From IMG/VR virus record IMGVR_UViG_3300025892_000043, positions 1 through 43,354 of that record: a DNA stretch of 43,354 bases; one strand, given 5' to 3'. Of this stretch, positions 1 through 43,354 are shown one piece after another. The stretch is from a virus. The notes below the pieces were generated by a model, which had not been told where the DNA came from, did not search any database, and saw only the letters and a program-made list of their open reading frames with translations. The first letter of the stretch is position 1; every line of letters begins with the position of its first letter. The translations under genes and the position numbers were made by a program.

Positions 1-1467
1 TTGAAGACTAATACCAGGAACAGCAAGAACAATAGAACCACTCAATTCGTTTCTGGTAGCAGTAGGAGTTCCTATTGCAGAAATTGATGATGGGGTAACT
101 GTTGATGCTGTTGCAGAAGTTGTTGAATTGGCACACAGAAGTATTGTATTAGTTACTGCTGTGAGTGGTTCTGTTGGTGGTGTGAAGTTTGCTGTGTAAA
201 GTCCTGTGCCTTTTACAATGCGGAAGTTACTAACAAATCCAAAAAGATCATTAGAGTTACTTAAACTCTGACCAATGTATAGATCTCTAGAAATATAGTT
301 GTTTGAATCACTAAAAGATCCACTCAATTTTCCATCAACAAATGCTCTTGTAACTCCTGAGTTTCTGCATATGGCGACATGCATCCATTCATTATGACGC
401 ATTGAAATATCATCTATCTCTACTCCAGAATTTTCATAAAAATAAAGTTTGTTTTCTGTTTGATCTTTAAAGAGTGCTGGATATAATCCATCTCCACCAC
501 TTCCACGAAAATCAAATAAAGCGTGGTAAGTGCCTTCATCTTTAAGATAATAAAATCCCTCTATAGTAAAATCACCTGTTCCAAGGTCAAGAGCAGCAGT
601 ATCAGCAATACTCAATCCCTGATTACCATCAAGTTTCAGACATCCATCAAAACCAAGTGTAGATACTTCTGGTCTCAACTGACTGACATAAGCATCAGAA
701 GTTGTAGGAGCACCATTTTGTGGTTGTGGTAAGTCTTCTCCTTTCAGTTTGATAATACTATTAGGAGTACAGTGGAAGTCAGCACCAGGATTAGAACTAT
801 CATTCATAGGCAGATAGAATCCGTTGACACCAAATCCACCTCTACGATTTACATCTTTTTTAATCTTTGTTGGTGAATGTGGCATCCACTGACCAGGACG
901 GAAATCAGTTGCTTGTGTAGAACCAACAGAAATATATCCGTCTCCATCTTTATAGAAACCAAACACATCTGGTGTGAGTGCTTGACCGTCTACCATAAAG
1001 ACATCACACATTTCACCATTAAAAAACTCAGTTGTACCATTATAAGCGCCAATGTATTGAGTTATAATTTCATTAAAACTAGTCTGAAAATTTTTATTCG
1101 GATATCCTGCATTATTATCTGGTGTTAATGCACCATTGACATATATTCTAACTCTTGCACTATCTTGTTCTAATGTAGTGTTGAATGCAACCATAACATG
1201 CATCCAATTGCCAGGATCCCTGCTTTTTCCATCTGCTTGAACATTTCCAGATGCAGCACCATTTAAGAATAATCTCAAACTATCATTTGGTGTAGTATAA
1301 TCAAATCTCCACCCACAATCTCCACCACTTCCACCAGATGCTCTAAAAAGATTTTGACTACCCGCATAATTTGCAGTAAAAATACTTCTCTTTACCCATC
1401 CACTCCAAGTAAATACTTTATTATCACCAGTACTGGTAGGAGTTCTCTTTAAATGTTCGTTTGCCAT
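1..1467 (-). CDS. LamG/concanavalin-like tail fibre protein (partial, C-terminus beyond window)
   Basis: The reading frame is open from an ATG at 1465-1467 to the window edge, giving 489 codons and no stop, so the gene continues to the left. Two beta-sandwich lectin-like (LamG/concanavalin A) units are recognisable. One covers about residues 15-160 and includes NWMHVMVAF and RIYVNGAL. The second covers about residues 290-425 and includes DFTIEGFYYL, EWMHVAICRN, FVDGKLSGS and IVKGTGLYTANFTPP. Between them is the segment GGFGVNGFYLPMNDSSNPGADF. Such units are common in cyanophage fibres and probably bind cell-surface glycans; that role is inferred. A GAGG ribosome-binding site sits about 10 bases before the ATG, and the upstream fibre gene ends 12 bases away. 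The gene is last in the visible fibre series, so it is probably co-transcribed with it. Confidence 0.85.
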   Translation of the reverse strand, partial: MANEHLKRTPTSTGDNKVFTWSGWVKRSIFTANYAGSQNLFRASGGSGGDCGWRFDYTTPNDSLRLFLNGAASGNVQADGKSRDPGNWMHVMVAFNTTLEQDSARVRIYVNGALTPDNNAGYPNKNFQTSFNEIITQYIGAYNGTTEFFNGEMCDVFMVDGQALTPDVFGFYKDGDGYISVGSTQATDFRPGQWMPHSPTKIKKDVNRRGGFGVNGFYLPMNDSSNPGADFHCTPNSIIKLKGEDLPQPQNGAPTTSDAYVSQLRPEVSTLGFDGCLKLDGNQGLSIADTAALDLGTGDFTIEGFYYLKDEGTYHALFDFRGSGGDGLYPALFKDQTENKLYFYENSGVEIDDISMRHNEWMHVAICRNSGVTRAFVDGKLSGSFSDSNNYISRDLYIGQSLSNSNDLFGFVSNFRIVKGTGLYTANFTPPTEPLTAVTNTILLCANSTTSATASTVTPSSISAIGTPTATRNELSGSIVLAVPGISLQ

Positions 1468-1478
1468 TATTTCTTACC

Positions 1479-2663
1479 TCAACCTAAAGTAGTAGAACCA
1501 GTGGGGAAATAATCCGTGATTATCTCTACCCAGTTTGTGCCGTTATAAAACTCCAAGGCGTTATTAGTGCTATTCTTTCTTATGTAGGCTTCAGTTCCAG
1601 ATGGTCTTTGTGCAGTTGTACCCGTTGGAAGTGATACTGCATCTGTATTAGATGCTAAATCAAGTGATACTGATGGATTAGCAGTTCCGATACCAACCAG
1701 ACCAGCAGCAGTTATACGAAGTCTTTCTTGTGCAGCGGTGCCAAATCTTAGGAAATCGTCATTAGTACCATGTTTGAACTCTACATAACCCCTATATCTG
1801 TTAGAACCAGATGTGGCATCACCAAAGTAAATACCACCATAGTTTGATGTTCCTGAATGTATTTGAATTGCTGAATCTTCACTCCCAGTACCTAATATCA
1901 GAGTTCTGTCATTAGTTTCAGTATAGATGGGAAAACTTCCATCATTTCCAACGCCAAGATTACCAGCAGAAGTTATACGAAGTCTTTCTGTTGGTGATGA
2001 CGAACCATTAGAACTCGTCTTAAATAAAAGATCTGACGGCATATCCGTCGTTGAATCAATATCACCAGAAACAACTGCTTCAATTATTGCCCCTAGGTTA
2101 TTAGAGGTTCCGTCATCATTATATCCTCTCCAATCTATTCTACCTAAGGAGTCACTGTTTGCTACTTCTGAGGAATTACCAATTGTGTTACTTTTACTTC
2201 TATAGAATGTTAGTCTTCCACCGTTGGTAGCAGTAGATGAGTATGCAAGGATATCAATACCATCCTGAGTATTAGTAAAAACTTGTAATTTACCACTACC
2301 AAAAGAACTAGTATGATTTACTAATACATCACCACCAGAAGTTATACGAAGTCTATCTACACCTAATGTTGTGTCTTCTATTGCAAACCAGGCAGTTCCT
2401 TTTAATTTCCACTTCTGACTATTATCAATATCATCTAATAAAATGTATGGAGAATTACTTGCGATATGAAGATCTTCTTCTGGATTAGCAGTTCCGATAC
2501 CCAGTCTACTATTCTTTAACGTGAGTATATCAGTAACACTCCCAGCAACACCATAACCTAACCTTACCGTGCCATCTGGAGAAGCTGGTTGGTAAAGTGT
2601 GTAGTTATTAGCTGCAGTCCCATCTTGACCAACCTGTAGATTGTTAACCTTTAATGTGCTCAC
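1479..2663 (-). CDS. tail fibre protein with ERLRIT/GIGT repeats (394 aa)
   Basis: This fibre-like protein of 394 residues starts at a GTG codon (2661-2663). The GTG is followed by STLKVNNLQVGQ, a typical cyanophage fibre N-terminus. The body repeats short blocks of the type ERLRITSAG followed by VGIGTANP, which are expected to form beta-rich trimeric shafts. The end has the block GTTAQRPSGTEAYIRKN followed by LEFYNGTNWVEI, common at the tips of phage fibres. A late-promoter motif GATAAATA lies 20-27 bases before the start. It shares a 46-base exact DNA repeat with the 781-residue fibre gene. A role as a virion fibre in host recognition is inferred from composition and context; no receptor can be assigned. 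Confidence 0.8.
   Translation of the reverse strand: MSTLKVNNLQVGQDGTAANNYTLYQPASPDGTVRLGYGVAGSVTDILTLKNSRLGIGTANPEEDLHIASNSPYILLDDIDNSQKWKLKGTAWFAIEDTTLGVDRLRITSGGDVLVNHTSSFGSGKLQVFTNTQDGIDILAYSSTATNGGRLTFYRSKSNTIGNSSEVANSDSLGRIDWRGYNDDGTSNNLGAIIEAVVSGDIDSTTDMPSDLLFKTSSNGSSSPTERLRITSAGNLGVGNDGSFPIYTETNDRTLILGTGSEDSAIQIHSGTSNYGGIYFGDATSGSNRYRGYVEFKHGTNDDFLRFGTAAQERLRITAAGLVGIGTANPSVSLDLASNTDAVSLPTGTTAQRPSGTEAYIRKNSTNNALEFYNGTNWVEIITDYFPTGSTTLG
1682..1727. repeat. 46-bp direct repeat, copy 1 (ERLRITAAG block)
   Basis: The 46 bases here are identical to those at 8032-8077. The stretch encodes part of the ERLRITAAGLVGIGT block of the 394-residue fibre. Shorter versions of its core (GTTATACGAAGTC on the plus strand) recur across the fibre genes near 1971, 2341, 4131, 7781 and 8051. 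Confidence 0.85.
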
Positions 2664-2682
2664 AATATCTCTGCTTTATTGT

Positions 2683-2690
2683 TATTTATC
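2683..2690 (-). promoter_or_regulatory. late promoter motif GATAAATA
   Basis: The minus strand reads GATAAATA here, matching the T4-type late consensus NATAAATA recognised by the gp55/gp33-modified polymerase. It lies in the short gap before the GTG of the 394-residue fibre gene. The call rests on motif and position only. Confidence 0.5.
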
Positions 2691-2985
2691 ACTCTGCTGG
2701 TGCTTCTGGTTTGTTTGCAATCAAAAATGCTTTATATGATTCTTTAACTGCATCAGTCCATGCAGCATTACAGATTGATTGTACATCAGCATCTTCTTCA
2801 CTGATGTCTGTATCTACCAGGTCATCACTCTCATTAAGTGATCCACAATTGAGTGCATGACGATGGAATGAACGGGTGAGTTCTACACCATCTCTCTCGA
2901 TGATGGTTGCTTTACGTACTTGTACTGCTTTGTATGTACCAACGACTTCGATCTTGTCGTTTTCAAATCTTTCAGTAAGTGCCAT
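2689..2985 (-). CDS. conserved small cyanophage virion protein (98 aa)
   Basis: The gene encodes 98 residues beginning MALTERFENDKIEVVGTYK, with RSFHRHALNCG in the middle and a C-terminal CNAAWTDAVKESYKAF helix. The type recurs in T4-like cyanophages between fibre genes as I remember it, but I know no function. No signal peptide or membrane segment is visible. The start is supported by a strong CGGAGG ribosome-binding site about 10 bases before the ATG. A late-promoter motif AATAAATA lies about 40 bases upstream. The setting inside the fibre cluster suggests a minor structural or fibre-assembly role, which is inference. Confidence 0.75.
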   Translation of the reverse strand: MALTERFENDKIEVVGTYKAVQVRKATIIERDGVELTRSFHRHALNCGSLNESDDLVDTDISEEDADVQSICNAAWTDAVKESYKAFLIANKPEAPAE

Positions 2986-3003
2986 TAGGATTGTCCTCCG
3001 AAC

Positions 3004-3017
3004 TAAACAGGTTTAGG
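3004..3017 (-). other. short inverted repeat in the leader of the 98-aa gene
   Basis: A perfect 6-base inverted repeat (CTAAAC, two bases, GTTTAG) sits between the late-promoter motif and the ribosome-binding site. The 2-base loop is tight, so it may be no more than a weak mRNA hairpin. Confidence 0.3.
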
Positions 3018-3022
3018 CGTAC

Positions 3023-3030
3023 TATTTATT
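3023..3030 (-). promoter_or_regulatory. late promoter motif AATAAATA
   Basis: The minus strand reads AATAAATA in the 54-base gap before the 98-residue gene, at a distance suited to a T4-type late promoter. The call rests on motif and position only. Confidence 0.45.
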
Positions 3031-3039
3031 AGATGTTAA

Positions 3040-6000
3040 TTATACATTAGCGACGTAAGTTCCACCTATCAATGCTACCCAACTAGTATCAACACTTACG
3101 GATTGAATTACATTTCCTGGTGTATTAGCTATCAGTACTAAATGAGAACCTCCAGCTGCTGTGTAAGCACCCATCCAGGTTGTGCCAGCTGGCATTGATA
3201 TATTATTAGCATAAGATACATTTATTGACGCATAACCTCTGTTTGTATCGTTTAATGCTACAAAAGGAAGACCGCCAATACGCATAGTACCTGTAGCAGT
3301 TGATGATGTAACTGTCATTCTAATTTGGAAATGAACTAATTTACCAACTTTTACATAATATCCATATTGAAGAGTGTATGTTGATGATCCTGCTACAGTC
3401 GCTCCAAACATTGTTGGAAGGAAAGTGCCTTCTTCATAATCATCTAAAAGATTAGAACTTGGATTACCTGATGTTGCATAGGCACTGAAGTTAATACCAT
3501 TTCCCGATGAAACTTTTAAGTTTCCATCAAGTTCAAGGTCGGCAGTAGTTACGCCAGTAGATACAAATCTGATTGGATATGCAGTTGTATTCTGTCCATG
3601 ATACAAACGACCAATCTCATAATAAGTTGATGATGGCGAACTGTTATATCTAACTCTCTGCTGGGCAAGTATATCAGCAGTACCTGTTCCATGATTGTAA
3701 GTGATGGATTTATATTCTCCTCCTGACCAGCCACCATAAATATCAATTGCTCTAGTTTCAGAATTACTTGCATCAGAACCAATGTTTAGGTGTGCATGTG
3801 TTGTTCCATTTGAAACACTACCTTTTAATCTTATTTTAGAAGTGCTTTCAAAATCTAAAGTATTTTCTGAATGATCAAATATGAATTTTTGAGCTCCACC
3901 AGTTGCGAATATAAGATCGGCATTTGCATAATTCCAGAAGTAAAAATCTGAGTTAAAAAAGGTTATCAATCCGCCTACATTTGACGCCACTCCCGAATTA
4001 TTATTAGTAAAGTAAATTTCTGATGGTGAAGTTGTACCAGTATCTGAGTTATGGATATGTATAAATCTGGATGACGAAGCAGCATTACCTGATGTTGGAC
4101 TATCAGTTCCTATGCCAACATTACCATCAGAAGTTATACGAAGTCTTTCTGTTCCATTACCAGCACCAATAATTACTGTGTTTGTGAGAGTCGATGTCCC
4201 GGTAATATTACAACCAATAATTGTGTTACCCGACCCAGTTGTAATTGAAGTACCAGATCCAAATCCAATGGCTATATTCGTATGTCCGCTGGTATTTGAA
4301 GTGAGTACTCCAGTACCGATACCAGTATTGCTGTATCCTGTATCGTTTTCTAAAAGAGTCCATCGGCCAACTGCTATATTACTATTTCCGCTTGTATTAG
4401 CGCGAAGGGCATACTGTCCAACGGACGTATTGTCTATTCCGCCAATATTAGATTTAAGGGATTGTTCACCAACAGCAGTGTTTCTGTATCCTGTGGTATT
4501 ATTGTTTAATGCGCTTAGGCCAACTGCTGTATTTGTGGACTGATTACCAGCACCCTGACCAACTCTTACACCATTGAATGATGCATCGCCAGTTACATCG
4601 TCACCCCAACTTAAGTTTCCAGATGCATCTGATGTTAAGAATTTACCAGCAACAATATTATTTGGGAAAGTTAAAGTATAAGTTGCAGCTGCACTATGAG
4701 GAGGTGATTTTAATTTTATACCATGACTTTGTGCTGAACAATTAAGTTGTAAAGTACCGTCACCACCACCAGCACCTCTAACTTCAACTACACCAGTTCC
4801 ATTCGGTGTAAGTTTTATATTACCATTAGATGTACTTGTATTAATTTCTCTTGCTTGTACATCGAGATTTCCACCAAGTTGTGGAGTAGTATCCTCAACT
4901 ACATTTTTGAGAAATGTACTCGCTAACTTACCATCAGCAATAGAACCTGCTAGTTGTGCATTAGTGATAGTTCCAGTCAGGTCAGTTGTTGGCAATGATC
5001 CACTTAATGTAGTTGCAGCAAAAGTTCCTGTGATACTAATATTACCGGTTCCCGTTATATTATTACTATTAAGATCTAAGTTACCACCAAGTTGTGGTGT
5101 AGTGTCATCCACGACATCAGAGATTCCTCCTCCACCGCTACCGCCCTGATCTGCAACCCATGCATAATCAGAACCATTCCAACTTAGAATTTGACCTGAA
5201 GAAGCTCCACCGGAATTCAGATGGTTATCTACATTAGAGTCTCCATAGGAACCACCTCCACCCGATATTGTTGTCCAAGATACAGCACCAGAAGCACCAC
5301 CAGATGTTAATACTTGACCACTAGTTCCATAGTTAGCGCCACCAATACCAATTTGTCCACTAGGTCCAACACGAAGTCTTTCTGTTGCTCCTGTTCTTAC
5401 TCTGAATATATTTGCAAGACTACTATGACTTGCACCATAGAGATTAATATTTGCTCCAGTATTGGATGCAGTATCACCAGTAACTGTGAAAGAACTATTA
5501 CTTACATCTCTTCTCAGTGTACCATTGTGTGACACTATTTCACCACTAGAATCTATCTGAAGTCTTGTTGTTCCACCGGTTTGAAGATCTAATGTAGCGC
5601 CATTTATAAATCCAAATGCATTACCAGTATCATCAGAATTTCTGAAATCAATTTTTGGTAATCCAGCAGTTCCATCATTTCTTAAGATTATCTGTCTTGC
5701 ATTACTAATAAATTTTGAATTGCCATCAGAATCTACGCGAAGTCTTTCTACTCCTTCTGTAGTTACCTTAAAATGACCATCTGAACCTGTATCTACTACT
5801 TCAGCCTCGGTATTACCCTCAGACATTTTATCGGAGACTCCTCCGCCTCCTCCACCGCCAGACTGATTAACCCAACTTAAATTTCCTGATCCATCAGTCT
5901 GTAGTACCTGTCCACTACTACCAGATGTACCTGGAAGTGTGAATGTGACGTTACCTATAAAATCACTATGTGGAGGTGATTTTAGAGATGCATAATGAGC

Positions 6001-6147
6001 ATTGTTTGATTCGCAATATAAACGTACTTCTGATTGAACGCCAGTATTTTTAACACCAAGCACCCCACTGGATATCGTTAAGATATCAGTTCCGTTTATC
6101 TGTAGATAACCGTCGTTAGCTTGTCCAGCTCTAAATCCTGCGCTCAT
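3040..6147 (-). CDS. long tail fibre protein with NTAVG repeats (1035 aa)
   Basis: This is a 1035-residue fibre. The N-terminal half contains several ERLRVxSxG blocks and two copies of the VxDTTPQLGGNLD motif. Residues of about 530-630 form a run of some seven repeats of the NTAVGxxAL...NTTGxxN type, known from coiled or beta-roll adhesin stalks. The C-terminal section from about residue 890 starts LLDDYEEGTFLPTMFG. That motif precedes receptor-binding tips in many cyanophage fibres, and a unique 130-residue tip follows it. A late promoter GATAAATA lies 22 bases upstream. Glycine-rich linkers (six or more Gly) occur near residues 93-100. Function as a host-range fibre is inferred. Confidence 0.85.
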   Translation of the reverse strand: MSAGFRAGQANDGYLQINGTDILTISSGVLGVKNTGVQSEVRLYCESNNAHYASLKSPPHSDFIGNVTFTLPGTSGSSGQVLQTDGSGNLSWVNQSGGGGGGGVSDKMSEGNTEAEVVDTGSDGHFKVTTEGVERLRVDSDGNSKFISNARQIILRNDGTAGLPKIDFRNSDDTGNAFGFINGATLDLQTGGTTRLQIDSSGEIVSHNGTLRRDVSNSSFTVTGDTASNTGANINLYGASHSSLANIFRVRTGATERLRVGPSGQIGIGGANYGTSGQVLTSGGASGAVSWTTISGGGGSYGDSNVDNHLNSGGASSGQILSWNGSDYAWVADQGGSGGGGISDVVDDTTPQLGGNLDLNSNNITGTGNISITGTFAATTLSGSLPTTDLTGTITNAQLAGSIADGKLASTFLKNVVEDTTPQLGGNLDVQAREINTSTSNGNIKLTPNGTGVVEVRGAGGGDGTLQLNCSAQSHGIKLKSPPHSAAATYTLTFPNNIVAGKFLTSDASGNLSWGDDVTGDASFNGVRVGQGAGNQSTNTAVGLSALNNNTTGYRNTAVGEQSLKSNIGGIDNTSVGQYALRANTSGNSNIAVGRWTLLENDTGYSNTGIGTGVLTSNTSGHTNIAIGFGSGTSITTGSGNTIIGCNITGTSTLTNTVIIGAGNGTERLRITSDGNVGIGTDSPTSGNAASSSRFIHIHNSDTGTTSPSEIYFTNNNSGVASNVGGLITFFNSDFYFWNYANADLIFATGGAQKFIFDHSENTLDFESTSKIRLKGSVSNGTTHAHLNIGSDASNSETRAIDIYGGWSGGEYKSITYNHGTGTADILAQQRVRYNSSPSSTYYEIGRLYHGQNTTAYPIRFVSTGVTTADLELDGNLKVSSGNGINFSAYATSGNPSSNLLDDYEEGTFLPTMFGATVAGSSTYTLQYGYYVKVGKLVHFQIRMTVTSSTATGTMRIGGLPFVALNDTNRGYASINVSYANNISMPAGTTWMGAYTAAGGSHLVLIANTPGNVIQSVSVDTSWVALIGGTYVANV

Positions 6148-6168
6148 TTTATTACTTCTTTATAGTTG

Positions 6169-6176
6169 TATTTATC
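6169..6176 (-). promoter_or_regulatory. late promoter motif GATAAATA
   Basis: The minus strand reads GATAAATA just before the 1035-residue fibre gene, overlapping the stop codon of the 66-residue gene. It fits the NATAAATA late consensus and the placement seen at other structural genes in this window. Confidence 0.5.
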
Positions 6177-6375
6177 AATCTTCCGGTGGTTCAATAATTT
6201 CTACAGCATCACCTTTTATTGCTACACCATCAACACAAGTGTAGTAATAGTTATGATCCCAAGTTTCTCCTTCTGGAAGAACTCCTTCAACGTATTCATC
6301 AGTATCTAAGTTGGATGGAAGCATTGTTCCGCTATAAATCCAACTTCCGTCGTTTACTTTAAAAATGTGCATCAT
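6175..6375 (-). CDS. small protein between fibre genes (66 aa), possible fibre accessory
   Basis: The 66-residue product begins MMHIFKVNDGSWIYSGTM and contains VLPEGETWDHNYYYTCVDG. It is acidic at the C-terminus (EIIEPPED). Such small proteins next to tail-fibre genes are often assembly chaperones or minor structural parts, but no fold is recognised here. Two adjacent ATG codons (6375 and 6372) are possible starts, and no strong ribosome-binding site is visible. The upstream fibre gene ends only 4 bases before the first ATG, which suggests translational coupling. Confidence 0.65.
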   Translation of the reverse strand: MMHIFKVNDGSWIYSGTMLPSNLDTDEYVEGVLPEGETWDHNYYYTCVDGVAIKGDAVEIIEPPED

Positions 6376-6379
6376 AGTT

Positions 6380-8725
6380 TTAGAAATGGTTATACATTAA
6401 ATGGAAGAACCCGTATCCAGATCCACCATAGGTTCCGTTGGTTTTTGTGATTCTAACGATAGTGCTACTTGGTTTTGAAAAAGTCCAACTACCAGCTTGG
6501 GAATGGGTTTGCTCAATCCCATTGCCCATTACATTAACACTCGTTCCACGACTACTAAACCATACAGTTCTGTGAGCACCATAGCTGGTAGTATAATAGT
6601 GGTTATAACCCGCAACGAGGTAGAAACTGTTACCATAACCACCCTCAGATGGAACAGGAAAGTCCCAATTATATGTAGTATTATTAAGCAGTAAGAATGA
6701 TTGGTAGATGTTTCTAACACCATTCATCTCAAATTGAGCGTCAGAAGTTATTTTCAGACTTTCTTTCAAAGTTTCATTATGTGAAGTATAAAAACTTAAA
6801 GATGTTTTTTCACTATTTTCTCCTACACTTTCATGATTTGCTACAACAGCAGCACTACATCCATCTGTGGAGTGCAATGCTCCGGAGAACATAATTCCAG
6901 ATTTAGAATTATCAGCATTATCACTTGCTTGACATAGAATCTGACAAGAACTTCTTAAATAACCATGATCAGCGCCAATTGCTGTTGTAGTACCAGTGCT
7001 TGAAACATGTAATTTAGCTAAAGGAGCAACATTACCATATGCATCAGCACCAATAGCAACATCACCACCAGAACTTATACGAAGTCTTTCTGCTCCTGAG
7101 GTTCCTGTCTTAAATACAAAGTAACCAGAGTCAAACTCCATTAATGCACCAGCATTGGTAGCTCTGTAATTCTGTTTAAATATTGTTGAGGTATATGAAG
7201 AATTATTGTAAGTTATATCAAGACCAACAGCACTACCAGCATTACCACCAAGTTTAAGAACACCATTGGAATTAGTTGCTGTTTTTACATGCAAATCTGC
7301 AGCAGTGTTGTCATTTATATTAATACCAACTTTACCACCGTCAGCAATTGCAAATCTTGTAGTTGCAGTACCAGTACTACTAAACTCATCAATTCTAAAA
7401 GTAGATGCTAACCAACTATTTTGATCGTAATAAAAACCCCATTGTCTAGCGGCAGAACCCTTTACATCTAGGAAATATTCACCGCCGCTACCTACTTCTA
7501 ACGATAATTTAGAAGTTGGAGAATTAGTCCCCAATCCTGTATTACCATTATTTTTAAAGAAAGCAGCACTTGTTACATTGGAAGCACTACCAGACCCGCC
7601 TCCATCTGCATATCTTATTGTAAGACCATCACCCTGTCCAACTAACCACCAGTCTCTTGATTGACCTGTATCACTAATACAAATTGCGGGGTTGGTATCA
7701 TCTTCGATTACTAATGTTGCTTGTGAGTTACCATAGGATGTGGGGTTAGTCGAGTTGATTCCAATATTACCAGCAGAAGTTATACGAAGTTTTTCTGCTG
7801 AAGTATTATTTTCTGTTGTATGAATAGCAAAAAAGTTATCGGTTGCAGCACCTGAACTATGATTTCCTTCTTTTCCTGCACGAAGAATTATATTAGATGC
7901 AACGGTATTCTCAAGACCAAGTTTTATATCAACAGTTTCATTAGTTCCACCACCACTTGTATTCTTAAATGTTGCTAATGTTGCTTCACCATCAACACTT
8001 GTTGCTACTTCTAAAGTTGCTGTTGGATTATCAGTTCCGATACCAACCAGACCAGCAGCAGTTATACGAAGTCTTTCATTACTAGTAAGATTATTTGCTG
8101 AAGAAGTTCTGAATATAATTTGACCATCATCTTTATTAGTAGTATCACTTCCTGCTGTTAGTGCAATTTCTGCAACTGGTGTCCCATTCCAATATCCTTC
8201 AATTGCTAATAGATGACTATTCGCACCTGTTCTATTACAATCAGAAGTTATCTGTGCATAATGATTCTCTGTTGTTTTAAATGTTAGTCCACTCGCATTG
8301 TTATTAAGAATCTCTAAGTGGTCACTTGGATTATCAGTTCCGATGCCAACATTGCCATTATGCTTTATAATCATTCCAAGAGTTCCAGCACCAAATCCTG
8401 GATGCGATGAACCCGCTGCAGCATATTCAAATCTAAGTGGAGCATTTGCTCCATCACTATTATTAACACCTACTAACCACTGACCTGTATCTTTATTAAT
8501 TAAAAGACCAGCATCAGCACCACTTGTTCTAGCAATTTCAATATAGTTACCAGCTCTAGTAGGTGCATAAGACGGTTGGACAGTATCACCAACTGTTAAA
8601 GTATTGTTTGGTGAATCTTCTAAAACACCGACACGATTATTTGCAGCGTCAACTACTAAAGTTGTCCCATCTACTCCAAGATCTGGTGTGACAATACCAG
8701 TTGTTCCGTTAATAGTTACAGCCAT
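6380..8725 (-). CDS. tail fibre protein with ERLRIT repeats (781 aa)
   Basis: This 781-residue fibre starts MAVTINGTTGIVTPDLGVDG, a standard cyanophage fibre head. It has at least four ERLRITxxG/AERLRISSGG blocks alternating with VGIGTDNP or LGTNSPTSKL segments, giving a long repetitive shaft. The last 110 residues, from about NGVRNIYQSF, do not repeat. They are rich in Tyr, Gly and Ser (NHYYTTSYGAHR, GGSGYGFFHLMYNHF), as expected for a distal receptor-binding tip. It shares a 46-base exact repeat with the 394-residue fibre gene. It follows the 229-residue gene after one base, so the two are probably co-expressed. Confidence 0.85.
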   Translation of the reverse strand: MAVTINGTTGIVTPDLGVDGTTLVVDAANNRVGVLEDSPNNTLTVGDTVQPSYAPTRAGNYIEIARTSGADAGLLINKDTGQWLVGVNNSDGANAPLRFEYAAAGSSHPGFGAGTLGMIIKHNGNVGIGTDNPSDHLEILNNNASGLTFKTTENHYAQITSDCNRTGANSHLLAIEGYWNGTPVAEIALTAGSDTTNKDDGQIIFRTSSANNLTSNERLRITAAGLVGIGTDNPTATLEVATSVDGEATLATFKNTSGGGTNETVDIKLGLENTVASNIILRAGKEGNHSSGAATDNFFAIHTTENNTSAEKLRITSAGNIGINSTNPTSYGNSQATLVIEDDTNPAICISDTGQSRDWWLVGQGDGLTIRYADGGGSGSASNVTSAAFFKNNGNTGLGTNSPTSKLSLEVGSGGEYFLDVKGSAARQWGFYYDQNSWLASTFRIDEFSSTGTATTRFAIADGGKVGININDNTAADLHVKTATNSNGVLKLGGNAGSAVGLDITYNNSSYTSTIFKQNYRATNAGALMEFDSGYFVFKTGTSGAERLRISSGGDVAIGADAYGNVAPLAKLHVSSTGTTTAIGADHGYLRSSCQILCQASDNADNSKSGIMFSGALHSTDGCSAAVVANHESVGENSEKTSLSFYTSHNETLKESLKITSDAQFEMNGVRNIYQSFLLLNNTTYNWDFPVPSEGGYGNSFYLVAGYNHYYTTSYGAHRTVWFSSRGTSVNVMGNGIEQTHSQAGSWTFSKPSSTIVRITKTNGTYGGSGYGFFHLMYNHF
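8032..8077. repeat. 46-bp direct repeat, copy 2
   Basis: Exact copy of 1682-1727, in the same orientation, in the 781-residue fibre gene. Identity at the DNA level, including third codon positions, is more than protein constraint needs and would allow recombination between fibre genes. Confidence 0.85.
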
Positions 8726-8726
8726 G

Positions 8727-9416
8727 TTATACTACCGTCCATACAGACCCGTTAGGGATTGTTACCGTTGCGCTATTATTTATTGTTATGGGTCCTGCCG
8801 ACATAGCATTCTTTCCAGAAGTAATTGAATAACTAGTGCTTACAGTTGGATCATTCTCATAGAATACAGCATCTCCACCTGCACCTCCAGCACCACCTAA
8901 ACTTCCCCAACTAGAACCATCGTAACCTTCATATCTAGCATAGTCATTATTAAATCGCAACATACCAGTGTTCGCTGAACCTGGTCTTTGAGCAGTTGTA
9001 CCAGCCGGAATGTCAACATATCCAGTACCATTAATACTTAAACTACCTGCACTATCCCATGAAGGTCCAGGTGCTGCAATCTTTGCAGAAGTTACTGACC
9101 CATCAGAAACAGTACCAATGTCAAGAATATGACCGTATGAAATTATGAAACAACTAATTCCAGCAGCTGGAGCAACTGCAAATTCAATTTGGTTTCCATT
9201 GATTGTGTAACCAACATTACCAGATCTATCTGGTTCCTGAATAATACCACCAAGTGATACTAATAAATGTTCTGACGATATAGCATAAAAATCTTGATCT
9301 ACACCATTTACGACTCGGTGTAGATCAAATCCAGTTAAAGTTCCATTAAAACTAGATTCAATATTTTTTAATACAATTACTTCACCAAATGATGGTGTCC
9401 TTCCGATATATGCCAT
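8727..9416 (-). CDS. fibre/virion protein with conserved MAYIGRxP start (229 aa)
   Basis: The 229-residue product begins MAYIGRTPSFGEVIVLKNIE. This head is typical of cyanophage fibre-related proteins that resemble the N-terminal attachment part of phage fibres. Residues 15-95 form a beta-rich region (LLVSLGGIIQEPDRSGNVGY, SCFIISYGHIL). A GTTAQRPGSANTGMLRFNND block follows, then a Gly-rich linker and a short C-terminal Ser/Thr-rich repeat. It may be an adaptor linking fibres to the baseplate or a short fibre; this is inference. It ends one base before the ATG of the 781-residue fibre gene, consistent with translational coupling. Confidence 0.75.
   Translation of the reverse strand: MAYIGRTPSFGEVIVLKNIESSFNGTLTGFDLHRVVNGVDQDFYAISSEHLLVSLGGIIQEPDRSGNVGYTINGNQIEFAVAPAAGISCFIISYGHILDIGTVSDGSVTSAKIAAPGPSWDSAGSLSINGTGYVDIPAGTTAQRPGSANTGMLRFNNDYARYEGYDGSSWGSLGGAGGAGGDAVFYENDPTVSTSYSITSGKNAMSAGPITINNSATVTIPNGSVWTVV
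8777..8784 (-). promoter_or_regulatory. late promoter motif AATAAATA inside end of 229-aa gene
   Basis: AATAAATA on the minus strand lies about 50 bases before the ATG of the 781-residue fibre gene, inside the coding sequence of the preceding gene. Motif match only. Confidence 0.35.
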
Positions 9417-9424
9417 CAGTTACC

Positions 9425-9751
9425 TCAAGTTTGTTCTAGAACACTGATGAGCACATCCACACTTGATGCAGTATCTGAAACTATTTTTATTGCATCTCCT
9501 GTCTGTAAAACAAATTTGTTTCCAGCATTAAATTCAAATGATGTTCCATTTGGGATTGGAATATTTTTTACTAGATAAACATCATCCCCGGTTGCTTTAT
9601 CTACTCTCAAATCAACGTTTATTTGATTACCTGTGATGTTTGAGACGTTTAACCCAATTACGACCGCTACAGTACCGGAGGCGACCGTATAAACGGTAGC
9701 TTCAGACGTACCTATAGCCGTGTCTGTATAACTTTTAAATATATTTGCCAT
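9425..9751 (-). CDS. small beta-rich virion protein (108 aa)
   Basis: The 108-residue protein begins MANIFKSYTDTAIGTSEATVYT and is an almost uninterrupted pattern of beta strands (VAVVIGLNVSNITGNQINVD, FVLQTGDAIKIVSDTASSVD). Similar small proteins are frequent near fibre and baseplate genes of marine myoviruses; the pattern resembles decoration or adaptor proteins. No cysteine, signal peptide or membrane segment is present. It sits between the 72-residue and 229-residue genes, with gaps of only 4 and 8 bases. Function is not known to me. Confidence 0.7.
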   Translation of the reverse strand: MANIFKSYTDTAIGTSEATVYTVASGTVAVVIGLNVSNITGNQINVDLRVDKATGDDVYLVKNIPIPNGTSFEFNAGNKFVLQTGDAIKIVSDTASSVDVLISVLEQT

Positions 9752-9755
9752 GTTA

Positions 9756-9974
9756 TTATCCTAATGCGATTGCAAGAGCAAGGGCATCATTTACTGCAGC
9801 GGTTGTGGCCTGACCACCAATATCTACAATTGTATCAGATCCTGTTCCATCACCTTGTCTGACATATAGTTTTCCATCAGCAGTATTAATTGCTAATTCC
9901 CTTAGGGATAAGTTGCTTAAAGACGGCACTGCACTCGCAGTAGCACTAGACTTTAATTTGATTGTTGTTGCCAT
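9756..9974 (-). CDS. short fibre-head-like protein (72 aa)
   Basis: The protein resembles the first domain of many phage tail fibres: MATTIKLKSSATASAVPSLS, then LSLRELAINTADGKLYVRQG. This type of segment (LxxGELAINxxDGKLYxK) normally precedes a long shaft, as in Mtd-like fibre N-termini. Here it stands alone and ends with a short Ala-rich helix (AAVNDALALAIALG). It may be an attachment subunit or a remnant of a longer fibre. The start is supported by a CGGAG ribosome-binding site about 12 bases upstream. Confidence 0.7.
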   Translation of the reverse strand: MATTIKLKSSATASAVPSLSNLSLRELAINTADGKLYVRQGDGTGSDTIVDIGGQATTAAVNDALALAIALG

Positions 9975-10008
9975 TTTAGCTCAACTCCGAATAAAGGTAT
10001 ATACCTAC

Positions 10009-10034
10009 AAAAAAGAGGGATATATATCCCTCTT
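10009..10034 (-). terminator. rho-independent terminator after the 195-aa gene
   Basis: A perfect palindrome with an AGAGGGATATATATCCCTCT core is followed on the minus strand by six T. It lies just after the stop of the 195-residue gene. It is also flanked by A/T on the other side, so it may work in both directions. Confidence 0.75.
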
Positions 10035-10035
10035 C

Positions 10036-10043
10036 TATTTATT
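10036..10043 (-). promoter_or_regulatory. late promoter motif AATAAATA at end of 195-aa gene
   Basis: AATAAATA on the minus strand overlaps the stop region of the 195-residue gene, just upstream of the terminator palindrome. A start about 6 bases downstream would fall inside the palindrome, so the new transcript would lack one full terminator arm. It could drive the 72-residue gene. Confidence 0.35.
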
Positions 10044-10626
10044 GATTTTGATTCGCTTCTATTTCATCAATTTGTTCATCACTTAAATCTAATGCTTCCA
10101 TTTCAGCATCATCAGGAATTATAAGTTCATTGACATTATTTTCTTGATTAATCATATCATCGATATTACTGATACCCATTTCATCCAATAAATCTTGTGG
10201 TGGGCCACCATAATTAGCAACTACTTCTTCAGTTGAAATTTCATCTGGGATAATATTAAGTTCAACATCATCAGTAAGTATATTTTCTTCAGACAAAGAC
10301 TCCCCCTGAAGAGATTTTATGTCTTCTACATCTAGATTAATATCATCTCTAGCTGGATCACATAGTGATATTGATTTATTGTTTATATGGTGATGGGCAT
10401 AAATTCTATTACCATCACTACATGGTGTAAATGAAATTGTATAATATCCAACAATTGGATCAAAAGCAGGTAGAGGAGTATCTGCTTCTACAGATTTCTT
10501 TACTATTTCTGATAAATCATCTGGGAGCAACCTAGATTTTAGTTGCTCCTCACATGCTTGTCTATTTTGTTCGTCTAGAAATAAATTCAATTCATCTTCT
10601 TGCGAATCTGTTAAAAAGAATGACAT
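10039..10626 (-). CDS. acidic protein of unknown function (195 aa)
   Basis: The 195-residue protein is strongly acidic and begins MSFFLTDSQEDELNLFLDEQ. The middle (about residues 55-95) has VGYYTISFTPCSDGNRIYAH, then HHINNKSISLC. The C-terminal half is mainly Asp/Glu-rich helical sequence (LDEMGISNIDDMINQENNVN, EMEALDLSDEQIDEIEANQN). No known domain is recognised. It directly follows the giant structural gene (15-base gap with a CGGAG ribosome-binding site) and ends at a strong terminator, so it is the last gene of that transcript. An acidic chaperone or scaffold role for the large protein is possible but unsupported. Confidence 0.75.
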   Translation of the reverse strand: MSFFLTDSQEDELNLFLDEQNRQACEEQLKSRLLPDDLSEIVKKSVEADTPLPAFDPIVGYYTISFTPCSDGNRIYAHHHINNKSISLCDPARDDINLDVEDIKSLQGESLSEENILTDDVELNIIPDEISTEEVVANYGGPPQDLLDEMGISNIDDMINQENNVNELIIPDDAEMEALDLSDEQIDEIEANQNQ

Positions 10627-10641
10627 AGTAGTCTCCGTTAA

Positions 10642-13600
10642 TTAAATATTGATTTGTGAACCAACAACAGAAATAGATCTTTCAATATGAGTCTTAGGAT
10701 TAAGTCTCGTAACATCTACATTCATTATCTGTCCCTGGAATTCAGATAAGTCTCCCATCTTAGGCAACATAACCTTCCTTGCATCATCAGGTCTACTGAC
10801 TGGAGTAATCTCTCCTCTGGTATTTAGTAGAGGAGTCTGGTTATATGTTCTCTTATCAATTCTAAAAGCAAAGTTATATCTGTCATAACCTGCACGGTTA
10901 GCACGAATAACATTGTTACCAGGTACAGTAAAGTCATTAGATATTCTAGTCGAAAGAACACCACTATTACCAACAGTCAAACCAGCTGCTAGTGAGTTAC
11001 CAGAGAAGATAAGTGATGCATTAGGAGCATTATCTCCTGCTTTCTTGACTCTAGAAGAGATAATAGACCAAGTACCATCACCTGAAGTAGCAACTGCGGC
11101 ATTTGATCTCAGTGTTAATGATGTATCAGATGCAATAGAACTAACTGTTCCAACCCAAGTAGGAGTTGAATCATTTCCTTCTTCACTATAAAGTTGATCA
11201 CCAGGAAGAATATCATTAGTAAATGTTGTGCTAGAACCAGTAACAGTAGTACTACCAGTAGTAGCAGTTATATTACCAGATGGTTCAAAGGAATTGATGT
11301 TGAAACTTACACCACTATCTTGAGAAGGCCAACCAGTTGGTTTGTAATGTTGGACACGACTAATAATTAATCCTTCAGTAATTCTAGAACCAGTACCACC
11401 ACTTGTGATTTCACCATTAGAGATATCAACAACACCATCCTGAAGACCAATATTCAATTTAGTAGTGGATGGTGACCACTGATATTGAGCAACATCATAA
11501 GCACCAACATAACCAAATTCTGAATTGGAAGTATTCAATCCTGCATACAAACTACCACAAGTTAAGTGACTATGATTAATTGGATAGAATGAAGTATTTT
11601 CATTACCACCACCCTCATATGAAGGTACAGTAGATGTATTACTCATCCAAGATTCAATACTTGAACTACTCTGAATCTGCATCATTAAATTACTAAAACT
11701 AGTTTTACTCGAATAACGTCCATTAAAACCAACCCATCTTGGAGTTGTTGGGTGTGCAGATAACCAAACACCATTGTTGTATTGTCTACCCCACTGAATT
11801 GCAGAGGCACCATTCAATCCTAAACCAAGTACTTTTGAACCAGTAGAAGATAATGCAAAGTTACCAATCCATCCAGCACGACCAGTAATTCCATTAGTAG
11901 TATTAATGTAGTTACTAATATTTGCGTACCACATACGATACTGACCAAATTTCATTTTAAGTCCAGTATCACTATAGATAAATTTATCCATAACAGGACC
12001 ATTAGTAACAAAATTACCGGTTCTATGACTTACAAAAATATCTCCAACACTCAACCACTGTTGTTTATGAGTATGACCAGAATATAAAATATGATTAGAT
12101 GAAGTAGATAATGTAATTATAGAATATCCTTGTGCATCAACTGCGGCAACAGAAGAAACTTGACCACTATAATTTACTACTGTTGGCGAAGCTTGATTAT
12201 CAGTATCTGATACATCGTCTTCATATGAATATCTGATCGTATCACCTGGTTGAATTCTTCCTGCCCTATTTGGAAGTATCATCGTAGTGTTACTAGATCC
12301 CAATGCAGCATTGTTTGAACGATAACTAGAACCACCTTGAGAAGGATATGTCCAACCACCATAGTTAACAAACAAGAATCCATAATGTCTCATGTCTGTA
12401 CTTCCAGTATATTGTTCGGGAAGTGGATCAGCAAGATAAAGATCAATTCCACCAATACTACCATGATCACCAATGTCTATAATTCTAGACTTGAATATCT
12501 TACATGCACTAGAGTTACTCTTGGAGTCAGATAAATTCCAACCAAGTTGTAGTTCATTTCCATTTCCACCAGGCGTTGTATTTGCGTCATTTAGAAGTGC
12601 TTTATCTAGTGAAAGAACAACATTATCTTCAGATGCACCATAGTAGTACATTAGAATAGAACCACCAGTAAATGTATTAGTAGTAGTACTATTGAACGTT
12701 AATGTAGTCTTACCATTAGAAGCATTGTATGACTTCTTAGTAACTCTTCTCTGCCAATATCCACTTTGACCAGGATAGTAAACTACTCTGTCAGTACCAT
12801 TTGCAGGTCTTGAACCAGTGATAGTTGTACTTGCCACGGTGGTGGTGTTTGGAATCCCAGCAATACTGACTAAGTAAGTACCAGTACCACCTTTACCAGA
12901 CAATGAAACTCCAGTTGGTTCAGAATAACCAGCATATCCAGAAATGTAAGCATTTGCAGGAATACCAGTACCACTAATAGATTGACCTAAGAACAATCCA
13001 CCATCAGAAACAGAAGTAACATTTAAAATACCAGTATTTGATAATGATGCAGTGTATGTACCATCAGTCTGGATGTACATAGTATCACCAGACCCAATAA
13101 CAACCTCGGAACTACCAGAATTTACGGTAGCAGCATCCAAAGTATACCATCTATAACCATAGAATCTAATTCCATTGGATGTCATATAATAACCAGCACC
13201 AGATAGTCTATTGGTTCCACCAGGAGACCAGTACATCTTACAAGTTGCAAGTGAACTTACAGAATTGTAGAGGGCACCAGTATCTCTAGCATTATTAAAG
13301 AGATGGAATCTATACCAGTAGTTGAAATACTTTGTAGTACCACTAGTAAATTTACCACTAAGTCTGAGGTCACCAGCGCGGTTAGTTGATACGTTAGAAC
13401 CAGCAACTCCTAGAGGAGAACCAATCTTGAAACTAGATGTATTAAATGGTGAATTGCTGAAATTAACACTCAGATCTCTATAAGGTAGATGTACTACTTG
13501 ACCAATAGAAAGTTTTTCTTTAGCAGCAGTTTGATCATCATCAGATTTGATGTTGATTTTAGCAACAGTAGTATTATACTTTCCATCTGGGGCAATATAT

Positions 13601-16600
13601 CCATGAGTTACAGTACTATTTGTAATTGGATTTGCACTTGTACCAGCAATTCTCTTAAGTCCAGTACATGAAACATCTACTGGGTCAGCAAGTTTAAGTG
13701 AAGTTGGAGTAAACCCACCAACAGTAACATCTTGTGACAAACTCTCTAGTGGATCTAGACCTTCCCAATCACGAATATATGATGGGAAGTATTGTTCCAT
13801 ATCTCTTTGTAGAGTGATGGTATATCCAGTGTTTGAAGTAGGATCTCCAACCTTAGCAAAATCACATAGTTCAAGATCACCAATCAATATCTTACCTTTT
13901 TCAGGCCAGTAATCTAGAACATTATCGTTATCAAAGATATCGAATCTTGTATTGGATGGATAAGTTGGGGTGTATTCAACGTCCTCAAGCATGATAACAA
14001 TATTTGCACGGATGTCAGCAGTATTGTTCTCATTAGCATACTTATATACACCAACATAAGGTTTGTTTGGATATGACTGATCATCTTCAGCAATCTTGTA
14101 ATAAGTACTTCCAAAGAGAATATAACTTCCTGGTTTAAACAGTGTCTTCGCTTTCTTGAGTGCGGTTACCAAGTTAGCAGTACTTGGGTTATTAATACTA
14201 TTAAGAACAAAACAGTTTGTTGGTAAGATACCTATTACTTCACCAGGTTCAAACATCTCAATATTATCAGTTAGGTTTCTAACTGCTGTCAATGTGATAC
14301 CAGATGTAACAACTGAAGAGGAAGGTGATGATGTGCTTCTAATTGTAAATTGGTCAGATTCTAAATGACCAGAACCATATGAAATAAAGTCAAGTGTGGT
14401 AATGTTTCCAGAACCGTTTGTTGTTAAATATGCTTGACCAGGTGTTGATCCTGGTCTTTCTGAGTGTAGATAAACTATAGAACTTCTAGTCAGATTTGTT
14501 GTAACTGATCCAGTCTTTTCAACTTTAATCTCAGAATGAATTTCATACTGAGTACCACTTTCAATTAGATTGAGATTTGAGTGACCTTGATAATTAACTT
14601 TTGCATATCTAGAAGTTGTTGTTGCTGTATACTTGTATCTGTTTGTAGTCAGGTAACTTGTTAGGAATAGTAAATTTGAACCTTCAGCAACACTGAGAGG
14701 AATTGAACCACTAAATCTGACTTTTGCGAGTCTATAAGCACCACCACTTGTTGCAGAACCAGCAGCATTATATGCGGTGTTTGGTAATGTAACATTAGTT
14801 ACAGTTGCGTATGATGTGCTTATATTTGTGGTCTTAACAATCTTAGATGCAAATGCACCAACGAAGATGTTCTTAACAAATTCAGCATCGTTAACTGGAT
14901 AAAGGAATGTTAATTCTTTAGATAATATAGAACCACCAACAGAACTTCCATTAGAAACAGTAGAACCACTATTGTTCCATCTTAGTCTGAATGCAGATGC
15001 ATCACCAGATGTATAATTTGTGTTTAGATCATTATATCTAACTGGTTTTGGTGTTAAGAATCTTTCGTTAATCTCAGTTCTTGTTAAAAGTCCTCCAGCT
15101 GGAATAGTAACTGCAGGGAAGATTTGATTTCCATCAGAACCATTTACCTGTGCAAATGTGACTGATTCACCTTGATTAAATCTTCTTATTGCCTGATAAC
15201 TAGAAATCGGGAACGTTCTTGAATCAGCATCAGATAGTTCTCCATAAGGAGTCTTAGATGGTTCCAAGAATAGAGTTTGGTCTGAGTTGAAACCAGAGAC
15301 TCTTTGGAAGTCCTCGTCATCTCTAGCAACACCAAGTCTTCTTGCATTTAGTCCACCCAATGCCTGTAGTGAGTTATCATCTTCCATCTGTAGTAGTTCT
15401 ACAGAGTGTCCATATGTGAACGAACCACCAGCACGTGAATTACCAGTATACATCAATCCAGTCCAATCTAGAGATAAATTACCTCTAATTCTGAGACCAG
15501 TCAGTGAAAGATTTGAACCTCTAGCGCGAATTAGTCCACCAGCATATCCACCACCAAACGTGTTTGCTTGAGTAGTAGATGGAGACATACCACCAATTGT
15601 ACAATTAGCAAGAGAGAATGGTACGTTAGAACCAGGAATAGCATTAACGTTAACAATTGGTGAACAGAAGTTACCAGTACATGGTAGAGCAGCTGCTTTA
15701 AATCTCTTTCTTAAAGTTCTATGGTTATTAGGCCATGATAGATAGATATTCTTACCAATAGCATTATCTCTGGTAGTACCAGAGTCTAGGTAAGGACAAA
15801 CAGGAGCAAGAAGGTTAGATTTAGCAACTGCAATAAACTGTTCATCATTAGAGAATCTTGTAGTAGAAGTATTAACTGTAGCACCATTCACATCAATGAA
15901 ACCTCTACCGTCTTCAATAGTTGCGGTAAATGTTCCATTATATGCTGTTATAGTACCAGAAACATTAAAACTAGTAATTACACCATTAGTTCTATTAATA
16001 GAAATAACTGCACCAACACCAGTTGCACTACCGGTCGGAATTAGAGTTACTGTAGCACGACCGTTATAGTCACTACCACCACTACTTAATGCACTATCCA
16101 ATGCAGTTTTAATTAAAGCTGTAGAAGAAGCACTTGAGAATGTAACTTGATTACTAGTAAATGCAGCACCAGTACCGACACCACCGGAAGCACCTAGAGA
16201 GAACGGTGTAAATCCACCAAATCTACCCATAATACCAGAGTTAATACCTCTATTATCAATATATGCTTCAGAAGATGATTGTGGATTTTCAACATTAGTT
16301 TCATTATCTCCGGAACTGTATAGTTCACCTGGATTTACTTGCAGTAGAACAAATCTATTCGATGTATTACCAGTAATTCTCTTGAATCCATTAAACTTAT
16401 ATGGAAGTGTAACACCACCATCCTCATTTGTATCATTTCTCATCTGCAGTAGTACAGCAATATAAGAATTGAAATCCCTAAATGGATATGGTTTAATTGA
16501 ACTATCAATATCAGTACTTGGATTTAAATCAATAACGAGGTTGATTGTTCCTCTATCATAACCATTGATAATACCGAAGACTTCTGGGGTATCAAACTTA

Positions 16601-19600
16601 TCAATTACATTACCAAAATCATCCGATTGAGTAAACGAAACTTTAGTATTTGCAGTAATTATTGCAGTCGTGGGATCACTAAGTGCAATTTCAGTAGAAC
16701 TGTTAACAGTAATTGTTGTACCAGATGCAATACCAGTACCAAAGATAACATCACCACTTTGCAGAGATGTTGTATCATTTAATGTTAATACACTTACACC
16801 AGAAGCAGCTTGTGAAGGAACTGTCTTAATAATAGCACCTTGATAACCACCAGCCCACGCAAAGTTCTTTGGAAGAAGTTCTCTTCTTCTTGCAATACAC
16901 CAGTTATATGCAAGAGTCGTAAATTCATCACCATCTCTGTTGACAAATACCATATTTGCATTGTTACTATTAACATATGTACTTAAATCTAAGTCTTCAG
17001 TAGTGTTCGTAAAGCTGGATGAGTTACCGCCATTTTCGTTACTAGCGGTTGATCTATAAACAGAAACTAGAATTATAATTTTTTCGGAATTAGCACCAGT
17101 TGCCCACTCAGTAGGATCTTCCTCAACAGTTCTATTAACATATCTAACGTTAAGAACCTTTGTTGATGGAGTAGCGTTTGATACATCATTACTAGTATTC
17201 TGTAACCAGAACATTGTTGTACCAGGAATAATATAATTTCTCGCCCAGATAAATCTCTTATAGTCAGGCACTGATCCACTGGTTCCAGTGAACTGAGCTG
17301 CATCAAGAGTTATAGTCATATAACGGGCATTTTGTGTTAGATCCAACGTAGTTCCAGGGAAATTAGTTCCACCTGGATTAAACGAACAATCATCACCACT
17401 ACCAGTCAATGAAGCAGCTGTATCAAGTTTTGCAAGTAAGAAGTCATCACTGTGAATATATGGATCTAATTTTACTTTACCTGTAGCAGTAGCACTCTGT
17501 TTTCCTTGGAATAGAAGACCACCAGGAAGTGCTTTTTCAGATGCAGGGAATCCATCACTAGTCTTAATATACCATGCTTTTCTTATTAGTTTTCTAGCAT
17601 TAGAAGTTTTTGTATCAGTAGAATAAGTTTCATCTAAAATTTCATTCTTTGTAATAGCATCATTAAGACCCAAGAAGTGAAGATTATTCAGACTAAATCC
17701 ACCAGTTGACGTTAAACCACCACTAACAGTAGAATTGAAAGCGTCACTATTTCTACCGTACTGATCCCTAAAGGATGGGGCACGATACAAGTAAATACTA
17801 TCTCCTCTCTTAATAGTAGATTCTAAGTATCCACCCATTCTACCAGCAGAAGTACCAGTCTGTTCCTTACCAGCATAGACATTACTCTTAGTTAACCCAG
17901 TACCATTAATAGTAAGTTGACATGGGAATGAAGAACCATCTAGTTTATAATAACCAGGTTTGAGTAGAAGTTCTACATTATCTTGTACACCAAAACCAGA
18001 TATTTCACACCACTTTTGCGCTTGTGCAAAAGTTGATAATGGAGTGAACTTCTTAACAGCTTGTCTGTTCTGTAAGTTAACACCAAGTGCTTTAGCACTG
18101 AATGGATTTGGTAGAGAATTATCAACGAAACTCTCATCAATATCACCAGTATAAGCATCAACTTTTTCTGGGACTGTATATAGAGTTGCAGATTCTAGAT
18201 CAACGTCTTCTGAGATTGATTCGACTGATGGAATAAATGGTTCTTCTTTTGCCCATCTATCATAGAAGGAAACTGTAGTTGTACAACCAGCAAAGAATAC
18301 GTTTTTACTTGGTACACCAGCAAGACCATTATTATAAGATGTTGTATATGTATGACCAGTATCATTGGCGGAAGCATTAGGTACTTTTCTTACAAGAACA
18401 AGGTTTCCGACTGAAGATGATTTATAATAAACGTAAGTAGAGTATCTATATGTTCCTCCAACTGGATTTTCACGTAATGTTACTGCACCACGATCTGGGA
18501 AGTTTGACCAATCTCCAGTTGAAATAGAAATTGTTTGTGGTGATGCTGGTGTTGGATTACCAATACTATTAACATCTACGTTTGATGTAATATTTGATCT
18601 TAAATACTTAATATCCTTTTCACTAGCAGATACACCATCATCAATTGGGTTTGACCAATGTTTGATAATACTGGTGTAACCACTTGTACCTAAAATATCT
18701 TCTAGATATTCTTGTCTAACCTTATAGTTTTGAGTTGGATTTAATGAAATTATATTAGTGGTGTAATCAATACCTGTATAGTAAAGTGACACTAATATTT
18801 CAGGGTTTAAATAAGTATCTGTACTTCCAACTGTCCTAAAGTCATTAGATTCAACATACTTAAGTCTCATAGCAACATCAACGATACCAAATGATGGGAT
18901 ACCAGCTGATTCTTTGACTTTAACAGTTGTTGATGTTGGAGTCAGAGCGACAGATTGAGATAAAGAATTATCCATCAAGGTTCTACTTAATGGTTGAATA
19001 TAAATTCTGTTGTTATCTAGTGTAACATTAGATGCAGAAATAAGTTGTCTCTTGATTCTCCAAGCATCCAGGAACTTAGGAGAAACGTAGAGTCTATCAT
19101 TAGTATCCGTTGAGATGTAACCAGTTTTTTCTGGTCTTGCACCTTTAACGAAACCAAATGCTTCCTGGTTTGCTTCTGGGAATTTCTCACCATTAGCAAT
19201 TCTAGTACTTGCAATGTAGAGTCTCTCATTAACAATGAGGTTCTGGATAGTTGCTCTATCGGTAACACTAAGTTTCGCAGTATTGAAGAAATTAGATAGT
19301 GCTTTGAGTGCAGATTGACCAGCACTGTTTTTAGCGGTTGTTGCAGTAACGTTAACAACTGCGTTAGAGATTCTATTTTCTAGGTTGGTAATGTCAACAT
19401 AGTTAGACTCGGATGACTTACGAACCTTAGGAACGTTCAATGTAATGGTTGAAGTACCACCTGCTTGAACAACCTGTGAACCAATATAGAAATCACCGTT
19501 AGAGTTTGTACCGGAAGATGCAACGAAACCACCAGCGTTCTCATAACCCTGTGCAATGAACTGTTCATAAGCCTTAAGAACTCTAGTCTGTAGGTTGGGG

Positions 19601-22600
19601 AAACCAGTTGAATAGTTACCAGAACCAAGACCGACATATTCCCAAGTATGTGAAGAAGCACGTAAGATAGATGGTCTGAAGAGAGGAACAGTTGGTGATG
19701 CGTTAGTAATTGATAAAGTATCTGTTTCGGATGGTGCTGTGTAAATCTTATCTTTTTCTACGACAACAATTCTTCTCTCATTTGATTCACCATTAATACC
19801 GAATGTATTTTGACTAACTGTAGAAGAAATAGTTGTTAATAAACCATTAGAGCCACGACGGAAAGAACCAGTACCGTAAATACTTACATCAGAAGTTGTA
19901 TGGTCACTATAACCACTTCTAGCATCCCAAGAAACAACAGGAGCAATAACAGGTATAGTAGTAGAAGAAGATGTAGACCCTGCATATCTCAAGTCTAATG
20001 ACTGTACAAGTCTATGACATGCTTCAGCAGTCACAGAAGTCATTGATGGAACTTCTTTGAATGGAGTAGTAGCAGTTCCAGAATAGAAGAAAGATGCGTT
20101 AGGAACAGATAGATCCTTGACTCTCTTACCACTACCAATAGCTTCAACTAGAACACGAGAATCTGACTGTGGTGGGTTCCAGATCTTTCTGATATCATAA
20201 GTTGGACCTTCCTCATTGACAGATGGATATAGGTAGTTAATATTGGAAGATACTCTAGTATTCTTATCGAATAGATTGAGACCTTCAACAACATTGATAG
20301 TAAATGATGTTGAATTATTTTCTAGAGGTCTTCTGGTAATTGTTTCCGAATTATTATCAGTACCATACATGAATGTATTAACGTCAGATCTAATAATTGT
20401 TAGATAGTAGACGCCATCTCTTACGTTATATTCCCATGCAGTTACTTCCTCGACATCGTATACCTGGAATCTGAAATCTGTATAAGGCATTCCAGTACCA
20501 TCATTATCTAATCTAGTACCCTTGATGATAAATCTCTTTTCAGGTGGTTTTGGAATAGTTTGAGATGCTTTAGGAATTGTATACTCAACTCTCCACAATA
20601 GATCGGATGGAGATGCAGCGCGACTATCAAGATACTTAGAAGTTGTTAGAGTTGATGGGAATCCATCGAAGTACTGCAGTACAGTGATTTCACTAGTACC
20701 AGTAATAATTGAGATAGATCCATCTGGGTTTGTTTTTTCAGTAGTCGTAAAGACTGCTTCAGTTGTTGTTGCAAATATAAAGTTTGTTAGAAAAGCATCA
20801 GTTGCAGAATCAGCAGCATCTACTTTTATATAAATTTTATTGACCGTAGCATCCCAGAAATAACCTTGCCTTTCTGCATTTTCACCTGCTGTTTCTGATG
20901 TAGTTTCACCATTTATAGCAAGTCTTGCTGTATATTTTGTTGTACCACCATCTTCTGTCTCAACAACAGTTTGAATTTTAGCTTCCGAAGCAGCAGAAAC
21001 ACCAGTAGTGTTATAATAATCTCTGAAAAGATTATAATTATTATTGCTACCAAAGTTTAAGAATCTCTTAGTTACTGTTGAGTTAGTCGTATGATCATAT
21101 GCGTCAACAATAAGTTCTGGAATATCACCTTCGCTACTTAGACCACCAATATCAAGATATATTCTGAATTTGTTTTGATTAGATGTAAATGTTGCTACAG
21201 CACCGGCATTGAAATTTTTGTCTGGCTGATCATTCTTTTGCCAAGTTGTATTATAGTCAATTGCGTAAAATTCTGCAGTAGATACTGTAGAAGAGATACC
21301 TCTAGGTGGAATGATAGCAGTGATTTTACCTTGTGCTGCAGGAGCAAATGACTGAGCCTGAGATCCTTTTGCACGAAGCGAAATTTGACCAAAGTTAGAG
21401 TTAGAGTTAGTGATTGACATATCACCACCACTCTCTGACAAGAACTGGTCTGCATAACCAACAGCAAAGACCGAAACTACCTGAATGAAAGCACCGTCTG
21501 TTGCTTTAATGTGGAAGTGTCTCCAAGATGGACGATATTGTGCATCCGGATCTGCATAAATTGGTGGATTTGTAGTACCAGTTGGATCATTGTATGTAGT
21601 GTTATTTGGATCACCTTCTGGGTCTTTTGGTTGCCAGAATGCGTTATTATCTCTTTGTAGTGAAATGCCCGTAAACTGTGCAACAACCATGGATTTAAAG
21701 CTCTTCTCAGAGACTTTACTACCATCAGTATGCATACCGCAAAGTCCGAAAACAGAACGTAGCGAGCAGTTAAAGATATAAGGAGAACAACCATTAACAG
21801 TGTCAATAGTTGTACTTAGAGTTCTATCGCCAACAATTTCAAATTCTTCTCTTCTTGCTTTTCTTGTATTACCACCATCAAGGGTTGTATCCCAGTGGTC
21901 AATCTTTTTGTAATATGTTTCAAGTTCACCATCAGCAGTTCTTTGGTCTGCATATGTGAATGAAACAACTCTATGGTGAGAATATGCAGCGTCCGCAGCA
22001 GTTGCGAATGTTGGAATACCAGATGAATATGTAACACCATTTGCAGGAGCTGTTTTTGCATCCTTAAAGGTCATCTGCCAGAAGTAGCAACCACCAGTTA
22101 CCTTAAATATTGCAGTTCTCTCATATACACCAGGAGTCTTCTCAACCAGGGTGGTATAAGTATCTGGGTTATTGAGGATGATTGCAAAAACACCATCAGC
22201 AGATACTGAAGAAGGTCCACTAACAGCACCACCAAGTGCTGCAAGACCAGTATCAATACTAGAACAATCTCCACCACCTGCTGTATAGTCTACACCAGAA
22301 GTATATGTTGGTTGTGCAACTGTACTACCAGAAACTGAAGTATGTGTATATCCAGAACCAAATGTATGAGCAGCTTTAATAGCAACTGTCATTGCATAGT
22401 CAATTGCCCATAATGTAGCAGCTTTTTCGTTAGTTCCAGTTACATGTTGTAAAGCAACACCGTTTGTATATCTCTCACCAGCAATAAACGTATTTTCGTT
22501 ACCACCTTCACGAAGGTCAGCAATCCATGCGTCAACAACTAGACCGATGTCTCTTTGACACGTAGAGTTAATTTTAAGTACAGTGGGAAACTGTGCATCA

Positions 22601-23418
22601 GCAGCAAGGAAAGCCTGTTCTACAATATATCCGCGCGCCTTCTCGATCATATTTGCAGCATCAAGCGTAACCGAGTTTGATTGATATGCTGCACCAACCT
22701 GATCACCAGTATCTGCGCCCAGAGTCGATGATGGGTTAGGAACGAATTTTGGTCTAATAACAGTTTTTCTTAAATCATAACCAATAACTGAAGTACCGCG
22801 AGGAACGACAATACCACCATTCTTAGGGTTGAACTTATAAAGTTCATTTTCAAATGTACTGAAAGTTAGGTTTGAAGTACCAATAACACCTGGTCTGTTG
22901 TCAACTGTGTAATCACCAGGCATAACCATAATGGTATATGCTTCAAATCTGTCATTTTCGTGATCACCACCAGCGCCGGGGTTACTACTTCCTGTATCAG
23001 CTACATAACTTCTTCTAGCGGCTTCAAGAAGTGCTCTCTCAATAGTTTTGAAAGGAGTGTTTACATTACCACCAGTATTACTAATCGAGTCAGTTGAATT
23101 TAAGTCAGACTGATTGACATACAACATGATATTTGTTGCATTATCAAAGTCTGGGTTAGTACCACCAACAATACTACCGGCTGTATCAGTTGCATCTCTA
23201 TATGTCTTTAGTTTACCATCTGCACCAATGGTAAATCTCTTAATTCCTGCAGTTGCAAACGAAATTTCATTTGCGCCTGACTGATACATACCAGTGTCAG
23301 TATCCCCATTAAAGCTGACAGCAGGTAAATTACCTGTCATCTGAGGTTCGTTTTGGGCATTAAATTTAATCTCAACACCAGGTGCAATTCCACCTGAGGT
23401 TACTCTTGTTAGAGCCAT
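10642..23418 (-). CDS. giant virion structural protein (4258 aa)
   Basis: This single uninterrupted frame of 4258 codons is about 30% of the window. It begins MALTRVTSGGIAPGVEIKFN, then TGMYQSGANEISFATAGIKR, which resembles a fibre head. Around residues 110-240 and again around 1790-1860 there are pectin-lyase-like beta-helix starts (YTIMVMPGDYTVDNRPG; NVELLLKPGYYKLDGSSFP). The rest is beta-rich, with Ser/Thr/Asn/Gly-rich linkers and few helices. The C-terminus contains GDLSEFQGQIMNVDVTRLN. It is probably a very long tail or baseplate-attached fibre or adhesin, which is inference. Two late-promoter motifs and a CGGAG ribosome-binding site precede it. No frameshift or internal stop is visible. 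Confidence 0.85.
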   Translation of the reverse strand: MALTRVTSGGIAPGVEIKFNAQNEPQMTGNLPAVSFNGDTDTGMYQSGANEISFATAGIKRFTIGADGKLKTYRDATDTAGSIVGGTNPDFDNATNIMLYVNQSDLNSTDSISNTGGNVNTPFKTIERALLEAARRSYVADTGSSNPGAGGDHENDRFEAYTIMVMPGDYTVDNRPGVIGTSNLTFSTFENELYKFNPKNGGIVVPRGTSVIGYDLRKTVIRPKFVPNPSSTLGADTGDQVGAAYQSNSVTLDAANMIEKARGYIVEQAFLAADAQFPTVLKINSTCQRDIGLVVDAWIADLREGGNENTFIAGERYTNGVALQHVTGTNEKAATLWAIDYAMTVAIKAAHTFGSGYTHTSVSGSTVAQPTYTSGVDYTAGGGDCSSIDTGLAALGGAVSGPSSVSADGVFAIILNNPDTYTTLVEKTPGVYERTAIFKVTGGCYFWQMTFKDAKTAPANGVTYSSGIPTFATAADAAYSHHRVVSFTYADQRTADGELETYYKKIDHWDTTLDGGNTRKARREEFEIVGDRTLSTTIDTVNGCSPYIFNCSLRSVFGLCGMHTDGSKVSEKSFKSMVVAQFTGISLQRDNNAFWQPKDPEGDPNNTTYNDPTGTTNPPIYADPDAQYRPSWRHFHIKATDGAFIQVVSVFAVGYADQFLSESGGDMSITNSNSNFGQISLRAKGSQAQSFAPAAQGKITAIIPPRGISSTVSTAEFYAIDYNTTWQKNDQPDKNFNAGAVATFTSNQNKFRIYLDIGGLSSEGDIPELIVDAYDHTTNSTVTKRFLNFGSNNNYNLFRDYYNTTGVSAASEAKIQTVVETEDGGTTKYTARLAINGETTSETAGENAERQGYFWDATVNKIYIKVDAADSATDAFLTNFIFATTTEAVFTTTEKTNPDGSISIITGTSEITVLQYFDGFPSTLTTSKYLDSRAASPSDLLWRVEYTIPKASQTIPKPPEKRFIIKGTRLDNDGTGMPYTDFRFQVYDVEEVTAWEYNVRDGVYYLTIIRSDVNTFMYGTDNNSETITRRPLENNSTSFTINVVEGLNLFDKNTRVSSNINYLYPSVNEEGPTYDIRKIWNPPQSDSRVLVEAIGSGKRVKDLSVPNASFFYSGTATTPFKEVPSMTSVTAEACHRLVQSLDLRYAGSTSSSTTIPVIAPVVSWDARSGYSDHTTSDVSIYGTGSFRRGSNGLLTTISSTVSQNTFGINGESNERRIVVVEKDKIYTAPSETDTLSITNASPTVPLFRPSILRASSHTWEYVGLGSGNYSTGFPNLQTRVLKAYEQFIAQGYENAGGFVASSGTNSNGDFYIGSQVVQAGGTSTITLNVPKVRKSSESNYVDITNLENRISNAVVNVTATTAKNSAGQSALKALSNFFNTAKLSVTDRATIQNLIVNERLYIASTRIANGEKFPEANQEAFGFVKGARPEKTGYISTDTNDRLYVSPKFLDAWRIKRQLISASNVTLDNNRIYIQPLSRTLMDNSLSQSVALTPTSTTVKVKESAGIPSFGIVDVAMRLKYVESNDFRTVGSTDTYLNPEILVSLYYTGIDYTTNIISLNPTQNYKVRQEYLEDILGTSGYTSIIKHWSNPIDDGVSASEKDIKYLRSNITSNVDVNSIGNPTPASPQTISISTGDWSNFPDRGAVTLRENPVGGTYRYSTYVYYKSSSVGNLVLVRKVPNASANDTGHTYTTSYNNGLAGVPSKNVFFAGCTTTVSFYDRWAKEEPFIPSVESISEDVDLESATLYTVPEKVDAYTGDIDESFVDNSLPNPFSAKALGVNLQNRQAVKKFTPLSTFAQAQKWCEISGFGVQDNVELLLKPGYYKLDGSSFPCQLTINGTGLTKSNVYAGKEQTGTSAGRMGGYLESTIKRGDSIYLYRAPSFRDQYGRNSDAFNSTVSGGLTSTGGFSLNNLHFLGLNDAITKNEILDETYSTDTKTSNARKLIRKAWYIKTSDGFPASEKALPGGLLFQGKQSATATGKVKLDPYIHSDDFLLAKLDTAASLTGSGDDCSFNPGGTNFPGTTLDLTQNARYMTITLDAAQFTGTSGSVPDYKRFIWARNYIIPGTTMFWLQNTSNDVSNATPSTKVLNVRYVNRTVEEDPTEWATGANSEKIIILVSVYRSTASNENGGNSSSFTNTTEDLDLSTYVNSNNANMVFVNRDGDEFTTLAYNWCIARRRELLPKNFAWAGGYQGAIIKTVPSQAASGVSVLTLNDTTSLQSGDVIFGTGIASGTTITVNSSTEIALSDPTTAIITANTKVSFTQSDDFGNVIDKFDTPEVFGIINGYDRGTINLVIDLNPSTDIDSSIKPYPFRDFNSYIAVLLQMRNDTNEDGGVTLPYKFNGFKRITGNTSNRFVLLQVNPGELYSSGDNETNVENPQSSSEAYIDNRGINSGIMGRFGGFTPFSLGASGGVGTGAAFTSNQVTFSSASSTALIKTALDSALSSGGSDYNGRATVTLIPTGSATGVGAVISINRTNGVITSFNVSGTITAYNGTFTATIEDGRGFIDVNGATVNTSTTRFSNDEQFIAVAKSNLLAPVCPYLDSGTTRDNAIGKNIYLSWPNNHRTLRKRFKAAALPCTGNFCSPIVNVNAIPGSNVPFSLANCTIGGMSPSTTQANTFGGGYAGGLIRARGSNLSLTGLRIRGNLSLDWTGLMYTGNSRAGGSFTYGHSVELLQMEDDNSLQALGGLNARRLGVARDDEDFQRVSGFNSDQTLFLEPSKTPYGELSDADSRTFPISSYQAIRRFNQGESVTFAQVNGSDGNQIFPAVTIPAGGLLTRTEINERFLTPKPVRYNDLNTNYTSGDASAFRLRWNNSGSTVSNGSSVGGSILSKELTFLYPVNDAEFVKNIFVGAFASKIVKTTNISTSYATVTNVTLPNTAYNAAGSATSGGAYRLAKVRFSGSIPLSVAEGSNLLFLTSYLTTNRYKYTATTTSRYAKVNYQGHSNLNLIESGTQYEIHSEIKVEKTGSVTTNLTRSSIVYLHSERPGSTPGQAYLTTNGSGNITTLDFISYGSGHLESDQFTIRSTSSPSSSVVTSGITLTAVRNLTDNIEMFEPGEVIGILPTNCFVLNSINNPSTANLVTALKKAKTLFKPGSYILFGSTYYKIAEDDQSYPNKPYVGVYKYANENNTADIRANIVIMLEDVEYTPTYPSNTRFDIFDNDNVLDYWPEKGKILIGDLELCDFAKVGDPTSNTGYTITLQRDMEQYFPSYIRDWEGLDPLESLSQDVTVGGFTPTSLKLADPVDVSCTGLKRIAGTSANPITNSTVTHGYIAPDGKYNTTVAKINIKSDDDQTAAKEKLSIGQVVHLPYRDLSVNFSNSPFNTSSFKIGSPLGVAGSNVSTNRAGDLRLSGKFTSGTTKYFNYWYRFHLFNNARDTGALYNSVSSLATCKMYWSPGGTNRLSGAGYYMTSNGIRFYGYRWYTLDAATVNSGSSEVVIGSGDTMYIQTDGTYTASLSNTGILNVTSVSDGGLFLGQSISGTGIPANAYISGYAGYSEPTGVSLSGKGGTGTYLVSIAGIPNTTTVASTTITGSRPANGTDRVVYYPGQSGYWQRRVTKKSYNASNGKTTLTFNSTTTNTFTGGSILMYYYGASEDNVVLSLDKALLNDANTTPGGNGNELQLGWNLSDSKSNSSACKIFKSRIIDIGDHGSIGGIDLYLADPLPEQYTGSTDMRHYGFLFVNYGGWTYPSQGGSSYRSNNAALGSSNTTMILPNRAGRIQPGDTIRYSYEDDVSDTDNQASPTVVNYSGQVSSVAAVDAQGYSIITLSTSSNHILYSGHTHKQQWLSVGDIFVSHRTGNFVTNGPVMDKFIYSDTGLKMKFGQYRMWYANISNYINTTNGITGRAGWIGNFALSSTGSKVLGLGLNGASAIQWGRQYNNGVWLSAHPTTPRWVGFNGRYSSKTSFSNLMMQIQSSSSIESWMSNTSTVPSYEGGGNENTSFYPINHSHLTCGSLYAGLNTSNSEFGYVGAYDVAQYQWSPSTTKLNIGLQDGVVDISNGEITSGGTGSRITEGLIISRVQHYKPTGWPSQDSGVSFNINSFEPSGNITATTGSTTVTGSSTTFTNDILPGDQLYSEEGNDSTPTWVGTVSSIASDTSLTLRSNAAVATSGDGTWSIISSRVKKAGDNAPNASLIFSGNSLAAGLTVGNSGVLSTRISNDFTVPGNNVIRANRAGYDRYNFAFRIDKRTYNQTPLLNTRGEITPVSRPDDARKVMLPKMGDLSEFQGQIMNVDVTRLNPKTHIERSISVVGSQINI

Positions 23419-23453
23419 GTGTATTATCTCCGAGCGCTTGGATATCCTGAATT

Positions 23454-23461
23454 TATTTATA
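23454..23461 (-). promoter_or_regulatory. late promoter TATAAATA of the giant gene
   Basis: An exact T4 late consensus TATAAATA on the minus strand, 36 bases before the ATG of the 4258-residue gene. Confidence 0.65.
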
Positions 23462-23475
23462 CAACAAAAACCCTT

Positions 23476-23483
23476 TATTTATC
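23476..23483 (-). promoter_or_regulatory. second late promoter motif GATAAATA upstream of the giant gene
   Basis: GATAAATA on the minus strand lies 22 bases upstream of the TATAAATA motif. Tandem motifs before one gene suggest strong late expression. Confidence 0.5.
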
Positions 23484-23527
23484 AGAATTTTTCCGTTATA
23501 AAACAAGATATTTACGGAGACAAAATA

Positions 23528-23611
23528 TAGGACGAGAGGGACTTGAACCCTCACGGCACGAATGCCAACAGATTTTAAGTCTGGTGTGTCTACCAATTCC
23601 ACCACCGTCCC
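23528..23611 (-). tRNA. tRNA-Leu, anticodon UAA
   Basis: The minus strand folds into a class II tRNA. The acceptor stem is GGGACGG paired with TCGTCCT, with two G-U pairs. The D-arm region is GTGGAATTGGTAGAC. The anticodon loop is CTTAAAA with anticodon TAA at 23575-23577. There is a long variable arm (GGC...GCC) and a T-arm GAGGGTTCAAGTCCCTC. The discriminator base is A and no CCA is encoded, so the host enzyme must add it. TTA codons are expected to be frequent in this AT-rich phage. It lies just downstream of a candidate small RNA and its terminator. Confidence 0.93.
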
Positions 23612-23639
23612 AAAAAGGGCCTAAGATCAATTTTGGCCC
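23612..23639 (-). terminator. hairpin GGGCC/GGCCC with T tract before tRNA-Leu
   Basis: On the minus strand a 5-bp all-GC stem with a 13-base loop is followed directly by TTTTT. The long loop makes it a moderate terminator. On the plus strand the T tract is displaced from the stem, so minus-strand use is favoured. Confidence 0.5.
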
Positions 23640-23703
23640 GGGATTTTTTTGCCGACTTTTTGGTAAACAAAGTCGGGATTTCACTGAGGTTTGAACCTCT
23701 TAT
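23612..23703 (-). ncRNA. candidate small RNA with three hairpins and terminator (about 92 nt)
   Basis: A transcript from the strong sigma70 promoter at 23710-23738 would begin near 23703. It would contain three hairpins in a row: GAGGTT/AACCTC (23686-23699); CCGACTTT/AAAGTCGG with a 9-base loop (23652-23676); and GGGCC/GGCCC (23617-23639) followed by five T (23612-23616). The last one looks like a rho-independent terminator ending just before the tRNA-Leu. No open reading frame fits inside. It may be a regulatory RNA, an attenuated leader of the tRNA, or a decayed tRNA region: hairpin 1 resembles a T-arm with TTCAA in its loop. Transcription has not been shown. Confidence 0.5.
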
Positions 23704-23709
23704 CTATAC

Positions 23710-23738
23710 ATTATACTCAATGTTCCGTGCGATGTCAA
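23710..23738 (-). promoter_or_regulatory. consensus sigma70 promoter (TTGACA-17-TATAAT)
   Basis: On the minus strand the -35 is TTGACA (23733-23738) and the -10 is TATAAT (23710-23715), separated by exactly 17 bases: a perfect match to the bacterial housekeeping consensus. The -35 overlaps the last codons of the 61-residue gene. It would be used by unmodified host polymerase, so early in infection, to express the small RNA region and perhaps tRNA-Leu. Confidence 0.85.
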
Positions 23739-23920
23739 TAAGTATACTCTATCATATCATCAGACAAAGATTCATTGATGAAGGTACACATTTGAACAAA
23801 TTCATTAGCGGTATTGTTCTCAACGTCTACCGACTCTCCATCATGACCTATCAAAGTGACAACTCTTGTTAACATATTAACTTTAACTGAATGTAAAGTT
23901 GATTCGGGTCTTACGTCCAT
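23735..23920 (-). CDS. small protein of unknown function under its own early promoter (61 aa)
   Basis: The 61-residue product begins MDVRPESTLHSVKVNMLTRV and ends with a helical acidic tail (MCTFINESLSDDMIEYTY). The first half looks beta-rich (RVVTLIGHDGESVDVEN). The gene has a good GGAG ribosome-binding site 8 bases before the ATG and a near-consensus sigma70 promoter starting at the end of the gp5-like gene. This makes it real despite its size. It lies in an early-type islet between late structural genes, so it may act soon after infection. No family is recognised with confidence. Confidence 0.75.
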   Translation of the reverse strand: MDVRPESTLHSVKVNMLTRVVTLIGHDGESVDVENNTANEFVQMCTFINESLSDDMIEYTY

Positions 23921-23943
23921 TAAGATTCTCCTATCCTAATACC

Positions 23944-23972
23944 AGTATACTATAAAAAATACCAATTGTCAA
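23944..23972 (-). promoter_or_regulatory. sigma70 promoter (TTGACA-17-TATACT) of the 61-aa gene
   Basis: The -35 TTGACA (23967-23972) overlaps the gp5-like stop codon. The -10 is TATACT (23944-23949), with a 17-base spacer. The predicted start is near 23937, giving a leader of about 17 bases for the 61-residue gene. Confidence 0.8.
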
Positions 23973-26401
23973 GCGTTGATGGTGAGTGGATGCATATTCA
24001 TTCCTACCGCCATTGACTGTTTAAAGCTAATACCTTGAGAAGTGTCTGACATTATACCAGTTGTTTGTAAGAATTTTGCACCAACAATAGATTCCCATGA
24101 TACAGCAGCTTTTGTATAAGATGACACTCCTAAAGTATTCTTTTGATCAGCAGATAATTTATTTTCACTCCATATTCCAGTACCAATCTCATTAAAGGTA
24201 CCACCATACCAATCTTGTTCACTTCCTAATTGAGTTTTATTTGATAATCCAACACCGATTTCAAAATTACTCCCAATTCTATTCGAGATATTGTTACCTA
24301 CAACTTGAGTAAAATTATTAAGTCCTACATGTTTGTTGTAGAATGTAGTAATAACATTGAATGATCCCATACAGAAATTGTTTATTTCATTAACCCAATT
24401 AGTTGCAACTGGAGAGAACAATTCATATTGACCAGATGCAGATAGTCCAAGTTTAGAAGCAGTTAGTGCTAATCCATTTGTAGCTTCTATCCTGGAGTCA
24501 TTTTTGAATATTGATTTATGTTCTCCATAATAAGTTATTGCACTTTCCTTATTTACAGACATATTATAGTGACCTAAAACTTCTAAGTGGTAGTCTTTAC
24601 CAACTTTTAAGTGATAGTTACCATCAACCATCATGTTTACATTTCCATGTACAATGATGTCATTATCTTTAACTACAACTTCTGTTTTTCTCTGTGCATT
24701 AGTAATTCTGACATCACCGTTATCTGAGATGTGAATACCAGATTTACTAGGACCATGTTCAATAACAAGCCTTGTATTATATGGGGTATCATCCATCAAT
24801 ACCATTGTGCCAGTTTCAGAGAACTGTCCTATAATTCGTGTGTACTGTGGATTTAATTTACCTTTGACACCAGTGATTGATGCACCAACACCCTTACCAC
24901 TACCAATACCACAATCTAAAGCAAAACCTATTGCACAAGAATCAAAAGATATAGCGTATGGATCTTCAGTGTCTTTATAACAACCAATCTTCAGAAGTTG
25001 GAAGATAAACTCTAGAACACTAGTTACATTGATCTGAGATAAGTCAGATAGATTTTCTATATCAATACCACTGATACCAGATGCAATATCATTAACGGTA
25101 TCAATTACTTGTTCAACTAGATCTGTGATGTTAAAAATAGTCTCAAAAATTGCATCGAATACACACTCAACCGAGTCAATGATATCCATTGCAGTATTAA
25201 GCAATGTATTGATAGCATCTTCGATAATACCAAACAGACTATCGATAAGAGCTGTATCAAATGTACATGCAATCTGTCTTATGATAAACATGATTGCTTC
25301 AGTAATAGTCTTGGTTACACCAGGACCAGGTGAAGGAATGGAATATCCAAGTGTATTCATGATCTGAGTTACTTGACCCATTAACCATGATTTAATCTGA
25401 TTAACAAGCCAGTACAAAGAATTCTTGATCATGTCAAGATTATCATCAACAATTGATTTGATATCAACTATAGTATCGGTAAACGTTCCTAGAATCTCAC
25501 CTTTCTTTTTATTTCCATCTTCGTCCTTGTCAACTCCCAGGTATTCACTCTTTGTTATTAATCTAACTTTAGTGCCAGGTTCATGAACTACTGCTTTGGT
25601 TCCGTCTCCACCTCTAACAACTGATACAAATTTTCCTTCTTCTTTATTAGTATAGGTTACCTTCTCACTACCTACTTGTAACCATCCATTCCATGGAAAG
25701 TCTTGTGTGTCTTTTACAAATAAAGTTTGATCTTCTGTATCAGTATCGACAGTAATTTCTGTTTCTGCATTATCAACTTTTCTTGCTTGTGCTATAGCTG
25801 TAGCTACAGCCGTTACAGCATACGAAAGATTATTATTTAATGTTTTACCACCCGCATTTTTTCCATCTCCAATGGGAACATTCGTGAGTTTACCAGAAGG
25901 ATTAGAAACAGAATGTTCTGCTACCGCAGCAGCTTCTGATGTAGATGATCTTTCTTCAGGAGGAGTTGCTGCTTCGTTGACTCCACTCTCTGATGTATTC
26001 TGTTGTCTAATTACATTGTCAACCCCCCTGAAATAGTCTTTTGCTTCTTGACTATTTTTATCAAAAACTGGTTTGATCTTACTGAGTAGTGTACCTAATA
26101 CAATAGGTTGTTGACAGTCTGGATAGTCAAGAAAAAATCCTATGACAAAACTTCCTGCTTTTAATTGAGCGCCAGCAGATCCTGCCCCATGAACACCCGG
26201 AGATGTTGTAGGTCCAGATACAATAGCCCAGGGTAAATTAGATGGTTTTTCGTCTGGTCTATGATATCCAAGAATGTTTACTTTAACTCTACCGAGTTTT
26301 GCATCCTTGTCATCAGCATTTTTTACTGTACCCAACCACCATTTAAAGTCATCGTTTCCTATGAAACTGGTAGAAGGTTGTGAAGGATTATATGTTGACA
26401 T
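23969..26401 (-). CDS. 5: gp5-like baseplate hub spike protein (810 aa)
   Basis: Residues 20-110 form the gp5/VgrG OB-fold, with WWLGTVKNADDKDAKLGRVK, LPWAIVSGPTTSPGVHGAGS and FFLDYPDCQQPIVLGTL. A beta domain (DTQDFPWNGWLQVGSEKVTY) follows near residues 215-275. Next comes a long helical section (about 300-470) and a spike-like C-terminus (about 490-660) with periodic beta repeats such as GNVNMMVDGNYHLKVGKDYH. In T4, trimeric gp5 forms the cell-puncturing needle on gp27. Unlike T4 gp5, I see no T4-lysozyme-type domain between the OB-fold and needle. Peptidoglycan cleavage may instead come from the M23-like and GH19-like proteins upstream. The ATG overlaps the stop codon of the CP12-like gene. 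Confidence 0.88.
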   Translation of the reverse strand: MSTYNPSQPSTSFIGNDDFKWWLGTVKNADDKDAKLGRVKVNILGYHRPDEKPSNLPWAIVSGPTTSPGVHGAGSAGAQLKAGSFVIGFFLDYPDCQQPIVLGTLLSKIKPVFDKNSQEAKDYFRGVDNVIRQQNTSESGVNEAATPPEERSSTSEAAAVAEHSVSNPSGKLTNVPIGDGKNAGGKTLNNNLSYAVTAVATAIAQARKVDNAETEITVDTDTEDQTLFVKDTQDFPWNGWLQVGSEKVTYTNKEEGKFVSVVRGGDGTKAVVHEPGTKVRLITKSEYLGVDKDEDGNKKKGEILGTFTDTIVDIKSIVDDNLDMIKNSLYWLVNQIKSWLMGQVTQIMNTLGYSIPSPGPGVTKTITEAIMFIIRQIACTFDTALIDSLFGIIEDAINTLLNTAMDIIDSVECVFDAIFETIFNITDLVEQVIDTVNDIASGISGIDIENLSDLSQINVTSVLEFIFQLLKIGCYKDTEDPYAISFDSCAIGFALDCGIGSGKGVGASITGVKGKLNPQYTRIIGQFSETGTMVLMDDTPYNTRLVIEHGPSKSGIHISDNGDVRITNAQRKTEVVVKDNDIIVHGNVNMMVDGNYHLKVGKDYHLEVLGHYNMSVNKESAITYYGEHKSIFKNDSRIEATNGLALTASKLGLSASGQYELFSPVATNWVNEINNFCMGSFNVITTFYNKHVGLNNFTQVVGNNISNRIGSNFEIGVGLSNKTQLGSEQDWYGGTFNEIGTGIWSENKLSADQKNTLGVSSYTKAAVSWESIVGAKFLQTTGIMSDTSQGISFKQSMAVGMNMHPLTINA

Positions 26402-26628
26402 CAGTCTTCATAGATACGACATTCGTCTGCGTCTGGTTCCATTTCACAAAAAAGTTCTAGTGGAGAAGGATCATGATGATCTCCTGCCTCAATTTCTTTA
26501 CGATGATTATGAGCATAGACTTCCAACTCGTGAAGTTCTCCTTCAATGTGACGACGTTGGTTTGGTGAAGTCAGTGGATTGTCAAGGATTTTTTTATCCT
26601 TCTCAATATGTTGTTCTATATTTTCCAT
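26401..26628 (-). CDS. CP12-like small protein between hub genes (75 aa)
   Basis: The 75-residue protein has an N-terminal charged helix (MENIEQHIEKDKKILDNPLT, then NQRRHIEGELHELEVYAHNH). Its C-terminus, PLELFCEMEPDADECRIYED, closely matches the C-terminal segment of cyanobacterial CP12 (consensus about C-x3-PDAxECRxYD/ED). That segment forms a redox disulfide loop and binds GAPDH in the GAPDH-CP12-PRK complex. Both cysteines and the ECRIYED end are present, while the N-terminal CP12 cysteine pair is absent. The gene is embedded between gp27-like and gp5-like, overlapping the latter by one base. It may be a Calvin-cycle regulator expressed late or a structural protein that reuses the motif. 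Confidence 0.75.
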   Translation of the reverse strand: MENIEQHIEKDKKILDNPLTSPNQRRHIEGELHELEVYAHNHRKEIEAGDHHDPSPLELFCEMEPDADECRIYED

Positions 26629-26634
26629 GATTGT

Positions 26635-27966
26635 TTAGTTAGTACCGTCTAAGTTTGTTCGATTCTCAAATCGTTTTGTGTCAGGCATTGGTTTTCCTCC
26701 ATAGGAATCCCTAGATAATGTAATGTAAGTACGAAGTTCACTTCTATTTAGAATACTATGTTTAATAGATGTAACTAGATACCTACCACTAGCTCTCTTG
26801 TCTGGTTTGACATTAGTTGATGATGATTCAGAAGGTGATGGAAGATCTATGTTGATAACATTACCAGCTCTATTTTCTAAATCACCAGGAACAGTTATGT
26901 CGATAGTATTATACTGCATAAAATAGTATCTGTAAAATGCTTTCTCAAAGTTTTTGTTCATATCATCAATATTATCTTTCTCACTATCACTTTGATTATT
27001 ATCCCAATCACCAAACGTACTGATTGTAGATGGTCTATAGATATATCTACTACCCCTATCTAACATTTGAACTTGACCATTACTTAAGTATGGTTTAGTT
27101 TTCTCTAGATGAGAACTCTTGTCCCAAAATTCATCAGCATTAGTTTTAAATACTCGATAGGTTGCTCTATTTACATCCAAATAAATTGCTTGGTGACAAA
27201 AAGCACCTGCTCTCAGGTCATCATAAACATCAAACACTTTAGGAAAACTAAAATTCATAACCCTGTATCTATCAGCTGCTGATGTTGATGTTACATCAGC
27301 GTTTGCTTGAGAATACTTATATCTAATATCAGGAGCAGGATAAGATGGTTGATCTATTAATTGATCAATAGATTTAAATCTATAACCTTCAAATGTTTCA
27401 TAGAAAAGGAACCCAATAGAATCTTTTTTATAATCAGGAATAGATCTAATTGATAACCAATTAAATAAATCAAAGACTCTCCAGTTAGGAACATACATGT
27501 CAAATGGAAACACTGAATTATCTTTTTCAAATGGTTTTGTAGAGAAACCACTTCTTCTCAATACATCTTCGATAACTGTCTCAGAATTCTTTCCATCTAT
27601 CCTTTCACATATTCTAAAGTTTTCGTTTCTTAGTCCCTCAATAGAAACGGCATGAATAATATATGTCTGATCTTTCTCAATAATTGTACGTGCATCTACT
27701 TTATAGATGTAATAATTTAAATCATATAATTTATTATTACTTGCAATTTTTATCTGAATTCTTTCTTGACCAACAATTGGCATACTACTGATCAAATTCT
27801 GTCCAATATCTTGAATCAGTAGTTCTGCCTGAAGAGCAGAAGATACAACACTTTCATATAAATTAATCTCCAATACAAGTTTTTTTATATCAATAGCTTC
27901 GCTATTATATACGTTGTATAGAGTTACTTCCTTTAAAGAAAAGTCTCCAGAAAATTGATTTGCCAT
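26635..27966 (-). CDS. 27: gp27-like baseplate hub protein (443 aa)
   Basis: The 443-residue protein has the layout of T4 gp27/VgrG hub proteins. The N-terminal beta domain contains LKKVTLYN-like and IDIKKLVLEINLYESVVSSA segments, then LLIQDIGQNLISSMPIVGQE. A middle domain contains FPFDMYVPNWRVFDLFNWLS and SIGFLFYETFEGYRFKSIDQ. The C-terminus has RYLVTSIKHSILNRSELRTY. Trimers of gp27 form the torus to which the gp5 spike attaches; the gp5-like gene lies two genes downstream. The start codon overlaps the stop of the GH19 gene (TAATG), suggesting coupling. Sequence similarity to T4 gp27 is weak by eye, so the assignment leans on fold pattern and order. Confidence 0.8.
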   Translation of the reverse strand: MANQFSGDFSLKEVTLYNVYNSEAIDIKKLVLEINLYESVVSSALQAELLIQDIGQNLISSMPIVGQERIQIKIASNNKLYDLNYYIYKVDARTIIEKDQTYIIHAVSIEGLRNENFRICERIDGKNSETVIEDVLRRSGFSTKPFEKDNSVFPFDMYVPNWRVFDLFNWLSIRSIPDYKKDSIGFLFYETFEGYRFKSIDQLIDQPSYPAPDIRYKYSQANADVTSTSAADRYRVMNFSFPKVFDVYDDLRAGAFCHQAIYLDVNRATYRVFKTNADEFWDKSSHLEKTKPYLSNGQVQMLDRGSRYIYRPSTISTFGDWDNNQSDSEKDNIDDMNKNFEKAFYRYYFMQYNTIDITVPGDLENRAGNVINIDLPSPSESSSTNVKPDKRASGRYLVTSIKHSILNRSELRTYITLSRDSYGGKPMPDTKRFENRTNLDGTN

Positions 27967-30143
27967 TATAACCTACTAAGGACTTGATTAACCTGCTTCC
28001 TATCTTTATTTAGAGTGAAACCGGTAGTATGTACTCCTAAGTTTTCTTCTTTAACATTGTTTATTATGATTGGTTGTTCTGTAATTTGATTAGTTTTTAT
28101 CTTTTCATTAATTACAAACTCAGTACTCATAGATGGCATCATTGAACCAGGTGGTGATTTCTTTGATAGTGCAGCAGCTGTTGTGGGTTTAATCGATCTA
28201 TCAACAGGGTTATAAGATAAATCTGGTGGACTTATTTTTCTATTTGGTATCGGATTTAATCCACCAACTTGTCCACCAAGTGGCATATTAGAATACTTAT
28301 TAAACTTTGAAATACGATCGTCTAAACCATTAAGTCCACCATTTATATTACGAGTGACAGTACGCATACCAGGCATACCCTTTCTAGCAGCGTTTCTGTC
28401 TACTCTATCTTTCCAATAAGCAAGAGCAACTTTTGCTGCGTTTTGAGGCTCAGCAAGTTTTTCTGGATTCTCTACTGCATCTGCTACGCCAATCATAGGA
28501 CCGTATTTTCTATAGTTTGCGCGCCCTGTAATCTGGATGTAGCCTCTACCTTTAAATCTTTTTCCATCGCCTGGTTGAGTATTGCCGAGATCACTTCTAC
28601 CCTCATAAGCTGCCCCACTAGCAATCTCTTCCATATAAAGTCCATCAGCAGATTCATGACCAACTTGTGCCATAAACATGATACGTTCATTTTTGTCTGT
28701 AATACCACCCTTATCCATAGTCTCTATCATGAGATTCATATAATCAGTATTGGTTAGAGAGATATTAGACGAAGATCCATCATTGATTTGTGTATCTTGA
28801 CCTTCATTACTAACGGAATCTTTCTTATCCGTATCTGTAGATCCACCACCAAACCAACCATCATATAACAGTCCACCAAGATCTCCACCAACCCAACCAC
28901 CAAGAAAAGCACCAAATGGTCCGCCAATAGCAGCACCAATAGCACCAATCAATGCAGTACCTATTGCTTTAAAAGCAGACCTAGCAGGAGGTTGTTTGAA
29001 TACAAATACATCCAAGAAGAATTGTAGGATAGCACCAATAAAAGGAATCCTACTAATCATTTTGGTAAATCCTCTACCAACTGCACCAAGAAGTTTAAAT
29101 AAACTCTTACCACCAACTTTGATAATAAATCTCCTCAATGGTTTGAAGAGTTTACTCATAAAAACTTTACCTAGAGTCTTGTTCAAAGATTTCTGAACAA
29201 AATTCTGGATCATCCTAATTGGTTTTCGTAAAATTTTATTTACAAACTTACCAAATTTTTTGAAAATTTTAAATACTTTTTTTAGATCTTTAACTAACTT
29301 GAATGGATTTTTTAACCACCTAAGTACAAAGAAACTTCCTATTAATTTAAGAGCTCCACTAAATCTTTCTCCAATACTTCTATCAGGTCCAAGAAGTTGT
29401 GACAATCCTGTTAAAGTATTATCAATAAATCCTTCAACAAAAGAGTTGATAAATTTAAATGCATGACCCATAAAGGTAACAATACCTTTTACAGCTTCTT
29501 TATTTTTTGGATCTGATATCCAATTTAAAGCTGCAAACGCTATAATGTCACCAAAGAGTCCAAAGATATCTCCAAAGACATTTGTTACCTTACCTTTAAT
29601 TTTTCTACCGACGCCAAAGATATCTCTACCAGGAGTTTTTCTTTCTTTCTTCTTCTCCTTTTTCTTTTTACCTTTTAACTTATCAGTTTTTTTAGACGCT
29701 TTCTTTTGTTTACTTTTTAAATTAATTATTCTTTTAAGAGATTCTAATAATTTTTTAAGAGCATCTTTAAAGCTTTCTTTTGACTCTTCAGCTTCTTGAG
29801 GTGGTGCATCATCAACATTGACTCTTACATTCTCGGTAGAAGGATTTTCATTAGAGAACACTTCTGTGAAAGGAACAATAGCACCTTTTCCTCCTCCTGC
29901 AGCTGCACCATTTAATGCATCTAGATCACGTTCCTGTTGAGCAAATCCTCCAACATCAGATTCCGCTTTTTGTCTAACATTTTGTGCTGCTTTAACACCA
30001 GAGACAACACCGCTTTTGAAAGCCTCTGTGTTAATTTTAGAACCCATCTTCCCTTTTTTAAAGAGGGCTTTTCTCTCAGATGGTGAAAGATATTCACCTG
30101 TTTCTGGATTTATACCGTGAGCAGTTACGTTAATATCTGACAT
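27966..30143 (-). CDS. tail protein with GH19 chitinase/lysozyme domain, tape-measure-like (725 aa)
   Basis: Residues 1-170 are charged and end in a Lys-rich stretch. Residues 180-430 are hydrophobic helices and glycine-zipper segments (ALIGAIGAAIGGPFGAFLGG), which may insert in a membrane. Residues of about 485-620 form a GH19 domain: AQVGHESADGLYMEE with likely catalytic Glu497 and a second acid near 505-506, YEGRSDLGNTQPGDGKRFKG, RGYIQITGRANY and NGG. GH19 enzymes cleave chitin or peptidoglycan glycan chains. The NWISDPKN and RWLKNP motifs are shared with the next upstream gene, suggesting duplication. By position, between gp51 and the gp27-like hub, it could replace T4 gp29 (tape measure/hub). 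The C-terminal 100 residues look disordered. Confidence 0.8.
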   Translation of the reverse strand: MSDINVTAHGINPETGEYLSPSERKALFKKGKMGSKINTEAFKSGVVSGVKAAQNVRQKAESDVGGFAQQERDLDALNGAAAGGGKGAIVPFTEVFSNENPSTENVRVNVDDAPPQEAEESKESFKDALKKLLESLKRIINLKSKQKKASKKTDKLKGKKKKEKKKERKTPGRDIFGVGRKIKGKVTNVFGDIFGLFGDIIAFAALNWISDPKNKEAVKGIVTFMGHAFKFINSFVEGFIDNTLTGLSQLLGPDRSIGERFSGALKLIGSFFVLRWLKNPFKLVKDLKKVFKIFKKFGKFVNKILRKPIRMIQNFVQKSLNKTLGKVFMSKLFKPLRRFIIKVGGKSLFKLLGAVGRGFTKMISRIPFIGAILQFFLDVFVFKQPPARSAFKAIGTALIGAIGAAIGGPFGAFLGGWVGGDLGGLLYDGWFGGGSTDTDKKDSVSNEGQDTQINDGSSSNISLTNTDYMNLMIETMDKGGITDKNERIMFMAQVGHESADGLYMEEIASGAAYEGRSDLGNTQPGDGKRFKGRGYIQITGRANYRKYGPMIGVADAVENPEKLAEPQNAAKVALAYWKDRVDRNAARKGMPGMRTVTRNINGGLNGLDDRISKFNKYSNMPLGGQVGGLNPIPNRKISPPDLSYNPVDRSIKPTTAAALSKKSPPGSMMPSMSTEFVINEKIKTNQITEQPIIINNVKEENLGVHTTGFTLNKDRKQVNQVLSRL

Positions 30144-30147
30144 TTAC

Positions 30148-32511
30148 TTATATCGCAAGACTATAAATTGCCCACAACCCAGATGTAGGAAGTGTACCCC
30201 CAACAGCTGTTTCCGATGCCTTTTGGGTTGCTTGAGTGGAAGTTGAATTATTAATAACAGTAGGACTAGATTTTTTAGATCCACCAGAAGATAACGATCT
30301 ACTTTCCCTCTGAGCAGATCCTAAATTAGATCCCGATGATGAGGGAGTCGGAGAAAGCTTTGGTGGGGTTGATGGATCATTTTGATGTTGTGGAGTAATT
30401 GATGCTGGTGGTGCGGAAGGTTCTCCTGTACCCGGAGAGGATCCATATGTAGGTTTACCATTAGTAATATAATTAATAAAAGCTTCATGACCAGCAGATT
30501 CTGCCTCCAAGTGTAGGTGATCTGCATAATTACCACCAGTACTACCCTGAGTTCCTATAATAGTTCCCGCTTTTATTTTATCTCCAACTTTAACTTTACC
30601 AAATTTACTCAAGTGAGCAAATAACATATTTCCAGTAGCATTTTTTAAGATTACTGTATTTCCATATCCACTGAACGATTGAACGTGTGTTACCTCAGAG
30701 TCTAATGGAACTGGAATATCTGCATTGGGAGCGGAATTTAAATCAGTTCCATGTAACAGTGTATAGTCTCTTGGCCAACCATCCTGTCTCTTTGGTTGTT
30801 GTTCTCCATGATGAAGTCTTATAGAATTAAATGAATATGATTTACCTGGTTTTAGTGACTTGTTAACACCACCACCATTACTACTAAAATATTTAATGTT
30901 ACCAGAATACCCAGAAGAATTTCTTTCAGTTTTTGCGTCCTTTTTAGTGTCTGCTGATGAAGTTACTGGATCATCATCCTTATGTTGTCCATGTTCTTTA
31001 TCAAACGCTGCAACTAGACCCTCAACTTTAGTTGCATCTACACGAACTGTTTTATTTTTTTTACCTCTACGTGTTGCAACTTCTTTTCTTGTCGTGACCG
31101 ACCAACCATCTTTCTTTCTTGTGAAATTATATGTTACACCATCTAACTCAACAGATTTTGCTGCGTTTACCTTGACACCATAATTCTTATCACCAAGATC
31201 TGCAGTACCAGAAGTTTTTGTTATGGGTTTAGTTGCTGGAGGTTGTGATGGTTTATCTGGTTTTGGAGTAGATTTAGCACCACTAGTACTTCTTCTATTA
31301 TTTCTTCTAGTCTGTGTATTTTTATTACCACCACCACCACCACCGCCGCCAAAAATATTACCAACAGCATTAGTAATACCAGTCCATGCATTACCAAGTA
31401 ATCCTTTAACAAAACCTGCAGCACTTCCAAGTAAACTTCCTACATTACCCAGATCAATTCCCTTGAGTGGATTGTTAAACAGTCCGCTAACAAGATCACC
31501 AATTTTTGTTATTGCACCACCAGTAATTGCATCTAATAAAGAACCAAGAATTCCTGGTACAACTTCTATTAATGTTTTAGGAACCTCCATCAATGTGTTG
31601 AAGAATTCCCCTGGATTTGTTAACCACTTAAGCTCAATAACATCCTTGACTACATTAAACAAGGACATGAATATTTTAAATCCGCCACCAAAAAGTTTCT
31701 TACTAAATTCCCACCACGGTTCAACAAAGTTCTTCCACATGAACTTTAAGGCACCTGGAATAGCTCCTATAAACTTAACGAGTTGCGTTACCTTTTCTGT
31801 ATTTTTTGGATCAGCAATCCAATCTAAAACTTTATATAAAACAAAGTCCTTAAAGATTCCCATCAAGAAATCAAATATATTACCAAGACCTTTTTTAGCA
31901 GCTGATACTACAGGATTTTTTTTCTTCCTTCCTTTCTTTGCTTTCTTTTCTTCCTGTTTATTTTCTTCTTCGTCTCTCTTCTGAGATTCTAATAGTTTTC
32001 TTTCCTTCTCTTGGTCCTTCTTTGTATCTTTATATTCTTTGTTATCATTATCTAATTCTTTTACTTCAACTTCAAGAATTTGATCAGCGGTTTGTTTTAT
32101 CTGTTCTAACAAACCAAGTACGTTATCTTTGGTAGGTCCAGTCTTCACAATTGCAGAAGATTTTTGACTGGTTGGTCCTACTGATGGAGTTAAAGCTCCT
32201 CCTTCGTTAATGGTTCTACCTTGTACAGCAAGACCACCGTTCTCAGATCTAGTAATAGCAGAGTCATTTGTTTGCTTAACCAATCCCCCACCACGATTAC
32301 CTCCACCTCTACCACCGACGCCACCACCTCTCATGGTGTTCCTTGCGCCTTGTCTTACTCCTGATCTTATTCCTTGTCTTAATCCGCCCTTAGCTCCCGC
32401 TCTAACACCTGTCATCAGAGCAGAACGTCCTCCCATAAGAGCACCACGACCCAATCCTCCTAGGAGTCCTTTTATTAATGGTGCTGCTGCAGCGGCGAGT
32501 GGAGCTGGCAT
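30148..32511 (-). CDS. tail protein with M23-like peptidase domain, tape-measure candidate (787 aa)
   Basis: The ATG at 32511, one base after the gp51 stop, is chosen over an ATG 51 bases upstream that would overlap gp51. The Gly/Arg/Ala-rich N-terminus (MPAPLAAAAAPLIKGLLGG) is followed by a coiled coil (about 130-190), a Lys-rich stretch, hydrophobic helices (about 200-390) with DWIADPKN and KWLTNP motifs, and an eight-Gly linker. Residues 570-690 form an M23-like domain with LLHGTDL, NMLFAHLSKFGKVKVGDKIK, AGTIIGTQGS and DHLHLE. The HLH pair fits the M23 active site, but the first ligand motif is HxxD rather than HxxxD. Its place right after gp26-gp51 fits a tape measure with lytic activity. 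Confidence 0.8.
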   Translation of the reverse strand: MPAPLAAAAAPLIKGLLGGLGRGALMGGRSALMTGVRAGAKGGLRQGIRSGVRQGARNTMRGGGVGGRGGGNRGGGLVKQTNDSAITRSENGGLAVQGRTINEGGALTPSVGPTSQKSSAIVKTGPTKDNVLGLLEQIKQTADQILEVEVKELDNDNKEYKDTKKDQEKERKLLESQKRDEEENKQEEKKAKKGRKKKNPVVSAAKKGLGNIFDFLMGIFKDFVLYKVLDWIADPKNTEKVTQLVKFIGAIPGALKFMWKNFVEPWWEFSKKLFGGGFKIFMSLFNVVKDVIELKWLTNPGEFFNTLMEVPKTLIEVVPGILGSLLDAITGGAITKIGDLVSGLFNNPLKGIDLGNVGSLLGSAAGFVKGLLGNAWTGITNAVGNIFGGGGGGGGNKNTQTRRNNRRSTSGAKSTPKPDKPSQPPATKPITKTSGTADLGDKNYGVKVNAAKSVELDGVTYNFTRKKDGWSVTTRKEVATRRGKKNKTVRVDATKVEGLVAAFDKEHGQHKDDDPVTSSADTKKDAKTERNSSGYSGNIKYFSSNGGGVNKSLKPGKSYSFNSIRLHHGEQQPKRQDGWPRDYTLLHGTDLNSAPNADIPVPLDSEVTHVQSFSGYGNTVILKNATGNMLFAHLSKFGKVKVGDKIKAGTIIGTQGSTGGNYADHLHLEAESAGHEAFINYITNGKPTYGSSPGTGEPSAPPASITPQHQNDPSTPPKLSPTPSSSGSNLGSAQRESRSLSSGGSKKSSPTVINNSTSTQATQKASETAVGGTLPTSGLWAIYSLAI

Positions 32512-32512
32512 A

Positions 32513-32698
32513 TTAACTCTGTTGGTTCTTTTGACGTTCGTTTTCTTCTTTAATATAATCAACTAGCATCTGAACATAAATCTCCCTCTCCCAAGGAATC
32601 ATATTATCCAATTCAGTTAAACTATATTTGTGGTGTTGCATCATAGCAAAATTAACTTGGTAATAATTTTCAAGTGATTCATGGGATAGGGCTATCAG
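32513..32698 (-). CDS. 51: gp51 baseplate hub assembly factor, probably expressed by -1 frameshift from gp26
   Basis: The frame has 61 codons from the gp26 stop to a TAA. The product includes HESLENYYQVNFAMMQHHKY, LTELDNMIPWEREIYVQMLV and EENERQKNQQS, as in short gp51 proteins of cyanophages. No ATG occurs before codons 19-20, which lie inside the conserved-looking part. The only codon usable near the junction is CTG, overlapping the gp26 TGA. The frame is instead joined to gp26 by a TTTTTTC slippery heptamer, giving a predicted 299-residue gp26-gp51 fusion. In T4, gp51 acts catalytically in hub assembly; in lambda, the GT fusion links a chaperone to the tape measure. The stop is followed after one base by the next gene's ATG. 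Confidence 0.75.
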   Translation of the reverse strand: MIALSHESLENYYQVNFAMMQHHKYSLTELDNMIPWEREIYVQMLVDYIKEENERQKNQQS

Positions 32699-33411
32699 AA
32701 AAAACTTGCTAGACCCTCAATTACTACTTCACTGGTTACCTTAGTATTTGGATTTGTAACAGAGATTGTATGAGATAATTTTGGCATAGTCTCAAAGAAT
32801 TTCTGTACCTTCAAGAATTGTTTTGTATCCATTCCTTCTAAAAATTCATTGATCTCTTTCTTAGAACAATTAGAAGCTTCATATACCTCTTCACCCTCTA
32901 CAATTTGATTAATGCACATAGATGCAATTTCAAATACATCATCCACATCTGACGATGAATCATCAGACATATTATTTTTAATGAATAGATCCATACTTGG
33001 ATACTTCATCACAACTGACACATCATCATTCATTTTTATAATGTTTGAATGATCTTCCTGTTTGTCAACAACAATCTCATCCAGATCAATTTGAACATCT
33101 ACTGTAGTTTCATTGTCATCAGGACAAGTAATCTTTAGATCTACAGTTTCACCTACAGATTTTCCTCTAATATTTAAGAAGATATATTCAATATCAAACA
33201 GAGCAAGATTATCAATTTTAAATCTAGGTGTCTGAATGCAGTTAGATAAAATAGTTTTAACTGCATTTGCCATCTGATTTTCATCCTCAGTTTCCATAGC
33301 AAGTAAAAGAATTTTTTCTTCCTTTACTAGGAAAGGTCTGTACTTAATTTTTTTACCTGTAGATGGCACAACCAACTCATAAGTTGGCGTAGAAAGTTTT
33401 GGTAACGTCAT
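32695..33411 (-). CDS. 26: gp26 baseplate hub subunit / assembly chaperone (238 aa)
   Basis: The 238-residue protein begins MTLPKLSTPTYELVVPSTGK and has KYRPFLVKEEKILLLAMETE, then ALFDIEYIFLNIRGKSVGET, VDLKITCPDDNETTVDV and a C-terminal helical part ending EVVIEGLASFF. This is the T4_baseplate (gp26) family pattern. T4 gp26 takes part in hub assembly. By position (just before gp51 and the long tape-measure-like genes) it is equivalent to tail-assembly chaperone G of siphoviruses. A consensus late promoter (TATAAATA) and a CGGAG ribosome-binding site lie upstream. Its end carries the probable slippery site that leads into gp51. Confidence 0.9.
   Translation of the reverse strand: MTLPKLSTPTYELVVPSTGKKIKYRPFLVKEEKILLLAMETEDENQMANAVKTILSNCIQTPRFKIDNLALFDIEYIFLNIRGKSVGETVDLKITCPDDNETTVDVQIDLDEIVVDKQEDHSNIIKMNDDVSVVMKYPSMDLFIKNNMSDDSSSDVDDVFEIASMCINQIVEGEEVYEASNCSKKEINEFLEGMDTKQFLKVQKFFETMPKLSHTISVTNPNTKVTSEVVIEGLASFF
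32698..32704 (-). promoter_or_regulatory. putative -1 ribosomal frameshift site T TTT TTC
   Basis: In the gp26 frame the last codons read AGT TTT TTC TGA, so the heptamer T TTT TTC fits X XXY YYZ exactly. A slip of -1 moves ribosomes into the gp51 frame (CTG ATA GCC ...), skipping the TGA. A Shine-Dalgarno-like GAGGG ends 9 bases upstream, at the distance known to stimulate slipping in dnaX. A small inverted repeat GATAG-CC-CTATC directly follows, although it is closer than usual stimulatory stems. Confidence 0.7.
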
Positions 33412-33445
33412 TACAACTCCGTATAATCTAGAATACTATCTGAAG

Positions 33446-33453
33446 TATTTATA
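33446..33453 (-). promoter_or_regulatory. late promoter TATAAATA upstream of gp26
   Basis: An exact T4 late consensus on the minus strand, 35 bases before the gp26 ATG, in the 48-base gap after the gp54-like gene. Confidence 0.65.
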
Positions 33454-33459
33454 CACCAC

Positions 33460-34302
33460 TTAGGTAAGGAGTCCAATCAATGAATCTATAATATCTAATC
33501 CAGATCCACCATTAATAGGATCCCTAAAGTTAACAGCAGATGAAGAGTTGAGAGTTGTAGTTGTAAAAGTTTCATACTCAAAACTTACACCTAGTTTTGA
33601 CATAGATGTCTCCTCTCTACTCAGTGAAACTGAAGATATATTTGATGGGAAAGCTTTAAATATTTTTGTAGCATGTACTGGAATTGATCTATAAAATTTA
33701 GTACGGTTATTACCGTTATCATTTTGTATATCTGGAATTATATCTCTAACAGAATATGCAGTTCTTTTATCGCTTGGTTCCCTGCCATTCACAGTTCCGT
33801 TCATAGATTTTTCATACTTTACAATTATAATATCAACAGTATAGTCATCTCTATATGATGATCTAAAATTTTGTTGTGGAGATCCTATCCCAACTAAGTT
33901 TTCTAAACTCAATCTTTGATTTGCATAACCATAAATCGAATTGGTCCATAGGTCAAACAAATTTTTTATTTGAGAATCAGCATCAAGCATAAAAGATAAT
34001 TCCATCTCACTGAATACTGCACCATAAGCATATTTTAGATTTGGTGTATTAGTAATTCTATAGTCACCAGTTGATATCTGTAAACCAGGCATCGTGGCTT
34101 CATCACAATAAAGTTTAAGCAATTGTTTCGTAGAATTCAAATTAAATTGAGGATCCTTAGATAATTGTTGAATTAATTTTGGATTACTGTCTAGTTCTAT
34201 AGTGACATCATAGAAATTACTACTACTATACCCAGATTTTTTAAACTGTTCTTTAAATGTCGAATAGTTCGACATTGGCGCTACGCCAGATATTCTACTC
34301 AT
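33460..34302 (-). CDS. 54: gp54-like tail tube initiator / baseplate protein (280 aa)
   Basis: The 280-residue protein shows the tail-tube fold pattern shared by T4 gp19 and gp54: YCDEATMPGLQISTGDYRIT, then YGAVFSEMELSFMLDADSQI and FDLWTNSIYGYANQRL. The C-terminal half has FKAFPSNISSVSLSREETSM and VSFEYETFTTTT. In T4, gp54 binds the gp48 collar on the hub and starts polymerisation of the gp19 tube. Its place close to gp48 and gp26 and its length (T4 gp54 is about 320 residues; gp19 is shorter) favour gp54 over gp19. The first ATG overlaps the stop of the preceding gene by 4 bases. The tube-family fold is fairly sure, the exact number less so. Confidence 0.72.
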   Translation of the reverse strand: MSRISGVAPMSNYSTFKEQFKKSGYSSSNFYDVTIELDSNPKLIQQLSKDPQFNLNSTKQLLKLYCDEATMPGLQISTGDYRITNTPNLKYAYGAVFSEMELSFMLDADSQIKNLFDLWTNSIYGYANQRLSLENLVGIGSPQQNFRSSYRDDYTVDIIIVKYEKSMNGTVNGREPSDKRTAYSVRDIIPDIQNDNGNNRTKFYRSIPVHATKIFKAFPSNISSVSLSREETSMSKLGVSFEYETFTTTTLNSSSAVNFRDPINGGSGLDIIDSLIGLLT

Positions 34303-34805
34303 TGAGAAGTTTCTCCCCAGACTGCTGATTTACTATACTGTTGATACATATCATTCTTTCTAGTAACAAAACTTTCAATAGGAAGGAAGATAGATGTTTT
34401 ATAATCCTCTCTATTTATTTTATAAAGAGGTGTTTCTAGTCCCGCTACAACATAATGATGATAACATTGTTTAGGAAACCTAGCTCTACCATTTTCTAAT
34501 CCTAATATTATATTCATTCTAGACCTATGTCTTAGATAATGTAAGTTCGCACCAAAAAATTTTGCACCTGTACTTAGAACGTATACAAGTGGAAACTCAT
34601 CATAGAATTTTAATTTAGCAGCATATGTTGCCTTGTATTCAAACATATAAAGTTCACCAGGAGTCGGTATCATAGACTCTTCCATCTCAGACATATCTGA
34701 ATACAGATCACCTGATTGAAATTTCATTCTTACTGCATCACGGTACCAAGAATATGATCTTGGTTCGTTACCAGCTAGTTCTCTTATCTCTTGAAAGATA
34801 CTCAT
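34299..34805 (-). CDS. conserved protein in the head/tail completion block (168 aa)
   Basis: The 168-residue protein begins MSIFQEIRELAGNEPRSYSW and contains MIPTPGELYMFEYKATYAAK, YDEFPLVYVLSTGAKFFGAN, LHYLRHRSRMNIILG and FLPIESF. The PxPGxLYxFxYxAK and FPLVxVL...FFGxNLHYL pattern is typical of a small conserved family seen in T4-like and other large phages, whose function I cannot name. It overlaps gp4 upstream and the gp54-like gene downstream by 4 bases each (ATGA), so it is translationally coupled to both. A role in tail or neck assembly is likely from context only. Confidence 0.75.
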   Translation of the reverse strand: MSIFQEIRELAGNEPRSYSWYRDAVRMKFQSGDLYSDMSEMEESMIPTPGELYMFEYKATYAAKLKFYDEFPLVYVLSTGAKFFGANLHYLRHRSRMNIILGLENGRARFPKQCYHHYVVAGLETPLYKINREDYKTSIFLPIESFVTRKNDMYQQYSKSAVWGETSQ

Positions 34806-35239
34806 ACTTTGAGTTCGTCTTCTGTGATTAACATAAATTTATAATTCCTATCATCACAAAACTCTTTTGCCGCTGACCATTTAGCTTGGTTTTTGGCATA
34901 CTCAGTAACTTCATAGATATATTTTTTAGTCATCCTTTGTTGAACCTTTGGTTCTTTAGTCTGTTTCTTTGGTTTAACTTCAATCAAATACTTTTGAATG
35001 TTTCCATTCATGTCTTTGACTTTTATATGAAAGTCAACAAAGTATCTATGAACTTTATTATCAAGCGGAGATCTGTAAGGTATTACAATCTCTTCACTAC
35101 CCCACTCAAGTATACTAGGATTACCATCACAGTACTTCATGAATTTTAATTCCCATGAAGATCTATAAATAATATTACGGTAGTCTCCTCTATACTTAGC
35201 AGAATTTTTGGGAATATACTTTCCCTTAAGAGTGTTCAT
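34802..35239 (-). CDS. 4: gp4 head completion protein, nuclease-fold (145 aa)
   Basis: The 145-residue protein matches T4 gp4 (head completion, also called gp50/65) in its core: YRSSWELKFMKYCD, ILEWGSEEIVIPYRSPLD, HRYFVDFHIKV and YLIEVKPKKQ. Glu30, Asp69 and the EVK triad (87-89) form a PD-(D/E)XK/TnsA-like nuclease arrangement, suggesting it trims or processes packaged DNA ends at the portal; T4 gp4 is needed before tails join heads. It is the first gene of the minus-strand block that diverges from gp48, and is preceded by a CATAAATA late motif. Confidence 0.88.
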   Translation of the reverse strand: MNTLKGKYIPKNSAKYRGDYRNIIYRSSWELKFMKYCDGNPSILEWGSEEIVIPYRSPLDNKVHRYFVDFHIKVKDMNGNIQKYLIEVKPKKQTKEPKVQQRMTKKYIYEVTEYAKNQAKWSAAKEFCDDRNYKFMLITEDELKV

Positions 35240-35240
35240 A

Positions 35241-35248
35241 TATAGATA
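35241..35248 (+). promoter_or_regulatory. weak late-promoter-like motif TATAGATA upstream of gp48
   Basis: TATAGATA on the plus strand, one base from the late consensus, lies 37 bases before the gp48 ATG. It is the best late-type candidate for the plus-strand pair in this 45-base divergent gap. Confidence 0.3.
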
Positions 35249-35266
35249 TAGGAATAATCATACAAA

Positions 35267-35274
35267 TATTTATG
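35267..35274 (-). promoter_or_regulatory. late promoter motif CATAAATA upstream of gp4
   Basis: CATAAATA on the minus strand, 28 bases before the gp4 ATG, within the divergent gap between gp4 and gp48. Confidence 0.45.
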
Positions 35275-35284
35275 AGCCCAAGCT

Positions 35285-36292
35285 ATGGCAACTAAATTCT
35301 TCAATAAATCTGCATCAGAAGGAGGTCAATTATATTGGCCATCTAATATAGCAGATCAGTATGATTATTTGGAGATGGAAATATTGAGATATAAACAAAG
35401 AAATACAAGACTAAAAGATCTAGCAGCAAGAGGAGGAGGAGTTACTCCAACTGTAACTCCTGCAGTATCCTCATCTAGCACCCTAGTTTCTCAAACAACA
35501 CCATCCCAACCTCGGGAGACAAGTACAACTCAGTTGATTCCGAAAGGAAAAATACTATTACCAGTGCCAGATAATGTATCCTATACAGATGGACCCCAAT
35601 GGTCCGATCAATCTGTTGGTGCAATAGGAAGATTTGGAGCGCAAGCAATTGCTGATATGATGGGTGGTAGTGATGCTGGCGTCATCACAGATTCTATTCA
35701 ACAAGCAGCTGCAGTTGGATCAGTTGATGTAATTAAAAATGCTCTAAGTAAAATTGGTGTTGACCCAAATGCTTTATCACAAAATATTGCTGGAAGAATT
35801 GCAAACCCATACTTACAACAAGTATTCCAGGGTGTTGGAATGAGACAATTTGATTTTAATTGGAAACTTGTACCTAGAAATGAAGGAGAGCAAAAGTCAA
35901 TACATAATATAATAAAAACTCTTCGTGCAAATGTATTACCAGGTTTCTCAGATGATTTTACACCAAATCAGGCGACAGATTCAATAGGAGATTTACTTTC
36001 TCCAAATCTTGAAAATAATGAAGGTTTTAAAGGAAAACAATCTGTTGACAGATGGTTGACATTACCAAACATATTCAATCTTAAATGGAAGTATGAAGGA
36101 GGTGAAATAGATTCACTACCAAAACTAAAACAGTGTGTATGTAAAAATATCTCTGTTCAATATACTCCTGACGGTGTATGGGCAACACGTATGATGGATG
36201 GAAAACCTCAACCAATTGCATATAATCTAACTATGTCATTTGGTGAAATGTCTATTGTTACAAATGAAGATGTCATCACTAAAGGTTATTAA
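35285..36292 (+). CDS. 48: gp48 baseplate tail tube cap (335 aa)
   Basis: The 335-residue protein ends with the conserved gp48/gp54 tube-junction module: MRQFDFNWKLVPRNEGEQKS, IIKTLRANVLPGF, VQYTPDGVWATRMMDG and PIAYNLTMSFGEMSIVT. The N-terminal part carries a Thr/Ser/Pro-rich linker (about residues 53-85) and a Gly/Ala-rich helical stretch (FGAQAIADMMGGSDAG). In T4, gp48 caps the hub and provides the platform for gp54 and the tube. It is one of only two genes on the plus strand and is followed after 3 bases by gp53, so the pair forms one transcript that ends at the hairpin terminator near 37.06 kb. Confidence 0.88.
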   Translation: MATKFFNKSASEGGQLYWPSNIADQYDYLEMEILRYKQRNTRLKDLAARGGGVTPTVTPAVSSSSTLVSQTTPSQPRETSTTQLIPKGKILLPVPDNVSYTDGPQWSDQSVGAIGRFGAQAIADMMGGSDAGVITDSIQQAAAVGSVDVIKNALSKIGVDPNALSQNIAGRIANPYLQQVFQGVGMRQFDFNWKLVPRNEGEQKSIHNIIKTLRANVLPGFSDDFTPNQATDSIGDLLSPNLENNEGFKGKQSVDRWLTLPNIFNLKWKYEGGEIDSLPKLKQCVCKNISVQYTPDGVWATRMMDGKPQPIAYNLTMSFGEMSIVTNEDVITKGY

Positions 36293-36295
36293 AAA

Positions 36296-37045
36296 ATGTT
36301 ATTCAGTTCAACACCCAATTTTTTATATCCAGACTTTAAAGTAGCTGGTAAGTTTAAACTATCTAAAAATTTATTTCGTAGAGTAAGAGCTAGAGATAGT
36401 TTTAATGCAGTCTTTGCATCTTCTAGACAGTATACTATTAAACCAGGGGAAACACCAGATTCAATTGCTAATACTGCGTTTGATGATCCAGAAAAATTCT
36501 GGACCATTTTGTTATTGAATAACATAACAAATATGAATACCGAATGGCCTTTAGATCATGATACATTAGATGTTTATATTAATGACAAATATGGATCTTC
36601 TACAGACAAACCAAGACACTGGGAAACGACAGAAGTAAAAGATAGCAAACAAAATGTAGTATTAGAAGCTGGTGTAATAATAGAACTGTATACTAATAGC
36701 ACTGAACAAAACCAGTCTGGTTACTACCCTAAAGTTTTTAATCAAGCATCAAATAATGGCAGTGGTGCTTTTGAAACATGGTCATTTACATATAGAGATG
36801 TAACATCGTATAATAATCAAGATGAACCTGCTAGTTTCATTGATACAACAGTAACTGCAGCACAAAATCTAACTAAGGTTACCAATAGAGAATATGAATA
36901 TGCAGTGAATGAGTTGAAGAGACTTATATACTTACCAACTGCCAATGCTGTTTCTATTATGGAAGATGAAATTGCAGGACTGTTAGAATATAATACAGAC
37001 TATAAACTAACTGATGACGGATATAGAATTTCAGAAAAGGTATAA
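36296..37045 (+). CDS. 53: gp53 baseplate wedge protein (249 aa)
   Basis: The 249-residue protein opens MLFSSTPNFLYPDFK. Its LysM-like core is QYTIKPGETPDSIANTAFDD then PEKFWTILLLNNITNMNTEWPL, as in gp53 wedge proteins of T4-like phages. The C-terminus (YEYAVNELKRLIYLPTANAV, SIMEDEIAGLLEYN) also fits. In T4, gp53 completes each wedge and helps wedges join around the hub. It lies 3 bases after gp48 and ends just before the bidirectional terminator. Good family match. Confidence 0.9.
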   Translation: MLFSSTPNFLYPDFKVAGKFKLSKNLFRRVRARDSFNAVFASSRQYTIKPGETPDSIANTAFDDPEKFWTILLLNNITNMNTEWPLDHDTLDVYINDKYGSSTDKPRHWETTEVKDSKQNVVLEAGVIIELYTNSTEQNQSGYYPKVFNQASNNGSGAFETWSFTYRDVTSYNNQDEPASFIDTTVTAAQNLTKVTNREYEYAVNELKRLIYLPTANAVSIMEDEIAGLLEYNTDYKLTDDGYRISEKV

Positions 37046-37074
37046 AAAAGGGGGTCCTAAGACCCCCCTTCTTA
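37046..37074. terminator. bidirectional rho-independent terminator between gp53 and gp32
   Basis: A 7-bp stem GGGGGTC/GACCCCC with loop CTAA is flanked by A-rich sequence on the left and T-rich on the right. It can therefore end both the plus-strand gp48-gp53 transcript and the minus-strand gp32 transcript. The whole convergent gap is only 29 bases. Confidence 0.88.
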
Positions 37075-38022
37075 TTAGTCATCAAACTCAGCAAGGTTTG
37101 CAAAGAAACTCAATGCGTCTTCTTCATCTTTACTAGACTCACGAGGTTTAATTTCCTCACGAACTGGTTCTGATACAGGAGCACGAGAAGCAGTAATGTC
37201 TGGTGAATTGAATCCACGACCCTCAGACATATCCTCAAAAGATTCATTCTCTTCAGTCTCAACATCAACACGAGGTTGTTTTTTAGTATTCAAAACTGTA
37301 GTCAAACGTTTCTGAAGTTCTTCATAGGTTTTGAAGTTTGATTGTTCAGTGAAAGCAACTAGAGAATTGGTCTTAGAATAAACCTCTTCTAGTTGATCAT
37401 CATCAAAGTCACCAAGAGTAGATACAGATGCAAACTCAGAAGAATCATAGTTCCAGTAACCTGCAACTTTCTTGATCTTCAGTTTGAAGTCAGCACCCTG
37501 CCAGAAATCAAATGGATTGATTGGAGTTTCATCTTCAAACTCTGGTTGCATAGCACCGATGATCTTATCATAGATCTTCTTACCAAACTTGAACAGGAAT
37601 ACTTTTCCTTCGTTCTCAGGATGGAGGGGATCACGGACAACATAGATGTTGCTGTAGTAGGACAGTTTACGTTTCTGTTTACGTGCAATTTCTTTATCTG
37701 AATCACGACCACTGTTCCACAGTTCACGATTCATTTCACCAACAGGATCAGACTTGTTAATCGTAGTCAACGAGTTCTCGATATACCATCCACCAGGACC
37801 TTGGAATGCATGACTAAAGAGTTTAGCCCATGGAAGGTCTTCTCCGTCAGGTGCAGGTAGGAATCGAATAACTGCATAACCATTACTAGACTTATCCAGT
37901 TCAGGTTTCCAAAAACGATCATCATTAGATGAACTTTGTTGACTACTAGCAACCTTCTCAAGTTCGCGAGTCAGTTTCTCAAATGATGAGTTAGAATTTT
38001 TTTTGAGTGCAGCAAAAGACAT
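37075..38022 (-). CDS. 32: gp32 single-stranded DNA-binding protein (315 aa)
   Basis: The ATG at 38020-38022 is chosen because it has a GGAGA ribosome-binding site 8 bases upstream and begins MSFAALKKNSNSSFEKLTRE, the basic cooperativity segment. The core matches gp32: DRFWKPELDKSSNGYAVIRF, LFSHAFQGPGGWYIENS, RKQKRKLSYYSNIYVV, NEGKVFLFKFGKKIYDKI and NPFDFWQGADFKLKIKKV. The last 60 residues are the acidic tail that contacts gp59, UvsY and the polymerase. The protein contains no cysteine, so the T4 zinc-binding His-Cys3 loop is absent. It covers ssDNA in replication and recombination, and has its own sigma70 promoter and a structured leader. Confidence 0.95.
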   Translation of the reverse strand: MSFAALKKNSNSSFEKLTRELEKVASSQQSSSNDDRFWKPELDKSSNGYAVIRFLPAPDGEDLPWAKLFSHAFQGPGGWYIENSLTTINKSDPVGEMNRELWNSGRDSDKEIARKQKRKLSYYSNIYVVRDPLHPENEGKVFLFKFGKKIYDKIIGAMQPEFEDETPINPFDFWQGADFKLKIKKVAGYWNYDSSEFASVSTLGDFDDDQLEEVYSKTNSLVAFTEQSNFKTYEELQKRLTTVLNTKKQPRVDVETEENESFEDMSEGRGFNSPDITASRAPVSEPVREEIKPRESSKDEEDALSFFANLAEFDD

Positions 38023-38040
38023 GTGTGTTCTCCGTATTTG

Positions 38041-38071
38041 TAAGTATTTGGCCTTTGTGGTCTTAACCACC
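38041..38071 (-). promoter_or_regulatory. possible gp32 mRNA pseudoknot (autoregulatory leader)
   Basis: At the predicted 5' end of the gp32 mRNA a hairpin forms with stem GTGGT/ACCAC (38057-38070) and loop TAAG. The loop is complementary to CTTA at 38041-38044, 12 bases downstream, so an H-type pseudoknot with stems of 5 and 4 bp can be drawn. An unstructured A-rich stretch runs from there to the start codon. T4 gp32 represses its own translation by nucleating on a leader pseudoknot of this type. Confidence 0.45.
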
Positions 38072-38076
38072 TAGTA

Positions 38077-38105
38077 ATTATACCAGATGGAGAGGGGTTA
38101 GTCAA
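38077..38105 (-). promoter_or_regulatory. sigma70 promoter (TTGACT-17-TATAAT) of gp32
   Basis: The -35 TTGACT (38100-38105) and -10 TATAAT (38077-38082) on the minus strand are 17 bases apart. The predicted start is near 38070, giving a leader of about 48 bases before gp32. It overlaps the stop of the DUF1825-like gene. Confidence 0.85.
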
Positions 38106-38430
38106 GGGGCAACAAGCTCATCATATTATCGATGTCTGTTCTCATCCGACTAAACGCCTCAGTGACATCTGTTTCACCTTCGATCGAAACGAGTGGAAAT
38201 GATAGTTTCAAAAAGTTGACAAACTCTTGTGCATCTTCTTCACTAGAATAACGAGCACGAAAATAAATCATCTCCTGCAATTCAATCATACGAGATAACT
38301 TAACCAGGTATTTTTTCATACCCTCAGTAGTTTTAATTTTTACAGACATCATAAGGTCTGTAATATCCTCGTATAGTTGCATCATTTCTGCTGCTTCAGT
38401 ACGAACTATATCGTTGTCGAAGAACTGCAT
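38098..38430 (-). CDS. DUF1825-like protein (110 aa)
   Basis: The 110-residue protein begins MQFFDNDIVRTEAAEMMQLY, like the DUF1825 family found in cyanobacteria and their phages (MxFFDSEIVQxEAKxLxxDY). The rest is helical: VKIKTTEGMKKYLVKLSRMI, ELQEMIYFRARYS and EEDAQEFVNFLKLSFPLV. No function is known; it is predicted cytoplasmic with no membrane segment. It overlaps the gp59 gene by 25 bases and sits directly upstream of gp32, in the replication block. Its presence is one argument for a cyanobacterial host. Confidence 0.8.
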   Translation of the reverse strand: MQFFDNDIVRTEAAEMMQLYEDITDLMMSVKIKTTEGMKKYLVKLSRMIELQEMIYFRARYSSEEDAQEFVNFLKLSFPLVSIEGETDVTEAFSRMRTDIDNMMSLLPLD

Positions 38431-39008
38431 AACTTTAACAGAATCCTTTTGTATTTAGACTTGTCCAAAGATAGGAATGGTTCGTACTTCACTACAGTCT
38501 TTCTAATCTCAGGCCAAACAATCGGATCAGAAATATTACTAGTAAAGTACGGAACATAGTTTACAATCAGATTCAATACGACCATAGTCTCTAATGAAAC
38601 ATTTCCAGACAAGTGTTCTTTCAATAGAACTGGATGTTGCCCATCAACGATTCTAAATAATGAATTAAAATCTGAATGTAAATCTAATAACGATTCAATC
38701 TCTTGACTAAAGTTAAAAGACATACTCTGAATCTTTTTTTTCCAATCAGCGTATGTCTTTGATTTGTGTATAGAGATGTTACCTATCCAGGTACTCCCAT
38801 CTTTTATAAAATGACTGACAAAAAATTCTATTACTTCTTGTCTGTCAAATTTTGTTCCTATTTTTTTAAAGAAATATCTATCATTTCTTTTTTCAAATGA
38901 AGACAGACTTGCTCTTGACTTACCATTAAAGGTAAAGAAATTATATTTGTCTTTGGTAAAATGTAATTTTAGAGCAAGGTAAATCTTATATACCTCATAC
39001 CCATCCAT
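38406..39008 (-). CDS. 59: gp59 helicase loader (200 aa)
   Basis: The 200-residue all-helical protein matches T4 gp59, which loads gp41 helicase onto gp32-covered forked DNA. Recognisable stretches are MDGYEVYKIYLALKLHFTKD, KYNFFTFNGKSRASLSSFEK, RNDRYFFKKIGTKF, VIEFFVSHFIKDGSTWIGNI and YKRILLKLCSSSTTI. Length is near the T4 protein (217 residues). It follows gp33 after one base and overlaps the DUF1825-like gene, so the gp33-gp59-DUF1825 genes are coupled, upstream of gp32, its DNA-binding partner. Confidence 0.93.
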   Translation of the reverse strand: MDGYEVYKIYLALKLHFTKDKYNFFTFNGKSRASLSSFEKRNDRYFFKKIGTKFDRQEVIEFFVSHFIKDGSTWIGNISIHKSKTYADWKKKIQSMSFNFSQEIESLLDLHSDFNSLFRIVDGQHPVLLKEHLSGNVSLETMVVLNLIVNYVPYFTSNISDPIVWPEIRKTVVKYEPFLSLDKSKYKRILLKLCSSSTTI

Positions 39009-39009
39009 A

Positions 39010-39279
39010 TTAAATAGGAAGTTTTGCCTTAGATGATTTCTTCATGAAGCACAACCGTTGTGCATCATACTTAAGTTTTTCTTTTAGAGTTTTAGATAAC
39101 AGTTTAGATACTGATTCAAACTCAATCTCATTCTCATCGCAAAAAGTAATAATAGCTTCAATGTAATTGAGTTCTCCATTATTTGTTTTTACAATGTTTT
39201 CTATTTCCATTGAGAACTTTGCAGAAGTCATAAACTTCTTATCAAGAACCTCATTGATAGCTTCTTTACTTTTATTCAT
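39010..39279 (-). CDS. 33: gp33 late transcription co-activator (89 aa)
   Basis: The ATG at 39277-39279 is chosen; an in-frame ATG 93 bases upstream would lie deep in the nuclease gene. The product reads MNKSKEAINEVLDKKFMTSA, KFSMEIENIVKTNNGELNYI and EAIITFCDENEIEFESVSKL, close to gp33 of T4-like cyanophages. gp33 bridges RNA polymerase beta flap and the sliding clamp to activate late transcription together with gp55. It overlaps the nuclease gene by 8 bases and precedes gp59 by one base. The NATAAATA motifs found before the structural genes here are its expected targets. Confidence 0.9.
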   Translation of the reverse strand: MNKSKEAINEVLDKKFMTSAKFSMEIENIVKTNNGELNYIEAIITFCDENEIEFESVSKLLSKTLKEKLKYDAQRLCFMKKSSKAKLPI

Positions 39280-39934
39280 GAGCAAACTTCCACTCTCGTA
39301 TATACTGAGTAAGTTTTCTAATGTATTCGCTTTTGTGATACTTTTCATAGACAACGCATTCTCCATTTTCACAGGACATTATGATGACGAGTTTCTTGGT
39401 TATTATACCAGTTAACTCATATAACATGCAAGCATATGCAACAGCTTGCACAAAGTAACCTTCGATCCACTTCTCAGGTTTTGGTTTCTCAGATGTTTTA
39501 AAATCTATAACAGCAAGTTCGCCATTGTATTCTGCAATACAATCAACTGTACCAGCTATACCTAACTTCCTACTATATAGGGGAGTTTCCAGAGCGTAGA
39601 TATTATCAATGTTGCCCAACTCAGTTTTAGAAAACTTAAATAAGTATTCTGATAGTGGTTGAACTGTTGGTAGTTCTTCATTTTTTAGATGATGTTCTAC
39701 TAAGGTATGATAATCAGTACCTCTACTAGTTGCACGTCTAGTCTTAAGATTAGCTGCTTCTGCACCAACTCTTTCTCTCCAAGCTTTAATTGATTTAGCA
39801 GATTGAAAACTAGTAACGGTAGTAACAGAAACTAGTTTGATATCATCTTCACCAGGTATCTTATAGTATCTTTTACCATTAATAGTTACTCGTTCTAACT
39901 TATCTGGTAAGTCAATTTTTACATGATTAAACAT
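39272..39934 (-). CDS. RecB-like PD-(D/E)XK exonuclease (220 aa)
   Basis: The 220-residue protein carries the RecB/Cas4-type nuclease motifs in order: SRGTDYHTLVEHHL (about 70-83), GIAGTVDCIAEYN with Asp131, LAVIDFKTSEKPK with Asp144 and Lys146, and QAVAYACM with Gln163 and Tyr167. The N-terminus has KIPGEDDIKLVSVTTVTSF. No C-terminal iron-sulfur cysteine cluster is seen. It may resect or process DNA ends during recombination-dependent replication or host DNA degradation; this is inference from the family. It starts at the last base of the phoH gene and its end overlaps gp33. Confidence 0.85.
   Translation of the reverse strand: MFNHVKIDLPDKLERVTINGKRYYKIPGEDDIKLVSVTTVTSFQSAKSIKAWRERVGAEAANLKTRRATSRGTDYHTLVEHHLKNEELPTVQPLSEYLFKFSKTELGNIDNIYALETPLYSRKLGIAGTVDCIAEYNGELAVIDFKTSEKPKPEKWIEGYFVQAVAYACMLYELTGIITKKLVIIMSCENGECVVYEKYHKSEYIRKLTQYIREWKFAHE
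39402..39431 (-). promoter_or_regulatory. possible internal sigma70 promoter before gp33 (TTGCAT-18-TATAAT)
   Basis: A perfect -10 TATAAT (39402-39407) with a 4/6 -35 at 39426-39431 and an 18-base spacer lies inside the nuclease gene, about 120 bases before gp33. Could also be chance in AT-rich DNA. Confidence 0.3.
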
Positions 39935-40686
39935 TAAAATCCTAAACTCATCTTACTTACAAGATAACTACGAATCAAACCAGATCGAACGATATCATCA
40001 ACACCAAACTCAATCATACCAAATTCTTTCATCAACTGAAGGATGCTCATGAAGTTTAGAATACCATTTCTTTCATTAGTCTTAACTAAATCAGACTGAT
40101 GTACATCACCACAGAAAATAATCTTAGTGTCTTCACCAACGCGAGTAATAATAGAATCTAATTCATGAAAATTTAAGTTCTGACATTCATCAACGATTAC
40201 TATAGCTTTATCTAAAGTAGTACCACGGATGAATGAGGTAGACCAGAAAGAAATAGTTTCTTGTGATTTCAAATTACCATAAAGCATTTCAAAAGAGTTG
40301 TCGTCTGGCATCTCAAACATATACTTCACCATATTCTTATATGGTATTTGATATAGGGAAGACTTATCTTCATGATCACCAGGAAGGAATCCAATCTCTC
40401 TAGTTGATACTAAAGAACGAACTATGTAAACTTTTTCGTATGGACTTTCTTCTTTTAATACTTCTTTAAGAGCAAGATACAAAGCAACAAATGTTTTACC
40501 CGTACCAGCTGCACCATACATAAAAAGGTTTTGATTATTATTCCAAAATTCAAAAACTTTTTCTTGAGCAGGAGTTAAAGGTTCGATATTAACCAACATA
40601 TCATTGTTGATTGGTTTTTTTCTTTTCATCTGCTTAGCAGACATACCATTAATATCGGGTGTGAGTTTCTTTCTAGATCTTGCCAT
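39934..40686 (-). CDS. phoH: PhoH-like P-loop ATPase (250 aa)
   Basis: The 250-residue protein has a Walker A motif GAAGTGKT (residues 58-65), a Walker B motif AIVIVDECQN (about 161-170) and a sensor-like IIFCGDVHQSDLVKTNERNG (about 189-208). This is the compact PhoH type found in most marine T4-like phages. The basic N-terminus (MARSRKKLTPDINGMSAKQM) may bind nucleic acid. PhoH is Pho-regulated in Escherichia coli, but its role in phages is unsettled and may lie in RNA metabolism or phosphate stress. No Pho box was found upstream. It lies 2 bases after the 79-residue gene. Confidence 0.93.
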   Translation of the reverse strand: MARSRKKLTPDINGMSAKQMKRKKPINNDMLVNIEPLTPAQEKVFEFWNNNQNLFMYGAAGTGKTFVALYLALKEVLKEESPYEKVYIVRSLVSTREIGFLPGDHEDKSSLYQIPYKNMVKYMFEMPDDNSFEMLYGNLKSQETISFWSTSFIRGTTLDKAIVIVDECQNLNFHELDSIITRVGEDTKIIFCGDVHQSDLVKTNERNGILNFMSILQLMKEFGMIEFGVDDIVRSGLIRSYLVSKMSLGF

Positions 40687-40688
40687 AC

Positions 40689-40928
40689 TTAAAATCCCTG
40701 AATTGTAGATCCATAGTGACCTTTTTTAATGTTGTTAATTTTCTTTTGGAGATCACCGGGAACTTTATTTCGCCAATCACCTACTTCACTCACGGAAGAA
40801 GCACAACCTACTGACCAGTCTTTATCCCAATCAGGATTGTCATCCTTCCATGAAACATATTCTTTCATTGTCATGGAGAGTTCTTTCTTCTCTCCCGTGG
40901 TTTTATTTATTAATGGATAAGTTGGCAT
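40689..40928 (-). CDS. small conserved protein with FmdB-like head, no zinc cysteines (79 aa)
   Basis: The 79-residue protein begins MPTYPLINKTTGEKKELSMT and continues MKEYVSWKDDNPDWDKDW. It resembles phage homologues of FmdB-type zinc-ribbon proteins (MPTYxFxxxxxGxxFExxMS). However, only one cysteine is present (GCASS), so no zinc ribbon can form. The C-terminus VPGDLQKKINNIKKGHYGST is basic. Similar proteins are regularly placed next to phoH in cyanophages, as I recall, which suggests a linked function. Function unknown. Confidence 0.75.
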   Translation of the reverse strand: MPTYPLINKTTGEKKELSMTMKEYVSWKDDNPDWDKDWSVGCASSVSEVGDWRNKVPGDLQKKINNIKKGHYGSTIQGF

Positions 40929-40930
40929 AG

Positions 40931-41449
40931 TTAGACCCAGTTAGGTTTACGTTTTGGCAGACGAAGATAATTAGATGCAACCCAAGGTTTGCTGCTGATG
41001 TACATCTTGTAAGCAGTAATAGTATCAATGCTTGTGTCAAGTTTAAATTCATCAGGCATTGCACGAACAAAAGGAGTAAGTTCTGAAAAATGGAGAGCGT
41101 CTAGTGGAAAGATTTTATCTGCATGTGCAAGAGTATGAAGACATGAATGAATCTTTCCATATCTATTAGAGTACTCTTCGCATAGTGAAAGACCATGACG
41201 AATCAACCATCTAGCATTTGATACAGTCTCATTTGCCCATACCGTACATGGATGGTTCCTGAATGCCCCCTTATCGGTCTTGTAGGGGGTTCCATCTGAC
41301 TTAGGAAGGGTTCCGTACCCGTGTCCCCATTTGTCAGAGGCGACGATAGAGAGCATCTGACAGCACTCTAAGGGCATCTTAACGATGTGCTTGTCCGGTA
41401 GGACAGCAGCAGATTTCTGGGGAGATTCATCAGTCACAAAAATATTCAT
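40931..41449 (-). CDS. conserved phage protein of unknown function (172 aa)
   Basis: The 172-residue protein begins MNIFVTDESPQKSAAVLPDK and continues HIVKMPLECCQMLSIVASDK. Further stretches are HPCTVWANETVSNARWLIRH, YGKIHSCLHTL and ASNYLRLPKRKPNWV. This family (MNIFVxDxDPxxxAxxLxDKHVVKMxLE) is widespread in large phages without a settled role. Several conserved His, Cys and Trp residues (DKH, HPCTVW) could form a metal or active site. It lies between thyX and the phoH-linked gene, with gaps of 2 bases, so it probably serves nucleotide or DNA metabolism. Confidence 0.8.
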   Translation of the reverse strand: MNIFVTDESPQKSAAVLPDKHIVKMPLECCQMLSIVASDKWGHGYGTLPKSDGTPYKTDKGAFRNHPCTVWANETVSNARWLIRHGLSLCEEYSNRYGKIHSCLHTLAHADKIFPLDALHFSELTPFVRAMPDEFKLDTSIDTITAYKMYISSKPWVASNYLRLPKRKPNWV

Positions 41450-41451
41450 AA

Positions 41452-42096
41452 TTAATTAGACCATTCAAGAGCTTCAGATACAGTTGGAAATTGTTCTATG
41501 AAAATTTGTTTACAAGATTCAGCGACTTGCATATGTTCTTTCTGAGTACCATTAGCAGTCCTTAGATTAATATAATGAATCCAAGAACGGCAAGAGCCTG
41601 TCATATAAATTCTTGTTCCTACACAAAGTGGTAGCACATTTCTGGCACATTCCTTTGCAACTCCACGTTCAAGCATTTGTTGATATAATGCCATGGAAGA
41701 ATCAAAGAGAGTTTGCATCTGTATCTCTAGATTTTGGATAACAAAATCATCCAAATCATCAATGGAGTTCTGACGATTTTTTGTGTCTTGTCGGCGTAAC
41801 TCTGGAAGAGGAATTTTATTCGCTAACATAGAACTATCAGCATACCGTTGAGAAAACTCTTGAAATGTAAAGCTACGATGTCTCAAAATTTGAGCAGCGA
41901 TTGCTCTAGTAGTTTCGATCTCAAGAGTCATTGATGACTGTTCAAAAACAGACCAGTGATTATGCTTGATGCAATATGCAAGTAGTCCTGCATATTTTTC
42001 ATTATTTTGATTGGATGGATTAGAGACTCTAGCAATATATGCCATAGTCTGTTCAGCATCCGGTGTTACCGAAATTAATTTTGTAATCATAATCAT
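41452..42096 (-). CDS. thyX: ThyX flavin-dependent thymidylate synthase (214 aa)
   Basis: The 214-residue protein carries the ThyX signature RHRX7S as RHRSFTFQEFS (residues 72-82) followed by QRYA. It also has HNHWSVFEQSSMTLEI (46-60) and the dUMP/FAD-binding part ARNVLPLCVGTRIYMTGS, then WIHYINLRTANGTQKEHMQV. It converts dUMP to dTMP using methylene-THF, FAD and NADPH, which supports the high thymine demand of AT-rich phage DNA. Length is normal for the family. The ATG overlaps the stop of the preceding gene by 4 bases (ATGA); Met3 is an alternative start. Confidence 0.95.
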   Translation of the reverse strand: MIMITKLISVTPDAEQTMAYIARVSNPSNQNNEKYAGLLAYCIKHNHWSVFEQSSMTLEIETTRAIAAQILRHRSFTFQEFSQRYADSSMLANKIPLPELRRQDTKNRQNSIDDLDDFVIQNLEIQMQTLFDSSMALYQQMLERGVAKECARNVLPLCVGTRIYMTGSCRSWIHYINLRTANGTQKEHMQVAESCKQIFIEQFPTVSEALEWSN

Positions 42097-42395
42097 TTTT
42101 TCTGTTTAGTGTCATCCTTTGCAGTGTAACCCCATAGTTTAGGAATTACTGATCCAGCAGTCCATGTCATTCCTTTCATGACATTACCGTACTTATCATA
42201 GTAAGCATTAAAAATGTCAACAGTGAACCCCATGACAATATCATACCACACTTCGGTACCGTTGTCACACTTTATTAAGTATGAGTTTCTTGGAAGACTC
42301 TTATCTTCTGCTGCAGCTGCATCGCAATTTATATGAATAACTATAACCGAATAAACTGATTTAAAATTACTTACGTCAGTGCTTGTTAGTACCAT
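42093..42395 (-). CDS. conserved hypothetical protein (100 aa)
   Basis: The 100-residue protein starts MVLTSTDVSNFKSVYSVIVI. Its core is NSYLIKCDNGTEVWYDIVMG followed by FTVDIFNAYYDKYGNVMKGM and TWTAGSVIPKLWGY. It is compact and beta/alpha mixed by pattern, with no domain I recognise. It lies between the 150-residue protein and ThyX, overlaps ThyX by 4 bases and has 5 bases to its upstream neighbour, so it belongs to the same transcript. The ribosome-binding site is weak, which suggests coupling to the upstream gene. Confidence 0.7.
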   Translation of the reverse strand: MVLTSTDVSNFKSVYSVIVIHINCDAAAAEDKSLPRNSYLIKCDNGTEVWYDIVMGFTVDIFNAYYDKYGNVMKGMTWTAGSVIPKLWGYTAKDDTKQKK

Positions 42396-42400
42396 ATATT

Positions 42401-42853
42401 TTACGATCTATTTCCCCACTGAATTTCTGGATACGCTTCAGAAATACATGCTTTAGTAATTTTATATCTTTTACTAAGTTGCTTATCTTTAGTAAGACAT
42501 ACAACTTTAGATTCAGTTTCATGAAGTCCTTCCAACAATTGGATAAACATCATTTCTCTACGACCCTTGGCAAGTTTATCATTACCACCCTTAACGAAGT
42601 GGTATAACTTTTTATACTCATGATAAAGCAGTGTATGTTCTGTGCCCTCTGGACTATCGTTGGGAGTGTATGGAACATCACCAACTGGGAGCATACTCTT
42701 CACACTCTCATCATATGCCCAAATAAGAATAGATTGTAGAGCAGGACTCTTATACTTCTTAAGTAGAGCAACTTTTTCTTTTTTAGTTTTAGCGTTTGAA
42801 ATCTTTTGAAGAACTTCAGAGATCAATAATTTTTCTACAGGTAGTTCAGCCAT
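42401..42853 (-). CDS. conserved T4-like cyanophage protein, DUF6433-like (150 aa)
   Basis: The 150-residue protein is helical and charged: LLISEVLQKISNAKTKKEKV, ALLKKYKSPALQSILIWAYD, LYHEYKKLYHFVKGGNDKLA and LTKDKQLSKRYKITKACISE, then AYPEIQWGN. The pattern corresponds to a family found next to RNase H or other replication genes in T4-like marine phages. I associate it with DUF6433, but only from memory. No enzymatic motif is visible. It starts 2 bases after RNase H, and may work with that nuclease or the replisome; this is inference. Confidence 0.75.
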   Translation of the reverse strand: MAELPVEKLLISEVLQKISNAKTKKEKVALLKKYKSPALQSILIWAYDESVKSMLPVGDVPYTPNDSPEGTEHTLLYHEYKKLYHFVKGGNDKLAKGRREMMFIQLLEGLHETESKVVCLTKDKQLSKRYKITKACISEAYPEIQWGNRS

Positions 42854-42855
42854 AG

Positions 42856-43354
42856 TTAAAAATCCTCTATATCATTTAATAGTGTAGTCAGTTTGTTTTT
42901 TAAGAAGTACTCTAGTGTAACTCCTCGTTTTACAGTACTATTTAACCGTTTAAATTCTTGGACAATTTCTACTTGAATGTCTTCTGGAATACAACTTAAG
43001 TCAATTAGTTTTTTATTGCGTTCATAATTTTTTAGTTGAACGTCTGTGCAAAAACTCTTTGGATCAGCAGTAATCCACTTTACCAAATTTTTTTTGTTTA
43101 TAGGTTTTTGTCTCTTACCAGATACAAATGTATCATCATCAGATAAGAAGTTTGGAATACCATCACTACGATCTCCCTTGATAATATGTTCCATTAGATA
43201 TTCTTTAGGATTATCTAAAGTAACATATTTCTTTTGGATAGGATTGTATTGAGATACAAAAGAGTACTTACTAAGTTGGAGAAAATCTTTATCACCAGAG
43301 AGAATCAGAACTTTATCTGGTGTATCCTGATCAGAGTTATGTTTGACAAGGACA
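42856..43354 (-). CDS. rnh: RNase H / 5'-3' exonuclease (partial, N-terminus beyond window)
   Basis: The frame stays open to the right edge of the window, upstream of an internal ATG at 43194, so 165 codons of a longer gene are visible. The FEN-family motifs are clear: KVLILSGDKDFLQLSKY, then IIKGDRSDGIPNFLSDDDTF of the helix-hairpin-helix region, and YERNKKLIDLSCIPEDI, as in T4 RNase H. T4 RNase H is about 305 residues, so roughly the N-terminal half lies outside. It removes RNA primers and adjacent DNA from Okazaki fragments, stimulated by gp32. It is the most upstream gene here of the replication transcript. Confidence 0.92.
   Translation of the reverse strand, partial: VLVKHNSDQDTPDKVLILSGDKDFLQLSKYSFVSQYNPIQKKYVTLDNPKEYLMEHIIKGDRSDGIPNFLSDDDTFVSGKRQKPINKKNLVKWITADPKSFCTDVQLKNYERNKKLIDLSCIPEDIQVEIVQEFKRLNSTVKRGVTLEYFLKNKLTTLLNDIEDF

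Follow-up and report, generated by a model that had tools for sequence, protein, structure and literature searches.

The window analysed here is a 43,354-nt stretch of DNA from a marine T4-like phage. The genes and elements considered below, all on the minus strand, are listed with their coordinates and the evidence for each.

33460-34302, minus strand: tail-tube-like gene (gp54/gp19 type) upstream of gp26 (phrog_45 tail tube, 4.1e-30; PF23849, 6.8e-15)
33411-32695, minus strand: gp26, predicted short tail assembly chaperone (TAC-N), 238 aa (PF12322, E=1.9e-72; phrog_150; best matches by structure: tail assembly chaperones)
32714-32718, minus strand: GAGGG, Shine-Dalgarno-like, possible stimulator (GAG bias among relatives with Glu at this place)
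32704-32698, minus strand: slippery heptamer T TTT TTC in the X XXY YYZ register (sequence; T6[C/T/G] in the junctions of 100/101 relatives)
32695-32697, minus strand: TGA stop of gp26, abutting the heptamer (sequence)
32698-32513, minus strand: gp51, -1 frame extension of 61 codons plus stop (phrog_634, E=1.3e-29; pN/pS 0.20 upstream of any ATG)
33411-32698 joined to 32698-32513, minus strand: predicted long chaperone (TAC-NC), a -1 fusion of 299 aa (collinear with T4 gp51)
30148-32511, minus strand: tape-measure-like ORF of 787 aa with an M23 peptidase domain (PF01551, 9.3e-16)

The minus-strand 3' end of gp26 reads ATT GAG GGT CTA GCA AGT TTT TTC TGA, which bears out the preliminary description, in which the heptamer had been placed directly before the gp26 stop and the -1 frame was said to open there into gp51. 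The product sizes given there (238 and 299 residues), the distance of 9 nt between GAGGG and the heptamer and, for the window, the lack of an ATG before codon 19 of gp51 are likewise correct: translation of the -1 frame yields LIALSHESLENYYQVNFAMM...NQQS*, terminating at 32515-32513, and the first ATG is at codon 19. The string TTTTTTC is not enriched in the window, which has a GC content of 36% (14 found, 16.8 expected), and across the genes of the window, which comprise approximately 13,500 codons, it occurs a single time in the X XXY YYZ register, at the end of gp26. Downstream of gp51 lie two ORFs that are related to each other, one of 787 aa with the M23 domain and one of 725 aa that is chitinase/endolysin-like; judged by their location and size, both are plausible candidates for the tape measure. 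The M23 gene had been called tape-measure-like, and its length and position after gp51 fit (its ATG comes right after the gp51 stop), but no homology between the 787-aa ORF and T4 gp29 was found by blastp. The two ORFs (27966-32511) share a stretch of 110-150 residues, as if duplicated. Elsewhere in the window, a single ORF of 4258 aa occupies 10642-23418.

Comparison of gp26 with PF12322 gives 244 bits at a cut-off of 24.5, and among the PHROG families gp26 matches 'baseplate hub' (phrog_150). The tail encoded in the -1 frame matches 'baseplate hub assembly catalyst' (phrog_634) and has a weaker match to the C-terminal end of the gp26 PHROG. The structure of gp26 was modelled with AlphaFold2 (pLDDT 85.5), and the model was compared with the whole PDB using Foldseek, followed by realignment. 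The best Foldseek matches were two chains of the HK97 tail assembly chaperone, with E about 0.6 (0.55), and realignment gave Z scores of 7.3 for HK97 gp13, 7.0 for RBSTP2171, 6.8 for YqbN and 4.5 for ORF19, the next match reaching 2.3. RBSTP2171 and YqbN are, like HK97 gp13, tail assembly chaperones. The model thus points to a chaperone fold in the N-terminal domain of gp26, with support that is moderate since Z stays below 8; a sequence search of solved structures returned chance matches only.

Homologous junctions were collected from viral contigs and named phages, giving 101 in total and 64 representatives below 85% amino acid identity. They span phages of cyanobacteria, Methylophilales, Caulobacter, Pseudomonas, Stenotrophomonas, Sinorhizobium and Agrobacterium as well as pelagiphages, and include Aeromonas Ahp1 and Vibrio nt-1 as members of the Straboviridae. 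Six T followed by C, T or G are present in the same register in 100 of the 101 junctions, and the junction is therefore not a product of chance. In the 64 representatives, the codon before Phe-Phe is AGT, TCT, GAT, GCT or AAT, so that the residue varies between Ser, Asp, Ala and Asn while the wobble T is invariant. The probability of such an invariant pattern, calculated from the codon usage of the genes and assuming independence, is approximately 10^-27, a figure that is too extreme because the junctions share ancestry. The comparison of columns within gp26 serves as a control that retains ancestry, and here the first Phe is the sole column with 100% codon identity (53 sequences). Most relatives have one codon between the heptamer and the frame-0 stop; the window has none. 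The -1 tail is kept with shorter motifs (ATTTTC, CTTTTC, CCTTTTTC) in the Ackermannviridae Ag3, IME250 and Kuja and in Vibrio K355. At Ackermannviridae-type loci (L125, L126, L127, L095), the slip motif at the gp26 stop is eroded, and Kuja and IME250 also have no ATG at the junction.

Elements that could stimulate slippage differ between the lineages. Where relatives carry Glu upstream of the slip site, the codon before Gly is GAG in 45 of 52, compared to 31% elsewhere. This bias would fit selection for contact with the anti-Shine-Dalgarno sequence, although it is supportive only, since the same preference is found at Glu12 near the start of the gene: the bias is real but not unique. The small inverted repeat reported after the heptamer exists (GATAG CC CTATC), but it is not significant as a stimulator: it folds with only about -0.5 kcal/mol, and the 81 nt after the window's heptamer fold no better than shuffled sequences (z=0.11). 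Most P-SSM2-type cyanophages possess a 10-bp stem that starts 6 nt after the heptamer and is absent from the window clade. In many sequences folded singly, this stem reaches z of about -3 to -6, and it covaries; across 30 sequences, which were picked for having the stem, a choice that favours the pairing figure and the covariation less so, 91.7% of cells pair and four pairs change on both sides, and none of 500 shuffles reaches the observed pairing and covariation. RNAalifold applied to all cyanophage-type sequences found nothing, as the hairpin is clade-specific. In P-SSM2 (L083, 4005-4033) and about 30 cyanophage loci, the stem-loop holds the ATG that annotators use for gp51. The eroded motifs in Ackermannviridae and K355 and the missing 3' stem-loop in the window clade count against frameshifting.

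Selection on the tail and the distribution of start codons allow the origin of gp51 to be judged. Over the first 17 codons of the tail, all located before any ATG, pN/pS is 0.20 for the window clade; a second clade, which likewise has no ATG in this stretch, has 0.02, and the other two frames of the window clade yield 1.2 and 2.4. This strong purifying selection contradicts decay and leaves the idea that gp51 is a degrading remnant or a useless overlapping ORF, whose frame is open by chance, with next to no probability; its omission from the annotation of some phages would agree with this idea, but homologues of the tail range from cyanophages to Sinorhizobium and Vibrio phages. In reference records, gp51 is absent or shortened: it is unannotated in ACG-2014d and S-WAM1, and the records of HTVC008M, Mosig and Melnitz-3 let it begin at an internal codon. 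Cyanophage and pelagiphage loci with a missing or internally started gp51 are L082, L084, L085, L088 and L099. Where gp51 is annotated as a separate gene, as in P-SSM2, Cr30, nt-1 and phiM7, and as most deposited annotations imply, a small protein could arise if ribosomes terminated at the gp26 stop and then reinitiated at a nearby ATG. Such an early ATG, at codons 0-5 of the -1 tail, is present in 43 of 62 relatives, so that separate or coupled initiation is possible in these phages. However, the protein alignment shows Leu or Met where this early ATG lies, and the codon therefore need not be a start, while in most of the ATG-bearing cyanophages it is buried in the covarying stem. The window clade has no ATG before codons 17-19 of the tail, 16 of the 62 divergent relatives have none before about codon 17-18, and initiation at the window's codon 19 would lose 18 conserved residues. 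In addition, 63 of 64 non-redundant relatives lack any start codon in the stretch from the preceding -1 stop to the slip site, the slip site is retained alike in relatives with and without the early ATG, and T4 gp51 is one continuous long protein. Production of gp51 as a separate protein is accordingly considered very unlikely. The expectation that both the heptamer and the lack of an ATG would be conserved thus held for the TTTTTTC-type heptamer, but the absence of an ATG is not general. Relatives with their own ATG and a lost heptamer had been named as evidence against a fusion; many with an ATG at codons 2-5 of the -1 frame exist, yet none of these loses the slip site.

The change of frame could also be produced by the RNA polymerase rather than the ribosome, as all 64 representatives carry a run of 6-8 T and insertion of one base would open the same frame. 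Slippage of the polymerase is nevertheless more improbable still than a separately initiated gp51: the run comprises just 6 T in 58 of the 64, it is held to the X XXY YYZ register, a constraint not required for slippage during transcription, and the 35 further T6 runs in these genes fall in all three registers. A product of -1 ribosomal frameshifting is very likely made from gp26-gp51. The slippage itself, its rate and a division of labour between short and long forms are what we infer beyond the conserved site. Most ribosomes would terminate at the end of gp26, giving the short form of 238 aa. On the slip site U UUU UUC, with UGA as the following codon, the Shine-Dalgarno-like GAGGG 9 nt upstream may hold the ribosome back, allowing the two tRNA-Phe to re-pair one base further upstream (UUU to UUU and UUC to UUU). 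Translation would then resume in the -1 frame and add the gp51 domain, giving the long form of 299 aa. If the analogy with lambda G/GT holds, numerous short copies would coat the tape measure and a few long copies would recruit the tail tube protein through the gp51 domain.

The lambda G/GT logic proposed in the preliminary description gains support from the in-register slip site, a conserved tail without start codon in several lineages, the chaperone fold and the position of the genes, with a tail-tube-like gene on one side and the large tape-measure-like ORFs on the other. In lambda gpG/gpGT and other frameshifted chaperones (Xu, Hendrix and Duda, 2004; reviewed in PMC5009743), as in the window, a short product is accompanied by a -1 extension, the slip site lies within the final codons of the first gene, the genes are found near tail tube and tape measure genes (in the window, tail-tube-like and tape-measure-like ones), and the N-terminal part has a chaperone fold. 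The window differs in its slip site, T TTT TTC, in a T4-type contractile tail and in that no sequence similarity was seen. The chaperone frameshift of Vandenendeviridae and Andersonviridae, which uses a GTTTTT motif (PMC12846349), is likewise a -1 shift at a T run ending the TAC gene, in other phage families and with another motif. In the same source, poly-T slippery sites in TAC-N genes of T4-like phages are attributed to Vladimirov et al. (2022), and frameshifting in the T4-like chaperone group has therefore most likely been reported already.

T4 itself has been called an exception to the frameshift rule for tail chaperones (PMC5009743), and its short-gene/long-gene solution is credited, in PMC10885494, to Vladimirov et al. 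(2022). Both T4 gp26 (208 aa) and T4 gp51 (249 aa) belong to PF12322 and form the same pair of a short and a long protein. T4 gp51 aligns collinearly with the frameshift fusions, has no indel at the junction and matches the gp51 PHROG with its C-terminal part. Unlike the window, with one gene and a frameshift, T4 has two divergently oriented paralogous genes and no slip site. Its gp26 ends ...KEFFELL, three residues past the same Phe-Phe, and carries GAG TTC TTT GAG where the slip site would be, so that Phe-Phe is kept but the slippery codons are not. Two PF12322 genes are present in T4 and the T4-like Aeromonas phage ZHF, and a single one in five cyanophage-type records, namely P-SSM2, ACG-2014d, S-WAM1, Mosig and a 208-kb contig, the window itself being a 43-kb fragment. 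On balance, we lean towards an ancestral chaperone of the T4 superfamily that was a single frameshifted gene, with the T4 branch having lost the frameshift by duplication and the stimulators having turned over among the frameshifting lineages. The short copy of T4 would then have kept Phe-Phe and dropped the slip codons, the window clade may depend on the Shine-Dalgarno-like element and the adjacent stop, and most cyanophages may use the covarying stem-loop 6 nt downstream, which would also bury the alternative ATG. Much of T4's wider family, including marine cyanophages and pelagiphages, appears to obey the frameshift rule, and the two genes of T4 correspond to the two frameshift products.
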